64,000 bases of DNA from Burkholderia sp. 8Y (GTDB lineage: Bacteria; Pseudomonadota; Gammaproteobacteria; Burkholderiales; Burkholderiaceae): positions 1,648,314-1,712,313 of the forward strand of contig NZ_LR733519.1 of the NCBI RefSeq assembly GCF_902506145.1, written 5' to 3'. The position numbers and the translations under genes are program-made. Each line of letters starts with the position of its first letter. Position 1 is the first letter of the stretch. Below, one piece after another: positions 1 to 64,000 of the stretch. Under the pieces are notes generated by a model that saw only the letters and a list, made by a program, of their open reading frames with translations, had not been told where the DNA came from and ran no database searches.

Positions 1-126
1 ACATTCTGACTCGCCTCCCGGCCCACAAAGCAAGCGACATCGCAACATTGCTGCCTCATAACTGGCAGCCTCTCGCGCCTGTCGAGTAATCCATCGTTCG
101 TCAAGACGGGTTCGCTGGCCGCTTAC
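1..126 (+). mobile_element. Right end of an IS66-family insertion sequence (partial)
   Basis: The stretch from the window edge to base 126 is the end of an insertion sequence. It holds the last codons of an IS66-type transposase (3-89) and then a short non-coding end. Read inward from 126 on the - strand it begins GTAAGCGGCCAGCG, which matches the GTAA start typical of IS66-family inverted repeats. The interrupted response-regulator frame resumes exactly at 127, so the boundary is sharp. The family makes 8-bp target duplications; bases 127-134 (GTTAGCAC) are the predicted copy on this side. The other end lies outside the window. The family call rests on recall of IS66 C-termini and terminal repeats, not on a search. 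Confidence 0.7.
3..89 (+). CDS. IS66-family transposase, C-terminal fragment (cut by window edge)
   Basis: The frame opening at base 3 encodes 28 residues ending in a TAA at 87-89. They include ILTRLPAHKASDI and LLPHNWQP, which resemble the conserved C-terminal tail of IS66 transposases (typically xxLTRLP...IxxLLPHxWxP). The transposase cuts and joins the element ends; only its last residues are visible here. The gene runs off the left edge, so intactness cannot be judged. Confidence 0.65.
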   Translation: MLTRLPAHKASDIATLLPHNWQPLAPVE

Positions 127-438
127 GTTAGCACCCGCGCGAATCGCGGCTATCACGTTTTCGCGCTTCTTCTCGGCCGTCACCATCAGCACCGGGACGT
201 CAGCGTGATCCTCCGACTTGCGAATCTCCTGCAAGAGAGTCAGCCCGTCCATGTTGGGCATGTTCCAATCAGTGATGACCAGGTCGAACCGCTGCGCTTT
301 AAGCTTTTCGAGCGCGGAAACACCATCGACTGCTTCTTCGATGATCGTGTAACCGATCGCCTTGAGCATCTTCCGAATCAAAGTGCGCATGGTGGTTAGG
401 TCATCGACTATCAGCAAACGCATATCCGTCTTTCCCAT
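127..438 (-). pseudogene. CheY-like response regulator interrupted by IS66 element
   Basis: The frame starts at 438 with an AAGGA ribosome site 8-9 bases upstream. It reads as a single receiver domain: acidic pair in LLIVDD, phospho-acceptor Asp in VITDWNMPNMDG, and switch Thr in LMVTAEKK. It is normal up to AIRAGAN (codon 104). There the IS66 end begins, and the frame continues into unrelated IS sequence (VSGQRTRLDERW) without a stop to the window edge. The conserved C-terminal Lys in the K-P-F motif and helix 5, needed for CheY signalling, are lost, so the product is almost certainly non-functional. The gene lies downstream of the chemoreceptor (806-2506) and the 101-aa gene in the same direction, 84 bases after the latter, and probably belonged to that operon. 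Confidence 0.85.
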
Positions 439-522
439 CTGTGAATCCTTCTTTGTCGTTTTACTTTACGGCTGCAGCGAGCACACTTCCGGTCGGTGAC
501 CTATACTTAGTAACCCTAACGT

Positions 523-828
523 TCAGCTTTTCGTGACCGCGCCTTCGGGCGAACTGCCATTCGACCGCAGAAATTCGTCGAGTTCGGAACAAGCCCTGAT
601 GACGGCCTCGACCGCCTCTTGCGCATGGTCGCCCTCGATTTCCGCCAGCCGACGGCGAAGTTCGTGCAGTTGCTTGATCATGTCACCCAGCTCATTGCGG
701 ATAAGGAACTCGCCGTGGCGCACCGCATTGCAAGGCGGAATGTCGTGAGCAGGCGGCTCCGTACTCAGGGGCGGGTTCGCAAGCGGCACGGAGACACCCC
801 CAACCTCAAAACGTCGACCAGTCGCCAT
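523..828 (-). CDS. Small hypothetical protein (101 aa), overlaps chemoreceptor 3' end
   Basis: I do not recognise this protein. Its start codon lies inside the last codons of the chemoreceptor gene (23-base overlap, different frame), which suggests translational coupling. The N-terminal 45 residues are proline/glycine-rich. Residues 45-90 ([19 protein letters not shown] onward) form a heptad-like amphipathic helix that could be a coiled coil. No signal peptide or membrane segment is visible. Its place between a chemoreceptor and a CheY-like gene suggests a signalling accessory, but that is inference. A shorter version starting at the internal Met of MIKQLHEL is possible. Confidence 0.5.
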
Positions 829-2506
829 CAGCCGCCGCGGCCACCGCTACCGGCGCAGGGACCGCTGGTTTCGCCGCACGCGTGGTCGCTGGCGCTCTTT
901 TCACCGGCGCGTGTCGCGTCGTCTGCGGCGCGTAGCTGTTGAACGTCGGGACGGCGAGCGTTTGCGCCGTGCGGAACACGGAAACGGCGGCGGTCAGTTG
1001 CTTCGCCTGGTCTTCCATCGACCCCGCCGCTGCCGCTGCTTCTTCAACGAGCGCCGCGTTTTGTTGCGTGACCTCGTCCATCTGCGAGATAGCCTGATTC
1101 ACTTGCTCGATGCCGCGGCTCTGTTCGTTCGAAGCCGATGCAATCTCGCCCATGATGTCGGTGACGCGCTGGATCGCGGTGCCGACGCGCTGCATCGTGT
1201 CGCCTGCCCTTGCGACCAGCTCCGTTCCTGCCTGAACGCGATTGCCGGACGTCTCGATCAGTTCCTTGATTTCCTTGGCGGCGGCCGACGAACGCTGCGC
1301 GAGGCTGCGCACTTCGCTCGCCACCACGGCAAAGCCCCGGCCTTGTTCACCGGCTCGTGCAGCTTCAACCGCGGCGTTCAGCGCGAGGATGTTCGTCTGA
1401 AATGCGATGCCTTCGATCATGCCGATGATTTCCGCGATCTTCGCCGAGCTGTCTTCAATACCGGTCATGGTGTCCACGACCTGACTGACGATTGCGCTGC
1501 CCTCGTTCGCAACCACGCTCGCGTTGTCCGCGAGGCCGCTGGCCTGTTTCGCGTTTTCCGCGTTCTGCTTGACCGTCGCGGTCAACTCTTCCATGCTGGC
1601 CGCGGTTTCTTCCAATGAGGCGGCTTGCTGTTCCGTGCGCGACGACAGGTCCGTGCTTCCCGCGGCGATCTCCCCCGACGCGGTTCGAATGACGTCCACC
1701 GACTCTTTGATCCCGTTGGCGAGCGAGGACAGTCTGGCGAACGCCGCTTGTACAGCCAGCATCAACGTCGCCAGTTCGTCTCGGCCAACGACGTGCACCT
1801 CGTGCATGAGATCGCCGCGCTCCAGCGCCTTCATTGCTTCGAGCGCGTTGCCGAGTGGCTTCGTCACCGAGCGCGTGATGATCAGCATGGCGGCGATGGC
1901 GACGAGCGCAGCCGCAATGGTCGCCCCGAACGAAAGCGCAACGGCGCGATCGTAGGCGCTATGGGCCTCCTTGGCGGACTCGTCGACCAGTTCGAACTGA
2001 TATCCGACGAGCGCGTCCAACGCAGCGAAGTATTTGTTCTGCGCGTCTGCGAGCGCCCCGGTGATATCCGCCCGAGCCTCCTCGATCTTGCCTGCCGTCA
2101 TGAAGCCGATCGTTTCGACGCGTGCAGCGGTGTAGCGCGCACGCGCCTCTACGAGCGCGTTGAACAGTTCGCGCCCGCGCGGCGAGGTGATCATTCGATC
2201 GACATGTTCGAGGCGCTGGGATATCGCTTTCGAGCCTTCGAGAATGCCGGCTTTCATGGCCTCGACGTCCTCGACCCGCCCCGTGATCGCAGCGCGTTGC
2301 AAACGCAGCACGGTCTGATTGGCAGCGTCTTTCGCTTTCGTGACCTCCGCAGCCTTGACCATGCGGTCATCGGTTATCAGAGTGATCTCGCTGTTCAGAC
2401 CACGCATGTTGAAAAAGTTGATCGCCGCGATCAAAAGGAGCATGGCGACGACGACGCCGAAGCCGATGGTCAGGCGAACGCCGACCCTAAGATTGTGAAG
2501 GTTCAT
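806..2506 (-). CDS. Methyl-accepting chemotaxis protein
   Basis: A 566-aa transmembrane chemoreceptor that signals to CheA/CheW at the inner membrane. Transmembrane helix 1 spans about residues 11-31 and helix 2 about 188-208. Between them lies a ~155-residue helical periplasmic domain of the four-helix-bundle sensor type. A HAMP linker follows, then the cytoplasmic coiled coil with the highly conserved hairpin tip ([19 protein letters not shown] and [18 protein letters not shown]). The C-terminus is an Ala/Pro/Thr-rich flexible tail ending in DWSTF. That resembles the NWETF pentapeptide that tethers CheR/CheB, with its Trp and Phe in place. A FliA-like promoter is visible 150-175 bases upstream. 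The ligand cannot be read from sequence. Confidence 0.95.
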
Positions 2507-3088
2507 TTTTTAATTCGGGGATCTGTTGTTCAAGACATCTTGCGAGGAAGACGAACTCACTTGCTGCGGGGCGCGCGGCCGGTCGCCGTTGCTCACATCC
2601 TCCAGGGATCGCCTGTCGGAGTCGAATCGTTGTGCTTGTCGCTTACCTGTAAGACTATCGGCAGAAAGTAGGCAGGCTTGACGTCAGGCTTGCGGTATTT
2701 CTATCGAGGACGTAATAGTTACTTACTAGCGGAGGTTGTCTCCGGTTGTCCTCGACGGAAGACGGTCCGCGTCTATTGCAAGCGGGTCATCGGCACGGTG
2801 TCCACGGAAGATTTTGCCGAACGCATGGAGCAGCAATGGAGCGCGTTCGATGGCGGCGCTGAAGTTACTCATCACGATCGGCGCAGTTCCAGTACGTGAA
2901 TAGGTTTTCAATGTTTTCCAAGCCCACGACCGAGTCGCCGCTCACTGATTCCCCCGTCGTCAGGACGATCGTCAGATAGGACGGGTTTGGCCTCTCTCTT
3001 GCGTCAATTGACCTGTTGGCCGCGCTGTTCGACCGCTATGCGTCGTGCGGTTGTTATGCGGACCAAAAGCCACGATTCGGGAGACACC
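2507..3088. other. Intergenic region between divergent chemoreceptor and antiporter genes
   Basis: About 580 bases without a convincing gene. It holds the FliA-type promoter near 2655-2681. Short open frames at 2678-2899 (+) and 2726-2911 (-) have no ribosome site or recognisable product and overlap each other. The antiporter promoter must lie in the right part, but no clear sigma-70 boxes stand out. Confidence 0.5.
2655..2681 (-). promoter_or_regulatory. Sigma-28 (FliA)-type promoter for the chemoreceptor gene
   Basis: On the - strand there is TCAAG, 14 bases, then GCCGATAG. The enterobacterial FliA consensus is TAAAGTTT-N11-GCCGATAA, which is also 14 bases from TAAAG to the -10 box. The -10 box matches 7 of 8 and the -35 core 4 of 5. 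It lies ~150 bases upstream of the chemoreceptor start, in the right orientation. Chemoreceptor genes are commonly FliA-dependent in motile proteobacteria. Confidence 0.6.
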
Positions 3089-4171
3089 ATGTTCGACGCG
3101 CTGCCACTCATCGCACTGTTTGCCATTTTTGCGGGTGCCGCCGGTGCCGTGTGGTTCGCCGGGATCAGGCTGTCGGATACGACAGACATACTGGCAACGC
3201 GGTTCGGCTTAGGCCAGGCTCTTGGTGGTGTCATCCTTCTGGCGATTGCGACCAACCTTCCCGAAATCGCCATTACGGTGAGTGCAGCCGCGTCGAACAA
3301 CATGGGCGTTGCGGTGGGTAACATTCTGGGCGGCATCGCGATCCAGACGGTGGTCCTCGTCATCATCGACGCGTTCGGTATGCGCGGGAATCCGCCGCTC
3401 ATGTACAAGGCGGCGAGCCTCACGCTAGTGATCGAAGGACTTGTGGTCGTCGCAGTGCTGATCGTCTCGATCATGGGCACGCAGATGCCGGCCTCGTTGA
3501 TCGCCGCGCGGCTTACGCCTGTTGCCGTGCTGATCACCGCGTTCTGGCTGGTCGGTGTCTGGCTCATCGGCGTAGCGAACCGAGGGCTGCCGTGGCAAGA
3601 CAAGGCGGGAAACGCGCCTGACACGCAAGACAAGCCGAAGGGGCATTCTCAATCCCAGAAGAACGATAACGCCAACCGAAGCGGCGTGAGCACGGGTAAA
3701 ACCGTTTTCGTTTTTGTCATCGCGGCAGTCGTGACGCTTGTGGCTGGAGTGGTGCTGGAACGCTGCGGCGACGCCATCGCGAAGCACATCGGGATGACGG
3801 GCGTTCTCTTCGGTGCGACCGTGCTCGCGGCAGCGACCTCGCTTCCCGAAGTGTCTACCGGACTCACCTCGGCAAAGGCGGGTGATTTTCAACTCGCGGT
3901 GAGCGACATCTTCGGCGGCAACGCATTCTTGCCCGTTCTCTTTCTGCTTGCGACAGTCGTGTCCGGCAAGGCCGTGCTCCCGCAGGCGCAAAAGACCGAC
4001 ATTTATCTCGCTGGCCTTGGCGTCTTGCTCACGAGCGTGTATCTGGCCGGGCTGATTTTTCGACCTAAACGAAAAGTGCTGGGCATGGGCGTCGATTCCC
4101 TGACAGTGCTTGTCTTGTACGTCGTCGGGACGTGTGGCCTGTTCGCCATTGCGCTATCTCATCGATCGTAG
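3089..4171 (+). CDS. Sodium/calcium exchanger family (CaCA) cation antiporter
   Basis: A ~360-aa inner-membrane protein with about ten hydrophobic helices and the two inverted alpha-repeats that define the CaCA superfamily: AIATNLPEIAI near residue 52 and AAATSLPEVSTG near residue 250. Each repeat carries the acidic ion-coordinating Glu. Members exchange Ca2+ or other cations for Na+ or H+. A hydrophilic loop at about residues 170-205 separates the halves. The ATG at 3089 is chosen because a GGAG motif sits 6 bases upstream and the membrane domain starts there; the frame is open further upstream but looks non-coding. It is a single-gene unit. The transported ion is not determinable. Confidence 0.88.
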   Translation: MFDALPLIALFAIFAGAAGAVWFAGIRLSDTTDILATRFGLGQALGGVILLAIATNLPEIAITVSAAASNNMGVAVGNILGGIAIQTVVLVIIDAFGMRGNPPLMYKAASLTLVIEGLVVVAVLIVSIMGTQMPASLIAARLTPVAVLITAFWLVGVWLIGVANRGLPWQDKAGNAPDTQDKPKGHSQSQKNDNANRSGVSTGKTVFVFVIAAVVTLVAGVVLERCGDAIAKHIGMTGVLFGATVLAAATSLPEVSTGLTSAKAGDFQLAVSDIFGGNAFLPVLFLLATVVSGKAVLPQAQKTDIYLAGLGVLLTSVYLAGLIFRPKRKVLGMGVDSLTVLVLYVVGTCGLFAIALSHRS

Positions 4172-4404
4172 GTTGAGCGCAACTCTCGATGCATGCACGC
4201 GGCGCTGCGTTCCCCTACGGGCCATTTTCCCGCCCCGCGGGATCCGATGCGAAGCTTGTACGTGGTGTTTATGTCGCGGGCCGTGAGCTTCGCGGACGCG
4301 GCCCGCCGCTATATGCCGCCGTTGCACGAAGCGGCGGAGAAACGGTGCGGGTTGAAGCGCCGGGCCAGTCCTGTTCCATGGCGGGGCCCTAAGCTCCAGC
4401 AGTA

Positions 4405-5004
4405 TTAGAGGCCGCGCCGCTTCAGTCCCGGCAGCATGCGGACCAGCACCGTATCGCGCACCACGAAGTGATGGAACAGCGCCGCCGCCGCGTGCGCCGC
4501 CGCCAGGACGATGATCGTCCAGCCGATGAATTCGTGCGCTTCCCCGATGGTGTGATGCGCCGCCTTGCTAAATGGCGCGAACGGCGGCGGTATCAGCAGC
4601 CCGAAAAAGCTCATCGACTCGTCCCCTGACCACCGCAGCACGAACCCGAGCACGGCTTCGGAAACGAGTAATGCATAAAGCAGATAGTGAACGCCCTTGG
4701 CCGCAAGCTCGATCCATCCGGCCGATGCAACCGGCGCCTGATGTCGAGGCGACACGCGCCACAGAATGCGCACGATGATGACTGCCGACAGCAGGATGCC
4801 GAAAGACATGTGCGTGACGATCAAAACATGCCGCGTCGGACGGGGCGTGAACCCCCACACCTGAGACAGGATGAATTGGGCCAGCACGAGTATCACGGTC
4901 AGCCAATGAAGCGCGATGGACATCGTGTCGTAAGACGTTCTGTCGTCGCCGGCCGCGATTCGCGTGGCCGCTTTAGCGGAATCAGAAGGTTGCTTGCGTT
5001 GCAT
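4405..5004 (-). CDS. Cytochrome b561 family protein
   Basis: A 199-aa four-helix membrane dihaem b cytochrome. Family marks are the start of helix 1 (YDTMSIALHWLTV) with its haem-ligand His, the helix 2 His in VTHMSFGILL, the WRVSPRH loop, and paired histidines in the second half (AAHHTIGEAHEFIGW and AAHAAAALFHHF). Such proteins move electrons between the quinone pool and periplasmic or superoxide partners. No clear ribosome site precedes the ATG at 5004. A start closer to the conserved helix is possible, but the 25-residue leader is usual. Convergent with the antiporter; apparently monocistronic. Confidence 0.9.
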   Translation of the reverse strand: MQRKQPSDSAKAATRIAAGDDRTSYDTMSIALHWLTVILVLAQFILSQVWGFTPRPTRHVLIVTHMSFGILLSAVIIVRILWRVSPRHQAPVASAGWIELAAKGVHYLLYALLVSEAVLGFVLRWSGDESMSFFGLLIPPPFAPFSKAAHHTIGEAHEFIGWTIIVLAAAHAAAALFHHFVVRDTVLVRMLPGLKRRGL

Positions 5005-5355
5005 CGTTCAGTGGTCGGCAATCAGCCGCTCGAGTTAATCATGGTTTAGTGGTGAAGCACGGCCAGGAGTTCAAGAAACGGCCACCGTGCGAATCGGGAT
5101 TTGTCGCCTAAGCGTGACTGGCGCCAGCCTCACGGCATACGCAAGATAGCAGATAAGCCGGGACGCTCCCGCAATGGCACTGCCATGGCCGTTCAGTCTG
5201 AGCCCGCCGAACTTAAGCGTTGCTTAACGCGATAGCTGCATGCTTGCACGAATGCAAACCATTGCCATTCTTGGTCATTGCAGAGTTGAGGGCTTTTGCC
5301 GCTCGCGCTGCAAGCTGGCGATACAGTTGTGCTTCTGATCCGCAGGCACACCCAT
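5005..5355. other. Intergenic region between divergent cytochrome b561 and ferritin/VIT1 genes
   Basis: About 350 bases with no convincing gene. A short inverted repeat, GCGTT-GCTT-AACGC, lies at 5217-5230 about 125 bases upstream of the iron-transporter-like gene. It could be a small operator or hairpin. Clear promoter boxes could not be assigned. Confidence 0.4.
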
Positions 5356-6480
5356 ATGGCATCAAAACAAGAACTGAAGCGGTATCGGGCCAACCTCGCC
5401 GATGAACTGCACAGCGCGGCACTTTACGAAACACTTTCCCGCGTCGAAGCGCGCGCCGACCGCAAGCGCATTTTCGCGGAACTGGCGGCGTCTGAAAAGC
5501 AGCATGCGCAAGTGTGGGCCGACAAACTCAGGGCCAATCATCAAAACGCCCGCACGGGACCGGCTTTCAAAACCGCCTTGATGAAAGGACTCGTTCATGT
5601 GTTCGGCGCGCGTTTCGTCCTCCCGACGCTTGCGGCATCCGAATTCGCGGACCGAAACAAATACGCCGGCAATCCCGACACGGCAACCATGTCCGCCGAC
5701 GAACACCGTCACGCGAATGTCGTTCAGTCGCTAGCCAACGAGGGAAAAAAAGCCGCGACAAAAGGCGCCGACATTGCCGATGCGGAGTCATGGCACCGGG
5801 GCGTCTCGTCGGGCAATGACCTTCGCGCGGCGGTGCTCGGCGCCAACGATGGTCTCGTGTCCAACTTCTGCCTCATCATGGGCGTTGCCGGCGCGGGCAC
5901 GCAGAACCGAGCCATTCTATTGACTGCGCTCGCAGGAATCATCGCGGGGGCGTGTTCGATGGCGCTTGGCGAGTGGCTGTCGGTCACGAATGCGCGCGAG
6001 CTCGCCCGGACCCAGATTCAAAGAGAAGCGGATGAACTCGAACACACGCCGGAGGCGGAAGAACACGAGCTGCGCATGATCTATCGCGCCAAAGGTCTCG
6101 ATGGTGAAGAGGCGAGCCGCGTCGCCTCGCAAATCATGCGCGACAAGGACAAGGCACTCGATGCCTTGACGCGCGAGGAGCTTGGCATCGATCCAGCCGA
6201 AATGGGCGGCAACCCGTGGTCCGCGGCGGCGGTATCGTTTGTCCTTTTCTCGGCTGGCGCCGTTTTTCCTGCTATGCCGTTCTTGTGGTCGTCGGGCAGG
6301 CCGGCAATCATTCAATGCATTGCATTGAGCATTCTCGCGCTTGCCGCCATCGGCATGTTCACGTCTCTCTTCAACGGCCGAAGCACGATCTTTTCGGCAG
6401 CGCGCCAGATTTTGATCGGGCTCGCCGCCGCCGCATTCACTTTCGGCGTCGGTCATTTGCTCGGCGTGTCGGTGTCCTGA
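5356..6480 (+). CDS. Ferritin-like/VIT1 (CCC1) fusion membrane protein, MbfA-like iron exporter candidate
   Basis: A 374-aa protein in two parts. Residues ~1-140 form a rubrerythrin/ferritin-like helical domain with Glu and ExxH-type iron ligands (ELHSAALYETLSRVE, ASEKQHAQVW, DEHRHANVV). Residues ~150-374 form a VIT1/CCC1 membrane domain (AAVLGANDGLVSNF, GACSMALGEWLSV, a charged Glu-rich loop, then three helices). This order matches the MbfA type described in alphaproteobacteria, which exports iron and protects from Fe/peroxide stress. That assignment is from architecture. The ATG at 5356 is preferred over an in-frame TTG at 5296 because the family domain starts right after it; the ribosome site is weak. 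Confidence 0.85.
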   Translation: MASKQELKRYRANLADELHSAALYETLSRVEARADRKRIFAELAASEKQHAQVWADKLRANHQNARTGPAFKTALMKGLVHVFGARFVLPTLAASEFADRNKYAGNPDTATMSADEHRHANVVQSLANEGKKAATKGADIADAESWHRGVSSGNDLRAAVLGANDGLVSNFCLIMGVAGAGTQNRAILLTALAGIIAGACSMALGEWLSVTNARELARTQIQREADELEHTPEAEEHELRMIYRAKGLDGEEASRVASQIMRDKDKALDALTREELGIDPAEMGGNPWSAAAVSFVLFSAGAVFPAMPFLWSSGRPAIIQCIALSILALAAIGMFTSLFNGRSTIFSAARQILIGLAAAAFTFGVGHLLGVSVS

Positions 6481-6676
6481 AGCTCCCGTCGCACGACCGT
6501 TCACGCGGCTCGTGCACGCCTCTTTCTGTCGCCCGACGAGTGCGCCGAACACTCCACATCGCGCCTCTATTCCCTCTCCTCGCAGAAATATTCTCCCCGC
6601 CGGGCGCGGAACAAATGCGCCGCGCCCGTTGTTTTCGTAGCGAAGGCAGCCGCAACGAACGCAAACGGAGACAGTC

Positions 6677-6811
6677 ATGCACCGCGCCATCTATGTCATG
6701 GATCAGAGCTTCTTCAACCTCGGCTGCTTCTATCGCGTCGACGTGCGCAGCCGCAGTGGCCGCCTGATCGAAACACATTACGTCGAGTTGAACCAGATCA
6801 CCTGGTGCTGA
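6677..6811 (+). CDS. Small uncharacterised protein (44 aa) at head of T6SS signalling arm
   Basis: The frame has a GGAG motif 8 bases before its ATG and encodes MHRAIYVMDQSFF...NQITWC. It ends 42 bases before the 511-aa gene and reads in the same direction. It is aromatic-rich with two Cys, has no signal peptide or membrane helix, and I do not recognise it. The good ribosome site and its position as first gene of the + arm support a real gene; its small size leaves doubt. Confidence 0.5.
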   Translation: MHRAIYVMDQSFFNLGCFYRVDVRSRSGRLIETHYVELNQITWC

Positions 6812-6853
6812 ATGCGCGACGCGTTTCTCCGTTGAACCGCAGGGAGACTATTC

Positions 6854-8389
6854 ATGCCTTATTCCTACGCCCGGCTGCCCGTCACCGTCCCGTACGAGAA
6901 GTGGATGCGCAAAACGTCATCGCGCGTGCAGATGCGCAGCGCGGCGCTCAAGCGCCTCGACGAACAGATACTTCAGTACGAACGCGATCGCACGACCTAC
7001 CGCTTCCACGAACTCGTCAACGCGTTCGAGAACTGGAAGGCATCCGTCGGACCCGGCGATGCATGGAAAAGCAATTCGCGCAACGATTCGGACTACTTCA
7101 CTATTCTCGACAGGCAACTGCGCGGTCAAGGCGACACCGATGCCGCCGCTGGCGCGATGGACTTCATGACGCCCGCGCTCATCAATTCGCGGCTGGGCGT
7201 GCTGTATCTCTTCGGCAATCTGGAGATCGAGGACGACACGTTCCAGGTGCTGCTCGACGGCGCGTTCGAAGTCACGAATGCGGGTCTCGGTCTCGCGCCC
7301 GAGTCGAACCTCGCGGCGGCGCGCGCCGCTGAAGTGCTCGACAACAGTCTCGTGCAGAAGTCGGCGTCCGTCGCGCTCGAACAGGTACAGAAGAAGATCA
7401 AGAAGCACAAGGGCCAGAAACGTGTCGATGCCAACGAGCTGAATAACAGCACCGTGAGCCTGCCCGCGCTCGGCAGCGCGGCGCGGCGGCTCTACGAATC
7501 GATCCGCGCCAAAGTAGAAGAAGCCGCGAAGAAGCTCTGGGAGACGATTCGCGAGAAAGTGACCGACATTCGCAACGACCCGGGCGGCTTCGCGCTCGAC
7601 ACCATGCCTGGACTTTTGCGCAAGCTCGTGAACACGTTGTGCGAGAAGCTCTTCGCGAGCGTCGCGCCGTTCATCGGCGCGGGCCTCGACATTGCGAAGG
7701 GCATCGCCAACACGGTCGACAGCAGCATCACCAAGTACCGCGAATGGGTGGCCGGACGCGACGTGCAAGTGCTCGCGGGCCATCCGGGGACCATCATCGA
7801 GGCCATCCGTCGCGCGATGAAGCTGTCCATCGGCGCGGGCGTGTACGACCTCGTCAAGGGCGGCGCGAGTCTCGGCATGCAGTTCGCGAGCCAGGGCGCC
7901 TCGACCATCGTCGATGTGGTCGTGTCCATCGTCGAGACGCTTGCGAAGACCATCTGGAAGCTGGTGGAGATCAGGCGCATCAAGCGGTTCTGCGAGCTTG
8001 CCAAGAAGCACTGGCAGGCGCGCATGGAACGCGACGCGCTTCATACCCGGCCCGTTGCCTTCAATAGCTGGTACAAGGGCTACGCCGTCTCGATACCGGC
8101 GCTCTCGGTGCTCACGCTGAACTCGGGCATTTGCGGCGACAAGATGCATTTTCTCGCGATGTTCAAGGACGACGAGACGGTCATCAGCGAAGCGGCGTTC
8201 GCGTCGGGCTGCCGGTACATCGACGGTCTCAAGATATGGGGCGCCGAGTATCTGAGCGATTCGGGCTTCACGTTCAAGTCGAAAGACCCGATGATCCAGA
8301 GCTTGCTGAAGTTCGCCGTGAGTCACACCGAAGAACAGACCTGGGACTTGAAGCTCCGCAAGGCCGTCCTCGGTTTTCTCAACGCCTAG
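6854..8389 (+). CDS. Uncharacterised 511-aa protein of T6SS locus
   Basis: I do not recognise the family. The start has a GGGAG ribosome site 8 bases upstream. Residues 1-120 are charged and helical. Residues ~170-260 are Lys-rich with possible coiled coils (QKKIKKHKGQKR, AKKLWETIREKVTDIR). Residues ~265-375 contain amphipathic to weakly hydrophobic Gly/Ala stretches (SVAPFIGAGLDIAKGIA, KGGASLGMQFASQGAS). The C-terminal 100 residues look globular. There is no signal peptide, no VgrG/PAAR-type N-terminus and no nuclease or lipase motif. It lies upstream of the FecR-like, CxxCH sensor, kinase and phosphatase genes with tight spacing, so a role in T6SS control or as a cargo protein is possible but unproven. 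Confidence 0.85.
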   Translation: MPYSYARLPVTVPYEKWMRKTSSRVQMRSAALKRLDEQILQYERDRTTYRFHELVNAFENWKASVGPGDAWKSNSRNDSDYFTILDRQLRGQGDTDAAAGAMDFMTPALINSRLGVLYLFGNLEIEDDTFQVLLDGAFEVTNAGLGLAPESNLAAARAAEVLDNSLVQKSASVALEQVQKKIKKHKGQKRVDANELNNSTVSLPALGSAARRLYESIRAKVEEAAKKLWETIREKVTDIRNDPGGFALDTMPGLLRKLVNTLCEKLFASVAPFIGAGLDIAKGIANTVDSSITKYREWVAGRDVQVLAGHPGTIIEAIRRAMKLSIGAGVYDLVKGGASLGMQFASQGASTIVDVVVSIVETLAKTIWKLVEIRRIKRFCELAKKHWQARMERDALHTRPVAFNSWYKGYAVSIPALSVLTLNSGICGDKMHFLAMFKDDETVISEAAFASGCRYIDGLKIWGAEYLSDSGFTFKSKDPMIQSLLKFAVSHTEEQTWDLKLRKAVLGFLNA

Positions 8390-8401
8390 CGAGTGACGAC
8401 G

Positions 8402-9301
8402 ATGAACGCTCGCGCTGCCCTGCGATGGCTGCTCGCCTCTCTGTCGCTCGCGTGCCTCTGCGCGCCTGAGACTGCTCATGCCGCGAACGCGATGCTGCTG
8501 CCCGAAGGCGCCGTCACGCTGATTCGCGCAACGACCGTGTATCGGGTGAATGCACCCGTCGCGCTCGAACCCGGCGATCTGCTCGCGACCGGTCCGCAAG
8601 CGGGCGCGCAAATCGAGTACGGCGACGGCGCTATCGCCGCGCTCGCCGCCGATACGCGCCTTGCTATCGATGCCACGACGGCAACGGATTCGCTCGCGCT
8701 GCTCGGCGGCTGGATCAAGGTCACGCGCACGCATGCGCTGCAATCGAGTGCGTTGTCGATCGAGACGACCGCATGGCACGCGGTCCTCTCCGACGGCGCC
8801 GCCGTCGTTCACGCGGACACGGACGCGGTCTCGCTCTTCGTGGAGAACGGCAGCATCACGTTGTCTTTGTCCGGGCGCGGGCAGCATCCGCAGCTTCTTT
8901 CCGCCGAACGCTACGTGCAACGCGCGAAGGACGACGCCGGCAAACCGCTCGCGACGCAACCCGGTCCCACGCCCGGTTTCATCGCCGCCATGCCGATGCC
9001 GTTTCGCGATCCGCTCGGCGCCATCGTTCGACGCGCGGCGGCGAAGGACAAACCGCTGGTAGACGACCACACGGCCTCGTATGCGGACATCGGCGACTGG
9101 CTGACGACATCGTTCCCATTGCGCCGCACGTTCGTCGCGCGCTTTCGGCCGCTCGCGCAAACGCAGCCGTTTCGCTCGCAAATGCAGCAACACCTGCGCG
9201 ATCTGCCCGAATGGCGGCGCGTGCTCTGCCCGCCTCCCGCGCCGCCACGCGCGCGCATCAACGTACCCATCGAAGCCACGACCACCGAGGACGCATCATG
9301 A
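8402..9301 (+). CDS. Secreted FecR-domain-like protein
   Basis: About 300 aa with a clear signal peptide (LLASLSLACLCA core, cleavage likely after AHA near residue 27). Residues ~35-170 resemble the FecR fold found in anti-sigma and periplasmic proteins (LLPEGAVTLIRATTVYRV, EPGDLLATGPQAGAQIEYGDG, LSIETTAWHAVLSDGAAV). The C-terminal third is Arg/Pro-rich and polar. A GTG at 8393 is an alternative start nine bases earlier; the ATG is preferred. The stop overlaps the next start (ATGA), so it is coupled to the CxxCH sensor gene. The likely role is periplasmic sensing or scaffolding for the phosphorylation cascade; this is inference. Confidence 0.8.
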   Translation: MNARAALRWLLASLSLACLCAPETAHAANAMLLPEGAVTLIRATTVYRVNAPVALEPGDLLATGPQAGAQIEYGDGAIAALAADTRLAIDATTATDSLALLGGWIKVTRTHALQSSALSIETTAWHAVLSDGAAVVHADTDAVSLFVENGSITLSLSGRGQHPQLLSAERYVQRAKDDAGKPLATQPGPTPGFIAAMPMPFRDPLGAIVRRAAAKDKPLVDDHTASYADIGDWLTTSFPLRRTFVARFRPLAQTQPFRSQMQQHLRDLPEWRRVLCPPPAPPRARINVPIEATTTEDAS

Positions 9302-10176
9302 GACTGTCGCTTGCTGTCAAGTTCAACCTCGTGTTTCTCGCGGTCTTCGTGATCGGCTTCGTCTCGGCGGGGCTTGCCGCGCGCGAGTTGCTGCGCCGCG
9401 CGGCGATCGACGAAACCGTGCAAAACGCGCGTGTGCTCATGGAAGCGGCGAGCGCGTCGCAGAACTACACGGCGACGCAGATCACGCCGCTGCTTCAAAC
9501 GCAGCTCAAATACGGCTTCGTGCCGCAATCGGTGCCGGCGTTTTCGGCTGTCGAGACGCTGATGGCGCTGGAGAAGCACCTGTCCGGCTACGCGTATCGT
9601 TCGACGATGCTCAATCCGACCAACCCGCGAGACCGGCCATCGGATTGGGAAACGGATGTCATTCGCCATCTGCACGACAAGCCGGAACTCAAGGAAGTCG
9701 TCGGACTGCGCGATACCCCGACGGGCAAGACGCTGTATATCGCGCGCCCGAACCGCATCACCGACGCCGCGTGCATGGAGTGCCACAGCGTGCCGTCGCG
9801 CGCGCCGCGCACGATGATCGACAAGTACGGCCCCGACAACGGCTTCAACTGGACGATGCACGAAGTGATCGGCGCGGATTTCGTGTCGGTGCCGATGGCC
9901 TTGCCCGTCGCGCGCAGCGATGCGTTGCTGCGCACGTTCCTCGTCTCGCTGCTCGGCGTGTTCGCGCTGCTTCTGCTCGCGCTCAACGCGATGGTCCATG
10001 TGCTCGTGACGCGCCGCATCCGCGCCCTGTCGCGCGCCGCCGATCAGGCGAGCCTCGGCCAGCTCGACGACGCCACGTTCAACGAACACGGCCGCGATGA
10101 AATCGCTTCGCTCGCGGCGTCGTTCGCGCGCATGAAGACGAGTCTCGTCGAGGCGTTCAGGATGATCGAGGCCTAG
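9298..10176 (+). CDS. Membrane sensor with Tll0287-like (DUF3365) haem-type domain and HAMP
   Basis: 292 aa. One helix at ~9-29, a periplasmic domain of ~170 residues, a second helix at ~203-225, and a HAMP-like linker (VTRRIRALSRAADQASLGQLDD) ending in a short coiled coil. The periplasmic domain resembles the DUF3365/Tll0287 fold and carries a CMECH motif at residues 159-163, the CxxCH signature for covalent haem attachment. There is no kinase or methyl-accepting output domain, so it must signal through a partner. The neighbouring Ser/Thr kinase, starting 6 bases after its stop, is the obvious candidate. The start overlaps the FecR-like stop (ATGA). Confidence 0.85.
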   Translation: MRLSLAVKFNLVFLAVFVIGFVSAGLAARELLRRAAIDETVQNARVLMEAASASQNYTATQITPLLQTQLKYGFVPQSVPAFSAVETLMALEKHLSGYAYRSTMLNPTNPRDRPSDWETDVIRHLHDKPELKEVVGLRDTPTGKTLYIARPNRITDAACMECHSVPSRAPRTMIDKYGPDNGFNWTMHEVIGADFVSVPMALPVARSDALLRTFLVSLLGVFALLLLALNAMVHVLVTRRIRALSRAADQASLGQLDDATFNEHGRDEIASLAASFARMKTSLVEAFRMIEA

Positions 10177-10182
10177 CGAACC

Positions 10183-11568
10183 ATGAGCGCGCAGACAGAA
10201 CCGCCTGTGGCTTCGCTCGGCAAATACCGCGTCGGCGAGACGCTCGGCGCGGGCGCGATGGGGATCGTCTATCGCGCGTTCGATCCGGATATCGAGCGGC
10301 ACGTCGCGATCAAGACGGTGCGCCGCGAATTGCTCGACAACGGCGAGCGCGCGAGCCTCATCGCGCGCTTTCGCAACGAGGCCCAGGCGGCGGGACGGCT
10401 CGCGCATCCGCATATCGTCGGCGTGTACGACTACGGCGAGACCGCCGACACGGCGTATATCGTGATGGAGCTCGTCAGCGGGCGCAGCCTGAAAAGCGTG
10501 CTCGAAGGCGGGCGTATTCCGGATCTCGCGGCGGCGCTCGACTGGTTCGCGCAGTTGCTGGCGGCGCTTGGATTCGCGCACGAACGCGGCGTCATTCATC
10601 GCGATGTCAAGCCGGCCAATCTGCTGATCGATCAGCAAGGCCGGCTCAAGGTGACGGACTTCGGCATCGCGCATGTGGAATCGTCGGCATTGACGATGGT
10701 CGGCGCGATGATCGGCACGCCCGGTTATATGTCGCCGGAGCAGTTCTCGGGCGATGCCATCGACGCGCGCTCGGATCTGTTCTCGGCGGCCGTCGTTCTC
10801 TATCAGATGCTGACCGGGCAGCGCGCGTTCGCGGGCGCGTCGCAGGCGGCGGTGATGCAGCAGGTCATGCACGAGACGCCGCCTTTGCCGTCGGCCTGCA
10901 ACCCCGCGTTGCCGCCCGCGCTCGACGCCGTGCTCATGCGCGCGCTCAGCAAGGCGCGCGCAGCGCGCTATGCAAGCGCCAGCGCGCTGTCCGAGGCGCT
11001 TTTCGAAGCGGCGGGCGCGGCGGCGCGCCGCGATGACGATTGCACGGTGCTCGAAGCGCGAGCGGCGCCATGCACGCGTCCATCGCCCGACGGCTCGCTG
11101 TCATCGCTGTCATCGCTGTCATTGCCGTCATCGCAAACGCAATGGCCCGACAGCACGCTCGGACAGATCGAAGCCTGTCTCGCCGCGCAAATCGGCCCCG
11201 TCGCGCGGCTCCTCGTGCGCCGATGCGCGCAGCGCGCGACGGACTTGGCTGCCCTCGTCGCGCTCGTCGCGCCGAGCATTCCATCGGAGAAAGCGCGGGC
11301 GCAATTCATCGCGGCCTTCCGAAGCGATGTTTCGCTCGCCGCTTCGGTTTCCGGCTCCGGCCACGGCCAGACGACTTCGCTCCCCGCGGAGGATGTGCAG
11401 GCCGCAGCGCGCAAGCTCGCTGTCTATGTCGGCCCCATCGCGCTCATCATCGCGAAACGGGAAGCCGCCCGCGCTCACGATATCGGCGCGCTGCATGCAC
11501 GGCTGGCGGCGTCGATTTCGAACCCGCGCGACCGTGAGCTGTTCGCGCGCGACGTCGGCTTGTCCTGA
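10183..11568 (+). CDS. T6SS-linked serine/threonine protein kinase (PpkA-like)
   Basis: 461 aa. Residues ~14-280 form a complete Hanks-type kinase: Gly-rich loop GAGAMG, VAIK (Lys44), HRDVKPAN (Asp142, Asn147), DFG (Asp160) and SPEQF activation-segment end. After a Ser-rich linker (SLSSLSSLSLPSS), the C-terminal ~140 residues contain two related segments (AAQIGPVARLLVRRCAQ and VYVGPIALIIAKREAARA), each followed by a helical portion. That is an internal duplication of a small domain often found on T6SS kinases. No transmembrane helix is visible, unlike Pseudomonas PpkA, so membrane recruitment would need a partner. In related systems the kinase phosphorylates an FHA protein to trigger T6SS assembly; an FHA gene is present at 19735-22143. 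Confidence 0.93.
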   Translation: MSAQTEPPVASLGKYRVGETLGAGAMGIVYRAFDPDIERHVAIKTVRRELLDNGERASLIARFRNEAQAAGRLAHPHIVGVYDYGETADTAYIVMELVSGRSLKSVLEGGRIPDLAAALDWFAQLLAALGFAHERGVIHRDVKPANLLIDQQGRLKVTDFGIAHVESSALTMVGAMIGTPGYMSPEQFSGDAIDARSDLFSAAVVLYQMLTGQRAFAGASQAAVMQQVMHETPPLPSACNPALPPALDAVLMRALSKARAARYASASALSEALFEAAGAAARRDDDCTVLEARAAPCTRPSPDGSLSSLSSLSLPSSQTQWPDSTLGQIEACLAAQIGPVARLLVRRCAQRATDLAALVALVAPSIPSEKARAQFIAAFRSDVSLAASVSGSGHGQTTSLPAEDVQAAARKLAVYVGPIALIIAKREAARAHDIGALHARLAASISNPRDRELFARDVGLS

Positions 11569-11590
11569 CTCGATACCGGGAGACCGCCGC

Positions 11591-12427
11591 ATGAATCGCA
11601 AGCCTTCGCAACCCTGTGCGCCGGTTCGTCTCGACGGCTGGTCCGCGTTCGGCGCAACCGATGCCGGCCGCGTGCGCCGCGAGAATCAGGACCGCTTCGT
11701 GATCAGTCCGCACGCGCGCCTGCTTGCCGTCGCGGACGGCATGGGCGGACACGCGTTCGGCGCACGCGCGAGCACCGTTGCCTTGGAGCGCATCACCGCA
11801 TCGCTGGCGCGCGCCGTCGATGAACTGACCGCGCATTCGTTCGATGCGACCCGCGACGCCGATCCCGACGCGACCGTGCTCGATGCATCGCTGAACGCGA
11901 CCCGCGTGCTCACCGCCGCGCTCGACGACGCCAACGCGACGCTGCATGCCATCAATGTGCGCGAGGGCATCGGCACGCACCGTTCGATGGGCACGACCGT
12001 CACCGGCATCTGGCTGCCGCCCGGCTCCGCGATGCTCTATGCGTTTCATGTGGGCGACAGCCGGCTGTATCGCTGCCGCGACGGCGCGCTCGCGCAACTC
12101 ACGCGCGATCAGACGCTCCTTCAGCAAGCACTCGAAACCGGCGACTTCGAGCATCTGCCGCCGCGCAACATGCTGTTGCAGGCGCTCGGTCCAGAGCCGT
12201 CGATCACGCCAGAGATCAGGGCGCATGCCGCGCGGCCCGGCGACCGCTTTTTGCTATGCAGCGACGGTCTGCACGGCGAGGTGCCGCATCACGAGGTCGA
12301 GCGTGTTCTCGCGCAGATGCAGCCTGAGCAGGCGGAGGCGGCGTGCCGGCGTCTCATCGAACTCGCATGCGATGCGGGCGGTAAGGACAATGTGACGGTG
12401 GTGATTGCTTGCGTGGAAGGCGGGTAG
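11591..12427 (+). CDS. PP2C-family serine/threonine phosphatase (Stp1/PppA-like)
   Basis: 278 aa with the metal-binding motifs of PP2C phosphatases in order: ENQDRF (residues 31-36), VADGMGGH (47-54), SMGTTVTG, FHVGDSRLYR, LLCSDGLHGE and GGKDNVTVV near the C-terminus. It would remove phosphate placed by the adjacent kinase and so oppose T6SS activation. A GGGAG ribosome site precedes the ATG. It is the last gene of the + arm, facing tagF. Remnants of its 3' end recur downstream (see 12428-12931). Confidence 0.94.
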   Translation: MNRKPSQPCAPVRLDGWSAFGATDAGRVRRENQDRFVISPHARLLAVADGMGGHAFGARASTVALERITASLARAVDELTAHSFDATRDADPDATVLDASLNATRVLTAALDDANATLHAINVREGIGTHRSMGTTVTGIWLPPGSAMLYAFHVGDSRLYRCRDGALAQLTRDQTLLQQALETGDFEHLPPRNMLLQALGPEPSITPEIRAHAARPGDRFLLCSDGLHGEVPHHEVERVLAQMQPEQAEAACRRLIELACDAGGKDNVTVVIACVEGG

Positions 12428-12931
12428 GAGGGACGGCTTTGGGCAGGCCGCGCGCCGGGCCTTCGTGGCATCAGCCGCGCGCCATGCACGGCGGCGCATT
12501 GTCTTCGTCGCTAGGCTTTGCGAGCGCGATCGAATCTGCACCGGAATCCGCGTGGCGCGCGTCCGGCGTCAGAGCGGAGCGCGCGAGTTTGCGACATCGA
12601 GCGAACGAGCCGCCGGCGCGCGGCAATAACAACGCGACGGTGCGGATCGCTTAAGCGAATGGACTATAAAGCCCGCCCGTCGAACAACGCCGCTACGAAA
12701 GAGACGTCCGCCAAACCGCACGCCGGGCCTTCGCGCCATCAGCCGCCAGCCATACGCGGCGGCGAATTGCCCTCGCCGCTTACCTCCGCGAGCGCGATCA
12801 GATCGGCACGGAAATCGGCGAGACGCGCCCGGCATCAGCTTCGAGAGCGCCAGTTCGCCGCTCCGCGCGAACCAGCCGCCCGCGTGCGGCAAGGACAACA
12901 TGAAAGTGGTGATCGGCTGCACGGACGGCGA
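12428..12931. repeat. Decayed tandem duplications of the stp/tagF convergent 3' ends
   Basis: This spacer has no intact gene but holds two diverged copies of the neighbouring gene ends. At ~12618-12654 and ~12885-12934 there are copies of the phosphatase tail (the second still reads GKDNMKVVIGCTDGD on the + strand). Each is preceded by a copy of the tagF 3' region. On the - strand the middle copy reads LPHAGGWFARSGELALSKL against the genuine LPRAGGWFARCRELALSTL, and its end still reads FVAALFDGRAL-stop (12664-12666) against FVAALFDGRAF in tagF. The leftmost copy (~12436-12618) is shorter and more decayed. The unit is about 230-280 bases and now quite diverged. Confidence 0.8.
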
Positions 12932-13516
12932 TCAGAAAGCGCGCCCGTCGAACAACGCCGCCACGAACGCCGCGTCCGGCAGACCGCTCACCACCCGCAC
13001 CTCGCCTTCGTGCCACCACGCGCACACGCCCTCTGTGCCCGCCGCGCCCGGCGGCACATCGCCTTCGCCGGACGTCTCCGAAAGCGCGATCAAACCCGCG
13101 TCGAAATCGGCGAGACGCGCGTCCGGCAAGAGCGTCGAGAGCGCCAGTTCGCGGCATCGCGCGAACCAGCCGCCGGCGCGCGGCAGCCAGCCGGCGCAGG
13201 CATCGGCGGAAAGGGGCGCGGCGATCGTCAGCGGAAAATGACGGCCCGCGCGATCGACGCTCGGCATCAGCACGCCCGCCCACACCGCGCCGCCGACGAC
13301 CCCGCCGCCCAGCGCGAAGCACCAGAGCGGCGCGTTCAGATACGCATCGAGCCAGGCGGAACCGAGCGCGTCGCGGCTCGCGAGCAGGCCCGCTTGCAGC
13401 ATGACATCCCACGGCCCGACGAACGATGCCGGCAGCCGCCGCATCACGAAATCGCCGTTGCTGCGCACTTTGCCGAAGCATCCGGCCGCGCCGGGGGCGC
13501 CGGGTGCCCGCCTCAC
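12932..13516 (-). CDS. tagF: T6SS-associated protein TagF
   Basis: 194 aa. Residues ~10-100 carry TagF-family hallmarks: GCFGKVRSNGDFVMRRLP at the N-terminus, PLWCFALGGGV, WAGVLMPSVDRAGRHFPLTI, then a variable C-terminal part. TagF is a negative post-translational regulator of T6SS. The frame is open much further upstream but that part lies inside tssM. The GTG at 13516 overlaps the tssM stop (GTGA) and starts the family domain, so it is preferred. It is the last gene of the - arm and converges on the phosphatase gene. Confidence 0.9.
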   Translation of the reverse strand: MRRAPGAPGAAGCFGKVRSNGDFVMRRLPASFVGPWDVMLQAGLLASRDALGSAWLDAYLNAPLWCFALGGGVVGGAVWAGVLMPSVDRAGRHFPLTIAAPLSADACAGWLPRAGGWFARCRELALSTLLPDARLADFDAGLIALSETSGEGDVPPGAAGTEGVCAWWHEGEVRVVSGLPDAAFVAALFDGRAF

Positions 13517-16500
13517 AGCAGATCCGGGCAGCGAAATTGTTCGAGCGGCGCGCGCCTGAACGGATTGACGACGCTGTTCGCATCCAGTTCCAGCACCGCC
13601 CGGCGCCCCGCCGATTGCAGCGTCAGCGTATAGCGGTCCGGTTCGCGCGTCGCATCGAGCTTGCCTGCATCGATCAGATGCAGCAGCGCCCACGGACCGC
13701 TCGCCTGGAACGCCGCGTCGCTCGTGGCCGGATCGAACTGGGCGCTCGCGCGGCCCGTGCTTTTGCTGCCCGGCCATTGCAGCAGCGCCGACTGCGCGCC
13801 GTCCGGACTGACCGCGAACTGCTGTCCGTCGATATCGACATTCACGTGCGCGACCGACGCATCCAGCGCAAGCGCCTTCACGCGAAAGCGAACGGCGATC
13901 GTGCGACCGCCGTCGCCGAAGAACGCATCGCGAATCTGCGCCGCGCGCTGAAACTGCGCGAGCGCATCGCGCGGCAGGCCCGCCGGCGAGACGCCCGCGC
14001 GCCATTGCCACACCGGCTTGCTCGTATCGACGAGCGCGGCGAGGTTCTTCTGAAAGAAGTCGTCGATAAGGCCGCCCGCCGCGAAGAGCCTGGCGAAGTC
14101 ATCGGCGGCGGCGTCGCGCGAGGACGCCCGCACGAGCGGATAGCGGCCGTCGAGCGCCTTGTGGCAGAGCGGGCCGACGCTCGCGTTCCACTGCGCGACG
14201 AGGCGCGCGCGCTCGCCGCCTTCCACGAGCGACGTGCCCGCCGCCGCGATCGACGCCGTCACCGCCGTCAGCGGCGCGGGACTCGTCTGGCCGGCGAGCC
14301 GCAGCTTGCCGAGCGCATCGCCGGCGGGCGCGGCCTGCCCGAGCCGGCGCGCGGCGTCGGCGGCGTCGAGATAGACGGCGGCGTCTTTGAGCGGCGCGAA
14401 CGCGCGCTCGAGCGATGCCGGATCGCCCGGCTTGCCCGCGAGGCGATGCAGCGCGTCGAAGTGGTCATCGACCGCGGTCGTCGCAGGCGACGCGCCGAGC
14501 GTCGTTTCCCGCGCCGCCGCGACAATGAGCCGCGCGAGCGGCGAATCCGGCGCGGACAGCGCGTTGGCGATGCGCGCGCTGTCCGCGAGGCTCGCGGCGG
14601 GCGTCGTCGTGATGTCGTCGAGCAGGGCGTCCCACGCGCGGATGGCCGCGTCGAAATAACGCTGGTCGAGCGCGGCGCGCAACGTCGCGAGGCCGTCGGC
14701 GGTTTGCGGCAGATCGTCCCGGCCAAGCACCCACGCGTCGCCCGCGACATCGGCGAGCGCCGTGTCTCGCAGCCGCAGATAAACCGCATAGCCCGCGCGC
14801 GTGTAGGCGCCCGCGACGCCGTCCGTCAGCGACGCGCCGCTCGCGCGCCGCAGCAGCAGCGGCGCTTTCGGCCCGGCGGCGGTGCTCGCGCTGAACGCGG
14901 CGACATTCGCCTGCGTCAGTTCGCGATCCACGCGATTGCCGATGCGCTGCGACAGCGGCAGCGCCGTCAGGGCGGCACGCGCGTCCTTGATGAGCGCGGC
15001 GTCGAGCGGCAGCGACGGATCGAAGCGCGTCTTGTCGAAGAGCGCGGCGAGATGGGTGTCGAGCGCGCTTTTTTGCCCGGCATTCGCGTTGCGCGACAGC
15101 GCCGCGAGCATATGCGCGCGCACCGCGTTCGCGTCGTAGTGATGCGGGTCGCCGAGCATCAGATACGTGCGCAGCGCGTCATAGCGATACTCAGCCGCGC
15201 CCGGCGCGTCGTTGGCGTTGGCGTTGGCGCTGTCGCGCAGTTCGAGCGTCAGCTTGCCCACGACGAGCGGCAGCAAAGTCTGGTCGAGCAGCCGGCGATA
15301 GGTGACGCGCGCTTCCTGACCGAGCTTGTCGCCCTGATACAGCCAGAGCCGCGTGAGCCAGGGCACGGGCTTGCCGGCATCGGCGTAACCGCCGGGCAGC
15401 GCGCGCGCCGCGTCGAGCAGGGGCAGCACGGCGAGCGGGTCGCTGCTGGCGTTTGCCTCGCGCGCCAGTTGCCGGACGTGCTCCGTCTGCCGCGCGAAAT
15501 CCGCGACGAACGCGCGATTGCGCTGATAGCTCACGGTCATGCCCGCGAGCGCGAGCGCCAGCGTCACGCCGACGAGCGCGAGCGCGCCGCGCCGCAGCCA
15601 CGCGCGACGCCGTTCCAGCCGCGCATTGGCCCCGGCGAGACCGGCTTCCGCGAACACCACGTCCTTCAGCAGCCGCTCGATGAAATACGCGCGGCCCGAG
15701 GCGTCGCGGGCCGACGCGGCGTCGCGCTTCGTTCCGAGCGACTGCGCGAGCGCGCTGATCGTCCGGTCGATGGGCCTGCCGTGCTGCGTGCCGCTCGTGA
15801 AATAGACGCCGCGCAAGAGCGGCGACGCCTCGAAGCGCGTGCCGTGAAACGTGTCGCCGAGAAAGCGCGTGATCGCGGGCTCGAGTCCGGCGAACTGCTG
15901 CGCGAAGCCGTGGATGCGCGCCCGCCGCGTCATGTCGGTCTCGCGCTGCATGCGCTCGATCACGCGTGCGCGAAGCCGCGCGCCGAGCGCGTCGAATTCG
16001 GCGGGGAAAGCGGCAAGCGCCTGTTGCGCGCCCGCCGCTTTGCCGGGCTTGTCGGATTCGTCGAACGGGAACGTGATGCCCCACACTTGCGCGCGCTCCT
16101 TCTCGCCGAGGTCGTCGAAGAACTCGGTGAAACCCGCGACGAGATCGCATTTCGTGACCACGACGTAGACCGGAAAGCGCATGCCGAGCCGCTCGTTCAG
16201 TTCCTTGAGACGGCCACGGATGGCGCGGACGTGCGCGTCGCGCGCGGCATCGTCCTGGCGGATGAGATCCGCCGCCGACAGCGTGACGATGACGCCGTTG
16301 AGCGGACGGCGCGGCCGGTATTTGCGCAGCAGTTGCAAGAAGCCGGTCCACGCGGACTGGTCGGCGTGCGGGTCGCTGTCCTGCGTCGTGAAGCGGCCTG
16401 CCGTATCGAGAAGCACGGCGTCGTCCGTGAACCACCAGTCGCAATGCCGCGTTCCGCCGACACCGCCGATCGCGTCGCCGCCCAGCTTGTCGCGCAGCGG

Positions 16501-16971
16501 AAAGCGCAGGCCCGAGTGAGAGAGCGCCGTCGTCTTGCCCGTGCCCGGCGCGCCGATGAACATGTACCACGGCAGTTGATAGAGCCATTGCCGGCCGTTC
16601 GCGCCCTTCATGCGCGCCTGGCGCAGCGTCGCGAGCGCATCGTCGAATCGCTCGCGCAGCGCGGCGAGTTCTTCGTTCGCAGCGGACTGCGCCTGCTCGC
16701 CGCTTCCGCTGCTTCCGCCGCTTTCGCCGCCGACATCGCTCAAAAAGCGCCGGTTCACGAGCCGCGCCGCCGCGAGTCGCGCGCCCCAGAGGAGGAACCA
16801 CGCCGCCGCGAGAACCGCCATCGCGATGAAGCGGCTCCTTTGCGTCTCCAGCGGCGCGCGTCCGGCATAAGCGACGAGCGGCCCCTCGAACCAGACGAGC
16901 ACGAGCAGCGCGGCCACGCCCGCGAGCGTGATCCATTGCGGCGTCTTCATCCAGCCTGCGATCTTTTTCAT
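13513..16971 (-). CDS. tssM: T6SS membrane complex subunit TssM (IcmF-like)
   Basis: 1152 aa, usual length for TssM. Two helices near residues 12-30 and 48-65 precede a cytoplasmic NTPase-like domain with an intact Walker A (GAPGTGKT, residues 140-147) and a DTAGRF Walker B-like motif. A third helix lies near residue 480-500. The large periplasmic part and a C-terminal beta domain follow. With TssL it builds the envelope channel that docks the baseplate. The ATG at 16971 has a GGAG site 7 bases before it; an in-frame ATG at 17004 overlapping the tssL stop is the alternative. Confidence 0.96.
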   Translation of the reverse strand: MKKIAGWMKTPQWITLAGVAALLVLVWFEGPLVAYAGRAPLETQRSRFIAMAVLAAAWFLLWGARLAAARLVNRRFLSDVGGESGGSSGSGEQAQSAANEELAALRERFDDALATLRQARMKGANGRQWLYQLPWYMFIGAPGTGKTTALSHSGLRFPLRDKLGGDAIGGVGGTRHCDWWFTDDAVLLDTAGRFTTQDSDPHADQSAWTGFLQLLRKYRPRRPLNGVIVTLSAADLIRQDDAARDAHVRAIRGRLKELNERLGMRFPVYVVVTKCDLVAGFTEFFDDLGEKERAQVWGITFPFDESDKPGKAAGAQQALAAFPAEFDALGARLRARVIERMQRETDMTRRARIHGFAQQFAGLEPAITRFLGDTFHGTRFEASPLLRGVYFTSGTQHGRPIDRTISALAQSLGTKRDAASARDASGRAYFIERLLKDVVFAEAGLAGANARLERRRAWLRRGALALVGVTLALALAGMTVSYQRNRAFVADFARQTEHVRQLAREANASSDPLAVLPLLDAARALPGGYADAGKPVPWLTRLWLYQGDKLGQEARVTYRRLLDQTLLPLVVGKLTLELRDSANANANDAPGAAEYRYDALRTYLMLGDPHHYDANAVRAHMLAALSRNANAGQKSALDTHLAALFDKTRFDPSLPLDAALIKDARAALTALPLSQRIGNRVDRELTQANVAAFSASTAAGPKAPLLLRRASGASLTDGVAGAYTRAGYAVYLRLRDTALADVAGDAWVLGRDDLPQTADGLATLRAALDQRYFDAAIRAWDALLDDITTTPAASLADSARIANALSAPDSPLARLIVAAARETTLGASPATTAVDDHFDALHRLAGKPGDPASLERAFAPLKDAAVYLDAADAARRLGQAAPAGDALGKLRLAGQTSPAPLTAVTASIAAAGTSLVEGGERARLVAQWNASVGPLCHKALDGRYPLVRASSRDAAADDFARLFAAGGLIDDFFQKNLAALVDTSKPVWQWRAGVSPAGLPRDALAQFQRAAQIRDAFFGDGGRTIAVRFRVKALALDASVAHVNVDIDGQQFAVSPDGAQSALLQWPGSKSTGRASAQFDPATSDAAFQASGPWALLHLIDAGKLDATREPDRYTLTLQSAGRRAVLELDANSVVNPFRRAPLEQFRCPDLL

Positions 16972-17000
16972 CGATGTCTCCTGATTTGCGGGTGCGGCCA

Positions 17001-18368
17001 TCACGAGGACGCGCCCGGCGCAAGCAACGTGATTTCGACGCGGCGGTTTTTCGCGCGGCCCGCGGGCGTGTCGTTGGGCGCGAGCGGTTCGGCGTCGCCG
17101 CGGCCTTCGGCGGTGAAGCGCGCGGGCGTGCCGGTGATCGCGGCGAGCATCGCCTGCACGCTCTCGGCGCGCGCCTGCGACAGATGCCAGTTGGACGGAT
17201 AGCGCGTGGACAAAAGCCGCTGATCGTCGGTGTGCCCGGTCACGACGACCTTGCCCGACACACTTCTGAGCGCATCCGCGATACGCGCGATCAGCGATTC
17301 ATACGCCGGGTCGAGCGTCGCGCTGCCCGAGGCAAAGAGGTTGTCGCCGTTGATCGTGACGATGGAGCGGTCCGCGCCCTCGCGCACGCTGACGAGCCCT
17401 TGCCGGATCTCGGGCGCGAGGAACGTCGAGAGCGAGGCGGCGGCGGCGCGCATCGGCGCGGCAGCCGGCGCCGGCACGGGCGCGGGCGTCGGCGGCGCGG
17501 CGACGCGAATGCGGTTCATCGCGTCGAAGAGCGGGTCGGACGTGCGGTTGAGGCTCGTCGCGAGCGCGACATGCGTGGCGGCGATCACCACGCCCGCGAG
17601 CGCCAGATAGACCCACGGCGGCACGCGCTGCGCGAGCGGCGGCCGCGCGCGCTCGACGGGCCGCCAGTGCGGCGACAGCTCCGCCTCGAACGCCCCGCGC
17701 TCGGCGCGGATCATGCGTGCCAGCCGTTCGCGAACCGACTCCAGTTGATTGCGCCCGCCGTCGATCAGCCGGTAACGGCCTTCGAATCCGAGCGAAAGAA
17801 TCACATAGAGTAGTTCAAGAACGTCGATGTTGCGCGACGGCTCCTGCGCGAGCGTCCGCAGAATCAGGAAAAACCGCTCGCCGCCCGACGCTTCGTTGTG
17901 AAACGTCACGAGCAGACTGCGGCTGCCCCACACGCCGCTGCCCCACGGCGTGCCCGAAATCGCCTCGTCGATGCAGGTGCACAGGCAATAGCGCGCCGCC
18001 GCGAGCCCTTCGGTGCCGATGCCGCTCGCGCGGGCATCGCGTTCGAAATGCCGGACCATCTGCACGAGTTCCGCGCGCAGGGCTTCGATATCCGCCATCG
18101 CGGGGCGCGTGCGCAACGGCACGGCCAGTTCCAGCAGCGGGCCGGCCGCGCGCACGAGCGGATTCAGCCCCGTCGCGGCGATGAGCGCGGCGGGCTGCGC
18201 GAGAGGCGCGGGCTGCGTCGGATCATCGCGCGGCGGCGCGACGCGTCGGCCGCCCGGCTGCGGAATCAGGATGGTTTCGTCCGGATCGAAGCCGGCATGG
18301 GGCAAGGTTGGCGCGTTCACGGTCGGGTCCTTCGCGGGATCAGAAAGATCAGCGGTGTGCTCGGTCAT
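17001..18368 (-). CDS. tssL: T6SS membrane complex subunit TssL with OmpA-like domain
   Basis: 455 aa. Residues ~60-265 are the DotU/IcmH cytoplasmic domain (CLCTCIDEAISGTPWG, LLVTFHNEASGGERFF, LLYVILSLGFEGRYR). One helix at about 280-300 anchors it. The C-terminal ~130 residues are an OmpA/MotB-like peptidoglycan-binding domain (TINGDNLFASGSATL, VVTGHTDDQ, LSQARAESV, GRGDAEPLAPND, KNRRVEI). This 'extended' TssL can anchor to the cell wall. The ATG at 18368 overlaps the tssK stop (ATGA). Confidence 0.95.
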   Translation of the reverse strand: MTEHTADLSDPAKDPTVNAPTLPHAGFDPDETILIPQPGGRRVAPPRDDPTQPAPLAQPAALIAATGLNPLVRAAGPLLELAVPLRTRPAMADIEALRAELVQMVRHFERDARASGIGTEGLAAARYCLCTCIDEAISGTPWGSGVWGSRSLLVTFHNEASGGERFFLILRTLAQEPSRNIDVLELLYVILSLGFEGRYRLIDGGRNQLESVRERLARMIRAERGAFEAELSPHWRPVERARPPLAQRVPPWVYLALAGVVIAATHVALATSLNRTSDPLFDAMNRIRVAAPPTPAPVPAPAAAPMRAAAASLSTFLAPEIRQGLVSVREGADRSIVTINGDNLFASGSATLDPAYESLIARIADALRSVSGKVVVTGHTDDQRLLSTRYPSNWHLSQARAESVQAMLAAITGTPARFTAEGRGDAEPLAPNDTPAGRAKNRRVEITLLAPGASS

Positions 18369-19723
18369 GGGCGGATCGCCCAGAATTCCAGTTCGAGGCC
18401 GGGGAAGTCGCCCGCGACGTGCAGCGCGACACCGGCCGAACCGGCGAACTGCTTCCACAGGTCGCTGCCGCGGTCCAGTTCGAAATACGTGAAGCCCGCA
18501 TGAAAGGGCAACTGGCGCGGGGCGACCGGCAATGCGCGCAAGCCGATGCCCGGCAGTTGCAGATTGACGAGATCGCGGATCCGCTCCACGGGACCGAGCT
18601 TCGCTTGCTGCGCGAAGCCGTTGAGCAGCGCGGCGGGCGCGAGATCGGCCTTGACCGCGAGCACGAAGTTCGCTGTCCGAAACAGATCGCGATCGGGCAC
18701 GATGGCCACGCGCAGTCCGTACTTGCGCTCCTCCAGCGCGATGGGCACCGCATGCGGGTCCATCACGGCGCTGAGCGCGGCGCGCAGTGCATCGACGAGC
18801 GGCGTGAACACGGCATCGAGCCGCTCGTGCCGGTAGACCGGAAACGGCGCGGGGCGCTTGCCCGGCGCGCTGAAGGTCGCGAGTTCGCCCGCCAGTTGCA
18901 GCGCGTGCTGATGCAGGTCATGCGGATGCAGACCGGTCGTCGACGCGAGCGCCGCGAAAAGCGGCTCGGCGCGGTTGAGCACTTGCAGCAGCAGGAAGTC
19001 CGCGATTTCGGCGGCGCCTGTCGCGGCGGGCTGCGCGAGGCGCGCGGCGAGCGCATCGGCGCGCTGGTGCATCAGGCCGACGAGTTCATCGACGAACGCG
19101 CACAGGCGGCGCGACACGCGGTAGTCGAGGCACGGCGGCACGTAGGCTGCATCGAGTACGATGCTGTTGTCCGCGCGGCGCTCGACGATGCGCGCGACGC
19201 CGAGCGCGCTGTGCGCGTGCGCCACGTCCTGTTCGAATGCGAGGCGCAGTTGCAGCTTGCCGACCTGCACGAGCGCGGCGCCCGTCGCGCCTTCGTTGCT
19301 GTCCTGCACTTCCGTTTCCGCGATGCGATGCCGCGCGAAGCCCTCGCGCCCGGCTCCGGCTCCGGCCACGGGCTCGCCGCCGAAGGTCGCCTCGGGCACG
19401 CCCTGACGCGCGATCGGCAGCGCCAGCACGACGGTGAGATCGCGTGCGTCATCGGGCACGGCGAGCGGCAGCGGCAGGTCGTCGTCGGCGGGCAGGCGAA
19501 ACGGCGTGCCGTCGGGCAGCACGCCCGCGCAGTGCGTGAGCACGATACGGCCGAGCTTGAGCTGCCCGGCATCGACGGCAAGCTCCGAGAAACCGTACGC
19601 GTAAGGACGCAGCGCCGCGCAGCGCGCGTCGAGCTGGGCGCGCACATAGCGGTCGTGCTGTTGCAGATGCTGCGGCTGAAGCAGCATGCCTTCGGACCAG
19701 ATCACCTTGTGGTTGGCGGACAT
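18365..19723 (-). CDS. tssK: T6SS baseplate subunit TssK
   Basis: 452 aa, normal length. The N-terminus MSANHKVIWSEGMLLQPQHL is the conserved TssK start, followed by QHDRYV and PYAYGFSEL. TssK trimers connect the baseplate wedges to the TssL/TssM membrane complex. The frame is open far upstream of 19723 but that part overlaps the FHA gene in another frame. It starts 11 bases after the FHA stop and overlaps tssL by four bases, so the genes are co-transcribed. Confidence 0.96.
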   Translation of the reverse strand: MSANHKVIWSEGMLLQPQHLQQHDRYVRAQLDARCAALRPYAYGFSELAVDAGQLKLGRIVLTHCAGVLPDGTPFRLPADDDLPLPLAVPDDARDLTVVLALPIARQGVPEATFGGEPVAGAGAGREGFARHRIAETEVQDSNEGATGAALVQVGKLQLRLAFEQDVAHAHSALGVARIVERRADNSIVLDAAYVPPCLDYRVSRRLCAFVDELVGLMHQRADALAARLAQPAATGAAEIADFLLLQVLNRAEPLFAALASTTGLHPHDLHQHALQLAGELATFSAPGKRPAPFPVYRHERLDAVFTPLVDALRAALSAVMDPHAVPIALEERKYGLRVAIVPDRDLFRTANFVLAVKADLAPAALLNGFAQQAKLGPVERIRDLVNLQLPGIGLRALPVAPRQLPFHAGFTYFELDRGSDLWKQFAGSAGVALHVAGDFPGLELEFWAIRP

Positions 19724-19734
19724 CGTCGATCTCG

Positions 19735-22143
19735 CTATGCGTGTGAGGAACCGTGGGGCGCGCGTTCGGGCGACCCGCCCGCCTGCCGCTCGTAGGCGTC
19801 GTTGAAGGCGTTGCCGCAGAGCGCGTCGAGGTCGTCGGCGCTCGCGCGCACGAGTTCGCGATGCAGCGCGACGAGACGGTCCCACTGCTTCGCCTTGCGG
19901 CGGCCGGGGAGCCAGTCGAGCCAGCCGCGCGGCGCGGCGTTTCTCGCGATGGCATCGGGATCGAAGCGGCGCAGCAGATGCTGCATCGCGGCGCGCATCC
20001 CTGCGAGAACGGCGAGTTCGTGGCGGCGGATGTCGTCGAAAGCGCCTTCGAGCGCGACTTCGCCCGTGAGATAGCCCGCGCTCGGCCCGCGCAGCATGTG
20101 TGACAACGCGCTGTCGCCGTCGGGGAAGAACTTGAGCGGGTTGTTGCCGCGCGGCGCGAGCAGCGTCGTATCGACGCTCATGCCGCGCTTCATCACCGAG
20201 CGGGAGAGCATCACATCCACCGTGCCGCGTATGGCGGCGCGCAGCATCGATCCGGCAAAGTGAGCGAATTCGGGCGCGGCGCGCCCGCGCAGGACGCTGG
20301 CGTCGGCGCCGAGGCCGTCGAGGAGGGCGGTGAGGGTGAGGTCGGTCGCTGGGTTCGCTGACGTGTTGACGGGAGCGTGAGGTGCGGCGTTTGAGCCGGC
20401 GGTGTGGCCTGCGTCGGAGAAAGGCTTTGTGGCGTCCCTGGCCGATGCGCGAGTGAGCGCATTGTTTGCCGCCCTTGTGTTCGCAGTTGCGTCGGCGTGA
20501 TGAGCGGCAGCAACAGCGAAATGCACCGACGCGTCGGTTGCCGCGTTTTCGCGGGCGCGCGATACGGCGCTCGGCGCGGCGCTGTCCGCCTCGCCGATGA
20601 AAGGCTTTGTGGCGAAGCGAGCCGCTGCATTTCCGATGGCGCGCGATGCGGCATTTGAGTCGGCGCTGTCGCCTGCGTTGAAGACAGGCTTCGCGGCGTT
20701 CGTGGGCGCTGCGCGAGTTAGCGCATTGTTTGCCACCCATGTGTCCGCGCTTGCGTTGGCGTGATGAGCGCCGTCGAAAGCGAAATGCACCGACGCGCTG
20801 GTCCCCGCTTTGTCGCTGGCGCCCGATACGGCGTTTGATTCGGAGCCGCCGCCCGCTTGGAAGACAGGCTTCGCATCGACGCAAGCCGCTGCGTTAGTTG
20901 CAGCCCACGTGTTCGCGCTCGGGTTGGCGTGACGAGCGGCGTCGAGAGGAAAGTGCGCTGCGGCGCTTTCCGCCTCGCCAACCGACAGCCTCGCTGCGTC
21001 GTCGGCGTTTGCCGGACTTGCCGCGCGAACAGCCGCGTCGCTGGCCCTGACATCCACGACGGCTGCGCCTCCGAACGCGCCTGCCGCGAAGGCCCCATCG
21101 CCGAGCGGATCATAGTCGTGCGGGATGCCGCCGCTCGCCGCGACGTCAGGCGCGGATTCCGGCTTGTAAGCAAACTGCTCGGGCGAGACGTGATCGCTGG
21201 CCGAACCGGCGAACGGCGCGCGGCCATCGGTCCGTGGCGGCGTGTGTTGATCCGGAAGCGGGCCGCCGAGCGGATCGAAATGCGCGCCCGGCAGCGGTGC
21301 TGCGAACAGCACGGCCGCCCGCGCGAGCGGATCGTGAGCGAAGGCAATGCGGCTGTCCCCGAACGCATGCGCCGAAGTCGCGCCGTTCGCGTGTTCGTGC
21401 GTAGGCGCAATGCGATTGGCCGCAAGCGGATCGTCCGCGAAGGCGTGCGCCGGACCCGCATCGAAGCCAAGACGCGCATCATCAGCAAGCGGATAAAGAG
21501 GCGCCACGTCGCCGCGAGTAAGCGGATCGCGCGACGCAGTCGTGCTTTCTACAATCGCCTCCCCGTTGAAAGTCCGCATCGCCGCGCGACCGTTGCCAGC
21601 CAGCGGATCACTCATCGGCGCAAAAAGCGGCTTTTTGGCGAGCGCATAACCGGCCGCAACACCGCGATTAACGTGGCTCTCCGCGGCCCCATCCTCGGCA
21701 GGCGCACGCTGCACGAACGCCCGCTCAGACTCAAGCCCGTCTTCCTTCACCCGATACCCGCCCTCGCCCGTCCCCGCATCATGCGCGCGATCCAGCACGC
21801 CCAAAGGCGCATCGAACGCGCGGCCGTCATCCAGCGCCGACACTTCGAGCCGATACGCCCCCGCTTCGACGCAATCGCCCCGCGCAAGACGCGCCGTCTG
21901 ACCGCTCGCGAGCAAGCGGCCATTGAGCCGGCTCGGGTTGCTGCCGAGATCCGCGAAGCGCCAGCCCTCGCCCGTCCAGTCGATGCGCGCCTGCACGCGC
22001 GACACCGTCTTCGCCGCGTCAGGCAGCACCATCGTGTTGCCGGGACCGCGCCCGATGGTTCCGCCCGCCGCGTCGAACCGGCAGACGAGCGGCGTATCCG
22101 GCGGCTCGCCCCGGACCGTCCTGACTGCGAGCGTGATGTGCAT
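19735..22143 (-). CDS. tagH: FHA-domain T6SS protein (TagH/Fha type) with long repetitive linker
   Basis: 802 aa. Residues ~15-105 form an FHA phosphothreonine-binding domain (GGTIGRGPGNTMVLPD, VSRVQARI, DLGSNPSRLNG). Residues ~605-790 form the C-terminal domain typical of T6SS FHA proteins (LLDGLGADAS, MLRAAIRGTVDVMLSRS, NNPLKFFPDGDSALSHML, AFDDIRRHELAVLAGMR). Between them lie ~480 residues of Ala-rich, probably disordered linker, longer than usual. It contains recurring DPL tripeptides at residues ~180-350 and three ~60-residue repeats at ~397-600. As the likely reader of kinase phosphorylation, it would trigger assembly. An AGGAG ribosome site precedes the ATG. Confidence 0.93.
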   Translation of the reverse strand: MHITLAVRTVRGEPPDTPLVCRFDAAGGTIGRGPGNTMVLPDAAKTVSRVQARIDWTGEGWRFADLGSNPSRLNGRLLASGQTARLARGDCVEAGAYRLEVSALDDGRAFDAPLGVLDRAHDAGTGEGGYRVKEDGLESERAFVQRAPAEDGAAESHVNRGVAAGYALAKKPLFAPMSDPLAGNGRAAMRTFNGEAIVESTTASRDPLTRGDVAPLYPLADDARLGFDAGPAHAFADDPLAANRIAPTHEHANGATSAHAFGDSRIAFAHDPLARAAVLFAAPLPGAHFDPLGGPLPDQHTPPRTDGRAPFAGSASDHVSPEQFAYKPESAPDVAASGGIPHDYDPLGDGAFAAGAFGGAAVVDVRASDAAVRAASPANADDAARLSVGEAESAAAHFPLDAARHANPSANTWAATNAAACVDAKPVFQAGGGSESNAVSGASDKAGTSASVHFAFDGAHHANASADTWVANNALTRAAPTNAAKPVFNAGDSADSNAASRAIGNAAARFATKPFIGEADSAAPSAVSRARENAATDASVHFAVAAAHHADATANTRAANNALTRASARDATKPFSDAGHTAGSNAAPHAPVNTSANPATDLTLTALLDGLGADASVLRGRAAPEFAHFAGSMLRAAIRGTVDVMLSRSVMKRGMSVDTTLLAPRGNNPLKFFPDGDSALSHMLRGPSAGYLTGEVALEGAFDDIRRHELAVLAGMRAAMQHLLRRFDPDAIARNAAPRGWLDWLPGRRKAKQWDRLVALHRELVRASADDLDALCGNAFNDAYERQAGGSPERAPHGSSHA
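20344..20955 (-). repeat. Three imperfect ~60-codon repeats inside the FHA protein gene
   Basis: Within the FHA protein linker, residues ~397-600 hold three diverged copies of a unit of the form HF..D.A.HAN..ANTW.A.NA, then AKPVF.AG, then SNA. Examples are SVHFAFDGAHHANASADTW with ANNALTRAAP, and SVHFAVAAAHHADATANTR with ANNALTRASA. A partial extra copy of the TKPF portion lies between the second and third. Copies differ at many positions, so the duplication is not recent. Confidence 0.75.
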
Positions 22144-22179
22144 GGCGTCTCCTGCCTGTGCGTGTTGAAGCGGCTGCGC

Positions 22180-24186
22180 TCATCGGGAACCGTCGTCGGC
22201 CTCGCGCGGGTCGGCAGGCGCATCGGGCGATGCGCTCGCCGCGCCCGCCGCCGCGCCCGCGCCGCCGCAGTTGATCTGCACCGTCGCGCCGTCGATCGTG
22301 ATCGGCCCCGCCGCATTGATCGCGATGCCGGAGGGCCCGAGCACGATCGTGCTGCCGCCCGCCTTGAGCGTGAGCGTCGCGCCCGCTTCGATAGTCACGT
22401 TCGCACCGCCCTTGATGTCGACGTTAACACCCACCCCCAACGCAAAATTCCCTGCCGTTTTCATTTGTGTATCGCCGCCGACATCCAGCGAGCACTTGCC
22501 GCCGATACGCCCGCTGTGACTGCCCTTCACCGCATCGCTGCGATTGCCGCCGCAGCGCGCGAAGTCGTGGCTTTCGACAATCACATGCCGCTCATTGCCG
22601 ATGCGCGCGAGCGCGTCGTGCCCGACCCACGTCTCCATGTCGCGCTCGGCGTGAAAGAACATTTGTTCGTTATCCTTCGTATCGTCGAAGCGCATTTCGT
22701 TGAAGCCGTTGCCGCCCTTGGTCGAATTGCTTTTGATGGTGGTGCGCGCCATTTTCGACGGAAGCGCGTAGGGCGTCGTCTGCGCGGCGTTGTAGACGCT
22801 GCCGATGACGAGCGGCTGATCCGGGTCGCCCTCGATGAAATGCACGAGCACTTCCTGACCGATGCGCGGCAGAAAAAACGCGCCATAGCTCTTGCCGGCC
22901 CACGGCTGCGCCACGCGCACCCAGCAGCGTTGCAGCGAATCGCGCGACGCCTCGGTGCCGAACTGCTCCCAGTGAAACTGCACCTTGATGCGGCCGTACT
23001 TGTCCGTATGAATTTCTTCCCCGGCCGGACCGACGACGCGTGCCGTTTGCGGTCCCGCGACCGTCGCGCGGCGCGTGATGCGCTCGGGCCGAAAACCCGC
23101 ATCGCGCGGCAACGCACGGAACGCGCAGTCGAAAACGTCGGCGGCAGCCGCGTTGTCCAGCGTAGAAATATAGTCGTCCGAATTAATCGCGTAATCCGCC
23201 GCGACGATCAGATGCTCGCCATTGTGCTGCGCAAGCGGATGGTCGGCCAGCCGGATGAGCCCGCCCGGCCAGATGCCTCGCACCGTGGCGCGGCCACTCA
23301 CGCAGACATTGGCTGCCTGATGCGCTTCCGCGTGCACGCGGGCATGGCGCTCGGCGTCCTCGGCGCGCGTGTAGCCGACGGCGTGCTCCTGCATCGTGTA
23401 GCGCGCGGCATCGAACGGTTCGCTGCGTCTCGCGCGCGCAAAGAGCCCTTGCTGCTCGCTCTGCGACGGCTTCTCGAAGTCGTAGTCGTTCACTTCGGCG
23501 ATACCCGTCTGCACTTGCGCGCCTGCATGCCACGCGTAAATCCATTCGTGCTCGCGCGGCGCGGTCTTCGCCGGACGAAACGGCAGCGCGCCGTAGTGCG
23601 GAATCGCATCGTGGACATGCGGCGAGTCCGTGAGAATCAGCGTGTGCTTGCCGCCGCGATGCTGCACGTAGTAATAGATGCCCTCGCGCTCCGCCAGCCG
23701 GCTCACGAAATCGAAGTCTGTTTCGCGGTACTGCGCGCAATGTTCGAGGCTCGGATACGAGGCCGAACACCGGTTCTCGAAGTCGATGTGATAGTCCGAC
23801 AGCACCTGCGCGATGATGTCCGGTGGCGTCATCTTATGAAAGAAGCGGCAGTGCGATGCGCGCGTGAGGAGCCACAGGCGCGGGCGCACCGTCGCCCGAA
23901 AAAGCGCGGGACGGTTGGGCTTTGTGCCCGCGGGCCGCGCCAGTTCGAACGCGGTGACGATGCCATTGAATTCGCGCGTGCCGCCGCCGGGAATCTCGAT
24001 GGACAACGAGAAGTCCTGGCCGAGCACTTTCGCGATATCGGCATTGGAGTCCTCCGCGAGCAGTTCGACGTCCCATTGCGCGAGGCGGCCGAGGGCTTCA
24101 TGGCCGCGCATGCGGTAGAACACGAGCGCGTCGGCGCCGAGCGCGGTGGTTACACGGGCAATGCGGTGAGTGTCGGTGAGCGTCAT
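22180..24186 (-). CDS. vgrG: T6SS spike protein VgrG
   Basis: 668 aa. Residues ~10-380 are the gp27-like base (GYTRAEDAERHARVHAEA, GLIRLADHP), followed by the gp5 OB-fold region (DKYGRIKVQFHWEQFG, CWVRVAQPWAGKSYGAFFLP, RIGQEVLVHFIEGDPDQPL). The C-terminal beta-helix needle carries short repeats (NVDIKGGANVTIEAGATLTL, GSTIVLGPSGIAINA). It ends in a short Gly/Ala/Pro tail with no added effector domain. It would form the puncturing tip with the PAAR-like protein encoded just upstream. No strong ribosome site; the start follows the upstream stop by 21 bases. Confidence 0.97.
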   Translation of the reverse strand: MTLTDTHRIARVTTALGADALVFYRMRGHEALGRLAQWDVELLAEDSNADIAKVLGQDFSLSIEIPGGGTREFNGIVTAFELARPAGTKPNRPALFRATVRPRLWLLTRASHCRFFHKMTPPDIIAQVLSDYHIDFENRCSASYPSLEHCAQYRETDFDFVSRLAEREGIYYYVQHRGGKHTLILTDSPHVHDAIPHYGALPFRPAKTAPREHEWIYAWHAGAQVQTGIAEVNDYDFEKPSQSEQQGLFARARRSEPFDAARYTMQEHAVGYTRAEDAERHARVHAEAHQAANVCVSGRATVRGIWPGGLIRLADHPLAQHNGEHLIVAADYAINSDDYISTLDNAAAADVFDCAFRALPRDAGFRPERITRRATVAGPQTARVVGPAGEEIHTDKYGRIKVQFHWEQFGTEASRDSLQRCWVRVAQPWAGKSYGAFFLPRIGQEVLVHFIEGDPDQPLVIGSVYNAAQTTPYALPSKMARTTIKSNSTKGGNGFNEMRFDDTKDNEQMFFHAERDMETWVGHDALARIGNERHVIVESHDFARCGGNRSDAVKGSHSGRIGGKCSLDVGGDTQMKTAGNFALGVGVNVDIKGGANVTIEAGATLTLKAGGSTIVLGPSGIAINAAGPITIDGATVQINCGGAGAAAGAASASPDAPADPREADDGSR

Positions 24187-24207
24187 CGGGGGTCTCGTCG
24201 AAAGGAG

Positions 24208-24597
24208 TCAGGGAAGCTCGGTCTTGCGCGTGGCGGGATCGGCCACCTTGACGACGCCGCCCCAGTTGCACGGGCACACCGACACGTTGTCGAGCGATGG
24301 CGCATTGCCGATCTGCACGGTGAGCGCGCCCGGCGTCCACGGTTGCGCGGTGGCGGGCACGCACGGCGCGGGCGTCGGCGTGCCGAACGCGGCGGCGGTC
24401 GCGGCCTGCACCGCCGGATTCGCGGGCGCGCTGCACATGCCGAACGGCATGATGTTCACAAGCGGAATGTGATCCATGATGGTCGCGGCGGGCGGCCCTT
24501 CGCACAGCACGCGGTTGGTCGGCAACACGACGAGCGTCGACGGCGCCATGCCGAACGAACACTGAAGCGTCGCGCCCATGCTGACTTGTTGCGGCAT
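24208..24597 (-). CDS. PAAR-like (DUF4280) T6SS tip protein
   Basis: 129 aa. It has the pattern of DUF4280 PAAR-like proteins: MGATLQCSFGMAPSTLVVLP at the N-terminus, HIPLVNIMPFGMCSAPANPA in the middle, and C-P-C near the C-terminus. Conserved Cys residues may bind zinc at the spike apex. There is no C-terminal extension, so it looks like a bare tip rather than a fused effector. An AGGAG ribosome site precedes the ATG. It lies between clpV and vgrG in the main operon. Confidence 0.88.
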   Translation of the reverse strand: MPQQVSMGATLQCSFGMAPSTLVVLPTNRVLCEGPPAATIMDHIPLVNIMPFGMCSAPANPAVQAATAAAFGTPTPAPCVPATAQPWTPGALTVQIGNAPSLDNVSVCPCNWGGVVKVADPATRKTELP

Positions 24598-24615
24598 CGC
24601 AGGCTCCTTTTGGAT

Positions 24616-27261
24616 TCAGTCGAACGCGTAGGTCAGTTCGCCGTCGCACACGCCGATTTCTACTTTCGCGACGCTGCGGCCATCGGCGAGACGGCTCAGG
24701 AACTCGCTGCTCACGCGCGGCAGGACCGTGTTCGTCAGAATGGCGTCGATCATGCGCCCGCCGCTCTGGAGCTCGGTGCAACGGCGCGCGATCTCGCGCG
24801 TGACCGCATCGTCATACACGAAGCCGACGCGATACCGCGCCTCGACACGCCGCCCGATGCGCGCGAGTTGCAGACCGATGATCGCGTCGAGCATCGCGTC
24901 GTCGAGCGGGTAGTAGGGAATCACCGTGACGCGGCCAAGCAGCGCGGGCGGGAACACGTCGACGAGCGGCGCGCGCAGCGCCTGTGCGATCTCGTCGGGC
25001 GGCGGCGCGTCCTGCCGTCCGACGCAAAGCTGCGTGATGATTTCGGTGCCCACGTTCGTGGTGAGCAGGATCAGCGTGTTGCTGAAGTCGATTTCGCGGC
25101 CCTCGCCGTCTTCCATGCGGCCCTTGTCGAAGACCTGAAAGAAGAGTTTGTGCACATCCGGATGCGCTTTTTCGAACTCGTCGAGCAAGACGACGCTGTA
25201 CGGACGCCGCCGCACCGCCTCGGTGAGCACGCCGCCCTCGCCGTATCCGACATAGCCGGGCGGCGAACCCTTGAGCAGCGAAACGGTGTGCGCTTCCTGA
25301 TACTCGCTCATGTTCACGGTGATGACGTTCTGCTCGCCGCCATAAAGCGATTCCGCGAGCGCGAGCGCCGTTTCCGTCTTGCCGACGCCCGACGTGCCCG
25401 CGAGCATGAACACGCCGACCGGCTTCCCCGGATTGTCGAGTCCGGCGCGGGACGTCTGCACACGGCGCGCGATCATCTGCATCGCGTGTTGCTGGCCGAC
25501 GATGCGCCGATTCAGCGCGGACGCGAGATCGAGCACGCTTCTGACTTCGTCGCGCACCATGCGGCCAACGGGGATGCCGGTCCAGTCCTGCACGACCGAC
25601 GCGATGGCGTTCGCATCGACGGCGGGCAGCACGAGCGGCGCTTCGCCCTGCTCCGCGACGAGCTGGCTCGTGAGTTCACGCAGACCCGCAAGCGCGTGCG
25701 CCGACGAATCGCCGCTTTCGCCGCATTCGCCAATTTCGGCACGCGCCGCGAGAATCCGCGAAACGAGCGCGCGTTCCGCTTCCCAGCGCGCGGTCAGCGT
25801 ACACAGGCGCGCTTCTTCGCTTGCGAGCCGCGCGGCGACATCGGCGCTGCGTTCCTGCGACTGTTCGGCCGACGTGATGCCGAGCGCCGCCTCGCGCGCC
25901 GCGATTTCGCTTTCCAGCCGCCACGCTTCGATGCGGCGCTTCGCATCGTCGATGGCGGGCGGCAGCGCCTGCTGACTCACCGCGACGCGCGCGCAGGCGG
26001 TATCGAGCAGGCTCACGGCCTTGTCGGGCAACTGCCGCGCGGGAATGTAGCGATGCGACAGCTTCACGGCCGCCTCCAGCGCCTCGTCGAGCACCTGCAC
26101 GCCGTGATGCTGCTCCATCTTGCGCGCGAGGCCGCGCATCATCGCGATCGCGTTGGCCTCCGACGGCTCCGGCACCTTCACCGCCTGAAAGCGCCGCGTG
26201 AGCGCCGGGTCTTTCTCGATGTGCTTCTTGTATTCCACCCACGTCGTCGCGGCGATCGTGCGCAGTGTGCCGCGAGCGAGCGCGGGCTTGAGCAGATTCG
26301 CCGCGTCGCCGGTGCCGGCCGCGCCGCCCGCGCCCACGAGCGTATGCGCTTCGTCGATGAAAAGAATCACGGGCACAGCCGACGCCTGAACTTCGTCGAT
26401 CACTTGCCGCAGCCGGCTCTCGAACTCGCCCTTGACGCTCGCGCCCGCTTGCAGCAGGCCGATATCGAGCGTGCGCACGACGGCGTTGCCAAGCGCGGGC
26501 GGCACCTCCCCCGCGACGATGCGTTGCGCGAAGCCTTCCACGACCGCCGTTTTGCCGACGCCCGCTTCGCCGGTCAGGATCGGGTTGTTCTGCCGACGGC
26601 GCATCAAAATATCGATGACCTGTCGGATTTCCGCGTCGCGTCCGACGATCGGGTCGAGCTTGCCTTCGCGCGCCTGCGCGGTCAGATCGACGGTGTAGCG
26701 GTCGAGCGCCTCGTGCGCGGTGAGCGGCGCGGCGGTATCGGCTGTATCGGCGGCATGGACGTGCGCCGCCTTTTCGATGCCCGCTTCGGGCGAACCGTCG
26801 AGCAGCGTGTGAAAGCGCGCGGAAAGCGCGTCGAAGCCGATCTTCTCGAACTCGCGGGAGAGCGCGAAGAGCGCGTTGCGCAGGTTCGGCGTGCGCAACA
26901 TGCCGATGACGAGGTGCCCGGTCCGCACGGTCGTCGCGCCGAACATCAGCGAGCCGAACACCCAGCCGCGCTCGACGGCTTCATCGACCTGCGCGGAAAT
27001 ATCTGACACCGAGCTCGCGCCGCGCGGCAGACGGTCGAGCGCGGCGGTCAGGTCGCGGGCCACGCGCGTTTCATCCAGTTCGAACGCGCGCACGAGCCGT
27101 TGCAGGTCGGAATCGGGCGCGAGCAGGATCTGATGAACCCAGTGCGCCAGTTCGACATACGGATTGCCGCGCAGCTTGCAGAACGCGGTGCCGTTTTCGA
27201 TTGCGCGATAGGCGACCGGATGCAGTTTGCCGAACAGGGCTTGACGGCTGATTTCAGTCAT
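24616..27261 (-). CDS. tssH: T6SS ATPase TssH (ClpV)
   Basis: 881 aa, normal ClpV length. The N-domain starts FGKLHPVAYRAIENGTAFCK. The first AAA+ domain has Walker A GEAGVGKTAVVEG and Walker B VILFIDEAHTLVG. A coiled-coil middle domain follows. The second AAA+ domain has GTSGVGKTETALALAESLYG and VVLLDEFEKAH. ClpV disassembles contracted TssB/TssC sheaths for reuse. The ATG at 27261 overlaps the tssG stop by eight bases; the frame is open 11 codons further, but the family sequence begins here. Confidence 0.97.
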   Translation of the reverse strand: MTEISRQALFGKLHPVAYRAIENGTAFCKLRGNPYVELAHWVHQILLAPDSDLQRLVRAFELDETRVARDLTAALDRLPRGASSVSDISAQVDEAVERGWVFGSLMFGATTVRTGHLVIGMLRTPNLRNALFALSREFEKIGFDALSARFHTLLDGSPEAGIEKAAHVHAADTADTAAPLTAHEALDRYTVDLTAQAREGKLDPIVGRDAEIRQVIDILMRRRQNNPILTGEAGVGKTAVVEGFAQRIVAGEVPPALGNAVVRTLDIGLLQAGASVKGEFESRLRQVIDEVQASAVPVILFIDEAHTLVGAGGAAGTGDAANLLKPALARGTLRTIAATTWVEYKKHIEKDPALTRRFQAVKVPEPSEANAIAMMRGLARKMEQHHGVQVLDEALEAAVKLSHRYIPARQLPDKAVSLLDTACARVAVSQQALPPAIDDAKRRIEAWRLESEIAAREAALGITSAEQSQERSADVAARLASEEARLCTLTARWEAERALVSRILAARAEIGECGESGDSSAHALAGLRELTSQLVAEQGEAPLVLPAVDANAIASVVQDWTGIPVGRMVRDEVRSVLDLASALNRRIVGQQHAMQMIARRVQTSRAGLDNPGKPVGVFMLAGTSGVGKTETALALAESLYGGEQNVITVNMSEYQEAHTVSLLKGSPPGYVGYGEGGVLTEAVRRRPYSVVLLDEFEKAHPDVHKLFFQVFDKGRMEDGEGREIDFSNTLILLTTNVGTEIITQLCVGRQDAPPPDEIAQALRAPLVDVFPPALLGRVTVIPYYPLDDAMLDAIIGLQLARIGRRVEARYRVGFVYDDAVTREIARRCTELQSGGRMIDAILTNTVLPRVSSEFLSRLADGRSVAKVEIGVCDGELTYAFD

Positions 27262-28288
27262 GGAGCGTCTCCTCGATGTGGCTCGTGCGCGCATCCCGTG
27301 CGATCACGACCCGATGGTTGTCATGGACCGGCGTGCCGCTCGTGAGCCACGTCGTCCAGCCCAGGCGCGCGCCGCCCTTCGGCTGGCTCGCGAGGCGAAG
27401 CGCGGGCACGTCGTCGCGTTTCAGATGCAGCGCGAGCTCCCAGTCGAGCGGATCGCGCACGTAGCTGCGCACCCAGTCGCGCAGCTTGCGAAGGCTCGCG
27501 CCGCCCGGCAGGAAGCGCACGAAATCGGCGTAGCCGAGCGGCCCGATCACGATGCGGAACTTGTGCTGGCAGTCCCATACGCGCGTGCCGGCCACTGCCG
27601 AGACGCCGAGCCGCGCGTCGCCGAGCCGCGTAAGCGAATCGGCGGGCAGCGCGATCCAGTTCCCGCGCCACGGCTCGATGGCGACCGGCACGCCGAAGAA
27701 GCGCGCGAGAATCAGCCTCAGCCCGCCCGCGTGACGCGTCGGCGCGGCGAGCACGCCCGCGAAATGGCGGCGCGCGTGGTCCGGCACGGCGTCGCGGTTG
27801 TGCATGCCCGGCGCGCCGAAACCGAAGAAACTGCCGACGTAATCCGCGATTCGGTCTTCCTGCGGACGGTCCGCGCTCACGACCGGCTGCGCATCGGCCC
27901 AGGCGCGGTAGAAGAGCGAGAGCATCCGGTGATGGAAGACATCGAGAAAGCGCGCGAGCGTCGGGTCGTTCGCGTTGCGCGCGCGTTCGCGGACATACGC
28001 GGTGAGATGCGTCGGCAGCGGTCCGTTCGGGCCGAGCAGTCCGAGGAAATTCACCGCGAGGCGCCCAGGCTTGTCGCCTTCGCCTGCCGTGTAGCCGCCG
28101 AGCGTCGTCGGATGAAAGATCAGCTCCGGCTCCTGCGAGAGACGCACGGCGTCGTCGCCAGGGCTCGCCGAACGGCCGAGGCGCGCTCGCTCGGCGTGCA
28201 TCTGTTCGATGAGACGCAGCGCCTGAAAGAAGTCGAAGCGGCGGGCGTCGCGCGTGAGCACGGCGTCGAGATTCAGAGTGCCGGGCAT
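27254..28288 (-). CDS. tssG: T6SS baseplate subunit TssG
   Basis: 344 aa. Conserved TssG features: DFFQALRLIEQMHA near the start, VNFLGLLGPNGPLPTHLT, HHRMLSLFYRAW, GFGAPGMHNRDAVPDHAR, and YADFVRFLPGG toward the end. TssG pairs with TssF in the baseplate wedge. The open frame runs far upstream inside tssF; the ATG at 28288 starts the family domain and overlaps the tssF 3' end by 16 bases. Confidence 0.95.
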   Translation of the reverse strand: MPGTLNLDAVLTRDARRFDFFQALRLIEQMHAERARLGRSASPGDDAVRLSQEPELIFHPTTLGGYTAGEGDKPGRLAVNFLGLLGPNGPLPTHLTAYVRERARNANDPTLARFLDVFHHRMLSLFYRAWADAQPVVSADRPQEDRIADYVGSFFGFGAPGMHNRDAVPDHARRHFAGVLAAPTRHAGGLRLILARFFGVPVAIEPWRGNWIALPADSLTRLGDARLGVSAVAGTRVWDCQHKFRIVIGPLGYADFVRFLPGGASLRKLRDWVRSYVRDPLDWELALHLKRDDVPALRLASQPKGGARLGWTTWLTSGTPVHDNHRVVIARDARTSHIEETLHD

Positions 28289-30153
28289 CGTCCGCTCCTG
28301 TGCGGCCAGCGCATGATGGAACCGCGTGCAAGCGTCGCGACGGCGGTTTCCGCGAACGAATTGATCGACACGTACTGCGCCATGAACTGCGCGAGCACCG
28401 CGCCGAGCAGGAACGCGCTCGCGCCTTCGAACGCGGCGTCGTCGAAATGGAGCGTGACGGCGAGGCCGCGGCCAAACACGATCGGCCCCGGCGACGGCAG
28501 GCGGCGCACGACCGGCTCCGACGACACCGAACGCAATCCCTCGATTTGCCGCCGCGCCGCCGCGTCGTCGGCCGGGCAGTAGAGCGCCAGCATCTCGCGC
28601 AGCGCCCGCGCGCCCTGCTCGGCGTCGTGATCGACCAGCGACGCATAGTTGAGCGACAGATGATCGAGCAGCCGCCACGCCGCCGGGCCATGCGCGAAGG
28701 ACGGCAATGGCCGGCTGGGACCGGCGACGCACCGCACCGCCGTCACGGGCGCTTCGGCGTCGAGCGTGAAGTCGGTCGTGCCCGCGCCGAGCGGCATCGA
28801 CAGCGGCAGGTCGCGGTTCGTGCACCACGCGGTGATGCCGAGCTGGCGCAAGTCGCCGTCGAGCGGCGCGCTCGCTGCATCGACGAGCGCGATGAACGCC
28901 TCGCTGCCGAGATAACCGCTGCGCGCGCCGTCGCGCTGCTGGCGCACCGACGTGCGCCGTGCCTCGCGGCGCAGCTGATAGAACGCGCCGCCCTCGCCCG
29001 GCGCGTCCAGATCCTTCGCGCAGTAGAACGGTCTGAACTGCCGTTGCGCGTCTGCGCCCGAGCCGTAGCCGGTCACGGTGTCGATCTGGTGAATCTCGTA
29101 GTCCATTGGCCGCGTGCGATCGACGACAACGTGATATTCGAAGTCCGTATGCGTGAGCGCGATGCGGTCGGTACGGCGGCGGAACAGGTTGATCGCGGGC
29201 GTGCAGTTGAGCGCGAAATGCGAGGCATCGACCGCGCGTTCCAGCGACGCATCGGTTTGATCGAGCAGCACGACGATCTCGACTTCCCGCTCGCGGCAAT
29301 GGCGCAACGCGTCGCGCAAACCGGCTATCTCGACGAACAGAAAGCGCGGCGCGAAGGCGAAATACTCCTGGAGCAGCCGGTAGCCATCGAACGATTGCTG
29401 GCTGACGGGCAGAAGCGCCTCGTCTTCCGCGAACCCGAGCGGGCAGAGCGCGGTCTTCGGCAGGACGGCGAGCGTCGTATCGGCTGCGCCGTTCTTGCCC
29501 GGCTGCACGACGGCGACGCCCGCGCAACTCGCAAGCAGCCGCTCGTGGATGCGCAGCGCGAGGCCGTCCGCGCCACGCACGTGCAGCGCGAGACGGTCGA
29601 GCGCGAGACGGTCGAAGCCGAGCGCGCCGGTCGCGCGCAGCCGCAGACGCAGCGCGGCTTTGGCGGCGGTCTTCGCGCCCGCCGAACCGCCCTGCGTCAC
29701 GAACTTCGCCTGCGCGAGTTCGACCGGCCAGAGCGTGACCGCGTGCGCGGTGCGGAACTCGCAGCGCGTCGAGGCCGACGCGTCGAGCATGCTTCGCAGC
29801 ACGGTATGACGCGGCACCACGACGCCATCGGCACTTGCGGCGAGCTGCGGGTTCGCGTGATCCGCCATCAACTGGACGACGGCCATCGAAGGCGTCGGCG
29901 CCAGATAGTGCGGATACGTCATCTCCAGCAGATGCTGCGTGAAGCGCGGAAACTCGGCATCGAGCTTCATCTGCACGCGCGCCGCGAGGAAGCTGAAGCC
30001 TTCGAGCAGCCGCTCGACATACGGGTCCGCGCATTCGAGACCGTCGAGCGCGAGCCGCCCCGCGACCTTCGGAAACGCGGCGGCAAACTCGCCGCCCATC
30101 TCGCGCAGATGCCGCAACTCCTGGCTGTAGTACTTGAGAAACGCCGGGTTCAT
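28273..30153 (-). CDS. tssF: T6SS baseplate subunit TssF
   Basis: 626 aa, normal length. The N-terminus MNPAFLKYYSQELRHLREMG followed by EFAAAFPKVAGRL is the TssF hallmark, with DPYVERLLEGFSFLAARVQ and FPRFTQHLLEMTYPHYLAP after it. The C-terminal part has VSINSFAETAV. TssF is the larger wedge protein of the baseplate. Its ATG at 30153 overlaps the tssE stop (ATGA). Confidence 0.97.
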   Translation of the reverse strand: MNPAFLKYYSQELRHLREMGGEFAAAFPKVAGRLALDGLECADPYVERLLEGFSFLAARVQMKLDAEFPRFTQHLLEMTYPHYLAPTPSMAVVQLMADHANPQLAASADGVVVPRHTVLRSMLDASASTRCEFRTAHAVTLWPVELAQAKFVTQGGSAGAKTAAKAALRLRLRATGALGFDRLALDRLALHVRGADGLALRIHERLLASCAGVAVVQPGKNGAADTTLAVLPKTALCPLGFAEDEALLPVSQQSFDGYRLLQEYFAFAPRFLFVEIAGLRDALRHCREREVEIVVLLDQTDASLERAVDASHFALNCTPAINLFRRRTDRIALTHTDFEYHVVVDRTRPMDYEIHQIDTVTGYGSGADAQRQFRPFYCAKDLDAPGEGGAFYQLRREARRTSVRQQRDGARSGYLGSEAFIALVDAASAPLDGDLRQLGITAWCTNRDLPLSMPLGAGTTDFTLDAEAPVTAVRCVAGPSRPLPSFAHGPAAWRLLDHLSLNYASLVDHDAEQGARALREMLALYCPADDAAARRQIEGLRSVSSEPVVRRLPSPGPIVFGRGLAVTLHFDDAAFEGASAFLLGAVLAQFMAQYVSINSFAETAVATLARGSIMRWPHRSGRCPAL

Positions 30154-30698
30154 GCCTGATTCTCCATGCTCTGTCCGCTTTCGACGTTGCGCGTGGGCGC
30201 GGCGTCCGCGATACGCACTTCGCCCGCTTCGAGGTCCAGCTCGGTGCGCAGATGCAGCCGTTCGGGGTACGGCCGCGACCACATCTGCGCTTCGATCTCG
30301 AAGCAGATCACATGGCCGCGCGCCGTGTTCTTCGCGTCCTCGATAACGCTCACGCGCACCGATTCGCGTGCGAGCCTCGGCTCGAAGGCCCACAGCGCAT
30401 CGCGAATCAGGCGCTCGACCGCGCCCGGCGTGAGCGCCGCGACGTTGCATCCCGCGAGGTCCGGCAGCCCGTAGTTGAGCACCGATGTCGCCACGTGCGG
30501 AAAACCCGCCGTGTCGATGCAAGCCGGGAGACCGCTCGCATTCAGCAGCCAGCCGATGTCGCGCCGCACGCTCTCGCGCAGCGCCCGCGACGACATCACG
30601 CGACGCTCGCGCGGTTCGGTCCGCGCGTGCGGGTCGTGATCGGTGAGGCGGTCGAGCAGCGATGGTTGCAGGCGGTCGCGTGTGGTCGGATCGGACAT
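30150..30698 (-). CDS. tssE: T6SS baseplate subunit TssE (gp25-like)
   Basis: 182 aa. It resembles phage gp25 lysozyme-related baseplate proteins: LQPSLLDRLTD near the N-terminus, LRESVRRDIGWLLNA, VLNYGLPDLAG and FEPRLARESVRVSV. TssE links the baseplate to the first sheath disk. It lies between tssC (50-base gap) and tssF (4-base overlap). Confidence 0.93.
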   Translation of the reverse strand: MSDPTTRDRLQPSLLDRLTDHDPHARTEPRERRVMSSRALRESVRRDIGWLLNASGLPACIDTAGFPHVATSVLNYGLPDLAGCNVAALTPGAVERLIRDALWAFEPRLARESVRVSVIEDAKNTARGHVICFEIEAQMWSRPYPERLHLRTELDLEAGEVRIADAAPTRNVESGQSMENQA

Positions 30699-30748
30699 GT
30701 GCGGGTTCCTCTCGGTGCGTTTCGCGGATTGCGCGGTCTTTCCCGGTC

Positions 30749-32257
30749 TTACGCGGTCTTCGCCGTCGGCAGCTTGGAAACGAGCCGCAGCGAGACCGTC
30801 AACCCTTCGAGCTGGTAATGCGGGCGCAGGAAGAACTTCGACGTGTAGTAGCCCGGATTGCCCTCCACTTCCTCGACGACGACCTGCGCATCCGCCAGCG
30901 GCTTGCGCGCCTTCGTATCGTCGGAGGAGTGCGCGGGATCGCCATCGACGTATTGCAGAATCCAGTTCTGCAGCCAACGCTCCATGTCGTCGCGTTCGCG
31001 GAACGAGCCGAGCTTGTCGCGCACGATGCACTTCAGGTAATGCGCAAAGCGCGAGCACGCGAAGAGATACGGCAGGCGCGCGGCGAGATTGGCGTTCGCA
31101 GTGGCGTCGGCGTCTTCGTATTCAGCGGGCTTGTGCAGCGATTGCGCGCCGATGAACGCCGCGAAGTCCGAGTTCTTCTTATGCACGAGCGGCATGAAAC
31201 CGCTTTTCGCGAGTTCCGCCTCGCGCCGGTCGCTGATCGCGATCTCGGTGGGGCACTTCATGTCGACGCCGCCATCGTCGGTGGGGAACGCATGGACCGG
31301 CAGCCCTTCCACCGCGCCGCCCGATTCCACGCCGCGAATGCGCGAGCACCAGCCGTACATCTTGAACGAGCGCGTGATGTTGGCGGCCATCGCATACGAT
31401 GCGTTCGCCCACACGTAATGGCTGCTGTTCGCGCCAGCGGTGTCTTCCTCGAAGTCGAACGCTTCGACCGGGTCCGTCTTCGCGCCATACGGCGCACGCG
31501 CGAGAAAGCGCGGCATGGCAAGACCGATATAGCGCGAATCTTCGGAATCGCGCAGCGAGCGCCACGCGGCATGCTCGGGCGTCTGGAAAATCTTGGTCAG
31601 GTCACGCGGATTGGCAAGCTCCTGCCACGAATCCATGAGCAGCGCGGCCGGGTCCGCACCCGCGATGAACGGCGCGTGCGCCGCCGCCGCGATCTTCGCC
31701 ATCTGCGTGAGCAGGTCCACGTCCGGGCCGCTATGGTCGAAGTAGTAGTCCGCGACCAGCGCGCCATACGGCTCGCCGCCAAACTGGCCGTACTCTTCCT
31801 CGTAGAGTTTCTTGAAGAGAGGGCTCTGATCCCACGCGACGCCGCGATACTTCTTAAGCGTCTTGTGCAGCTCGGGCTTCGACATGTTCAGCACGCGAAT
31901 CTTGAGCGATTCGTCCGTTTCCGTGCTGTTCACGAGGTAATGCAGGCCGCGCCATGCGCTCTCCACTTTCTGGAACGGCTCGCTATGCAGGATCAAATTG
32001 ATCTGCGCTGTGAGCGCCTGATCGATCTGCGCGATGAGTGCCTCGATGGTCGCGAGCACGTCGCCGGAGATGACTTGCGTATCGCGCAATGCCTGTTCCG
32101 CGAGCGTGCGAACCGCGTTCTCGACGGCTTCGCGCGCCCGGTCGGACTTCGGCTTGAACTCCTTTTGCAGAAGCGCCGAGAAGTCGCTGATTTCGGGCGC
32201 GGCCTCTGCGTATGCAACATTCGTGGCGGACTGCGGGTGGATGCTGAGATCGTTCAT
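30749..32257 (-). CDS. tssC: T6SS contractile sheath large subunit TssC
   Basis: 502 aa, normal length. Conserved segments are SEPFQKVESAWRGLHYLV, YGALVADYYFDH, FIAGADPAALLMDSW, and a C-terminal YYTSKFFLRPHYQLEGLTVS. With TssB it polymerises into the sheath that contracts to fire the Hcp tube. The ATG at 32257 lies 4 bases after the tssB stop. The frame is open 18 codons upstream inside tssB, which is not used. Confidence 0.97.
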   Translation of the reverse strand: MNDLSIHPQSATNVAYAEAAPEISDFSALLQKEFKPKSDRAREAVENAVRTLAEQALRDTQVISGDVLATIEALIAQIDQALTAQINLILHSEPFQKVESAWRGLHYLVNSTETDESLKIRVLNMSKPELHKTLKKYRGVAWDQSPLFKKLYEEEYGQFGGEPYGALVADYYFDHSGPDVDLLTQMAKIAAAAHAPFIAGADPAALLMDSWQELANPRDLTKIFQTPEHAAWRSLRDSEDSRYIGLAMPRFLARAPYGAKTDPVEAFDFEEDTAGANSSHYVWANASYAMAANITRSFKMYGWCSRIRGVESGGAVEGLPVHAFPTDDGGVDMKCPTEIAISDRREAELAKSGFMPLVHKKNSDFAAFIGAQSLHKPAEYEDADATANANLAARLPYLFACSRFAHYLKCIVRDKLGSFRERDDMERWLQNWILQYVDGDPAHSSDDTKARKPLADAQVVVEEVEGNPGYYTSKFFLRPHYQLEGLTVSLRLVSKLPTAKTA

Positions 32258-32261
32258 CGCG

Positions 32262-32804
32262 TCATGCTCCGTGGTTGGGGGCTTCGGTCTGGGATGCAAT
32301 GTTTTGCGCACCCGGGCGCGGCTCGGCGGACAACGCGCGCATCAGTCCGGGTTCTTCCAGCAGACGCGCGATGAGTGCTTCGGCGCCGGTCTTGCCGTCC
32401 ATGTATGTGAGCAGGTTCGCCAACTGCGTGCGGGCCTCCAGCAACTGACGCAGCGGCTCGACCTTGCGCGCGATGGCGGCGGGCGTGAAGTCGTCCATCG
32501 ACTCGAAAGTCAGATCGACGGCCACATTGCCCTCGCCCGTCAGCGTGTTGGGCACCTGAACCGCCACGCGCGGCTTGACCGATCTCAGGCGTTCGTCGAA
32601 GTTGTCCACGTCGATTTCCAGGAACTTGCGATCCGCGACGCTTGGCAGCGCCTCGGCCGGCTGGCCGGAGAGATCCGCGAGCACGCCCATGACGAAGGGC
32701 AGGTTCACTTTCTTCTCTGAGCCATAGACTTCGACGTCGTATTCGATCTGCACACGCGGCGCACGATTGCGCGCGATGAACTTCTGACTGCTTTCCTTAG
32801 CCAT
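32262..32804 (-). CDS. tssB: T6SS contractile sheath small subunit TssB
   Basis: 180 aa. Typical TssB sequence: KESSQKFIARNRAPRVQIEY, LPFVMGVLADLSG, FLEIDVDNFDERLRSVKPRV, FESMDDFTPAAIARKVEPL. An AAGGA ribosome site precedes the ATG. The 42-base gap after tssA is short enough for one transcript. Confidence 0.97.
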   Translation of the reverse strand: MAKESSQKFIARNRAPRVQIEYDVEVYGSEKKVNLPFVMGVLADLSGQPAEALPSVADRKFLEIDVDNFDERLRSVKPRVAVQVPNTLTGEGNVAVDLTFESMDDFTPAAIARKVEPLRQLLEARTQLANLLTYMDGKTGAEALIARLLEEPGLMRALSAEPRPGAQNIASQTEAPNHGA

Positions 32805-32846
32805 GACTCTATTTCCTTCGGATGTCTAATTAGATGGGATGATGAC

Positions 32847-33899
32847 TCATTCGACGCCGCCCAGATGCCGGAACTGATGCGCGCCGTCCGGGGCCACGTC
32901 CTCGATGATTTCGATGAAACTTTTGCCGACGAGCCGCCGCGCACGCTGCAACAGCACCGGCAGCGGGCTCGATGGCTCGTACTCCGCGTAGTAGGCGCAG
33001 ATGGCATCGAGCGTGTCGATCACATCGCTCGCGTTCGCAATGCGCGGGGCCATCGCGATTCCGGGCATGGCAGGCTCACGCGCCGCCGATCCGGAATGGC
33101 CGCCCTCTTCACTGCTCACGGTCTCCATCGCACCGCCCCGTTGCATCATCTGTGGATCGAGCGCCTCGACGCGGGCCGCGACGAACTCGTCGATGCGAGC
33201 GAGGGGCCTTGCCAGCGCGCCGAAATCCAGCGCCCGCGCCGGCCCCACGCGCTCGGTCAGCAGCGACTCGATCCTCGCGAGCGACGACCTCGCCGACGCC
33301 AGCGCATCGCATGTGGCCCGCGCTGCTTCGACGCCGGTCAGCGCGAACGCTGCATCGATGGTCGCCATGCTCGGCATCTCGCTGCCGTCCGCGAGCGGCA
33401 ACTCGCCTGCCATCACTTCGAGATCGCGCAGCGCGAACCCACGATGACCACGGGGCGCGACGAACGGCACGTCGCGCAATGCGCTCGCGAGCCCCGCGCC
33501 ATCGAGGAGTCCCGAGAGCGCATTGACTCGCGCGGTCGGGTCGCCATCGGCATCGTCGAGTTGCGGGTGGACGCTCGGCCAGTGCAATTCGAGCAGCCCG
33601 TCGATCAGCGCGAGGCCGCGCGCCAGTCCTTCGAAACCCTCACGTGCGGCGCTCGCCCGCGTGTAGTGCACCGCCACCCGCACGTCACGCGTGCGCTGCA
33701 AGAGCGCCGTCGAGAGCGAGCGCGCGAGCGCCCAGTCGGGCGGCGTCGCAGCAATCACGACGCCGCCGTACTGCGCATCCGGCTTACCCGCCACCGCCTC
33801 TTCGAGCGCACGGAAGTCGGCGCTGTACTCCTCGTCGTCGCCGCTCGGCGCGTGCGGCGTGATGTCGGTCAGCCAGCCGGCGATATCGGCGCGATTCAT
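32847..33899 (-). CDS. tssA: T6SS assembly protein TssA (ImpA N-terminal domain)
   Basis: 350 aa. The N-terminal ~130 residues match the ImpA domain (DIAGWLTDI, AQYGGVVIAATPPDWALARS, ALIDGLLELHWPSVHPQLDD). The C-terminal ~60 residues carry a conserved motif (DVIDTLDAICAYYAEYEPSS, PVLLQRARRLVGKSF), the short-TssA arrangement. TssA guides tube and sheath polymerisation. It lies 63 bases downstream of hcp. Confidence 0.93.
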   Translation of the reverse strand: MNRADIAGWLTDITPHAPSGDDEEYSADFRALEEAVAGKPDAQYGGVVIAATPPDWALARSLSTALLQRTRDVRVAVHYTRASAAREGFEGLARGLALIDGLLELHWPSVHPQLDDADGDPTARVNALSGLLDGAGLASALRDVPFVAPRGHRGFALRDLEVMAGELPLADGSEMPSMATIDAAFALTGVEAARATCDALASARSSLARIESLLTERVGPARALDFGALARPLARIDEFVAARVEALDPQMMQRGGAMETVSSEEGGHSGSAAREPAMPGIAMAPRIANASDVIDTLDAICAYYAEYEPSSPLPVLLQRARRLVGKSFIEIIEDVAPDGAHQFRHLGGVE

Positions 33900-33962
33900 G
33901 TTGATGTCCCGAGGCGTTGAGGGTTACGCGGAGCGCATTGACCGGGCGGCGGCACGGGCGCA

Positions 33963-34448
33963 TCACTCCGACTTGTTTTCGGGGACGTTCCACTTGCCGG
34001 TCACGACCCCGCCCTTCTTCGCGCCGTTGTTGTCCTGCGGCTGATATTCGACCTTGAACTTGGCGAAGTTCAGCGAGACGTTGTCCATCGCCTGATCGCC
34101 GCCGCCCATGCTGACGGAGTAATTGCTGATCAGCACTTCGTTGAGCGTGACCTTCATGTACTCGACAGGCGCTTTTCCGCCCGCCTTGCGCATGGTCAGC
34201 ACGACCTCGGGCATGTGCTTGCCTTGACAGCACGCTTGCGCGATCGTCGGCGAGCTCTTGTCGAGATACTTGCTGAACGTGAGGTCCTGCACCGCTGCGG
34301 TTCCGGTACCGCCGCCCGTGCCGCTATGCGTGGACCCGTACTGCGCGCAGCCCCACGACCAGCTCATGACTTCGATTTCTTCCGCATGAGCCGAATCCTG
34401 CGATTCGCCCTTGATGTCGCCCAGCTTGATGAAAATGTCTGCTGCCAT
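33963..34448 (-). CDS. hcp: T6SS inner tube protein Hcp
   Basis: 161 aa, normal Hcp length. Conserved features: FIKLGDIKGESQD, IEVMSWSWGCAQ, FSKYLDKSSPTIAQACCQGK and a beta-rich C-terminus. Hexameric rings stack to form the expelled tube and may carry effectors in their lumen. A GGAG site lies 6 bases before the ATG. It is the first core gene of the - arm. The 147-base spacer to the 54-aa gene upstream should hold its promoter; no sigma-54 pair with correct spacing was found. Confidence 0.97.
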   Translation of the reverse strand: MAADIFIKLGDIKGESQDSAHAEEIEVMSWSWGCAQYGSTHSGTGGGTGTAAVQDLTFSKYLDKSSPTIAQACCQGKHMPEVVLTMRKAGGKAPVEYMKVTLNEVLISNYSVSMGGGDQAMDNVSLNFAKFKVEYQPQDNNGAKKGGVVTGKWNVPENKSE

Positions 34449-34595
34449 GTCAGTCTCCAGGTGATGAATGTGCGTGTTACGGCACGGTGAATTCGCGTCG
34501 TGTGAGCGCGAGATTGGGTCGATTTGAATCTTGCTTCATTCGGATGCCTAACTATGCGACCTGGTTCTCGCCGCACGGCAGAGCACACAATCCGC

Positions 34596-34760
34596 TCAAT
34601 CGGCGCGCGGGCGAATGGCGGCGGCCTCGCCGATGACTTGCATGAAGAGTCCCTGCATCGTTGCGCGACAGACTATGCTAGGAAAACGTGCGCGTGCGAC
34701 ACACGCGTTTCGCATGACCGTTCTGTCCGCTTGCCGGGCCTGGTCGAGGAGGGTCGCCAT
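34596..34760 (-). CDS. Small uncharacterised protein (54 aa) divergent from ECF sigma gene
   Basis: The ATG at 34760 has a strong AGGAG ribosome site 7 bases upstream. The product starts MATLLDQARQADRTVMRNAC and ends VIGEAAAIRPRAD: basic, partly helical, no signal peptide, not recognised. The in-frame open region continues upstream of 34760, but this start has the ribosome site. Upstream lies a promoter-like GGAAT-N17-TGTT that mirrors the one in front of the sigma gene, so it may belong to the same regulon. It reads toward hcp in the same direction. Confidence 0.55.
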   Translation of the reverse strand: MATLLDQARQADRTVMRNACVARARFPSIVCRATMQGLFMQVIGEAAAIRPRAD

Positions 34761-34817
34761 GATCTGTCTCCTATTCGTTCTTTCGAGTGCGCTTCGTTGC
34801 GCGAGCAGTGACCCGAA

Positions 34818-34843
34818 AACAGCCGGACTCGACGGCTTATTCC
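34818..34843 (-). promoter_or_regulatory. ECF-type promoter (leftward) for the 54-aa gene
   Basis: On the - strand GGAATAAGCCG (GGAAT at 34843-34839) is followed after 17 bases by TGTT (34821-34818). The GGAAT-type -35 and GTT-containing -10 with 16-17 base spacing resemble ECF sigma promoters of the GGAAC...GTT type. The -35 half is an exact inverted copy of that of the opposite promoter. It lies ~60 bases upstream of the 54-aa gene start. Confidence 0.5.
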
Positions 34844-34877
34844 GCACAAAAAATCGAAAAAAGCGCGGAATAAGCCG
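34833..34877. repeat. Perfect 13-bp inverted repeat between sigma gene and 54-aa gene
   Basis: CGGCTTATTCCGC (34833-34845) and its exact reverse complement GCGGAATAAGCCG (34865-34877) flank a 19-base A-rich loop. There is no T-run on either side, so it does not look like an intrinsic terminator. Each arm carries GGAATAAGCCG pointing outward. The best reading is a pair of back-to-back -35 regions, or an operator, shared by the divergent genes. Confidence 0.85.
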
Positions 34878-34891
34878 GCCGCTCGGGTGTT
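34867..34891 (+). promoter_or_regulatory. ECF-type promoter (rightward) for the sigma factor gene
   Basis: GGAAT (34867-34871) followed after 16 bases by TGTT (34888-34891), about 38 bases upstream of the sigma-factor ATG at 34929. ECF sigma genes usually autoregulate from this kind of promoter. The element is the mirror image of the leftward one, which strengthens both. Confidence 0.55.
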
Positions 34892-34928
34892 ATCAATCAT
34901 GAGCGCGCCGATACCAGGAGCTGCCCCG

Positions 34929-35471
34929 ATGAACGACGACGACTTGCCCGCCGTCCTGCCGACACTGCTGCCACGGCTCTGGCGCTTCGCGCTGCGGCTG
35001 ACGCAGAACCAGCACGACGCCGAAGATCTCGTCCAGCGCGCGTGCGTGCGGGCACTGGAGCGGCGCAATCAGTTGCAGCCGGGCACGTCGACGCTGAGCT
35101 GGCTTTTTTCGATCGTCCATTCGACGTGGATGAACGAACTGCGCTCTCGCTCCATCCGCAGCCGAGGCAGCATGGACTGGCAGGACGAAGAAATCGAGTC
35201 GCTTGCCGATCCCGGCGGGCGTAACCCGGAAGTCGATCTGATGCATCGGCAGGTATTCAACGCCGTCGAAGCCTTGCCGGAAGCGCAGCGCGTCGTGATG
35301 GTGCTGGTGGCGATCGAAGGCTTGAGTTATCGCGAGGCCGCCGACGTGCTGGATGTCCCGATCGGCACGGTCATGAGCCGGCTCTCGCGCGCACGGCTCA
35401 CGATCGGGCAGCAGTTCGGCGTGCAGGCTCCGGCATCGGCGCAGAAAGGACAAAAGGGAGAATCCTTATGA
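34929..35471 (+). CDS. ECF-family RNA polymerase sigma factor
   Basis: 180 aa. Region 2 (residues ~15-75: RFALRLTQNQHDAEDLVQRA, STLSWLFSIVHSTWMNELRS) and region 4 (residues ~110-165: LPEAQRVVMVLVAIEGLSYR, EAADVLDVPIGTVMSRLSRA) are complete, with the region 4 helix-turn-helix. Regions 1.1 and 3 are absent, as in ECF factors. The ATG at 34929 is chosen for its AGGAG site 8 bases upstream; in-frame starts at 34899 and 34887 are less likely. The 3' end overlaps the next gene (ATGA), the classic sigma/anti-sigma coupling. Confidence 0.95.
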   Translation: MNDDDLPAVLPTLLPRLWRFALRLTQNQHDAEDLVQRACVRALERRNQLQPGTSTLSWLFSIVHSTWMNELRSRSIRSRGSMDWQDEEIESLADPGGRNPEVDLMHRQVFNAVEALPEAQRVVMVLVAIEGLSYREAADVLDVPIGTVMSRLSRARLTIGQQFGVQAPASAQKGQKGESL

Positions 35472-36352
35472 TGAATGTCGACGACACACTGCTGATGGCC
35501 TATGTCGACGGGGAACTGGCGCCCGAGCAACGCGCGGAAGTGGAAGCGGCTATCGCGCATTCCGACGATCTCGCAGGCCGGGTGGCTGCGCTTCAGGCGT
35601 CGGTGCTTCCGTATCGCGCGGCCTATGAACGCCGTCCGGTGCCGCCGGTGCCGGAGAGCCTCACGCGGCGCATCGACGAACTCGTCAGCGTGACGACCGC
35701 GCAAAAGCGCCGCCCCGCGCGGGCGAGCGGCCGTTTTCCGATGCAATGGGCAGCCGCCGCGTTCGTCGCGGGCGCGATCTGCTCGGGCGTGCTGACGGGT
35801 TATCTCGGCGGCATGAACCCGCTCAAGCCGGGCGTCGATCCGTGGGTGCGCAGCGTCGCGGACTATCAGGTGCTGTATGGGCGCGATACCGTTGCGAACA
35901 TTCGCGAAGACAAGGTCAGCACGGAGCAGGTTCTCTCCGACATCCATCAGCGCGATGGCATGCCGGTCAATGTGCCGGACTTGCGGCAGGCGGGCCTGAA
36001 GTTCAAGCGCGTGCAGCGGCTGAATTATCACGACCGCCCGCTCATTCAGATGGTCTATCTGCCTGAACGCGGCGATCCTGTCGCGCTTTGCGTGATCGAA
36101 GATGCGAAAGGCGATGCGCCGGTGAGCACGCAGCAGGTCGGCGAAATGAAGACCGTGACGTGGCGCGCGAACCGGCTCGCGTATGTGCTGCTCGCGAGGG
36201 ACACGTCGCTCGATTTGCAGAAGCTCGGGCAAGGCATCGCGAGCGGCAAGGTGGCGGAGTTGTACGGTCAGTCTGCGGAGGAAGCGCCGCGTGCGAGCCG
36301 CGCGGCGCCGTGCAACGATGCTGCGCAGAGCTGTCGCGGCACGACCACATGA
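35468..36352 (+). CDS. Transmembrane anti-sigma factor
   Basis: 294 aa. The N-terminal ~60 residues resemble anti-sigma domains of the RsiW kind (LLMAYVDGELAPEQRAEVEA), followed by one transmembrane helix at about residues 95-115 and a ~180-residue periplasmic domain. The zinc-binding HxxxCxxC motif of ZAS anti-sigma factors is not present in the cytoplasmic part. The periplasmic tail ends with a two-Cys segment (PCNDAAQSC). The sigma stop overlaps its start, with GGGAG upstream. It should hold the sigma factor at the membrane until an envelope signal leads to release. Confidence 0.9.
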   Translation: MMNVDDTLLMAYVDGELAPEQRAEVEAAIAHSDDLAGRVAALQASVLPYRAAYERRPVPPVPESLTRRIDELVSVTTAQKRRPARASGRFPMQWAAAAFVAGAICSGVLTGYLGGMNPLKPGVDPWVRSVADYQVLYGRDTVANIREDKVSTEQVLSDIHQRDGMPVNVPDLRQAGLKFKRVQRLNYHDRPLIQMVYLPERGDPVALCVIEDAKGDAPVSTQQVGEMKTVTWRANRLAYVLLARDTSLDLQKLGQGIASGKVAELYGQSAEEAPRASRAAPCNDAAQSCRGTTT

Positions 36353-36374
36353 TGCACACGGCGCATGGCGCGTT

Positions 36375-37031
36375 CTATTGCGCCCTGAGCAACGCCGACA
36401 CATGCACCGAATGCGTCTCTTCTGCGATATCCAGCGCGTTCTTGCCGCGATCGTCCCGCAGATCGCGATTCGCGCCGCGCGCCAAAAGCATCGACGCGGT
36501 CTGCGCCTGATCGTAGCCCGCGGCCCACATGAGCGCCGTCAGATGGTTGTGATAGGCGGCGTTCACATCGACACCCGAATCGAGCAGACGTTGCACGATG
36601 GCCGTCTGCCCGCGTCCCGCCGCGTATTCCATCGCCGTCTTGCCGACGCGATCCGTCGCCGCCGTATCGGCATGATGCGCGATGAGAAGCGCCGCGATTT
36701 CATCGTTGCCGTCGAAGGCGACGGCCATCATCGGCGTGATGCCTTGCACGTCCGCCTGGCTCACGTTCGCGCCGCGCTCGATCAACATGCGCGCAAGCGG
36801 CGTCATTCCGCGCTTGCACGCGCTGATGAGCGGTGTATCGCCGATGCGGTTGCGTGAATCGATGCTCGCGCCCTGATCGAGCGTCTGCGCGACGGCACGC
36901 GCATCGCCGTTGCGCATCGCAATGAGCAGACGTTCGTTGAGCGCGTAGGCGTCGTCATCGGCGTGAGCGGACGGCATGAACGCGAGCGCCGCGCACGCCA
37001 AAAGAAAGGCTCTTGTCGGTCGCATCATCAT
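36375..37031 (-). CDS. Periplasmic ankyrin-repeat protein
   Basis: 218 aa. A signal peptide (LLACAALAFMPSAHA, cleaved near residue 24) is followed by five or more ankyrin repeats: NGDARAVAQTLDQGASID, GDTPLISACKRGMTPLARML, GITPMMAVAFDGNDEIAALL, GKTAMEYAAGRGQTAIVQRL, LTALMWAAGYDQAQTASMLL. Bacterial secreted ankyrin proteins often protect or assemble partner enzymes. The first of three consecutive ATG codons overlaps the cytochrome stop; a start 3 or 6 bases later is equally possible. Third gene of the PQQ-dehydrogenase operon. Confidence 0.9.
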   Translation of the reverse strand: MMMRPTRAFLLACAALAFMPSAHADDDAYALNERLLIAMRNGDARAVAQTLDQGASIDSRNRIGDTPLISACKRGMTPLARMLIERGANVSQADVQGITPMMAVAFDGNDEIAALLIAHHADTAATDRVGKTAMEYAAGRGQTAIVQRLLDSGVDVNAAYHNHLTALMWAAGYDQAQTASMLLARGANRDLRDDRGKNALDIAEETHSVHVSALLRAQ

Positions 37032-37630
37032 TGCAGATTGGCGATGTAATTCGCGAGGTTCTCGATATCCGCGTCGCTCAGGTTCTTTGTCACGCTCGTC
37101 ATGTTGCCCGCATCGTTCGTGCGTTTTCTCGCGCGGAAATCCTGCAACTGCTTCACGATATACGCATACTGCTGACCAGCCACGCGCGGTATCTCGTTCT
37201 GCCCTTTGAAGCCGCCGAGATGACACATGGTGCAGAGCACTTCGTCGGACTTCTTCTTGCCTGCTTCCACTTTCACCGGGTCAGCCTTGAAGTCGGTCGG
37301 CGTGAGCGTCTGCGCGGAGAAGTAATCGGCAAGATCGTGCATGTCTTCCGACGATAGATTCGCGGCCATCGGCGACATGCGCGGGTCGCTGCGCCGGCCC
37401 GCCTTGAAGTCACGCAATTCGAGGAAGAGGTAGCGCGACGACTGTCCCGCGAGCGATGGATAGTCGCCGCTCGTCGAATTGCCGTTTTGACCATGACACG
37501 CCGCGCACACGGCGGCTTTCGCCGCGCCCGCCTGTGCATCGGCATGCGCGAGACAAGGCAGCGAAAACGCCACGCACGCGACGATCGCGGCCGTCATGCG
37601 TATCCGCAGAAGCATCATCATCTTGAACAT
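37028..37630 (-). CDS. Dihaem cytochrome c (c4-like)
   Basis: 200 aa with a signal peptide (residues ~1-30, ending AHA) and two class I haem-binding sites: CAACH near residue 41 and CTMCH near residue 135. Sixth-ligand methionines are likely in MSPMAANL and NMTSVTKNL. Two similar ~85-residue halves match cytochrome c4. It probably takes electrons from the PQQ dehydrogenase encoded immediately upstream (3-base gap) and passes them to an oxidase. The ATG at 37630 is preferred, with another Met three codons later. Confidence 0.92.
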   Translation of the reverse strand: MFKMMMLLRIRMTAAIVACVAFSLPCLAHADAQAGAAKAAVCAACHGQNGNSTSGDYPSLAGQSSRYLFLELRDFKAGRRSDPRMSPMAANLSSEDMHDLADYFSAQTLTPTDFKADPVKVEAGKKKSDEVLCTMCHLGGFKGQNEIPRVAGQQYAYIVKQLQDFRARKRTNDAGNMTSVTKNLSDADIENLANYIANLQ

Positions 37631-37632
37631 GC

Positions 37633-39369
37633 TCAAGGCAACGCGAACACGAGCAGACTGTTGCCGCGCTTGAAGTCGAGCTGCGTGTTGCCGCCTGCCG
37701 CGACCGCGATGTACTGCTTGCCGTTCACCATGTACGACACTGCCGGCGCGTTCACGCCTGCGCCGCACTGAAACTCCCACAGCTTGCGGCCAGTCGAGGC
37801 ATCGAACGCGCGGAAGAGACCGTTGCCCTCGCCATTGAAGACGAGTCCGCCCGCCGTTGCGAGCACGCCGCCGATCAATGGCTGATCCGTTTTATATCCC
37901 CACGCGATCTTCCCTGTATCGACATTCACCGCCACGAGCCTGCCCCACTGCTGCTCGCCCGGAATGGTCTTGAACGCGCCGCCGAGCCACAGCTTGCCGC
38001 CGGGATACGCTGCGTCTTCGACCTGATACGTCATCGGCTGATGCAGGTTGGCCGCATACGCCATGCGCGTTTGCGGATTGAACGCCATGGGCGACCATTC
38101 GACACCGCCGTTCGCGCCGGGCAACATGCGCGCACCCGTCGGCGTCGGCAGCGTCCATACGCCCTCTTGCGGAATCATCGCTTCTGAGATGCGGATGATG
38201 TGCCCGTCGCGACGATCATGCACGTACACGAAGCCCGTCTTGCCGCCGTGAATGATGGCGGGAATCATCTGCCCGTTCTTGTCCTTCACGTCGATGAGAA
38301 TGGGCGGGCTGACGGCATCCAGGTCCCACACGTCATGCGCGATGTACTGATAGTGCCACTTGTATTTGCCCGTATCGAGATCGATGGCGACGAGCGAATC
38401 GGTATAGAGATTGTCGCCGGGACGAATCGCGCCATAGAGGTCCGGCGAGGGATTGCCCACGACGAAATACACGGTGTGCGTCGCGCGGTCCACCGCGGGC
38501 GCCATCCACACGCCGCCGCCGAGCGTCTTCTCGAAGTCACGGCCTTTGTCCGCGAGCGTCTTCTTCTCCGCCGCGATATCGCGCTTCATGTTGCGGCCCA
38601 CGGCGTCGCTTTCCGCCCAGACGCCTTCGCTGCCGGAATCGGGAATCGTGTAGAAGGTCCACAGCAGTTGGCCGGAATTTGCGTCGAAGGCTTTGACGAA
38701 GCCGCGAATGCCGTACTCACCGCCGTTCGTGCCGATCAGCACCTTGCCATCGACGACGACGGGCGCCATCGTTTCCGAATAGCCGTCCTCCGGGTCCGCG
38801 ATCTGCGATGACCACACGACGTTGCCCGTCTTCGCATCGAGCGCGACGAGCTTGGCGTCGAGCGTGCCCATGTAGAGCCGGTCGCCCGATATCGCGACAC
38901 CGCGATTATTTGGCCCGCAGCAGAAGGTCGTCACCGGCCCCATCTTGTGCTTGTAATGCCAGAATTCTTTGCCCGTGACGGCGTCGATGGCATAGACGTG
39001 GTTATAGGAGGTCGTCAGGAACATGACGCCATTGGACACGATCGGCGCGGTTTCCATCGACTCCATGACGGCTGTCTGGAAGATGAACGCGGGCCTGAGC
39101 TTCGCCACGTTGGACCGATTGATCTGACTGGCCGGCGCATAGCGTGTTTCGGAATACGACCCGTTCGAATGCAGCCACGACGCGCTGTCGTTCGCGGCGG
39201 CATCGAGTTGCGTCTGCGATACGGGTCGCAAGGCAGCGGGAATGGGCGCAGATTCAGTCGTGTTGGCGTTCTGTATCTCGTCGGCGGCACGCGCCGGAGG
39301 CACGGTGAGTGTCCCGCAGCCGATGACCACTGCCATCGAACCAAGCACAACGCGGGAATAGCCTTTCAT
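37633..39369 (-). CDS. PQQ-dependent (quinoprotein) alcohol dehydrogenase
   Basis: 578 aa with a signal peptide (cleavage after PARA near residue 28) and an eight-bladed propeller with Trp-docking repeats ([59 protein letters not shown]). Adjacent cysteines (FCCGPNN) form the ring over PQQ. Ca2+ or active-site ligands are visible: Glu in GGEYGIRG, Asn in VGNPSPD, catalytic Asp in [11 protein letters not shown] second Asp is present in WDLD, as in ethanol-type and lanthanide-type relatives, so metal choice is open. It has no fused haem domain; the separate cytochrome fits that. An AGGGAG ribosome site precedes the ATG. Confidence 0.95.
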
Positions 39370-39560
39370 GACGTCTCCCTATTCGTTTTCGTTCTTCGCG
39401 TGTGGGTCGCGTGCGAAATACGTCGTGAACGCCCGAAACCCGGAGAAAGCATAGGCAATTTAACGAGCTACTTCCAGAACGCGATGAAGCGGTTTTTGGT
39501 TCAAGCGAATGCCGCGCTTTCGGCTACGCGTTCAAGGCGGTAGATCACTGCAAAGACTTC

Positions 39561-39881
39561 CTAGTCGGTTCCGGCCTTGGCCTTTCCGCTGGCGCTGCCT
39601 TGACTGGTGCCGGGCGTGACGGGCTGTCTGCCGCCCGACGAGCCTTGTGCAGCAGGCCGTGCGCTACCCGATGAAGTGTCGGCGTTGCCGCCCGGCGTGG
39701 CCGGCTGCATGCCTCCCGCCGATCCCTGTCCGCTGACGCGACCGCTCGCTTTACCCGTATCCACAGAGGTATTGGCGCCCGGCGCCGAAGACGACGCGTC
39801 GCCGGTTCCTGCCGCGTGCGCGAGCCCGAATAGACCGAGCGCGAGCGTGCATAGGCACGCCTTTACCAAGAGCGGTTTCAT
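39561..39881 (-). CDS. Small secreted Gly/Ser/Thr-rich protein
   Basis: 106 aa. A signal peptide (MKPLLVKACLCTLALGLFGL, cleavage after AHA near residue 24) precedes a low-complexity tail of Gly, Ser, Ala, Thr and Pro. The tail contains a near-duplicate segment (GSAGGMQPATPG and GSSGGRQPVTPG). GGGAG lies upstream of the ATG at 39881. No enzyme motif; probably a disordered secreted or surface protein. Not recognised beyond that. Confidence 0.75.
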   Translation of the reverse strand: MKPLLVKACLCTLALGLFGLAHAAGTGDASSSAPGANTSVDTGKASGRVSGQGSAGGMQPATPGGNADTSSGSARPAAQGSSGGRQPVTPGTSQGSASGKAKAGTD

Positions 39882-40137
39882 TGCAGTCTCCCAGCGTGAG
39901 TCGGGGCACGCTTTCATTGGCCGAGGCCGTCGATGAGTCGGGTCAAGTATGCATCATTGGCAGCGATGCGAGCTTGGTGTTTCCCCGACTCTTGCAGTCG
40001 TCGGCACGGCGTTGCGGCCGTCTATGATCACGCGTCTGAAGAAAACGATGCGCGGTCTTTCTTTTCTCGACAACCGGTGCATACGTAAAGAGCGTCACGT
40101 CGTACACTAATCGAATACTCCATACGAAGAGGACATC

Positions 40138-40248
40138 ATGAGTAAAGCACAGGACGCCAAGAAGGCCCAGAAGAAAGCGGCTACCAAAACGCCCAAAGAG
40201 AAGAAAGAAGCGAAAAAGCTCAAGAAGGAGGCGTCGAAGCGGCAGTGA
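40138..40248 (+). CDS. Tiny lysine-rich protein (36 aa)
   Basis: MSKAQDAKKAQKKAATKTPK and the rest give 36 residues, about 40% Lys, with no aromatic residues. AGAGGA lies 6-11 bases before the ATG. Composition resembles small Lys/Ala-rich nucleic-acid-binding or ribosome-associated peptides common in Burkholderiaceae, but no function is known to me. It stands alone. Confidence 0.7.
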   Translation: MSKAQDAKKAQKKAATKTPKEKKEAKKLKKEASKRQ

Positions 40249-40968
40249 CGATGTTGTGGGTGCCAGCGGCGTGCGCAGCGACGCTGGTCTACTTTCGCGG
40301 CAACGCGACTCCGCATTTCTGAACGACCGTTTCTTAATGTCTGGCGCTGCCCGCTCGGGCTGCGCGAGGGACAGCCATCGCCGCTTTTCGACAGCACGCC
40401 TCGCGCTTGAAGTTCGCCTCCTCCGATCGACGCGTCGATTCATGCTTGATCTCGACGCCACGCTCGATACCTAAGACGCACACCTCGGCGGTACGTCATG
40501 CACTGACACCCGCTCTGCCTGCCTTAGCCAACCATCAACTTGATGCAACGCTCTGCCCGCCGCGAGAAGCCCCTTGCGCGCTGGCCCGCCTGCTTCTTTG
40601 AATCAAAGCATTCACAACTCTTTCATCAACCTTTTGGACCTCTCGGCACAACGGCCCCGCGCCCAATATGTCACGATGTGCCAAATTTTCAACGTTTTGA
40701 AAAAGCGCACAACGGCGCGCTTTAACGTTGGCCATCCCCTTCGCGTCATAGACGGAATGACCCGTTCTCATACGCGTCTGACACGCCGCATTGACAGCCG
40801 CGTGCGCCTCGCAACCTCGACAAGAGCCAAATAAACCCGCCTTTCAAATGCCTCGCGCCCGACGGCACGTTCGTTGCGTCCTCCTCGACACCAACCCTGT
40901 CACTGCGATTTCGCACCGACGAGCTCGGCCAAACGTGACACCGACTGCATCTCTACCCGGAGAATCAA
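40249..40968. other. 720-base region without a convincing gene
   Basis: Several short open frames on both strands (for example 40574-40834) have no good ribosome site, atypical composition and no recognisable product. The region is less GC-rich than its neighbours, particularly at 40610-40750, and probably contains the promoter of the ThDP enzyme gene. No terminator hairpin with a T-run was found. Confidence 0.4.
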
Positions 40969-42768
40969 ATGACGAGCCCGACGGTGGGTGACTTCCTTGT
41001 CGACCGCCTTTACGCCTGGGGCGTGCGCCGAATCTATGGCTATCCCGGCGATGGCATCAACGGTGTGTTCGGCGCGCTCAATCGCGCGAACGGAAAGATC
41101 GAATTCATTCAGACGCGTCACGAGGAGATGGCCGCCTTCATGGCCTCCGCGCACGCGAAGTTCACCGGCGAACTGGGCGTGTGCATCGCCACGTCGGGAC
41201 CGGGCGCGGCGCACTTGCTCACCGGTCTCTACGATGCCCGCATGGATCACATGCCGGTGCTCGCGATCACCGGGCAGCAGGCGCGCGCTTCGCTCGGCGG
41301 CCACTATCAACAGGAACTCGACCTCTGTTCGATGTTCAAGGACGTTGCAGGCGCTTTCGTGCAGCAGGCGAGCGTGCCTTCGCAGATTCGTCATCTGGTC
41401 GATCGCGCGATCCGCACGGCGCTCGGCGAACGCAAGGTGGCCGCCCTTGTGCTGCCCAATGATTTGCAGGACTTGAAGTACGAGGCGCCGCCGCGCAAAC
41501 ATGGCACAGTGCATTCGGGCGTCGGATACCGCGCGCCGAAGACGGTGCCCTATTCCGACGATCTGCAACGCGCCGCCGATGTCCTCAACGCGGGCAAGAA
41601 AGTCGCGATACTCGTCGGCGCGGGCGCGCTGCAAGCCACCGACGAAGTGATCGCTGTCGCGGAAAAACTCGGCGCGGGCGTCGCGAAGGCCCTGCTCGGC
41701 AAAGCCGCGCTGCCCGACGATCTGCCTTACGTGACCGGCTCCATCGGTCTGCTCGGCACGGAGCCGAGCTACAAGATGATGATGGAATGCGACACGCTGC
41801 TCATGATCGGCTCGGGCTTTCCGTACTCCGAGTTCCTGCCGAAGGAAGGCGCGGCGCGCGGCGTGCAGATCGACATCAAGCCGGACATGCTCTCCATCCG
41901 CTATCCGATGGAAGTCAATCTCGTCGGCGATAGCGCCGAAACGCTGCGTGCGCTTCTGCCCTTGCTGCAACAGAACGCCGATCGCGGCTGGCGCGAAGAT
42001 ATCGAAGGCTGGATGGCCGACTGGTGGAAGAAGCTCGAAAAGCGTGCGCTGGAGCCCGCAACCAAGGGCGTGAATCCGCAACGCACGGTGTGGGAACTGT
42101 CGCCGCGCGTGCCGGCCAACGCCATCGTGACAAGTGATTCGGGCTCCTGTGCAAATTGGTACGCACGCGACTTGAAGGTCAAGCGCGGCATGATGTGCTC
42201 GCTTTCCGGTGGCCTCGCTTCGATGGGCGCCGCGGTTCCGTATGCGATCGCTGCGAAATTCGCGCATCCGGAGCGGCCCGTGATCGCGCTCGTCGGCGAT
42301 GGCGCCATGCAGATGAACAACATGGCCGAACTCATCACGGTCGCGAAGTACTGGAAAAAGTGGTCCGATCCGCGCTGGATCTGCATGGTGCTGAACAACG
42401 AAGACCTGAACCAGGTCACGTGGGAACAGCGCGTGATGAACGGCGACCCGAAGTTCGAAGCATCGCAGGATATTCCGTCGGTGCCGTATCACCGCTTCGC
42501 GGAGTTGATCGGCTTGCGCGGCTTATATGTTGACGACGCCGAGCGCATGGCGGCCGTATGGGACGAAGCGTTGGCATCGGACCGGCCTGTCGTGATCGAG
42601 GTGAAGGCGGACCCGAACGTGCCGCCGCTGCCGCCGCACATCACGCTGCATCAGGCGAAGGCTTTCGCGACGACGCTTTTCGAAGGCGATCCGAACGAGC
42701 GCAGCATCATCGTCGATACGGCGAAGCAGGTGCTGGGCGCCGTGCTTCCGGGGCATAAGGACGAGTAG
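40969..42768 (+). CDS. Thiamine-diphosphate-dependent enzyme (pyruvate oxidase/acetolactate synthase superfamily)
   Basis: 599 aa with the three domains of the family. The N-terminal pyrimidine-binding domain has the catalytic Glu in TRHEEMAAFMA (near residue 50). The middle domain is Rossmann-like (VAILVGAGALQATDEV). The C-terminal pyrophosphate domain has the Mg/ThDP motif GDGAMQMNNMAEL running to LNNEDLNQVTWEQ. The sequence is closest in character to pyruvate oxidase-like 'thiamine pyrophosphate-requiring' proteins; the substrate cannot be fixed. GGAG lies upstream of the ATG. It is followed after 13 bases by the truncated racemase-family gene. Confidence 0.92.
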   Translation: MTSPTVGDFLVDRLYAWGVRRIYGYPGDGINGVFGALNRANGKIEFIQTRHEEMAAFMASAHAKFTGELGVCIATSGPGAAHLLTGLYDARMDHMPVLAITGQQARASLGGHYQQELDLCSMFKDVAGAFVQQASVPSQIRHLVDRAIRTALGERKVAALVLPNDLQDLKYEAPPRKHGTVHSGVGYRAPKTVPYSDDLQRAADVLNAGKKVAILVGAGALQATDEVIAVAEKLGAGVAKALLGKAALPDDLPYVTGSIGLLGTEPSYKMMMECDTLLMIGSGFPYSEFLPKEGAARGVQIDIKPDMLSIRYPMEVNLVGDSAETLRALLPLLQQNADRGWREDIEGWMADWWKKLEKRALEPATKGVNPQRTVWELSPRVPANAIVTSDSGSCANWYARDLKVKRGMMCSLSGGLASMGAAVPYAIAAKFAHPERPVIALVGDGAMQMNNMAELITVAKYWKKWSDPRWICMVLNNEDLNQVTWEQRVMNGDPKFEASQDIPSVPYHRFAELIGLRGLYVDDAERMAAVWDEALASDRPVVIEVKADPNVPPLPPHITLHQAKAFATTLFEGDPNERSIIVDTAKQVLGAVLPGHKDE

Positions 42769-42781
42769 ACGGGGCCGCGCC

Positions 42782-43453
42782 ATGCATCTCACGAAACGCG
42801 AAGCGCCGATCGAAGCCGTTCGAGCACGCGCCTACACCATCCCGACCGATCGCCCTGAAGCCGACGGCACGTATGCGTGGAAGTCGACTACGCTCGTCGT
42901 CGCCGAGGTCAGCGCCGCGGGCAAGACGGGCATCGGCTACACGTATAACGATGCGAGCGCCGCGCAGCTCGTCGAGGCGACGCTCGCGCCCACGCTCATC
43001 GGCGAGGACGCGTGGAACGTCGACGCGCTCTGGCTGCGCATGCAGCAGCGCGTGCGTAACATCGGCCGTTCGGGGCTCGCCGCCACCGCGATTTCCGCGC
43101 TGGATTGCGCGTTGTGGGACGTGAAGGCGCGCCTGCTCGACATGCCGCTGGCGCGTTTGCTGGGCGCGATGCGCAGCCACGTTCCGCTATACGGCAGCGG
43201 CGGCTTCACAACGTACACCGATGACGAAATCCGCGCGCAACTCGGCGGCTGGGTGCATGAAGACGGATGCCGCTGGGTGAAGATCAAGATCGGCACGGAG
43301 CCTTCACGCGATCCGCATCGCGTGGCGGTCGCCCGTGAAGCAATCGGCGATGCAGGATGCGTTGGGGGGTGGGCGGGGGGGGGCGGGTGGGGTGTGCGCG
43401 GAGGCGGTTGGAGGAGGGACGGCGGAATTGCCGGGACGTTCTGCGCGGAGTGA
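42782..43453 (+). pseudogene. Mandelate racemase/muconate lactonizing (enolase superfamily) gene, 3' half lost
   Basis: Residues 1-190 are a good N-terminal capping domain and barrel start of an enolase-superfamily enzyme (IGYTYNDASAAQLVEATLAP, GLAATAISALDCALWDVKA, GGFTTYTDDEI, WVKIKIGTEPSRDPHRV). Family members are ~360-380 aa. Here homology stops at AREAIGDA (~43353) and the frame runs into Gly/Arg/Trp-rich translation of a G-run (GCVGGWAGGGGWGVRGGGW) before a stop at 43453. The second half of the barrel, with most metal ligands and the acid/base residues, is missing, so it is inactive. The join abuts an unrelated phosphotransfer-domain remnant, indicating a deletion or rearrangement. Confidence 0.85.
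43364..43393 (+). other. G-quadruplex-capable G-run at a rearrangement junction
   Basis: The + strand has G6-T-G3-C-G9-C-G3-T-G4, i.e. at least four G-tracts with one-base loops. This is a strong quadruplex motif. It lies exactly where racemase homology ends. Such tracts are prone to polymerase slippage and breakage; they are also a typical place for sequencing error. Confidence 0.8.
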
Positions 43454-43594
43454 CGACGGCGCGGGAGTCGTTGAAGCGGCACATGTTGCAGACGTCGAGC
43501 AAGCCGGAAACGGCGCGGAACATGCGCGGGCGGAGCAAGCCGGGCAATCGGGGAGCGTCGAAGATTCCGCCGATCGCACCCCCGCCTTCGATCC

Positions 43595-43937
43595 CGCGAC
43601 GCTGCTCACATTCGGAGATCAGGCGACGACGCTCATCGAAACGCTGAAGTCCGCCAACGCGCACGATCTCGAAGAGGCGCATGCCGCGATGGACGCCTGC
43701 GATCACGATCGCCTGCGCGAGATCGCGCACCGGATGAAGGGCGCGGCGGCGGTCATCGGCGCGGCGCGGTTTACCGAGACGTGCGTCGCACTTCAGCGCG
43801 ACTGCCAGCGCGCCATCGACGAAGACCGCAATGGCGAGGACGATGCATCCATCGCCGCATCGTTCGCCGCCTTCGAGCATGCTGCCGTGACGCTGGATGC
43901 CGCGCTGGACACCGCCGTCGCGCGGCCCGCCGTGTGA
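43595..43937 (+). pseudogene. HPt domain remnant of a hybrid sensor histidine kinase
   Basis: In the frame ending at the 43935-43937 stop, ~110 residues read as a histidine phosphotransfer domain: FDPATLLTFGDQATTLIETL, NAHDLEEAHAAMDACDHDRL, then REIAHRMKGAAAVIGAARF with the phospho-accepting His (codon near 43728). This is the C-terminal HPt module found on BvgS/EvgS-type hybrid kinases; the sensor, kinase and receiver domains are missing. The frame is open upstream through the G-run to a GTG at 43335, but that part overlaps the racemase fragment and has no homology. It may be a decayed end, or could be expressed as a stand-alone HPt protein. Confidence 0.7.
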
Positions 43938-43997
43938 CGGATGCGCTTCGCGCGCCGCTCGGCGATCGTGTGGTCTAATTGAACCTCCGTTTATCTC

Positions 43998-44024
43998 AAA
44001 AATAGGCGGCCACGCGTTGGCCGC
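43998..44024 (-). terminator. Hairpin with T-run on the - strand
   Basis: GCGGCCA (44006-44012) and TGGCCGC (44018-44024) form a 7-bp stem with a 5-base loop. Read leftward it is followed by CTATTTTTG, so it resembles a - strand intrinsic terminator. No - strand gene is near, so it may instead be a structure in the leader of the downstream + gene. Confidence 0.35.
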
Positions 44025-44048
44025 GCGATCAGCTTGCGCCAACGAGGC

Positions 44049-44576
44049 ATGAATCGAAGGGACACACACGCAATCCATGGTCGTTCGCGCCGCCTTGTAC
44101 GCGCGGTGCTGCGCGTGCTGTTCGCGCTCATCGGAATGGCCGCGATGCTCGCCGCCGACGCCGCCCGCGCGCAGCAACCAGACTGGCTCGATCCGCACGT
44201 CACGCAGGCCACCATCGTCGATACGATTTGCGTGCCGGGCTATGTCGATCGCGTGTTGCCGTCCTTCCAGACGCAGATGCGCCAGAAGGAGCGCCTCCTG
44301 AAGCAGCGGAGCATCGACGCCTCGTTCGCGTCGGAGTACGCGCTGGATCACCGCATGCCGGTGCTGCTCGGCGGCTCGCCGAATGCGCCCGCGAACCTCG
44401 ATGTGCGCCGCTGGGAAGGGCGCAACGGACAGCGCCGCAAGGAGCGGCTGGCGGTGTATCTCAAGCGTTGCGTCTGCACCGGCGACATGACGCTCAGGGC
44501 CGCGCAGTCGGCCATGGCGGGCGACTGGCCGAATCTTTATCCGAATTTGTCGAGTATGTCGTGTCAGGGGTACTGA
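44049..44576 (+). CDS. Secreted HNH-like domain protein
   Basis: 175 aa. A leader of ~40 residues ends in a signal peptide (AVLRVLFALIGMAAMLAA, cleavage after ARA or AQA). The mature part has YALDHRMPVLLGGSPNAPAN followed by Arg-rich RRWEGRNGQRRKERL. That resembles the D-H-x(n)-L-G-G-x-P-N-x-x-x-N-L core of HNH-type nucleases. Two Cys pairs are possible (VDTICVPGY, KRCVCTGDM, SMSCQGY). Nuclease activity is inferred from this motif only. The ATG at 44049 is preferred over a TTG at 44034; the ribosome site is poor. Confidence 0.7.
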   Translation: MNRRDTHAIHGRSRRLVRAVLRVLFALIGMAAMLAADAARAQQPDWLDPHVTQATIVDTICVPGYVDRVLPSFQTQMRQKERLLKQRSIDASFASEYALDHRMPVLLGGSPNAPANLDVRRWEGRNGQRRKERLAVYLKRCVCTGDMTLRAAQSAMAGDWPNLYPNLSSMSCQGY

Positions 44577-44780
44577 GCGTGATGCTGGTCGGGCGGTGCA
44601 GCTTCCATCGATGTAATGCGGCGGCGTGGTGTAGGTAAGCGAGGTCCTTGGTCGCGTCGGGGACGGTGGAGCGCGGGTTGCAGATTGGGGCCGCACGGGT
44701 CTGATCGCAGACCGTAGACCGCAGCGGATTGCACGCTGCGGACCGCAATAGGGGACGCAAAAGGCAGCACGCAAACCGCA

Positions 44781-45001
44781 AAACGCAGAACGCAGAACGC
44801 AGAACGCAGTACGCGAAACGGCAAATGCAAAACTGCGAATGCAGAACGCCGAATGCAGAACGCCGAATGCAGAACGCCGAATGCAAACGCCGAATGCAGA
44901 ACGCCGAATGCAAAACGCCGAATGCAAAACGCCGAATGCAAAACGCCGAATGCAAACGCCGTATGCAAACGCCGAATGCAGAACGCCGAATGCAAAACGC
45001 C
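44781..45001. repeat. Heptamer-based minisatellite (7-bp and 14-bp tandem repeats)
   Basis: Bases 44837-45001 are 12 tandem units of GAATGCARAACGCC (nine of 14 bases, three of 13 with one A missing; one unit starts GTATGC). Each 14-mer is two related heptamers, GAATGCA and GAACGCC. Just upstream (about 44781-44815) is a simpler array of ACGCAGA heptamers. Looser heptad similarity continues on both sides from about 44700 to 45120. All six frames stay open through the 14-mer, which creates long artificial ORFs on both strands. No dyad symmetry or CRISPR-like spacers. Confidence 0.92.
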
Positions 45002-45254
45002 GACGGGCCGCGCGGCATGCTGCCAACCGGGAACGCGGAACCGAAGCGCGAACGGCGAACGACGAAGGCCACACGCCGCGAACGAAAACTAAAAGAGGCG
45101 AACCGTGGAGCGTGAACGGCAATCCGCGAAGCGTGAATAGCCACCCGCCACCTGAAGTCCGCCGTTTGCATATCGCGACCCTACCGAATCCGAGTCGCAA
45201 CCCAACCGGAACAAACCTTGCTGCGCCCATCACAAGGAAGCGAACCTCGCAGCG

Positions 45255-45287
45255 AAGCCGGTGTCATCATAGGCACCGGCTTTTTTT
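45255..45287 (+). terminator. Intrinsic terminator
   Basis: AAGCCGGTG (45255-45263) pairs with CACCGGCTT (45274-45282), a 9-bp stem with a 10-base loop, followed directly by a T-run. It would stop + strand transcripts coming through the minisatellite just before the next gene. Confidence 0.85.
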
Positions 45288-45359
45288 GTCGTTGCGTGCA
45301 TGACCTGGAGCGGACGGTGCTGTAAGCCGTCCGTAGTTGAAGCTCAAGCGGATCAATCA

Positions 45360-46571
45360 ATGCAGCAGGAAGGCAACAACGAGACGCCGATCGGCGCACG
45401 GATCATCGGCATCGCGGCACTTGCCGCAGCCTTGACTTACACGGCGCAGGCATGTGCAGAACCGGCGTCGTCGGCGTCCTCGGGGACGGTGGTGCAAGGG
45501 CGCGTCGCGCCTGCGCCCGTGCCGCCGGCGCCGCCTCTCGCGCGCAGCGCCAGCGCGCCGCAGACCGCGAGCGCGCCCGCCCGCGCACTGCCCGCGATGC
45601 CGGTGCCGATGACACCGCAACCGGCGTCGGACGCATCGGCGGTATCGGCGGCATCGGCTGCGAGCGAAGCATCCGCCGCATCCGCCGCATCCGCCGCATC
45701 CGCTGCCTCCGCAACCGAAGCAGCCTCCGAAGCCGCCGCCCCCGAGATACCGCTGCCGCCCGAACCACCCGAGCCCAACGTCGCGCAACGCACCGGCCTG
45801 CCCGCTGCGGGCGCGTACGCCATGCGTCAGACCTTCGCGAAGGAAGTCGACCGGCGGCTCAACGTGCCGCTCGCCGATCAGCAGGCGTATAGCCGCCTGC
45901 TCCAGCATGCGCTCGACGATAGCGGCCACGGCGACCTCGCGAACGAGTTCGTCGTGCTCGTCGACCGCAGCGAGAACGTGCAGGCGCTGTTCGTCTACTT
46001 CCGCGCCAAACCGGGCGATGCCTGGTCGATGATCGGTGCATCGCCCGTAGCGACCGGACGCCCCGGCACGTACGACCACTTCCTGACGCCGCTCGGCGTG
46101 TTCCAGCACGTGCCGGGCAACATGGATTTTCGCGCGGAAGGCACGGAAAACGAATTCAAAATTCGCGGTTACGGTGCGCGCGACATGCGTATCTACGATT
46201 TCGGCTGGGCCGATGGCGAACGCGGCTGGGGCAAGGGCGGCGTCTCACCGATGCGCTTCCAGATGCACGCGACCGACCCCGAGAAACTCGAACCGCTTCT
46301 CGGTATGCGGCATTCAAAGGGTTGCGTGCGCATTCCATCGACGCTCAACACGTTCTTCGATCACCACGGCATTCTCGATGCGCAGTACGAAGCGCGCGCG
46401 GCCGAAGGCGAATCGATGTGGGTGCTGAAGTCCACGCGGCAGACGACGCCGTGGGCGGGGCATTACCTCGTCGTCGTCGATAGCGGGCGCAAGGCGCGGC
46501 CCGCGTGGTCGCCGGGGCCGGGCAAGGCGGCGCGCGCGCGCACGCCAGTGGGCGCGAATTCGGTGGACTAG
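45360..46571 (+). CDS. L,D-transpeptidase (YkuD-like) family protein with Ala/Pro-rich linker
   Basis: 403 aa. An N-terminal hydrophobic segment (GARIIGIAALAAALTYTAQA) acts as signal peptide or anchor. Residues ~40-150 are a Pro/Ala/Ser-rich linker including a run of ASA repeats encoded by (GCATCCGCC)-type 9-mers near 45670-45715. The C-terminal domain (residues ~165-385) has a YkuD-like catalytic signature: MRHSKGCVRIPSTL, with the Cys nucleophile in S-K-G-C-V-R-I-P, and upstream TPLGVFQHVPG. Such enzymes cross-link or trim peptidoglycan. The ATG at 45360 is the first Met before the hydrophobic segment; the ribosome site is weak. Confidence 0.85.
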   Translation: MQQEGNNETPIGARIIGIAALAAALTYTAQACAEPASSASSGTVVQGRVAPAPVPPAPPLARSASAPQTASAPARALPAMPVPMTPQPASDASAVSAASAASEASAASAASAASAASATEAASEAAAPEIPLPPEPPEPNVAQRTGLPAAGAYAMRQTFAKEVDRRLNVPLADQQAYSRLLQHALDDSGHGDLANEFVVLVDRSENVQALFVYFRAKPGDAWSMIGASPVATGRPGTYDHFLTPLGVFQHVPGNMDFRAEGTENEFKIRGYGARDMRIYDFGWADGERGWGKGGVSPMRFQMHATDPEKLEPLLGMRHSKGCVRIPSTLNTFFDHHGILDAQYEARAAEGESMWVLKSTRQTTPWAGHYLVVVDSGRKARPAWSPGPGKAARARTPVGANSVD

Positions 46572-46598
46572 CCGCGAAATAGCCGTGAACTAGCCGCG

Positions 46599-47480
46599 CT
46601 ACTTCGACCGCGCGAGCACCACGCCCGCCAGCGCCACGACGAAGCCCGCGATTTGCACCGCGCCGAGCGTCTCGCCGAACGCGACGTAGCTCATCAGCGC
46701 GGCGAGCGGCGGCGCGAGGAAGAGGAGAGCCGTCGCGCGGGACGCATCGCCGCGCCGGACCATCCACACGAGCAGCGTCGTCGCGACGCCCGAGAGCATG
46801 ACGACGCCCCACGCGATGCACGCCCACGTCGTCATCGACGGAATAAAGCGGTGTTCGCCGAGGGACAGGGCGAGCACCGCCGCCACGATCGCCGCGCCCG
46901 CGTTTTGCAGCGCGCTCGCACTGCGGATATCGGCGTTGGCAAGCGACGTCTTCTGATACAGCGTGCCCGCGGTGATCGCGAAAACCGAAACCACCGCGAC
47001 CGTCACCACGAGCCATTGCGGGGCGGCGTTTGCCGAATGCGGGGCGGACGCGCCGCTCCCCGCGAGCTTCGGCGCCAGCACGAGTGCGACGCCAGCAAGA
47101 CCCACGAGCAAGCCGCTCCACGATCGCGCCGAGAGCCGCTCGCCGAACACGCGCGCCGCGATGGCCGCCGTCAGGAGCGGCTGAAGCGCGCCCAGGAGCG
47201 CCATCACGCCAACGCCGAGACCTTGCGCCACCGCCCAGTAGCCCGCGCCGAGATAGACGCCTTGCAGCAGCGCGCCCGCGAAGAGATGCCGCGCGGCATC
47301 GCGTGCATTCGGCCAGCGCACTCGCGCGGCAAGCGCCAGTACGACGAACAGCAGCGCCGTGCCGCAGAAGCGCGCGAGCAGATACAGATTCGGATCGACG
47401 TAAGGCGTGATCGCCCGCGCGACGATGAAACCCGTCGACCATAGAAACACGAACACCGGCGCGGTGAGCAAGGAGAGCAT
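46599..47480 (-). CDS. EamA/DMT-family transporter
   Basis: 293 aa with about ten transmembrane helices in two EamA repeats. Characteristic stretches are FLWSTGFIVARAITPYVDP at the start, ALLGALQPLLTAAIAARVFGE closing the first half, and LLFLAPPLAALMSYVAFGET in the second. The family exports metabolites or amino acids; the substrate is unknown. Convergent with the L,D-transpeptidase-like gene. Confidence 0.92.
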   Translation of the reverse strand: MLSLLTAPVFVFLWSTGFIVARAITPYVDPNLYLLARFCGTALLFVVLALAARVRWPNARDAARHLFAGALLQGVYLGAGYWAVAQGLGVGVMALLGALQPLLTAAIAARVFGERLSARSWSGLLVGLAGVALVLAPKLAGSGASAPHSANAAPQWLVVTVAVVSVFAITAGTLYQKTSLANADIRSASALQNAGAAIVAAVLALSLGEHRFIPSMTTWACIAWGVVMLSGVATTLLVWMVRRGDASRATALLFLAPPLAALMSYVAFGETLGAVQIAGFVVALAGVVLARSK

Positions 47481-47744
47481 GAGGGCGTGCCGTTAATCGA
47501 GAACGCAGCAGTATCGGCCCGATTGCGCGTGTAGTCTTGTTCAACCGTGCACTTGGGCGCGCGGCGTCCGTTCAATGGAGCGCCGGACGGAACGCGTTTG
47601 GCATCGGCATCCGCACGTGTCCCCCGAAGAACACGGAACCCTCGGCGACGCACACATGACTGCGCCGCGCATTCACGCCGATGTCATGGAGTTCTGCGAT
47701 GCTTCCGGTCTACCGTTCTTCGTCTTCCAGCCACGAGACCGCCC

Positions 47745-48115
47745 ATGACCCGCGATTCATCCTTCGCGCGCCGGCTGCTGCCCGGCGCGCGCGCATCGAT
47801 TGCATTCGCTGCACTGGCTTCATTCACGGCGACGCCCGCACTGGCCGCCGACGCGGTTGTCCTCTACACCGCCGACGGCCTCGAAAATCTGTAGAAGGCG
47901 AAGGTGCCGGACATCTACGGCATCCCGGCGCGCACCGACGTGCCGCTCGCGGGCAAGAACGGCGAAACGGTCAAGCAGGCCATCTCGGGCGTCAAGCTGA
48001 CTCCGGTGGACTGGAATCAGGTGATGCCGAAGAAGGCCGGCTAAATCGAGCGATGGAAAAAAAGATCATCGGTAATTCGGGCAAGCAGACCGAAGTCGTG
48101 AAGCCGAAGTCGTGA
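47745..48115 (+). pseudogene. ABC-transporter periplasmic binding protein remnant (aminoethylphosphonate type?)
   Basis: It starts as a normal secreted binding protein (signal peptide RASIAFAALASFTATPALAA, then ADAVVLYTADGLENL) but meets TAG at 47892-47894. It resumes with the family's C-terminal end (VPDIYGIPARTDVPLAGKNG, VKLTPVDWNQVMPKKAG). A second nonsense codon (TAA, 48042) and a length change in an A-run after it shift the last 20 codons (IIGNSGKQTEVVKPKS) into another frame. About 200 central residues are deleted. It resembles 2-aminoethylphosphonate binding proteins by recall. Clearly non-functional. Confidence 0.85.
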
Positions 48116-48892
48116 GCACGGTCGCACTGTCGCCGGCGGCGCGGGAAGAAAGCGCGCTCGCGTCCACATCCGGCGTACGCGTCGAGCCTGAGCGTGCGCG
48201 TGGCGTCGCACTCGTCGGGCACGATCCTTCCTGACGGCTTCAGCGCGCGCTGGTTTTCGCGGCTCGGATCGAGCGAATTCGACGCGCTCACGACGAGCCT
48301 CACGACCGGCTTTGCCGTCGCCGTCCTCGGCACCGCGCTCGGCCTGTGGCTTGCGCTCGCGCTGGAAGGACGCGACCGACGCGGGCTCGGCGCGCTCGTC
48401 GATGCAGTCGCGATGGCGGGCAGCGGCGTGCCGAGCGTCGTGCTGGGGCTCGCGGTGCTGATCGCGTATCACAAGCGGCCGGTCGATCTGTCCGGGTCGG
48501 CGGCGATCGTCATTCTCGTGCAGCTCGCGCTCGTGCTGCCGTTTTGCTACCGATGCGCGGCGGCTGCGTTGCGTCCGGAGTTGACCACGCTGCGCGAAGC
48601 CGCCGCGAGTCTCGGCGCGCCGCCGCGCATGGTGCTGGCCCGCGTCGTGCTGCCGCAACTGCTGCCCGCCGTGCGCGTGAGTCTCGCGCTCGGCTTCGCG
48701 CTGTCGCTCGGCGAGCTCGGCGCGACGCTCACCGTGTATCCGCCGGGCTTCGCGACCGTGCCTATCGTCGTGGTCGGGCAGGTCAATCGCGGCTACTATT
48801 TGCCTGCATCGGCGCTTTCGCTGATTCTGCTGGCCGTTTCGCTCGCCGCGCTCTTCATGATCGCGGGGCGTGCGCCGCGCCGCGCCGCCTGA
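48112..48892 (+). pseudogene. ABC-transporter permease remnant, frameshifted near its N-terminus
   Basis: The GTG at 48112 overlaps the binding-protein stop (GTGA) and opens STVALSPAAREESALASTSG before a stop near 48234. A different frame then carries the bulk of an inner-membrane permease from ~48195 (SGTILPDGFSARWF, ALTTSLTTGFAVAVLGTALG). The EAA-type cytoplasmic loop (LTTLREAAASLGAPPRMVLA) and three or more helices follow to the stop at 48892. The N-terminal helix is deleted and the frame is broken, so no normal permease is made, though an internal GTG (48194) could give a 232-aa fragment. It belongs to the same decayed uptake locus as the binding protein; the ATPase gene is not present. 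Confidence 0.8.
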
Positions 48893-49140
48893 ATCGTCGT
48901 CGAATTCAAAATCATTCGGCATCCAAAATAAATATTACCGAATGCTCTCCGCGAAAACCGGCGGGGAACCTTCGCGCGGCTTGTCATACCAAAAAAAATA
49001 AAACTGGCGTAACCTGCTTTTTTCGGGCGACCGCGTCCGCGTGCCTCGCGCGCGGAAATCAGTCGGCCACGCGCAATCGGGCCGAACTCGCGGCGCGCTT
49101 TGCGGTCGTTGCATAAGTTGCAAAAACACCGGAGGGTTAG

Positions 49141-51594
49141 ATGACATCCGTCGACCTGGAATTCGACCAGCTCAACAGCACCGTCGACGCGCTGCGGCGC
49201 TCCATCTCGAACCGCCTGATGTACGGCGTGGGCAAGGACGCGGCGACCGCCCAGCCGCGCGACTGGCTGCACGCGGCGGAACTCGCCGTGCGCGACCGGC
49301 TCGTCGCGCGCTGGATGCGCACGACGCGCCAGCAGTATGAGCAGGACGTGAAACGCGTCTATTACCTGTCGATGGAGTTCCTCATCGGCCGGACCTTCAC
49401 TAACGCGCTGCTCGCGCTCGGCATTCACGACGAAGTGCGCGACGCGCTCGCGAGTCTCGGCGTCGATCTCGCGACGCTGGAGGATCTGGAACCGGACGCC
49501 GCGCTCGGCAACGGCGGTCTCGGGCGGCTCGCGGCGTGTTTCCTGGATTCGATGGCGACCGTGGGCGTGCCGGGCTTCGGCTACGGCATCCGCTATGAAT
49601 ACGGCATGTTCCGGCAGACCATCGTCGATGGCAATCAGGTGGAAATGCCCGATTACTGGCTGCGCGCGGGCAATCCGTGGGAGTTTCCGCGCCCCGAAGT
49701 GGTGTACACCGTGCATTTCGGCGGACGGACAGTGCAGCACGACGACCGCATCGACTGGATCGACACCGAGCACGTCAATGCGATGGCGTACGACACGGTG
49801 ATTCCCGGCTTCGCGACGACCGCGACGAACACGCTGCGCCTGTGGTCCGCGCGCGCGACCGACGAATTCGACCTGTCCGCGTTCAATCAGGGCGACTACC
49901 GCCGCGCGGTGGAAGCGAAGAACACGTCCGAGCACGTATCGCGTCTCTTGTATCCCGACGATTCGACGCAGGCCGGCCGCGAGTTGCGCTTGCGGCAGGA
50001 ATACTTCTTCGTGTCCGCGACGATGCAGGATCTGATTCGCCGCTATCAGCGCACGCACACGCATTTCGGCCGGCTCGCGGAAAAGGTCGCGGTGCATCTG
50101 AACGATACGCATCCGGTGCTCGCCATTCCCGAATTGATGCGCCTGCTCGTCGATACGCATCGCGTGCCGTGGGACAAGGCGTGGAAGCTCGTGCAGCAGA
50201 TGTTCTCCTACACGAATCACACCTTGATGCCCGAGGCGCTCGAAACGTGGGACGTGGAGATGCTCGCGCGGCTGTTGCCGCGGCATCTCGAGATCATCTT
50301 CGAGATCAACGCGCAGTTCCTGAAACAGGTTACGGAGAAGTTCGGACGCGACGTCGAACTGATTCGCCGCATCTCGCTCGTGGATGAATTCGGTCAGCGC
50401 CGCGTGCGCATGGCGCATCTCGCGATTGTCGCGAGCCAGAAGGTGAACGGCGTCTCGAAGCTGCATTCGCAACTGATGGTGCAGAACATCTTCTCCGACT
50501 TCGCGCGCATGTATCCGGACCGCTTCACCAACGTGACGAACGGCATCACGCCGCGACGCTGGCTCGCGCAGGCGAGTCCGTCGCTGTCATCGCTGATCGA
50601 CCAGCGCATCGGACCGCGCTGGCGCACCGATCTCTTCGAACTCGGACGCCTGCGCGAATGGCGCGACGATCCCGAGTTCCGCAAGGCGTTTCACGATGCC
50701 AAGTTCGCCAACAAGCTGCGTCTCGTGGAACGCGCGCGGCGCGAAGCCAACGCGATCATCAATCCCGAGGCGCTCTTCGACTTGCAGGTGAAGCGCATCC
50801 ACGAATACAAGCGGCAATTGCTGAACATTCTCTATGTGATCGTGCGCTACAACCGCATCCGCGAGAATCCGGAACGCGACTGGACGCCGCGCGTGGTGAT
50901 GTTCGCGGGCAAGGCGGCGTCGGCCTACAAGATGGCGAAGAACATCATCAAGCTCATCAACGAGGTCGCGCGCAAGGTCAATTCGGACCCGCTCGTGGGC
51001 GACCGGCTGAAGATCGGCTTCATTCCGAACTATGGCGTGAGCGTCGCGGAGTTGATCATCCCGGCAGCGGACCTGTCGCAGCAGATTTCGATGGCGGGCA
51101 CCGAAGCGTCGGGCACGGGCAACATGAAACTGGCGCTCAATGGCGCGCTGACCATCGGCACGCTGGACGGTGCGAACATCGAAATATGCGAAGCCGTCGG
51201 GCGCGAGAACATCTTCATCTTCGGCAACACGACGGATGAAATCGAATCGCTGCGCGCGGCGGGGTATCGCCCGCGGCTGATCTATGAGGAGAACGCGGAA
51301 CTGAAGCTCGCGCTCGACCAGATTCGGCTCGGGCACTTTTCGCCGGACGAGCCGCATCGCTTCTACGACATTTTCCACACGCTCGTGGACTGGGGCGATC
51401 ACTACATGGTGCTCGCCGACTTCGACAGCTTCGACAAGACGCAGACCGAAGTCGATCTCAAGTTCCGCGACAAGGACGCGTGGACGAGAAGCGCCATCGA
51501 GAATGTGGCGGGCATGGGCATCTTTTCATCGGACCGCACGATTGCCGAGTACGCGCGGGAGATCTGGCATGTGGAGCCTTTGAGCTTTACCTAA
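49141..51594 (+). CDS. glgP: Glycogen/maltodextrin phosphorylase
   Basis: 817 aa, normal length. It releases glucose-1-phosphate from alpha-1,4-glucans. Family motifs: YYLSMEFLIGRTF, DAALGNGGLGRLAACFLDSM, VAVHLNDTHPVLAIPELMR, NGITPRRWLAQ, and the PLP-lysine site EASGTGNMKLALNGALTIGT (Lys near residue 663). GGAGG precedes the ATG. It stands alone after an A/T-rich 250-base upstream region. No allosteric N-terminal extension like that of animal enzymes is seen. Confidence 0.97.
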   Translation: MTSVDLEFDQLNSTVDALRRSISNRLMYGVGKDAATAQPRDWLHAAELAVRDRLVARWMRTTRQQYEQDVKRVYYLSMEFLIGRTFTNALLALGIHDEVRDALASLGVDLATLEDLEPDAALGNGGLGRLAACFLDSMATVGVPGFGYGIRYEYGMFRQTIVDGNQVEMPDYWLRAGNPWEFPRPEVVYTVHFGGRTVQHDDRIDWIDTEHVNAMAYDTVIPGFATTATNTLRLWSARATDEFDLSAFNQGDYRRAVEAKNTSEHVSRLLYPDDSTQAGRELRLRQEYFFVSATMQDLIRRYQRTHTHFGRLAEKVAVHLNDTHPVLAIPELMRLLVDTHRVPWDKAWKLVQQMFSYTNHTLMPEALETWDVEMLARLLPRHLEIIFEINAQFLKQVTEKFGRDVELIRRISLVDEFGQRRVRMAHLAIVASQKVNGVSKLHSQLMVQNIFSDFARMYPDRFTNVTNGITPRRWLAQASPSLSSLIDQRIGPRWRTDLFELGRLREWRDDPEFRKAFHDAKFANKLRLVERARREANAIINPEALFDLQVKRIHEYKRQLLNILYVIVRYNRIRENPERDWTPRVVMFAGKAASAYKMAKNIIKLINEVARKVNSDPLVGDRLKIGFIPNYGVSVAELIIPAADLSQQISMAGTEASGTGNMKLALNGALTIGTLDGANIEICEAVGRENIFIFGNTTDEIESLRAAGYRPRLIYEENAELKLALDQIRLGHFSPDEPHRFYDIFHTLVDWGDHYMVLADFDSFDKTQTEVDLKFRDKDAWTRSAIENVAGMGIFSSDRTIAEYAREIWHVEPLSFT

Positions 51595-51605
51595 CGCTGG
51601 CGATG

Positions 51606-51634
51606 CGCTGGCCGCGCAAGACGTGCGGCCAGCG
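51606..51634. terminator. Perfect 10-bp hairpin between convergent genes
   Basis: CGCTGGCCGC (51606-51615) and GCGGCCAGCG (51625-51634) form a perfect stem with a 9-base loop, 11 bases after the glgP stop and 5 bases after (on the - strand) the stop of the facing gene. There is no T-run, but position and stem strength suggest a shared transcription-end structure. Confidence 0.55.
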
Positions 51635-51639
51635 TTGCG

Positions 51640-52032
51640 TCATGCCTGCGGCCGTGCGGCGTGTTTCGTGACCGCCTCACCCACGAGCGCCGCCACGCGG
51701 TCCGCGAATTCCTCGTCTTTGGTGATCAGCACTTCGCGCTCGCCATCCGAAGTCGTGACCATGAGCTGGTAAATCACGTCCTGCGTGATCCACGACAAAT
51801 AACCGACCACGACGATCATCACGCCGAGCACGAGCGCCGCGCCCGAGCCGGTCACGATGCCCGCGCCGAGCGCCACCAGCCCGATCAACGCGATAATGAC
51901 AGGTAGCGGCTTCTTGCGCTCGATCTTCACGACCCGCGCCGCGCGCAAGTCACGCAGCGGAATCATCTGTCCGGAAGCCGAGAGGCCGGCGCGCGAAAGC
52001 GTGACGCCGCGTTCGTTGAAGGGTGTATCCAT
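51640..52032 (-). CDS. Small membrane protein, DUF6232-like
   Basis: 130 aa. The N-terminal ~38 residues (GVTLSRAGLSASGQMIPLRD, LRAARVVKIER) form a small PH-like beta strand region. Two transmembrane helices follow at ~43-62 and ~65-82 (PVIIALIGLVALGAGIVTG, AALVLGVMIVVVGYLSW), then a polar C-terminal part (LMVTTSDGEREVLITKDEEF). This layout matches the DUF6232 family by recall. The function is unknown. No strong ribosome site. Confidence 0.75.
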   Translation of the reverse strand: MDTPFNERGVTLSRAGLSASGQMIPLRDLRAARVVKIERKKPLPVIIALIGLVALGAGIVTGSGAALVLGVMIVVVGYLSWITQDVIYQLMVTTSDGEREVLITKDEEFADRVAALVGEAVTKHAARPQA

Positions 52033-52439
52033 AGGCTGTTCGATTTTAAATTGACGGCGAAGGAACCGGGCAGATTACCAGACGCCCGTCTTGTGCGATG
52101 AAGTCTGAAACGACAGCGATTGTAAGTGGGCGCCGGACTTCGGGCTGTTGAAATCTGTATGGTCCATGAGTTTGCTGTGACGCGATGGCGCTCCCGAAGC
52201 TTTGCCGCTTCCAATTATTTCGGGCAACGAAACAAAACGGGTAGAATGGCGCGCGCGTTGTTGGCGCTTCATTCATGCCAGATACGCGCAGGCCGTGCTG
52301 CACAAACACCGCTGGACTGCATGGCGCGAAGCGCCTTTAATGGTCGTGTGTCCGCGCGGACGCTGCGGATCATCGAAGCGGGGTTCACTGCATCGCCTAT
52401 GCAGTGATTAAACGTTAATAAACAGGATAAGGAGTCACC
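52033..52439. other. 407-base intergenic region upstream of the glycine-zipper gene
   Basis: No convincing gene. A possible sigma-70 -10 box TAGAAT lies at 52242-52247 with a weak TTCGGG 17 bases upstream, ~190 bases before the glycine-zipper gene. Nothing else stands out. Confidence 0.35.
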
Positions 52440-52913
52440 ATGAATACAATGAGATGGCGTGCGGTGAGTGCCGTCGTGATCGCCGCGCTGGCACAGCAAG
52501 TCGCGGCGCAAAGCAAGCCGATCGCCTATCCGTCGAAGGGGCAAAGCGCGCAGCAACAGCAGCAGGACGACGGCGCGTGCTACAGCTGGGCCAAGAGCAA
52601 CACGGGCATCGATCCCGCGACGGCGTCCACCGCGCCGTCGCCGCAGTCCGGTCCCGCGGTGGGCGGCGGCGAGCGCGTGGGCGGCGCGGCGCGCGGCGCA
52701 GCAGGAGGCGCGGTGATCGGCGCCATCACGGGCGATGCGGGCAAGGGCGCGGCCATCGGCGCGGCGGCCGGCACCATGGCAGGCGGCGCGCGAGCCCGGC
52801 AGAACAAGCGCGCGCAGCAAGCGAATGCGCAAGCCCAAAGCCAGGGCGCCGTGGACACTTACTACCGGGCGTGGGCCGCGTGCATGCAGGGTCGCGGCTA
52901 TTCCATCCAGTAA
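52440..52913 (+). CDS. Secreted glycine-zipper family protein
   Basis: 157 aa. A signal peptide (residues 1-23, ending VAA) is followed by a Gln-rich stretch, a conserved Cys-containing segment (DDGACYSWAKSNTGIDPATA), and a glycine zipper at about residues 78-118 (RGAAGGAVIGAITGDAGKGA, AIGAAAGTMAGG). A Gln/Ala-rich coil and a final YYRAWAACMQGRGY follow. Glycine-zipper helices pack in membranes; relatives are outer-membrane or surface proteins of unknown role. AAGGAG precedes the ATG. Confidence 0.85.
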   Translation: MNTMRWRAVSAVVIAALAQQVAAQSKPIAYPSKGQSAQQQQQDDGACYSWAKSNTGIDPATASTAPSPQSGPAVGGGERVGGAARGAAGGAVIGAITGDAGKGAAIGAAAGTMAGGARARQNKRAQQANAQAQSQGAVDTYYRAWAACMQGRGYSIQ

Positions 52914-52986
52914 CGTCGGCGGGCCATGGGCGGCATTCCACCATTCGTGGCTGCTGTAGGACGCGAAACTTGAGTTCCGCTATGCA

Positions 52987-53088
52987 ATGCTGGCGCTCGC
53001 GCCCGGCATCGTGATCTTCGTGAGCGCGCTCAATTCAATGGCGCAGCGCAGGTCGAAGAAGCGGGACGAATCGAAGCGCGGCACGTGA
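52987..53088 (+). other. Possible 33-aa single-helix protein or gene remnant
   Basis: A short frame reads MLALAPGIVIFVSALNSMAQ followed by a basic tail, i.e. one hydrophobic helix and positive charges. In-frame sequence before it (LEFRY) has no ribosome site. It may be the C-terminus of a decayed membrane protein or a tiny membrane peptide. Weak support. Confidence 0.25.
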
Positions 53089-53134
53089 GCGTTGGACGGA
53101 AGAGGGCGGCGCTCATGCGTCGCCCTCTGCCGCA

Positions 53135-53719
53135 TCACGGCCCCGCGTTACGTTCGATCGCCGCCGCGATGTCCCGGCTCACGCTCGCGAGCGCGCGGCT
53201 ATGCGCGGCTACGAGCGCATCGAAGTCCGGTCCCTTCACCGGTTCGCGCACGACCGAGCGGCCGCTCAGCGCCGTATCGCCGCCGAAGCTGCGCACAGCC
53301 CAGCGCGCATCGATCGTCACTGTTTCGCCGGGCATCGATTCAAATTGCTGGATATCGACGCGCACGCGCCAGGCGTTCGGGTCCGCCACCGCACGCGACG
53401 CGACCGCGACGCGGTCCGAGCCGAGCAGCAGCGTGAGATCGCCCGCGATGGCATCCGCGATGCTGCTTTTGAGCGGCTCGCCCCAGCGCGCATATTCGTT
53501 GAGCGCCACTTCGTTAGCCGAATCGCGCGTGACGATCTGCGGACGATCGACGAGATCCGGCACCGTGACCGGACCCACGATCAGCGGCCGGCTCGGTGCG
53601 CCGCTCGTGGCCGCGGTCAGCGACGGCTCCGCGCTCAGCCGGTAAAAGCTCGCACGCGGCGAACTGCAACTGGCGCAGACCGCGACCGAGAAAACGACGC
53701 ACACGAGAGCTGGCCGCAT
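53135..53719 (-). CDS. pqiC: PqiC-like lipoprotein (ABC-type transport auxiliary, DUF330)
   Basis: 194 aa. A signal peptide with a lipobox-like end (VAVCASC, lipid-modified Cys near residue 18) is followed by a PqiC domain (SFYRLSAEP, PLIVGPVTVPDLVDRPQIVT, ALNEYARWGEPL, VRVDIQQFES). In E. coli PqiC forms an outer-membrane ring around the PqiB tunnel. The ATG at 53719 overlaps the pqiB stop (TGATG), with GGAGG upstream in the pqiB tail. Last gene of the pump/Pqi operon. Confidence 0.92.
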   Translation of the reverse strand: MRPALVCVVFSVAVCASCSSPRASFYRLSAEPSLTAATSGAPSRPLIVGPVTVPDLVDRPQIVTRDSANEVALNEYARWGEPLKSSIADAIAGDLTLLLGSDRVAVASRAVADPNAWRVRVDIQQFESMPGETVTIDARWAVRSFGGDTALSGRSVVREPVKGPDFDALVAAHSRALASVSRDIAAAIERNAGP

Positions 53720-55320
53720 CACTTCTTGTCCTCCGGCTTGCCGCGCAGCAGGGCTTCGGGATGCTGCTGGAGATAGTCGGCGAGACTGCGGAACGACGCC
53801 GCGGTGCGCGCCAGTTCGCGCACCGCTTCGGCCGTGTCCTGCTGCAAACCGGAATCGGGCATGAGTGTCGAATGCGCGGCATCGAGCGCGGCGCGGGCGG
53901 CGGCGAGCGTCGTCGCCGCTTGCGGAACGATCTGCGTGTTGAGGTTGCTCATCAGCAAACTCGTGTTGTCGAGCGTGTGCTTCGCGCTTGCCGTGAGCTC
54001 CTCGATCGGCAGCTTGTCGATGCGCGTCATGATCCGGTTGATCGAATCCTGCAGCGTGGCGAGGCCGCTTGGCGTGGTGGGCAAAAGCGGCGGCGTGTGG
54101 CTCCAGTCGATGCTGGCCTTCGGCGCAGTGGGGAAGAAGTCGAGCGCGACGTACAACTGCCCGGTAAGCAGGCTGCCCGTTCGCAACTGCCCGCGCAGTC
54201 CGCGAGCGACGAGCAGTTCAGCCAGCGCCCGCGGGTCGCTCACCATCCGGCCGCCCTTCGTGCCGGTCGCGAAACGCGACGTGAATCGTTCCGGGTAGAG
54301 CCTGATTTCGACAGGAATGCTGATTTGCCGCGTTTGCGGATTGAAGCTCGTGTAGATGGCCGATACCTCGCCAATGGTGATGCCGCGGAAATCCACCGGC
54401 GCGCCGACCGCGAGCCCGCGCACCGAGCCGTGGAAATCGAACGCGTACGTCTCGACGATGCGCTCCTGTATGCGCAGTGCATCGGCGCGGGTCGCGAACA
54501 ACGAGAACGTCGTGTTCGCGGGCGCTTCCGCCCAGGAGAGCGATGCGGCGGGCGTCTCGAACGCGAGACCGCCGATCAGCAGCGAGACGAGAGACTGCGT
54601 GTTGACCTTGAGCCCGTCGGTGCTGAGCGTCAGGTCGACGCCGCTTGCCTGCCAGAAGCGGGAATCCGCGTTCACGTAGTGGTCGTAGGGCGCGTTCACG
54701 AACACGTGCAGCGTGACGCCGCTGCCATCCGGATTCAGTTCGAACGACGTCACCTGGCCCACTTGCAGGCGGCGGAAGTAGACGGGCGCGCCGACATCGA
54801 TGGAGCCGAGATCCGCGGCTTTCAGGATGAACTGCCGTCCCGGCACGTCGTTCGAGAACACGGGCGGCGTTTCGAGGCCGACGAAATCGCGCCGCTCGCG
54901 CTGCGTGCGGCCGATGTCCATGCCGATATACGCCCCGGAAAGCAGCGTGCTGATGCCCGAGACCGAGCCGCCCGCCACGCGCGGCCGCACGACCCAGAAG
55001 CGCGTGTCGTCGACGAGCATCTTGCCGGCATCGCGCGTCAGTTCCGCCGTCGCGACCACGCGCGAATAGTCGTTCGACAGGACCACCGACTTCACGAGCC
55101 CGATTTCCACGTCCTTGAACTTGATCTTGGTCTTTCCCGCCTCGAGCCCCTCGCCGGTCTTGAAGCTGATGGTGACGGTCGGCCCTTGCGCGAGCACGGC
55201 CTGCGCCGCGAGCCAGATGCCGACCGCCACCGCGATCGCCGGCACGATCCACACCCACGGAATGCGCCAGCGCCTTCTGGGCACCACCTCGGCGTCGGGC
55301 GTGTCGTCGGGCGTGCTCAT
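53719..55320 (-). CDS. pqiB: PqiB-like MCE-domain protein
   Basis: 533 aa. One N-terminal helix (residues ~18-42, VWIVPAIAVAVGIWLAAQAV) is followed by three MCE/MlaD repeats (GPTVTISFKTGEGLEAGKTK, DVGAPVYFRRLQVGQVTSFE, AVGAPVDFRGITIGEVSAIY). A C-terminal helical needle region (LTASAKHTLDNTSLLMSNLN, with further amphipathic helices) completes it. MCE rings form a periplasm-spanning hydrophobic conduit for lipids. The ATG overlaps the pqiA stop. Confidence 0.95.
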   Translation of the reverse strand: MSTPDDTPDAEVVPRRRWRIPWVWIVPAIAVAVGIWLAAQAVLAQGPTVTISFKTGEGLEAGKTKIKFKDVEIGLVKSVVLSNDYSRVVATAELTRDAGKMLVDDTRFWVVRPRVAGGSVSGISTLLSGAYIGMDIGRTQRERRDFVGLETPPVFSNDVPGRQFILKAADLGSIDVGAPVYFRRLQVGQVTSFELNPDGSGVTLHVFVNAPYDHYVNADSRFWQASGVDLTLSTDGLKVNTQSLVSLLIGGLAFETPAASLSWAEAPANTTFSLFATRADALRIQERIVETYAFDFHGSVRGLAVGAPVDFRGITIGEVSAIYTSFNPQTRQISIPVEIRLYPERFTSRFATGTKGGRMVSDPRALAELLVARGLRGQLRTGSLLTGQLYVALDFFPTAPKASIDWSHTPPLLPTTPSGLATLQDSINRIMTRIDKLPIEELTASAKHTLDNTSLLMSNLNTQIVPQAATTLAAARAALDAAHSTLMPDSGLQQDTAEAVRELARTAASFRSLADYLQQHPEALLRGKPEDKK

Positions 55321-56612
55321 CGTGGCTCCTTGCGCGGCGTCGCGGTATCCCAGATCAGGCGCGGATCGAATGACATCGCGGCGAGCATGGTGAGCACGAC
55401 GACCGCGCCGAATGCAATCGACGCAGGCCCGGCCTCGATGGTCGCGACCGCGCTGAACTGCACGAGCGCGACGAGCACCGCGATGACATAGATATCGAGC
55501 ATCGACCAGCGGCCGACCAGTTCGACGATCCGGTAGATGCGGGCGCGCTGTTCGTTGCGCCGCGTCATGCGCAGGTTGGCGCTCGCGGCGAGATAGCCGA
55601 TGGCGAGGATCTTGAGCATCGGCACCGCGATGCTCGCAATGAACACGATGATCGCGAGCGGCCACGATCCCGAGTGCCACAGATAGGCGACGCCGCTCAG
55701 GATGGTGTCCTTCTGCGCGCCGAAGAGCGAACTGGTGTTCATGACCGGCAGCGTGTTGGCGGGAATGTAGAGGATCGCCGCCGCGCTCAGATACGCCCAC
55801 GTGCGCGAGAGGCTCGCAGGCTTGCGCAAATGCACGTGGGCGCCGCAGCGCGGACAGCACAGATGCGCGTGCCGGCGCGCCCCGCGCGTGCAGAGGCCGC
55901 ACTCGTGGCAGACACAGATGCCGTTCACGGCGGCCGTCGCGCCGTGCAGCGGCGTGTCGGGCGGCATGCCGGGCGGCCCGCCTTCGATGCGCGCCCACAT
56001 GGCTCGTTCGTCGAACGCGGACGATGCCGCGACCAGCAGCAGCATGAGCGCCGCGAGCGACCACAGCGCCGGGCCCGTCACCACCGAGGCGATGTGCGCG
56101 AGCTTCACGACCGCGACCAGGAGGCCCAGCATCAGCACTTCGGTCATGCCCCACTCGCGTGCGACGCGCAGCACGCGGAAGACGGCATCCGCGCGCCAGG
56201 GCTTGCGGTTCAGATGCAGCGGCAGCAGCAGCCAGACCATGCCGAGCGCCTGTAGCCCGGGCATGAGAAGCGTCGTGATGAAAACGAGCCCGGCGAGCGG
56301 CCACATGCCGTCGCGATACAGCACGCGCGCCGCGCCCATCAGCGTGGTCTGCACGAGCGCGCCGCTCACCGACAGGCCCACGATGGGAAACGCGTTCGAG
56401 ATGACCCACAGCACGCACGCGGTCAGCGCATACGCGAGCGCGCGGTCGAATCCTGTTCTGCGCCGCCGGTAGAGCACGGCGCCGCATCGGCAGCAGGAGA
56501 GGGCACCGCCGGGCGGCACCGCCGCTTCCCGCTGCACGAGATCGCATTCGTGACAGGCGATCAGCGGGCGGGCGTCGCCCGGCGCGGCCAGCTCCGATGA
56601 CAGCGTGCTCAT
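55317..56612 (-). CDS. pqiA: PqiA-like paraquat-inducible membrane protein
   Basis: 431 aa made of two homologous halves. Each begins with a zinc-ribbon-like Cys motif (CHECDLV with CCRCGA; CHECGLC with CCPRCGAHV) followed by four transmembrane helices (LPVMNTSSLFG is a family marker in the second half). PqiA is the inner-membrane partner of PqiB in lipid transport. Its ATG overlaps the stop of the outer-membrane factor gene (ATGA), coupling it to the efflux pump. Confidence 0.95.
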   Translation of the reverse strand: MSTLSSELAAPGDARPLIACHECDLVQREAAVPPGGALSCCRCGAVLYRRRRTGFDRALAYALTACVLWVISNAFPIVGLSVSGALVQTTLMGAARVLYRDGMWPLAGLVFITTLLMPGLQALGMVWLLLPLHLNRKPWRADAVFRVLRVAREWGMTEVLMLGLLVAVVKLAHIASVVTGPALWSLAALMLLLVAASSAFDERAMWARIEGGPPGMPPDTPLHGATAAVNGICVCHECGLCTRGARRHAHLCCPRCGAHVHLRKPASLSRTWAYLSAAAILYIPANTLPVMNTSSLFGAQKDTILSGVAYLWHSGSWPLAIIVFIASIAVPMLKILAIGYLAASANLRMTRRNEQRARIYRIVELVGRWSMLDIYVIAVLVALVQFSAVATIEAGPASIAFGAVVVLTMLAAMSFDPRLIWDTATPRKEPR

Positions 56613-58102
56613 TGCAGCGCCTGCGCGGCTGTCGCGGCCGGTTTCGGCGTCGCGGCGGATTGGTTTTCGCCCGCCGTCTGCGTGGTCATCTTGTCGGCCT
56701 CGACGACCCAGCCGCCGCCCATCACCTTGTACAGCGTGACGAAGCACGTGAGCGCGGCCGCCTGCGTCTGCGTCTGCGCGAGTTGCGCGTCGAAGAGGCT
56801 GCGCTCGGCATCGAGCACTTCGATGTAGCTGGTATAGCCGCCCTCGTAGCGCGCCCGCGCAAGCCGCGCGTAGGTGGCGAGCGCCGTGACCTGACGGCCT
56901 TGCACTTCGAGTTGCGTATGCAGCTTCTCCGAGGCGATGAGCGCGTCGTCGACTTCCTGGAAAGCCACCTGTATCGCCTTCTGATACGACAGCAGCGCAG
57001 CGCGCTGTTGCGCTTCGGCCGTCTGCACCTGACCGGTGATGTTGCCCGCGGTGAAGATGGGCTGCGTCACCGCGCCCGCGAACGACCAGACGCGCGCAGG
57101 GCCGGTAAAGAGCGACGAGAACTGGCCGCTCGCGGTGCCGAGCAGGCCGGTGATCGAAATCTGCGGGAAGTACAGCGCACGCGCCGCGCCGATGAGCGCG
57201 TTCGCCGCGATCAGATCCTGTTCCGCCTGAAGCAGATCGGGCCTTCGCTCCAGCAAGTCCGAAGGCAGGCCCGCCGGAATCACCGGCGTGGCGAGCGAGC
57301 CGAGATCGCGGCCGCGCACGATGGACCGCGGGTTGTCGCCGAGCAGGACCGACAGCGCGTCTTCCTGCTGCGCGATCTGCGTTTCGAGCTGCGGGATCGT
57401 CGCGAGCGATGCCTCGTATTCGGACTGGCTCTGCGCCAGTTCCAGCTGCGAGACTTCGCCGCCCTCGAAGCGCAAGGTGAAGACGTGGACCGATTCCGCG
57501 CGGCTTTCCGTCGTGGCTTTGGCGATGGCAAGCTGCTGATCGAGGCTGCGCAGATTCAGATACGACGACGCCACCGACGCCACGAGCGACAGGATCGTCG
57601 CCCGGCGGGCTTCCTCGCTCGACAGCAGGTTCGCGCGCGCCGCCTCCGTCAGCCTGCGGATGCGGCCGAAAAGATCGATCTCCCACGCCGCCGATACCGA
57701 AAGCTCGTAGTCGTTATAAACCGCTCCGACGCCCGGCAGCGTCGGCTGTGGTCCCGCCTGTGAAATGCGCTGCCGTCCCGCCGTCGCGCCCGCCGACACT
57801 TGCGGAAAGAGCGCCGAGCGCGTCGTGACGAACTGGCCCATGAACTGTTCGACGCGCGCCGCCGCTATCTTCACGTCCTTGTTGTTCGCGAGCGCGGTCG
57901 CGATCAGGTCGTCGAGCACGGGGTCCTGGAACTGCTTCCACCATTCGGTGTTCACGGTATCGGCGACTTCGGCTGCGGGGAAGCGGTACGTCGCGGGCGT
58001 TGGCACGGGCTCGCGCGAATAGTTCGGCCCGAGCAGGCAGCCGTTCAGCGACACGACGCCAGCGAGAGCCACGAGCGAAAGAAAGAGCCGGGCGCGCCGC
58101 AT
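56609..58102 (-). CDS. Outer-membrane efflux lipoprotein (OprM/NodT family)
   Basis: 497 aa. A lipoprotein signal (LVALAGVVSLNGC, Cys near residue 22) is followed by the NodT/OprM fold: GPNYSREPVPTPATYR, WWKQFQDPVLDDLIATALAN, two outer-membrane-factor repeats with DLLERRPDLLQAEQDLIAAN, and ALYFPQISITGLLG. It forms the TolC-like exit duct of the RND pump encoded just upstream. GAGGGG precedes the ATG at 58102, one base after the pump gene. Confidence 0.95.
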   Translation of the reverse strand: MRRARLFLSLVALAGVVSLNGCLLGPNYSREPVPTPATYRFPAAEVADTVNTEWWKQFQDPVLDDLIATALANNKDVKIAAARVEQFMGQFVTTRSALFPQVSAGATAGRQRISQAGPQPTLPGVGAVYNDYELSVSAAWEIDLFGRIRRLTEAARANLLSSEEARRATILSLVASVASSYLNLRSLDQQLAIAKATTESRAESVHVFTLRFEGGEVSQLELAQSQSEYEASLATIPQLETQIAQQEDALSVLLGDNPRSIVRGRDLGSLATPVIPAGLPSDLLERRPDLLQAEQDLIAANALIGAARALYFPQISITGLLGTASGQFSSLFTGPARVWSFAGAVTQPIFTAGNITGQVQTAEAQQRAALLSYQKAIQVAFQEVDDALIASEKLHTQLEVQGRQVTALATYARLARARYEGGYTSYIEVLDAERSLFDAQLAQTQTQAAALTCFVTLYKVMGGGWVVEADKMTTQTAGENQSAATPKPAATAAQALQ

Positions 58103-58103
58103 G

Positions 58104-61100
58104 TCAGTTCCCCTCGTTCGGAGCGGAGGGCCTCGCGTCGGCGCTGCCGCCGGACGCGCCGTGGGCTTGCGCCACATCGGCGGCGGGCGCCGGCGCGGCC
58201 GAAGCCGGCGGGACATGGCCGCTTTTCTTGCTGGAGCGCGAGGACATCGTTTCGAGCACGTAGAAGAACATCGGAATGAAGAACACGGCGATGACCGTCG
58301 CGCCCAGCATCCCGCCGATCACGCCCGTGCCGATGGAATGCCGGCTGTTCGCCGATGCGCCCGTCGCGATGGCGAGCGGCACGCAGCCGAGAATGAACGC
58401 GAGCGATGTCATGACGATCGGGCGCAGGCGTTCTTCAGCGGCGGTCATCGTGGCATCGAACACGGATTTGCCCGACTCGCGGTTGATCACGGCGAACTCG
58501 AAGATGAGAATCGCGTTCTTGGCCGCGAGCGCGACGAGCATCGTGAGGCCGATCTGAAAGTAGACGTCGTTGTTGAGCCCGCGCAGCAAAATGGCGAGCA
58601 GCGCGCCGAAGATGGCGAACGGCACGGCCATCAACACGCCGAACGGCAGGCTCCACTTCTCGTATTGCGCGGCGAGGATCAGAAACACCATGACGAGCCC
58701 GAACACGAAGACGAGCGTCGACGAACTGCCCGACTGCTTCGCTTCGAACGCCTCGCCGCTCCACGCGATGCCGTATTCGGACGGCAGCGTCGCGGCCACC
58801 TCTTCCAGCGCCTGAATCACTTGCCCGGACGCGTAGCCCGGCGCGGCATTGGCCGTGATCTTCACTGCCGGGAAGTTGTTGAACCGCGTGATGAGGTCGG
58901 GGCCGGTCACGTAATGCGTGTTGACCACCGCCTTGAGCGGCACCATGTTGCCGTTCTTGCTCCGCACGAAAATCTGCGTGAGGTCTTGAGGCCGCAGACG
59001 GTACGAAGGCTCCGCCTGCAGAATCACTTGCCACAGGCGGCTCGAGCGGTTGAACTGCGAGACGTAGAGCGAGCCGAACATTGTCTGCATCGCGCTATAG
59101 ACGTCTTCGACGGGCACGCCGAGCGTTTCCGCCTTGTCGCGGTCCACGTCGGCGAGCAGTTGTTGCGACGCGGCGTTGAAGGTCGACGTGACGCCGGTGA
59201 GCTCGGGCCGGCGCTTGGCCTTGGCCACGAAGTCGTCGACGATTCCGGCGAACTGCGAGATGGGCGCGTCGCCCTTGCTCTGGATCCACATTTCGGTGCC
59301 GCCCGTCGTGCCGAGGCCCGGAATGGACGGCGGATTCAGCGGCACGACAATGCCCTCCCTGATCTGCGACAGCGCCTTGTAGGCGTCGACCAGCACGGAG
59401 CGCGCGTTCTGCGTGCGGATGTTCGCGGACTTGTACCGCTCATCGAAACTCTTGAAGCCGACAAAGAACGTCGACGCGTTGTTCTTGTTCTGGCTGTCGA
59501 GCAGGCTGAAGCCGTCCACCGTCGTGATGCTGCCGACGGCCGGCTGCTTCATGAAGTACTCCGTGACGCGGTCGGAGACTTGCCCCGTCCGATCCAGCGA
59601 CGCCGCATCCGGCATGATGACCGCGCCCAGCAGATAACCCTGATCTTCCGGCGGCAGGAATGCGGTGGGAATGTCGCGCATCATCACGACAGCCAGCGCG
59701 ATCATTCCGGCAAAGAGCAGCAAGGCGATGATGAAGCGTTTGATGATGAGCCGCACGACGTGCGTATAGCCCGCCGTCATGCGCACGAATTGCCGGTCGA
59801 ACCAGCGGAAGAACCCTTTCTTCTCGTGATGCCCGGGCTTCAGCAGCAACGAGGCGAGGGCGGGCGACAAGGTCAGCGCGACAATGCCCGAAATGATGAC
59901 CGAGATCGCGATGGTGATGGCGAACTGCTTGTACATCTGCCCCGTGATGCCGCCGAGAAACGCCACGGGCACGAACACCGCGCAGAGCACGAGCACGATG
60001 GCGACGACGGGACCGGCCACTTCGTCCATCGCGAGTTTCGAAGCCGCTTTCGGATCGAGCTTGTGCACCGTCATGTTGCGCTCGACGTTTTCGATCACGA
60101 CGATCGCATCGTCCACGACGATACCGATGGCGAGCACCATGCCGAACAAGGTCAGCATGTTGATGGAAAAGCCGAGCGCCGACATGCCCATGAACGTGCC
60201 GACGATCGACACCGGCACCGCCAGCACCGGAATGAGCGTAGCGCGCAGGCTTTGCAGGAACACGAACACGACGATCACCACCAGCACGACCGCTTCGAAG
60301 AACGTATGGATCACGTCGGAAATCGACGCACGCGTGAACTCGGTCGTGTCCATCGCGATTTCATAGTCGATGCCTTCCGGGAACGACTTCTTCATTTCGG
60401 CGAGGCGCGCGCGCACCTGTTTCGACACGTCGAGCGCGTTCGCGCCCGGCTGCTGATACACCGCGAGCACGGTCGCGGATTTGCCCTGAAAGCGGCTGCG
60501 AATCGAATAGTCCTTCTGCCCGAGTTCCGCGCGGCCCACGTCCTTCAGCCGCACGATGGCGGCGCCCCCCGACTCCGCGCGAATGATGATGTTCTCGAAC
60601 TGCGACGGTTCGGTGAGCCGCCCCGAGGTCGTCACCGCGAACGACTGCTCGACGGGCGCACCCGTCGGCGATTGCCCGAGACGCCCCACCGCGAACTGCT
60701 GATTCTGGTTCGCGACGGCTGTCTGCACGTCGGCGGCCGTGACCCCGAGTTGCGCCATGCGGTCCGGCTTGAGCCAGATCCGCATGGCGTAGTCCGGCGT
60801 GCCGAAGATGCTCGACTGGTTCGCGCCGGAAATGCGCTTCAACGCATCGAGCACGTAGACGTTCGCGTAGTTGGCGATATACGTGGCGTCGTATCGCTCG
60901 TCGGGCGAGTAGATCGCGATCACCATCATGAATGCCTGCGACTTCTTCTGCACCTGCACGCCTTGCGCCGTGACCGACTGCGGCAATTGCGGCAGCGCGA
61001 GGTTGACGCGGTTCTGCACGTCCACCTGAGCCAGTTCCGGATTCGTGCCGATCTCGAAGTACGCGTTGATGGTGAGGTTGCCCGTCGACGAACTGGACGA

Positions 61101-61343
61101 GCTCATGTAGATCATCCGGTCGGCGCCGTTGACCTGCTGCTCGATCGGCGCGGCCACGTTGTTCGCGACCACATCGGCGCTCGCGCCCGGATACGTCGCC
61201 GAGATGGTGATTTGGGGCGGCGTGATGTCCGGATACTGCGCCGTCGGCAGCGCGAGCATGGCCAGCGCGCCACCCAGCGTGATGACGATGGAAATGACCG
61301 AGGCAAAGATCGGGCGGTCAATGCAGAAATGTGAGATGTTCAT
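58104..61343 (-). CDS. RND efflux pump inner-membrane transporter (AcrB/MexB, HAE1 family)
   Basis: 1079 aa. The N-terminus (FCIDRPIFASVISIVITLGG) starts the first of 12 helices, with two large periplasmic loops. The proton-relay Asp pair lies in GIVVDDAIVVIENVERN, and the Lys partner is expected in LAAKNAILIFEFA. It exports hydrophobic drugs, detergents or solvents using the proton gradient. The tail after the last helix is long (~45 residues, Ala/Pro/Ser-rich). It lies 44 bases downstream of the adaptor gene. Substrate range is not readable. Confidence 0.97.
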   Translation of the reverse strand: MNISHFCIDRPIFASVISIVITLGGALAMLALPTAQYPDITPPQITISATYPGASADVVANNVAAPIEQQVNGADRMIYMSSSSSSTGNLTINAYFEIGTNPELAQVDVQNRVNLALPQLPQSVTAQGVQVQKKSQAFMMVIAIYSPDERYDATYIANYANVYVLDALKRISGANQSSIFGTPDYAMRIWLKPDRMAQLGVTAADVQTAVANQNQQFAVGRLGQSPTGAPVEQSFAVTTSGRLTEPSQFENIIIRAESGGAAIVRLKDVGRAELGQKDYSIRSRFQGKSATVLAVYQQPGANALDVSKQVRARLAEMKKSFPEGIDYEIAMDTTEFTRASISDVIHTFFEAVVLVVIVVFVFLQSLRATLIPVLAVPVSIVGTFMGMSALGFSINMLTLFGMVLAIGIVVDDAIVVIENVERNMTVHKLDPKAASKLAMDEVAGPVVAIVLVLCAVFVPVAFLGGITGQMYKQFAITIAISVIISGIVALTLSPALASLLLKPGHHEKKGFFRWFDRQFVRMTAGYTHVVRLIIKRFIIALLLFAGMIALAVVMMRDIPTAFLPPEDQGYLLGAVIMPDAASLDRTGQVSDRVTEYFMKQPAVGSITTVDGFSLLDSQNKNNASTFFVGFKSFDERYKSANIRTQNARSVLVDAYKALSQIREGIVVPLNPPSIPGLGTTGGTEMWIQSKGDAPISQFAGIVDDFVAKAKRRPELTGVTSTFNAASQQLLADVDRDKAETLGVPVEDVYSAMQTMFGSLYVSQFNRSSRLWQVILQAEPSYRLRPQDLTQIFVRSKNGNMVPLKAVVNTHYVTGPDLITRFNNFPAVKITANAAPGYASGQVIQALEEVAATLPSEYGIAWSGEAFEAKQSGSSSTLVFVFGLVMVFLILAAQYEKWSLPFGVLMAVPFAIFGALLAILLRGLNNDVYFQIGLTMLVALAAKNAILIFEFAVINRESGKSVFDATMTAAEERLRPIVMTSLAFILGCVPLAIATGASANSRHSIGTGVIGGMLGATVIAVFFIPMFFYVLETMSSRSSKKSGHVPPASAAPAPAADVAQAHGASGGSADARPSAPNEGN

Positions 61344-61387
61344 TGGCCTCTTCCGCGCGACATGCTTCCGATAGTCGGCTGATCACA

Positions 61388-62671
61388 TCACTTCTCGGCG
61401 CCGCCGCCTTCGTTCTTCGTCTGGCTGAGCGACGCCTGTGCGCCGGGAGCGGACGTCGCGGCCGGCGCGGTTGCCGGCGCCTGATCCGGCGCCGGTGCGC
61501 TCACGACGCGCACTTGCGAATCGGCTCCGACACGCACCGCGCCGTCCACGATGACGCGCTCGCCTGCCTTCAGGCCGCTCGTCACGAACCAGTCGTCGCC
61601 ATGCCATTCGCCGACTTCGACCACGCGCTGACGCGGCTTGGATTGCCCGTCCAGCACCCAGACGAAATGACTCTTCGCGCCCTGCAATACCGCGCGCTGG
61701 GGAACCAGAATGGCGTTGGGCCGCACCGCGCCCGCCACGCGCGCCTTCACGAACTGCCCCGGACGCAGCGTGCCGCGCGGATTCCCGAACACCGCGCGCA
61801 CGAGGAACGTGCCCGTCTCCGTGCTGAACGCGGGATTCGTGAAGTCGATATGGCCCGTTTGCGGGTAGACAGATCCGTCTGCCTGAATGACGGTCACGTC
61901 GAACTTGTTTCCGGCCGGAAAATGCAGTTCGTCCTTGCGTATTTCCTCTCGCCATCTCAGCAACTCGTTCTCCGAGATGCTGAAGTTCACCCACATCGGA
62001 TCGAGTTGATAGACGTACGTGAGCAGGCCGGACTGCGTCGGTGTCACGTAGCTGCCCTCCTGCACGCGCGCAAAACTCGACAAGCCTTTGAGCGGCGAGC
62101 GGATCGTCGTATAGCTCAGGTTGAGTTGCGCGGTCTGCACTTCGCCTTGCGCGGCGATGACGGCGGCCTCGGCCTGCTTCTCGTTGCCGGTGGCATCGTC
62201 GAGATCCTTCTTGCTCAACGCGTTCATGGCGGCGAGCGGCACTACGCGCGCGAGATTCTGCTTCGTCACGAAGAGCCGTGCCTGCTGCTGCGAGAGCGCG
62301 CCCTTGGCGGTTTGCAGCGCGGCCTCGAAGGGGCGCTTGTCCATGATGAACATCACCTGTCCCGCTTCCACCAGCGCGCCTTCGGTGTACATGCGCTTCT
62401 CGAGAAAGCCGTCGACGCGTGCGCGGATTTCGACTTCGCGCGAACTCTGCGTCTGCGCGGTGAACTCGAAATCGACCGGAGTGGACTTCGACGTGACAGT
62501 GACGACGGTGACATCGACGGCCGGCCGCGGCGCTTCCGGAGGCGGCTTGTTGCACGCGGCGAGCGAGAGGGCCACGATCGAGACGGAACAATAAGAGCGC
62601 AGTGCGAGCATCCCGCGCGGCCATTCGGCGAACCGCCTGCAGTCGAGCATCTGTTTGCACATGAACGCCAT
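61388..62671 (-). CDS. RND efflux periplasmic adaptor (membrane fusion protein)
   Basis: 427 aa lipoprotein (lipobox LSLAAC near residue 40) with hairpin, lipoyl, beta-barrel and membrane-proximal domains: REVEIRARVDGFLEKRMYTE, GALVEAGQVMFIMDKRPFEA, LNLSYTTIRSPLKGL, DPMWVNFSISENELLRW, GTLRPGQFVKARV. It joins pump and outer-membrane duct. First gene of the six-gene pump/Pqi operon. AGG-rich sequence (GGGGAGG) precedes the ATG at 62671. The leader before the lipobox is longer than usual, so an internal Met (near residue 21) could be the true start. Confidence 0.94.
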   Translation of the reverse strand: MAFMCKQMLDCRRFAEWPRGMLALRSYCSVSIVALSLAACNKPPPEAPRPAVDVTVVTVTSKSTPVDFEFTAQTQSSREVEIRARVDGFLEKRMYTEGALVEAGQVMFIMDKRPFEAALQTAKGALSQQQARLFVTKQNLARVVPLAAMNALSKKDLDDATGNEKQAEAAVIAAQGEVQTAQLNLSYTTIRSPLKGLSSFARVQEGSYVTPTQSGLLTYVYQLDPMWVNFSISENELLRWREEIRKDELHFPAGNKFDVTVIQADGSVYPQTGHIDFTNPAFSTETGTFLVRAVFGNPRGTLRPGQFVKARVAGAVRPNAILVPQRAVLQGAKSHFVWVLDGQSKPRQRVVEVGEWHGDDWFVTSGLKAGERVIVDGAVRVGADSQVRVVSAPAPDQAPATAPAATSAPGAQASLSQTKNEGGGAEK

Positions 62672-63278
62672 GGGCGCCTCCCCCCTGGGATGGCCGATAG
62701 TCGGAGAGCGAACGCGCTAACGCGTGCTCGCCACGGCATGCTCGCGCGATGCAATTGGCGACTGCGTGCTGAGCGATGGCGTGCGTCGGAAGCCTTAGCT
62801 TTCGAGCGACGTCATCGCTTACAACTAAACGGCCAAGCGACGTCGATGAGCGCGAGCCTGATACTTGTGATGGGTTAGCGGACTCCGATCGTAACGGCGG
62901 CGACAGCCGGAAACACCGGCGTTCCTCCGTCATGCGTGACGTTTTCGATGAATCCAGTAATAACCGAAGACGATCCAAAACGCTATAAAAAATTTGGACG
63001 AGAATCGCGGGGAAGGGGTGCATCAGCTTGCCCGGCCCTGACGCGCTCTGATGCGTGATTGAATGTAGGGATTACTTATTATCATGCGTCGCGTGTGTGC
63101 CGGTTCATGCAACGTCGACGGCGACTGTTTGCATAAATAGCTCCTCGCGTAACTCGAAAGCGCAGTTGAGCCGGCCACTTGCATATCGGGAATCTACGAT
63201 ATATACTTCGCCTCAAGACGATTCGGAACGCACGCTTCTTTGCCGCGTGCGCCGGCCGTCAGACGCACGAGCTACGAA
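62672..63278. other. Intergenic region between efflux operon and ArsR-type gene
   Basis: About 600 bases, A/T-rich toward both gene starts, with no convincing gene. It must hold the promoters of both divergent units. Near 63180-63215 there is an A/T-rich stretch (ATCTACGATATATACTTCG) suitable for a promoter or operator of the ArsR-type gene. No local TetR/LysR-type regulator of the pump is present in the window. Confidence 0.4.
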
Positions 63279-63572
63279 ATGGACATCGACGCAATCCACA
63301 AGGCCCTCGCCAACCCCCTTCGCCGCGAGATTCTCGAATGGCTGAAGGAGCCAGAGCTGCATTTCCGTGATCAGGAACTGCCGCTGTCGCATGGCGTCTG
63401 CGCGGGCCAGATCGATGGGCGCTGCGGCATGTCGCAGTCCACCGTTTCCGCGCATCTTGCAACCCTGCATAAAGCCGGGCTCGTCACGACCAAGCGCGTG
63501 GGACAGTGGGTGTTCTTCAAGCGCGACGAAGCGGTGATTCAGGCGTTCCGCGATTCCATCGGGAATCTCTGA
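63279..63572 (+). CDS. ArsR-family transcriptional regulator
   Basis: 97 aa winged-helix protein: AIHKALANPLRREILEWLKE, a recognition helix in MSQSTVSAHLATLHKAGLVT, and a wing TKRVGQWVFFKRDEAVI. The metal-binding ELCVCDL motif of arsenic-type members is absent; two Cys (GVCAGQIDGRCG) lie before the recognition helix, so redox or other sensing is possible. The ATG at 63279 is preferred over an in-frame upstream start at 63240 because the fold begins here. The Old Yellow Enzyme gene starts 61 bases downstream in the same direction and is the likely target. Confidence 0.9.
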   Translation: MDIDAIHKALANPLRREILEWLKEPELHFRDQELPLSHGVCAGQIDGRCGMSQSTVSAHLATLHKAGLVTTKRVGQWVFFKRDEAVIQAFRDSIGNL

Positions 63573-63633
63573 ACTTCCGGAATCCCTTCGAAGTGACAGT
63601 CTCATTTCAATTCAATTAGGATACCTTTCCGTT

Positions 63634-64000
63634 ATGCCGACTCTTTTCGATCCGCTCAAGGTAGGCGCAATCACGCTCAAAAACCGCATCGTCATGGCGC
63701 CGCTCACGCGTCAGCGCGCAGGCGTCGAACGCGTGCCGAATGCGCTGATGGCGCAGTATTACGCCGATCGCGCATCGGCCGGTCTCATCCTCAGCGAGGC
63801 GACTTCCGTGACGCCGCAGGGCGTCGGTTATGCCGATACGCCGGGCATCTGGTCGGACGAGCAAGTCGAAGGATGGAAGGTCGTCACGCGTGCTGTTCAC
63901 GAAGCGGGCGGCAAGATTTTCCTCCAGCTGTGGCACGTGGGCCGCATCTCGGACCCCATCTTCCTGAACGGCGAACTGCCGGTTGCGCCGAGCGCAATCG
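63634..64000 (+). CDS. NADH:flavin oxidoreductase / Old Yellow Enzyme family (partial, runs off edge)
   Basis: The visible 122 residues match the N-terminal part of the FMN-dependent Old Yellow Enzyme barrel: LFDPLKVGAITLKNRIVMAP, LTRQRAG, YYADRASAGLILSEATSVTP, IWSDEQVEGWKVVTRAVHEA, and GGKIFLQLWHVGRIS. Enzymes of this NemA/xenobiotic-reductase type reduce activated alkenes, nitro compounds or electrophiles with NAD(P)H. Pairing with a small ArsR-type regulator suggests induction by such electrophiles. The 3' end is outside the window. Confidence 0.93.
   Translation, partial: MPTLFDPLKVGAITLKNRIVMAPLTRQRAGVERVPNALMAQYYADRASAGLILSEATSVTPQGVGYADTPGIWSDEQVEGWKVVTRAVHEAGGKIFLQLWHVGRISDPIFLNGELPVAPSAI

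Follow-up and report, generated by a model that had tools for sequence, protein, structure and literature searches.

Divergent ECF-type promoter elements as a candidate link between an ECF26-like sigma factor and a type VI secretion cluster in Burkholderia sp. 8Y

Introduction

In a stretch of 64,000 nucleotides of the genome of Burkholderia sp. 8Y (contig NZ_LR733519.1, positions 1,648,314 to 1,712,313; hereafter, the window), a perfect inverted repeat separates the gene of an ECF sigma factor from a small open reading frame (ORF) on the opposite strand, with the hcp gene of a type VI secretion system (T6SS) further left. This arrangement raises the question of whether the repeat is an operator or a pair of promoters and, in the second case, which genes the leftward promoter serves.

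Results

The repeat occupies positions 34833..34877. Its arms (34833-34845 and 34865-34877) are 13 bp long, are 100% complementary and enclose an A-rich loop of 19 nt, as the initial annotation of this DNA had described, and they carry two back-to-back -35 boxes. The rightward ECF-type promoter element, GGAATA-N15-TGTT at 34867..34891 (+), faces the sigma/anti-sigma operon and begins 62 bp ahead of the sigma ATG, in the window as well as in 12 relatives of the same genus. The leftward element, GGAATA-N16-TGTT at 34818..34843 (-), faces the small ORF and hcp. Gaps of 16 and 17 nt between GGAAT and TGTT had been reported for the right (34867-34891, +) and left (34843-34818, -) sites, and both were found; counted from GGAATA, as is done here, the same spacings are 15 and 16. 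The ECF gene, the 54-aa ORF with AGGAG ahead of its ATG, and hcp, on which the earlier description also relied, are all present.

Both elements were retained in 12 out of 12 same-genus genomes whose sigma factor orthologue is 87-90% identical. With the addition of four further named loci (Paraburkholderia panacisoli, Caballeronia concitans, Burkholderia turbans and Paraburkholderia translucens) and two plasmid loci (Caballeronia sp. Lep1P3 and C. zhejiangensis), the GGAATA-N15/16-TGTT pair was present at 19 of 19 close-orthologue loci, the window included. The lack of the GGAAT arms in relatives, which had been named in advance as the finding that would speak against promoters, was encountered at none of these loci. 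The left element reads GGAATAA..TGTTTTC at all 19; its GCGGAATAAG and TGTTTTCGGGTCAC are invariant in the alignment of the window with the 12 relatives, and the A-rich stretch separating the -35 boxes is kept in 13 aligned loci. What did not extend to the relatives is the perfect symmetry, which is particular to this strain: the common arm measures 13 bp in the window and 6-8 bp, corresponding to the -35 core, in 13 relatives. Given these shorter arms, we regard the repeat as two back-to-back -35 boxes whose neighbouring bases match by chance in the window strain. A different explanation would be that the repeat is an operator, and that a dimeric repressor or activator bound to the 13-bp arms controls both divergent genes. 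The perfection of the repeat in the window and its site between divergent genes would suit an operator, but symmetric arms were not kept across orthologues, whereas GGAATA, TGTT and their fixed spacing were kept in all of them, and no gene of the dimeric-regulator type was seen beside the repeat. We consider an operator very improbable. The conservation argues instead for the earlier proposal of two divergent ECF-type promoters, one putatively serving the sigma operon and the other directed leftward.

A scoring matrix, trained solely on sites from more distant loci, was applied to the window and to a null set of 200 Markov windows. The four best places in the window were 34867(+), 34843(-), 6573(-) and 6608(+), with scores of 31.3, 22.7, 19.4 and 16.4, respectively. 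The best score per null window had a mean of 9.5 and a maximum of 26.9, none reaching 30, so the right site exceeds all 200 null windows, and the left site lies above the null mean and below the null maximum. Ten of the 200 null windows reach 16, the level of the sites at 6573(-) and 6608(+), which lie beyond the far end of the T6SS cluster; the case for these two sites is therefore made by their conservation and not by their score. Exact motif matches around the sigma gene numbered 23 in a close group (11 loci, 220 kb) and 86 in a distant group (52 loci, 53-71% identity, 1.02 Mb). The reversed pattern gave no match in either group, and 39 letter-permuted controls gave on average 0.1 (close) and 0.9 (distant) matches, with maxima of 2 and 6. 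Spacings of 15 and 16 dominate, with a minor group at 20-21, and no motif match was found at 17 mainly rhizobial loci (44-51% identity). Back-to-back pairs within 150 bp were counted 22 times among 70 loci, 11 of these being the close orthologues; in Pandoraea, such a pair, 29 bp apart, lies beside a different ECF gene (L124, 7017/7047; L126, 7967/7997).

The distant loci also delimit the finding. No exact element was present at 15 of the 52, an element within 320 bp ahead of the sigma gene was present at only 9, and 27 had elements but no T6SS gene in the stretch. Judging by these counts, neither T6SS control nor autoregulation is a general property of the wider sigma family. At several distant loci (L088, L092, L093, L100, L103, L104 and L128) an element lies ahead of a universal-stress-protein-like ORF, confirmed by Pfam Usp in L092 only, and related sigma factors may therefore have other targets.

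The sigma factor gene (34929..35471, +; ATG at 34929) encodes 180 aa with the Pfam domains sigma70_r2 and sigma70_r4_2, and is overlapped by the gene of the anti-sigma factor (35468..36352, +; 294 aa). From its sequence features, the sigma factor appears to be ECF26-like. It has the sigma2 and sigma4 domains of this architecture, and GGAATA-N15/16-TGTT precedes its own operon at 19/19 loci, in line with a -35 GGAATA and a -10 GT. It shares 39% identity over 173 aa with the Sinorhizobium meliloti pSymA factor taken to be RpoE6, but paralogues in the same genome show a similar identity (36-43%). The traits of ECF43 factors (a changed DxxD in region 2.2, no anti-sigma factor and an adjoining kinase) were not found; region 2.2 reads DAEDLVQ and the kinase is about 23 kb away. 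The predicted anti-sigma factor matches Pfam zf-HC2, yet contains no cysteine before residue 105. Its structural model suggests a ChrR-like N-terminal domain and an RseB-like C-terminal domain, with a moderate structural match; a sequence search with the RseB-like domain found no PDB relative, and a putative membrane helix was assigned by visual inspection of the sequence. To the right of the anti-sigma gene (36375-39369, -) lie genes for an ankyrin-repeat protein, a di-domain cytochrome c and a PQQ-dependent alcohol dehydrogenase, on a side that is variable in relatives.

The small ORF (34596..34760, -; 54 aa) is an altered member of a family of 77-90-aa proteins, of which 27 homologues were found, the named sources being mostly Caballeronia, Paraburkholderia and Trinickia. 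At 13 of the 19 loci the ORF is intact and encodes 77-90 aa. Among these 13, which were judged intact by a sequence motif, a choice that favours conserved members, dN/dS was 0.23 (78 pairs), as compared to 1.59 (72 usable pairs) and 1.38 (77 usable pairs) in the shifted-frame controls. Judged by these substitutions, intact members of the family are under purifying selection. At the other six loci (window, Lep1P3 and four more) the ORF is altered, and the left promoter is retained at all six; this suggests that the promoter serves something beyond the small ORF. Conservation of the 54-aa frame, which the initial annotation had put forward as a check, thus holds for the intact family and fails in the window and five more loci, and it is unlikely that the 54-aa product, which had been proposed to belong to the regulon or to feed back on it, is the point of the arrangement. 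The ORF is a conserved accessory gene, changed in some strains including that of the window. In several relatives, a short hairpin with a T run lies just ahead of the hcp ribosome site (34449-34490, -, in the window), with stem letters that vary between species; such a hairpin could have an effect on the 5' leader of hcp.

It may be argued that the leftward promoter serves the small ORF, or a short RNA, and nothing else, hcp and the tss genes being transcribed from another promoter and the T6SS not being a target. The purifying selection on the protein family would fit this possibility, as would a terminator-like hairpin inside the ORF (34706-34690; 0.5 expected by chance) and the approximately 150 nt between the ORF and hcp in the window, which contain some conserved blocks in relatives. 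On the other hand, at the loci with an altered ORF the promoter has stayed the same, and no alternative site was found before hcp: a search for sigma-70-like promoters within 34300-35000 and one for sigma-54-like sites from 33413 to 37019, allowing up to 2 mismatches, were both negative. The related T6SS clusters described below also argue against it, and we regard this explanation as unlikely.

The gene hcp (33963..34448, -; Pfam T6SS_HCP, NCBIfam TssD) encodes the T6SS tube protein and is followed by the T6SS genes tssA to tssM (13513..33899, -), recognised by Pfam and gene order. The set consists of tssA, tssB, tssC, (tssE), tssF, tssG, clpV/tssH, vgrG, FHA/tagH, tssK, tssL and tssM. Pfam supports TssA, B, C, G, the ClpV-type AAA protein, VgrG, FHA, K, L and M; tssE and tssF were assigned by order and by similarity to the annotated Lep1P3. 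The core genes looked for (hcp, tssA-C, F, G, clpV, vgrG, K, L and M) are all there, no tssJ was seen in the cluster of the window, and the gene order matches the annotation of Lep1P3 and C. zhejiangensis.

Beyond the other end of the cluster, a one-letter variant of the element, GGAACA-N16-TGTTTTCG (6608..6633, +), lies ahead of a group of control genes (8402..12427, +; Pfam), which encode a FecR-domain protein (8402-9301), a Tll0287/DUF3365-HAMP protein (to 10176), a Ser/Thr kinase (10183-11568) and a PP2C phosphatase (to 12427) and whose order is identical in the annotations of Lep1P3 and C. zhejiangensis. The variant, GGAACA-N16-TGTTTTCGTAGCGAA, is common to the window and Lep1P3, and in both it has a divergent partner, GGAATA-N16-TGTT (6548..6573, - in the window), with no leftward gene assigned. 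Twelve far-end stretches were retrieved, two of which (L188 and L189) stop short of the site. In the 10 relatives whose contigs reach it, the element is present in the GGAATA form, and in every case a FecR-like ORF of about 295-310 aa comes after it (Pfam FecR verified in the window and in L178). We rejected the assignment of the gene ending at 10176 as PppA, since its Pfam match is Tll0287/DUF3365-HAMP and the phosphatase comes after the kinase. Between the far-end element and fecR (6677-8389, +), ORFs of 44 and 511 aa gave no Pfam family above the cutoff; hypothetical proteins corresponding to both are annotated in Lep1P3, and one corresponding to the 511-aa ORF in C. zhejiangensis.

The occurrence of the element was then compared among T6SS clusters. 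In seven out of seven related clusters (TssB 77-79% identical), which have a sigma gene of 64-67% identity at a distance of 23-25 kb, the element precedes tssA on the tssA strand. No match to the element or to the sigma gene was found in 20 out of 20 other T6SS clusters, within the retrieved stretches of 4.2-19.5 kb; these 20 were a choice among other TssB places, 19 of them coming from genomes with such a sigma factor elsewhere, the window's own genome being among these. As the element heads these T6SS genes in relatives and is absent from the other clusters examined, the sigma factor likely switches the T6SS on. Consistently, 20 of 37 same-genus genomes have this T6SS type (TssB at least 77%), and the sigma factor (at least 64%) is encoded in every one of these 20 and in 8 of the other 17 (Fisher p 0.0002, uncorrected for kinship). 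An influence of the leftward transcript on the T6SS, mentioned as an aside in the initial annotation, thus becomes, on this comparative evidence and that from both cluster ends, the probable main story.

These comparisons bear also on whether another ECF factor of the genome, rather than the adjacent one, reads the promoters through cross-talk within the group. Elements of this pattern do occur at a paralogous ECF locus of the genome, but the element tracks the local sigma gene: the T6SS clusters with that gene carry it, and it is missing from all 20 clusters in whose retrieved stretches the gene was not found, even though 19 of these lie in genomes that encode such a factor elsewhere. We consider cross-talk quite unlikely.

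In the genome of the window, the exact motif occurs at 11 places, as compared to 3 for the reversed pattern. Five are the pair at the studied locus, the 6573 site and the pair at the paralogous ECF locus; of the remaining six, four fall within ORFs or on the strand opposite them, one precedes msrP, and one is located some 240 bp ahead of a thiolase-like ORF. We therefore claim no wider regulon of this sigma factor, and the genome-wide search that had been suggested for further regulon genes did not extend it. At the paralogous locus (L059 5412-8298; G000:C5, about 918.4-921.3 kb), GGAATA-N15-TGTT points toward an ECF sigma gene accompanied by anti-sigma genes, and a second, divergent element about 430 bp off lies ahead of a catalase-domain protein (Pfam PF00199). 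The msrP site is an intergenic GGAATA-N16-TGTT just ahead of the gene (L061 6961-8011; G000:C2, about 2.573 Mb; NCBIfam MsrP, 496 bits), and similar sites occur in G005, G007, G009, G011, G012, G022 and G029. As G005 is without the studied sigma factor, another factor may read the msrP-type site. A further genome (G016) contains the motif at 68 places and the reversed pattern at 7, together with 22 matches to the sigma factor; both family and sites look expanded.

Discussion

We conclude, with a probability of about three in four, that the two divergent ECF-type elements let the released sigma factor turn on the hcp-tss genes to the left along with its own operon, and that the far-end element drives the control genes. 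The adjacent sigma factor would be the reader of the elements. Once released, it would read both back-to-back elements and activate its operon and the hcp-tss genes together, the leftward transcript presumably running through the small ORF into hcp. From 6608-6633, the far-end element would direct transcription of the FecR, sensor, kinase and phosphatase genes, so that weapon and control genes may form one regulon. Upstream of this, the anti-sigma factor may tether the sigma factor to the membrane and let it go when an envelope signal reaches the outer, RseB-like domain of the anti-sigma factor.

A broader interpretation, which we offer as speculative, is that a whole class of Burkholderiaceae T6SS has a dedicated ECF26-like sigma factor, which controls it from both ends, and that the RseB-like domain of the anti-sigma factor reads envelope damage. 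An injured cell would then turn on weapon and control genes together, in a transcriptional retaliation switch. The locus is a candidate on-switch for a T6SS class of Caballeronia and Paraburkholderia, including symbionts of plant-feeding bugs. If the cluster stays off until the anti-sigma factor is relieved, tests of T6SS genes in bug symbionts could miss it.

Several known systems can be compared with this locus. According to PMC6180224, the ECF26 consensus is -35 GGAATA and -10 GT, and the sigma gene is followed by that of an anti-sigma factor with an N-terminal anti-sigma domain and a C-terminal periplasmic domain; some members autoregulate, and the targets include sulfite oxidation genes and others. 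The same consensus and gene order are found in the window, as for S. meliloti RpoE1, RpoE3, RpoE4 and RpoE6, whereas its elements head a T6SS cluster and the -10 is TGTT instead of the CGTT of the S. meliloti pSymA sites. In contrast to the envelope-stress regulators RseA-RseB and MucA-MucB, the RseB-like domain of the model is part of the anti-sigma factor itself. In Paraburkholderia phymatum, of the same bacterial family, the T6SS-b is also under an alternative sigma factor, RpoN, as stated in PMC8356804; this is, however, a sigma-54 and not an ECF factor, and no sigma-54-like site was found near hcp in the window.

Among the matches listed, in open-access text, none links an ECF26 or anti-sigma-paired ECF factor to a T6SS; one paper contains both ECF26 and type VI secretion, and its T6SS passage concerns EcfK. 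EcfK of Xanthomonas citri (ECF43) is encoded in a T6SS region, activates T6SS genes and is phosphorylated by PknS, according to PMC13147305. The likeness consists in a T6SS-linked ECF factor and in a cluster that also encodes a Ser/Thr kinase and a phosphatase. The difference is that ECF43 factors have a changed DxxD and are kinase-activated, whereas the sigma factor of the window keeps DAED and is followed by an anti-sigma gene. ECF control of a T6SS is therefore known from EcfK; what appears to be new, among the matches listed, is an ECF26-like factor that is paired with an anti-sigma factor and accompanied by promoter elements on either side of a T6SS cluster. Since EcfK works via a kinase, an anti-sigma-gated T6SS, if true, would add a second way to wire this weapon.
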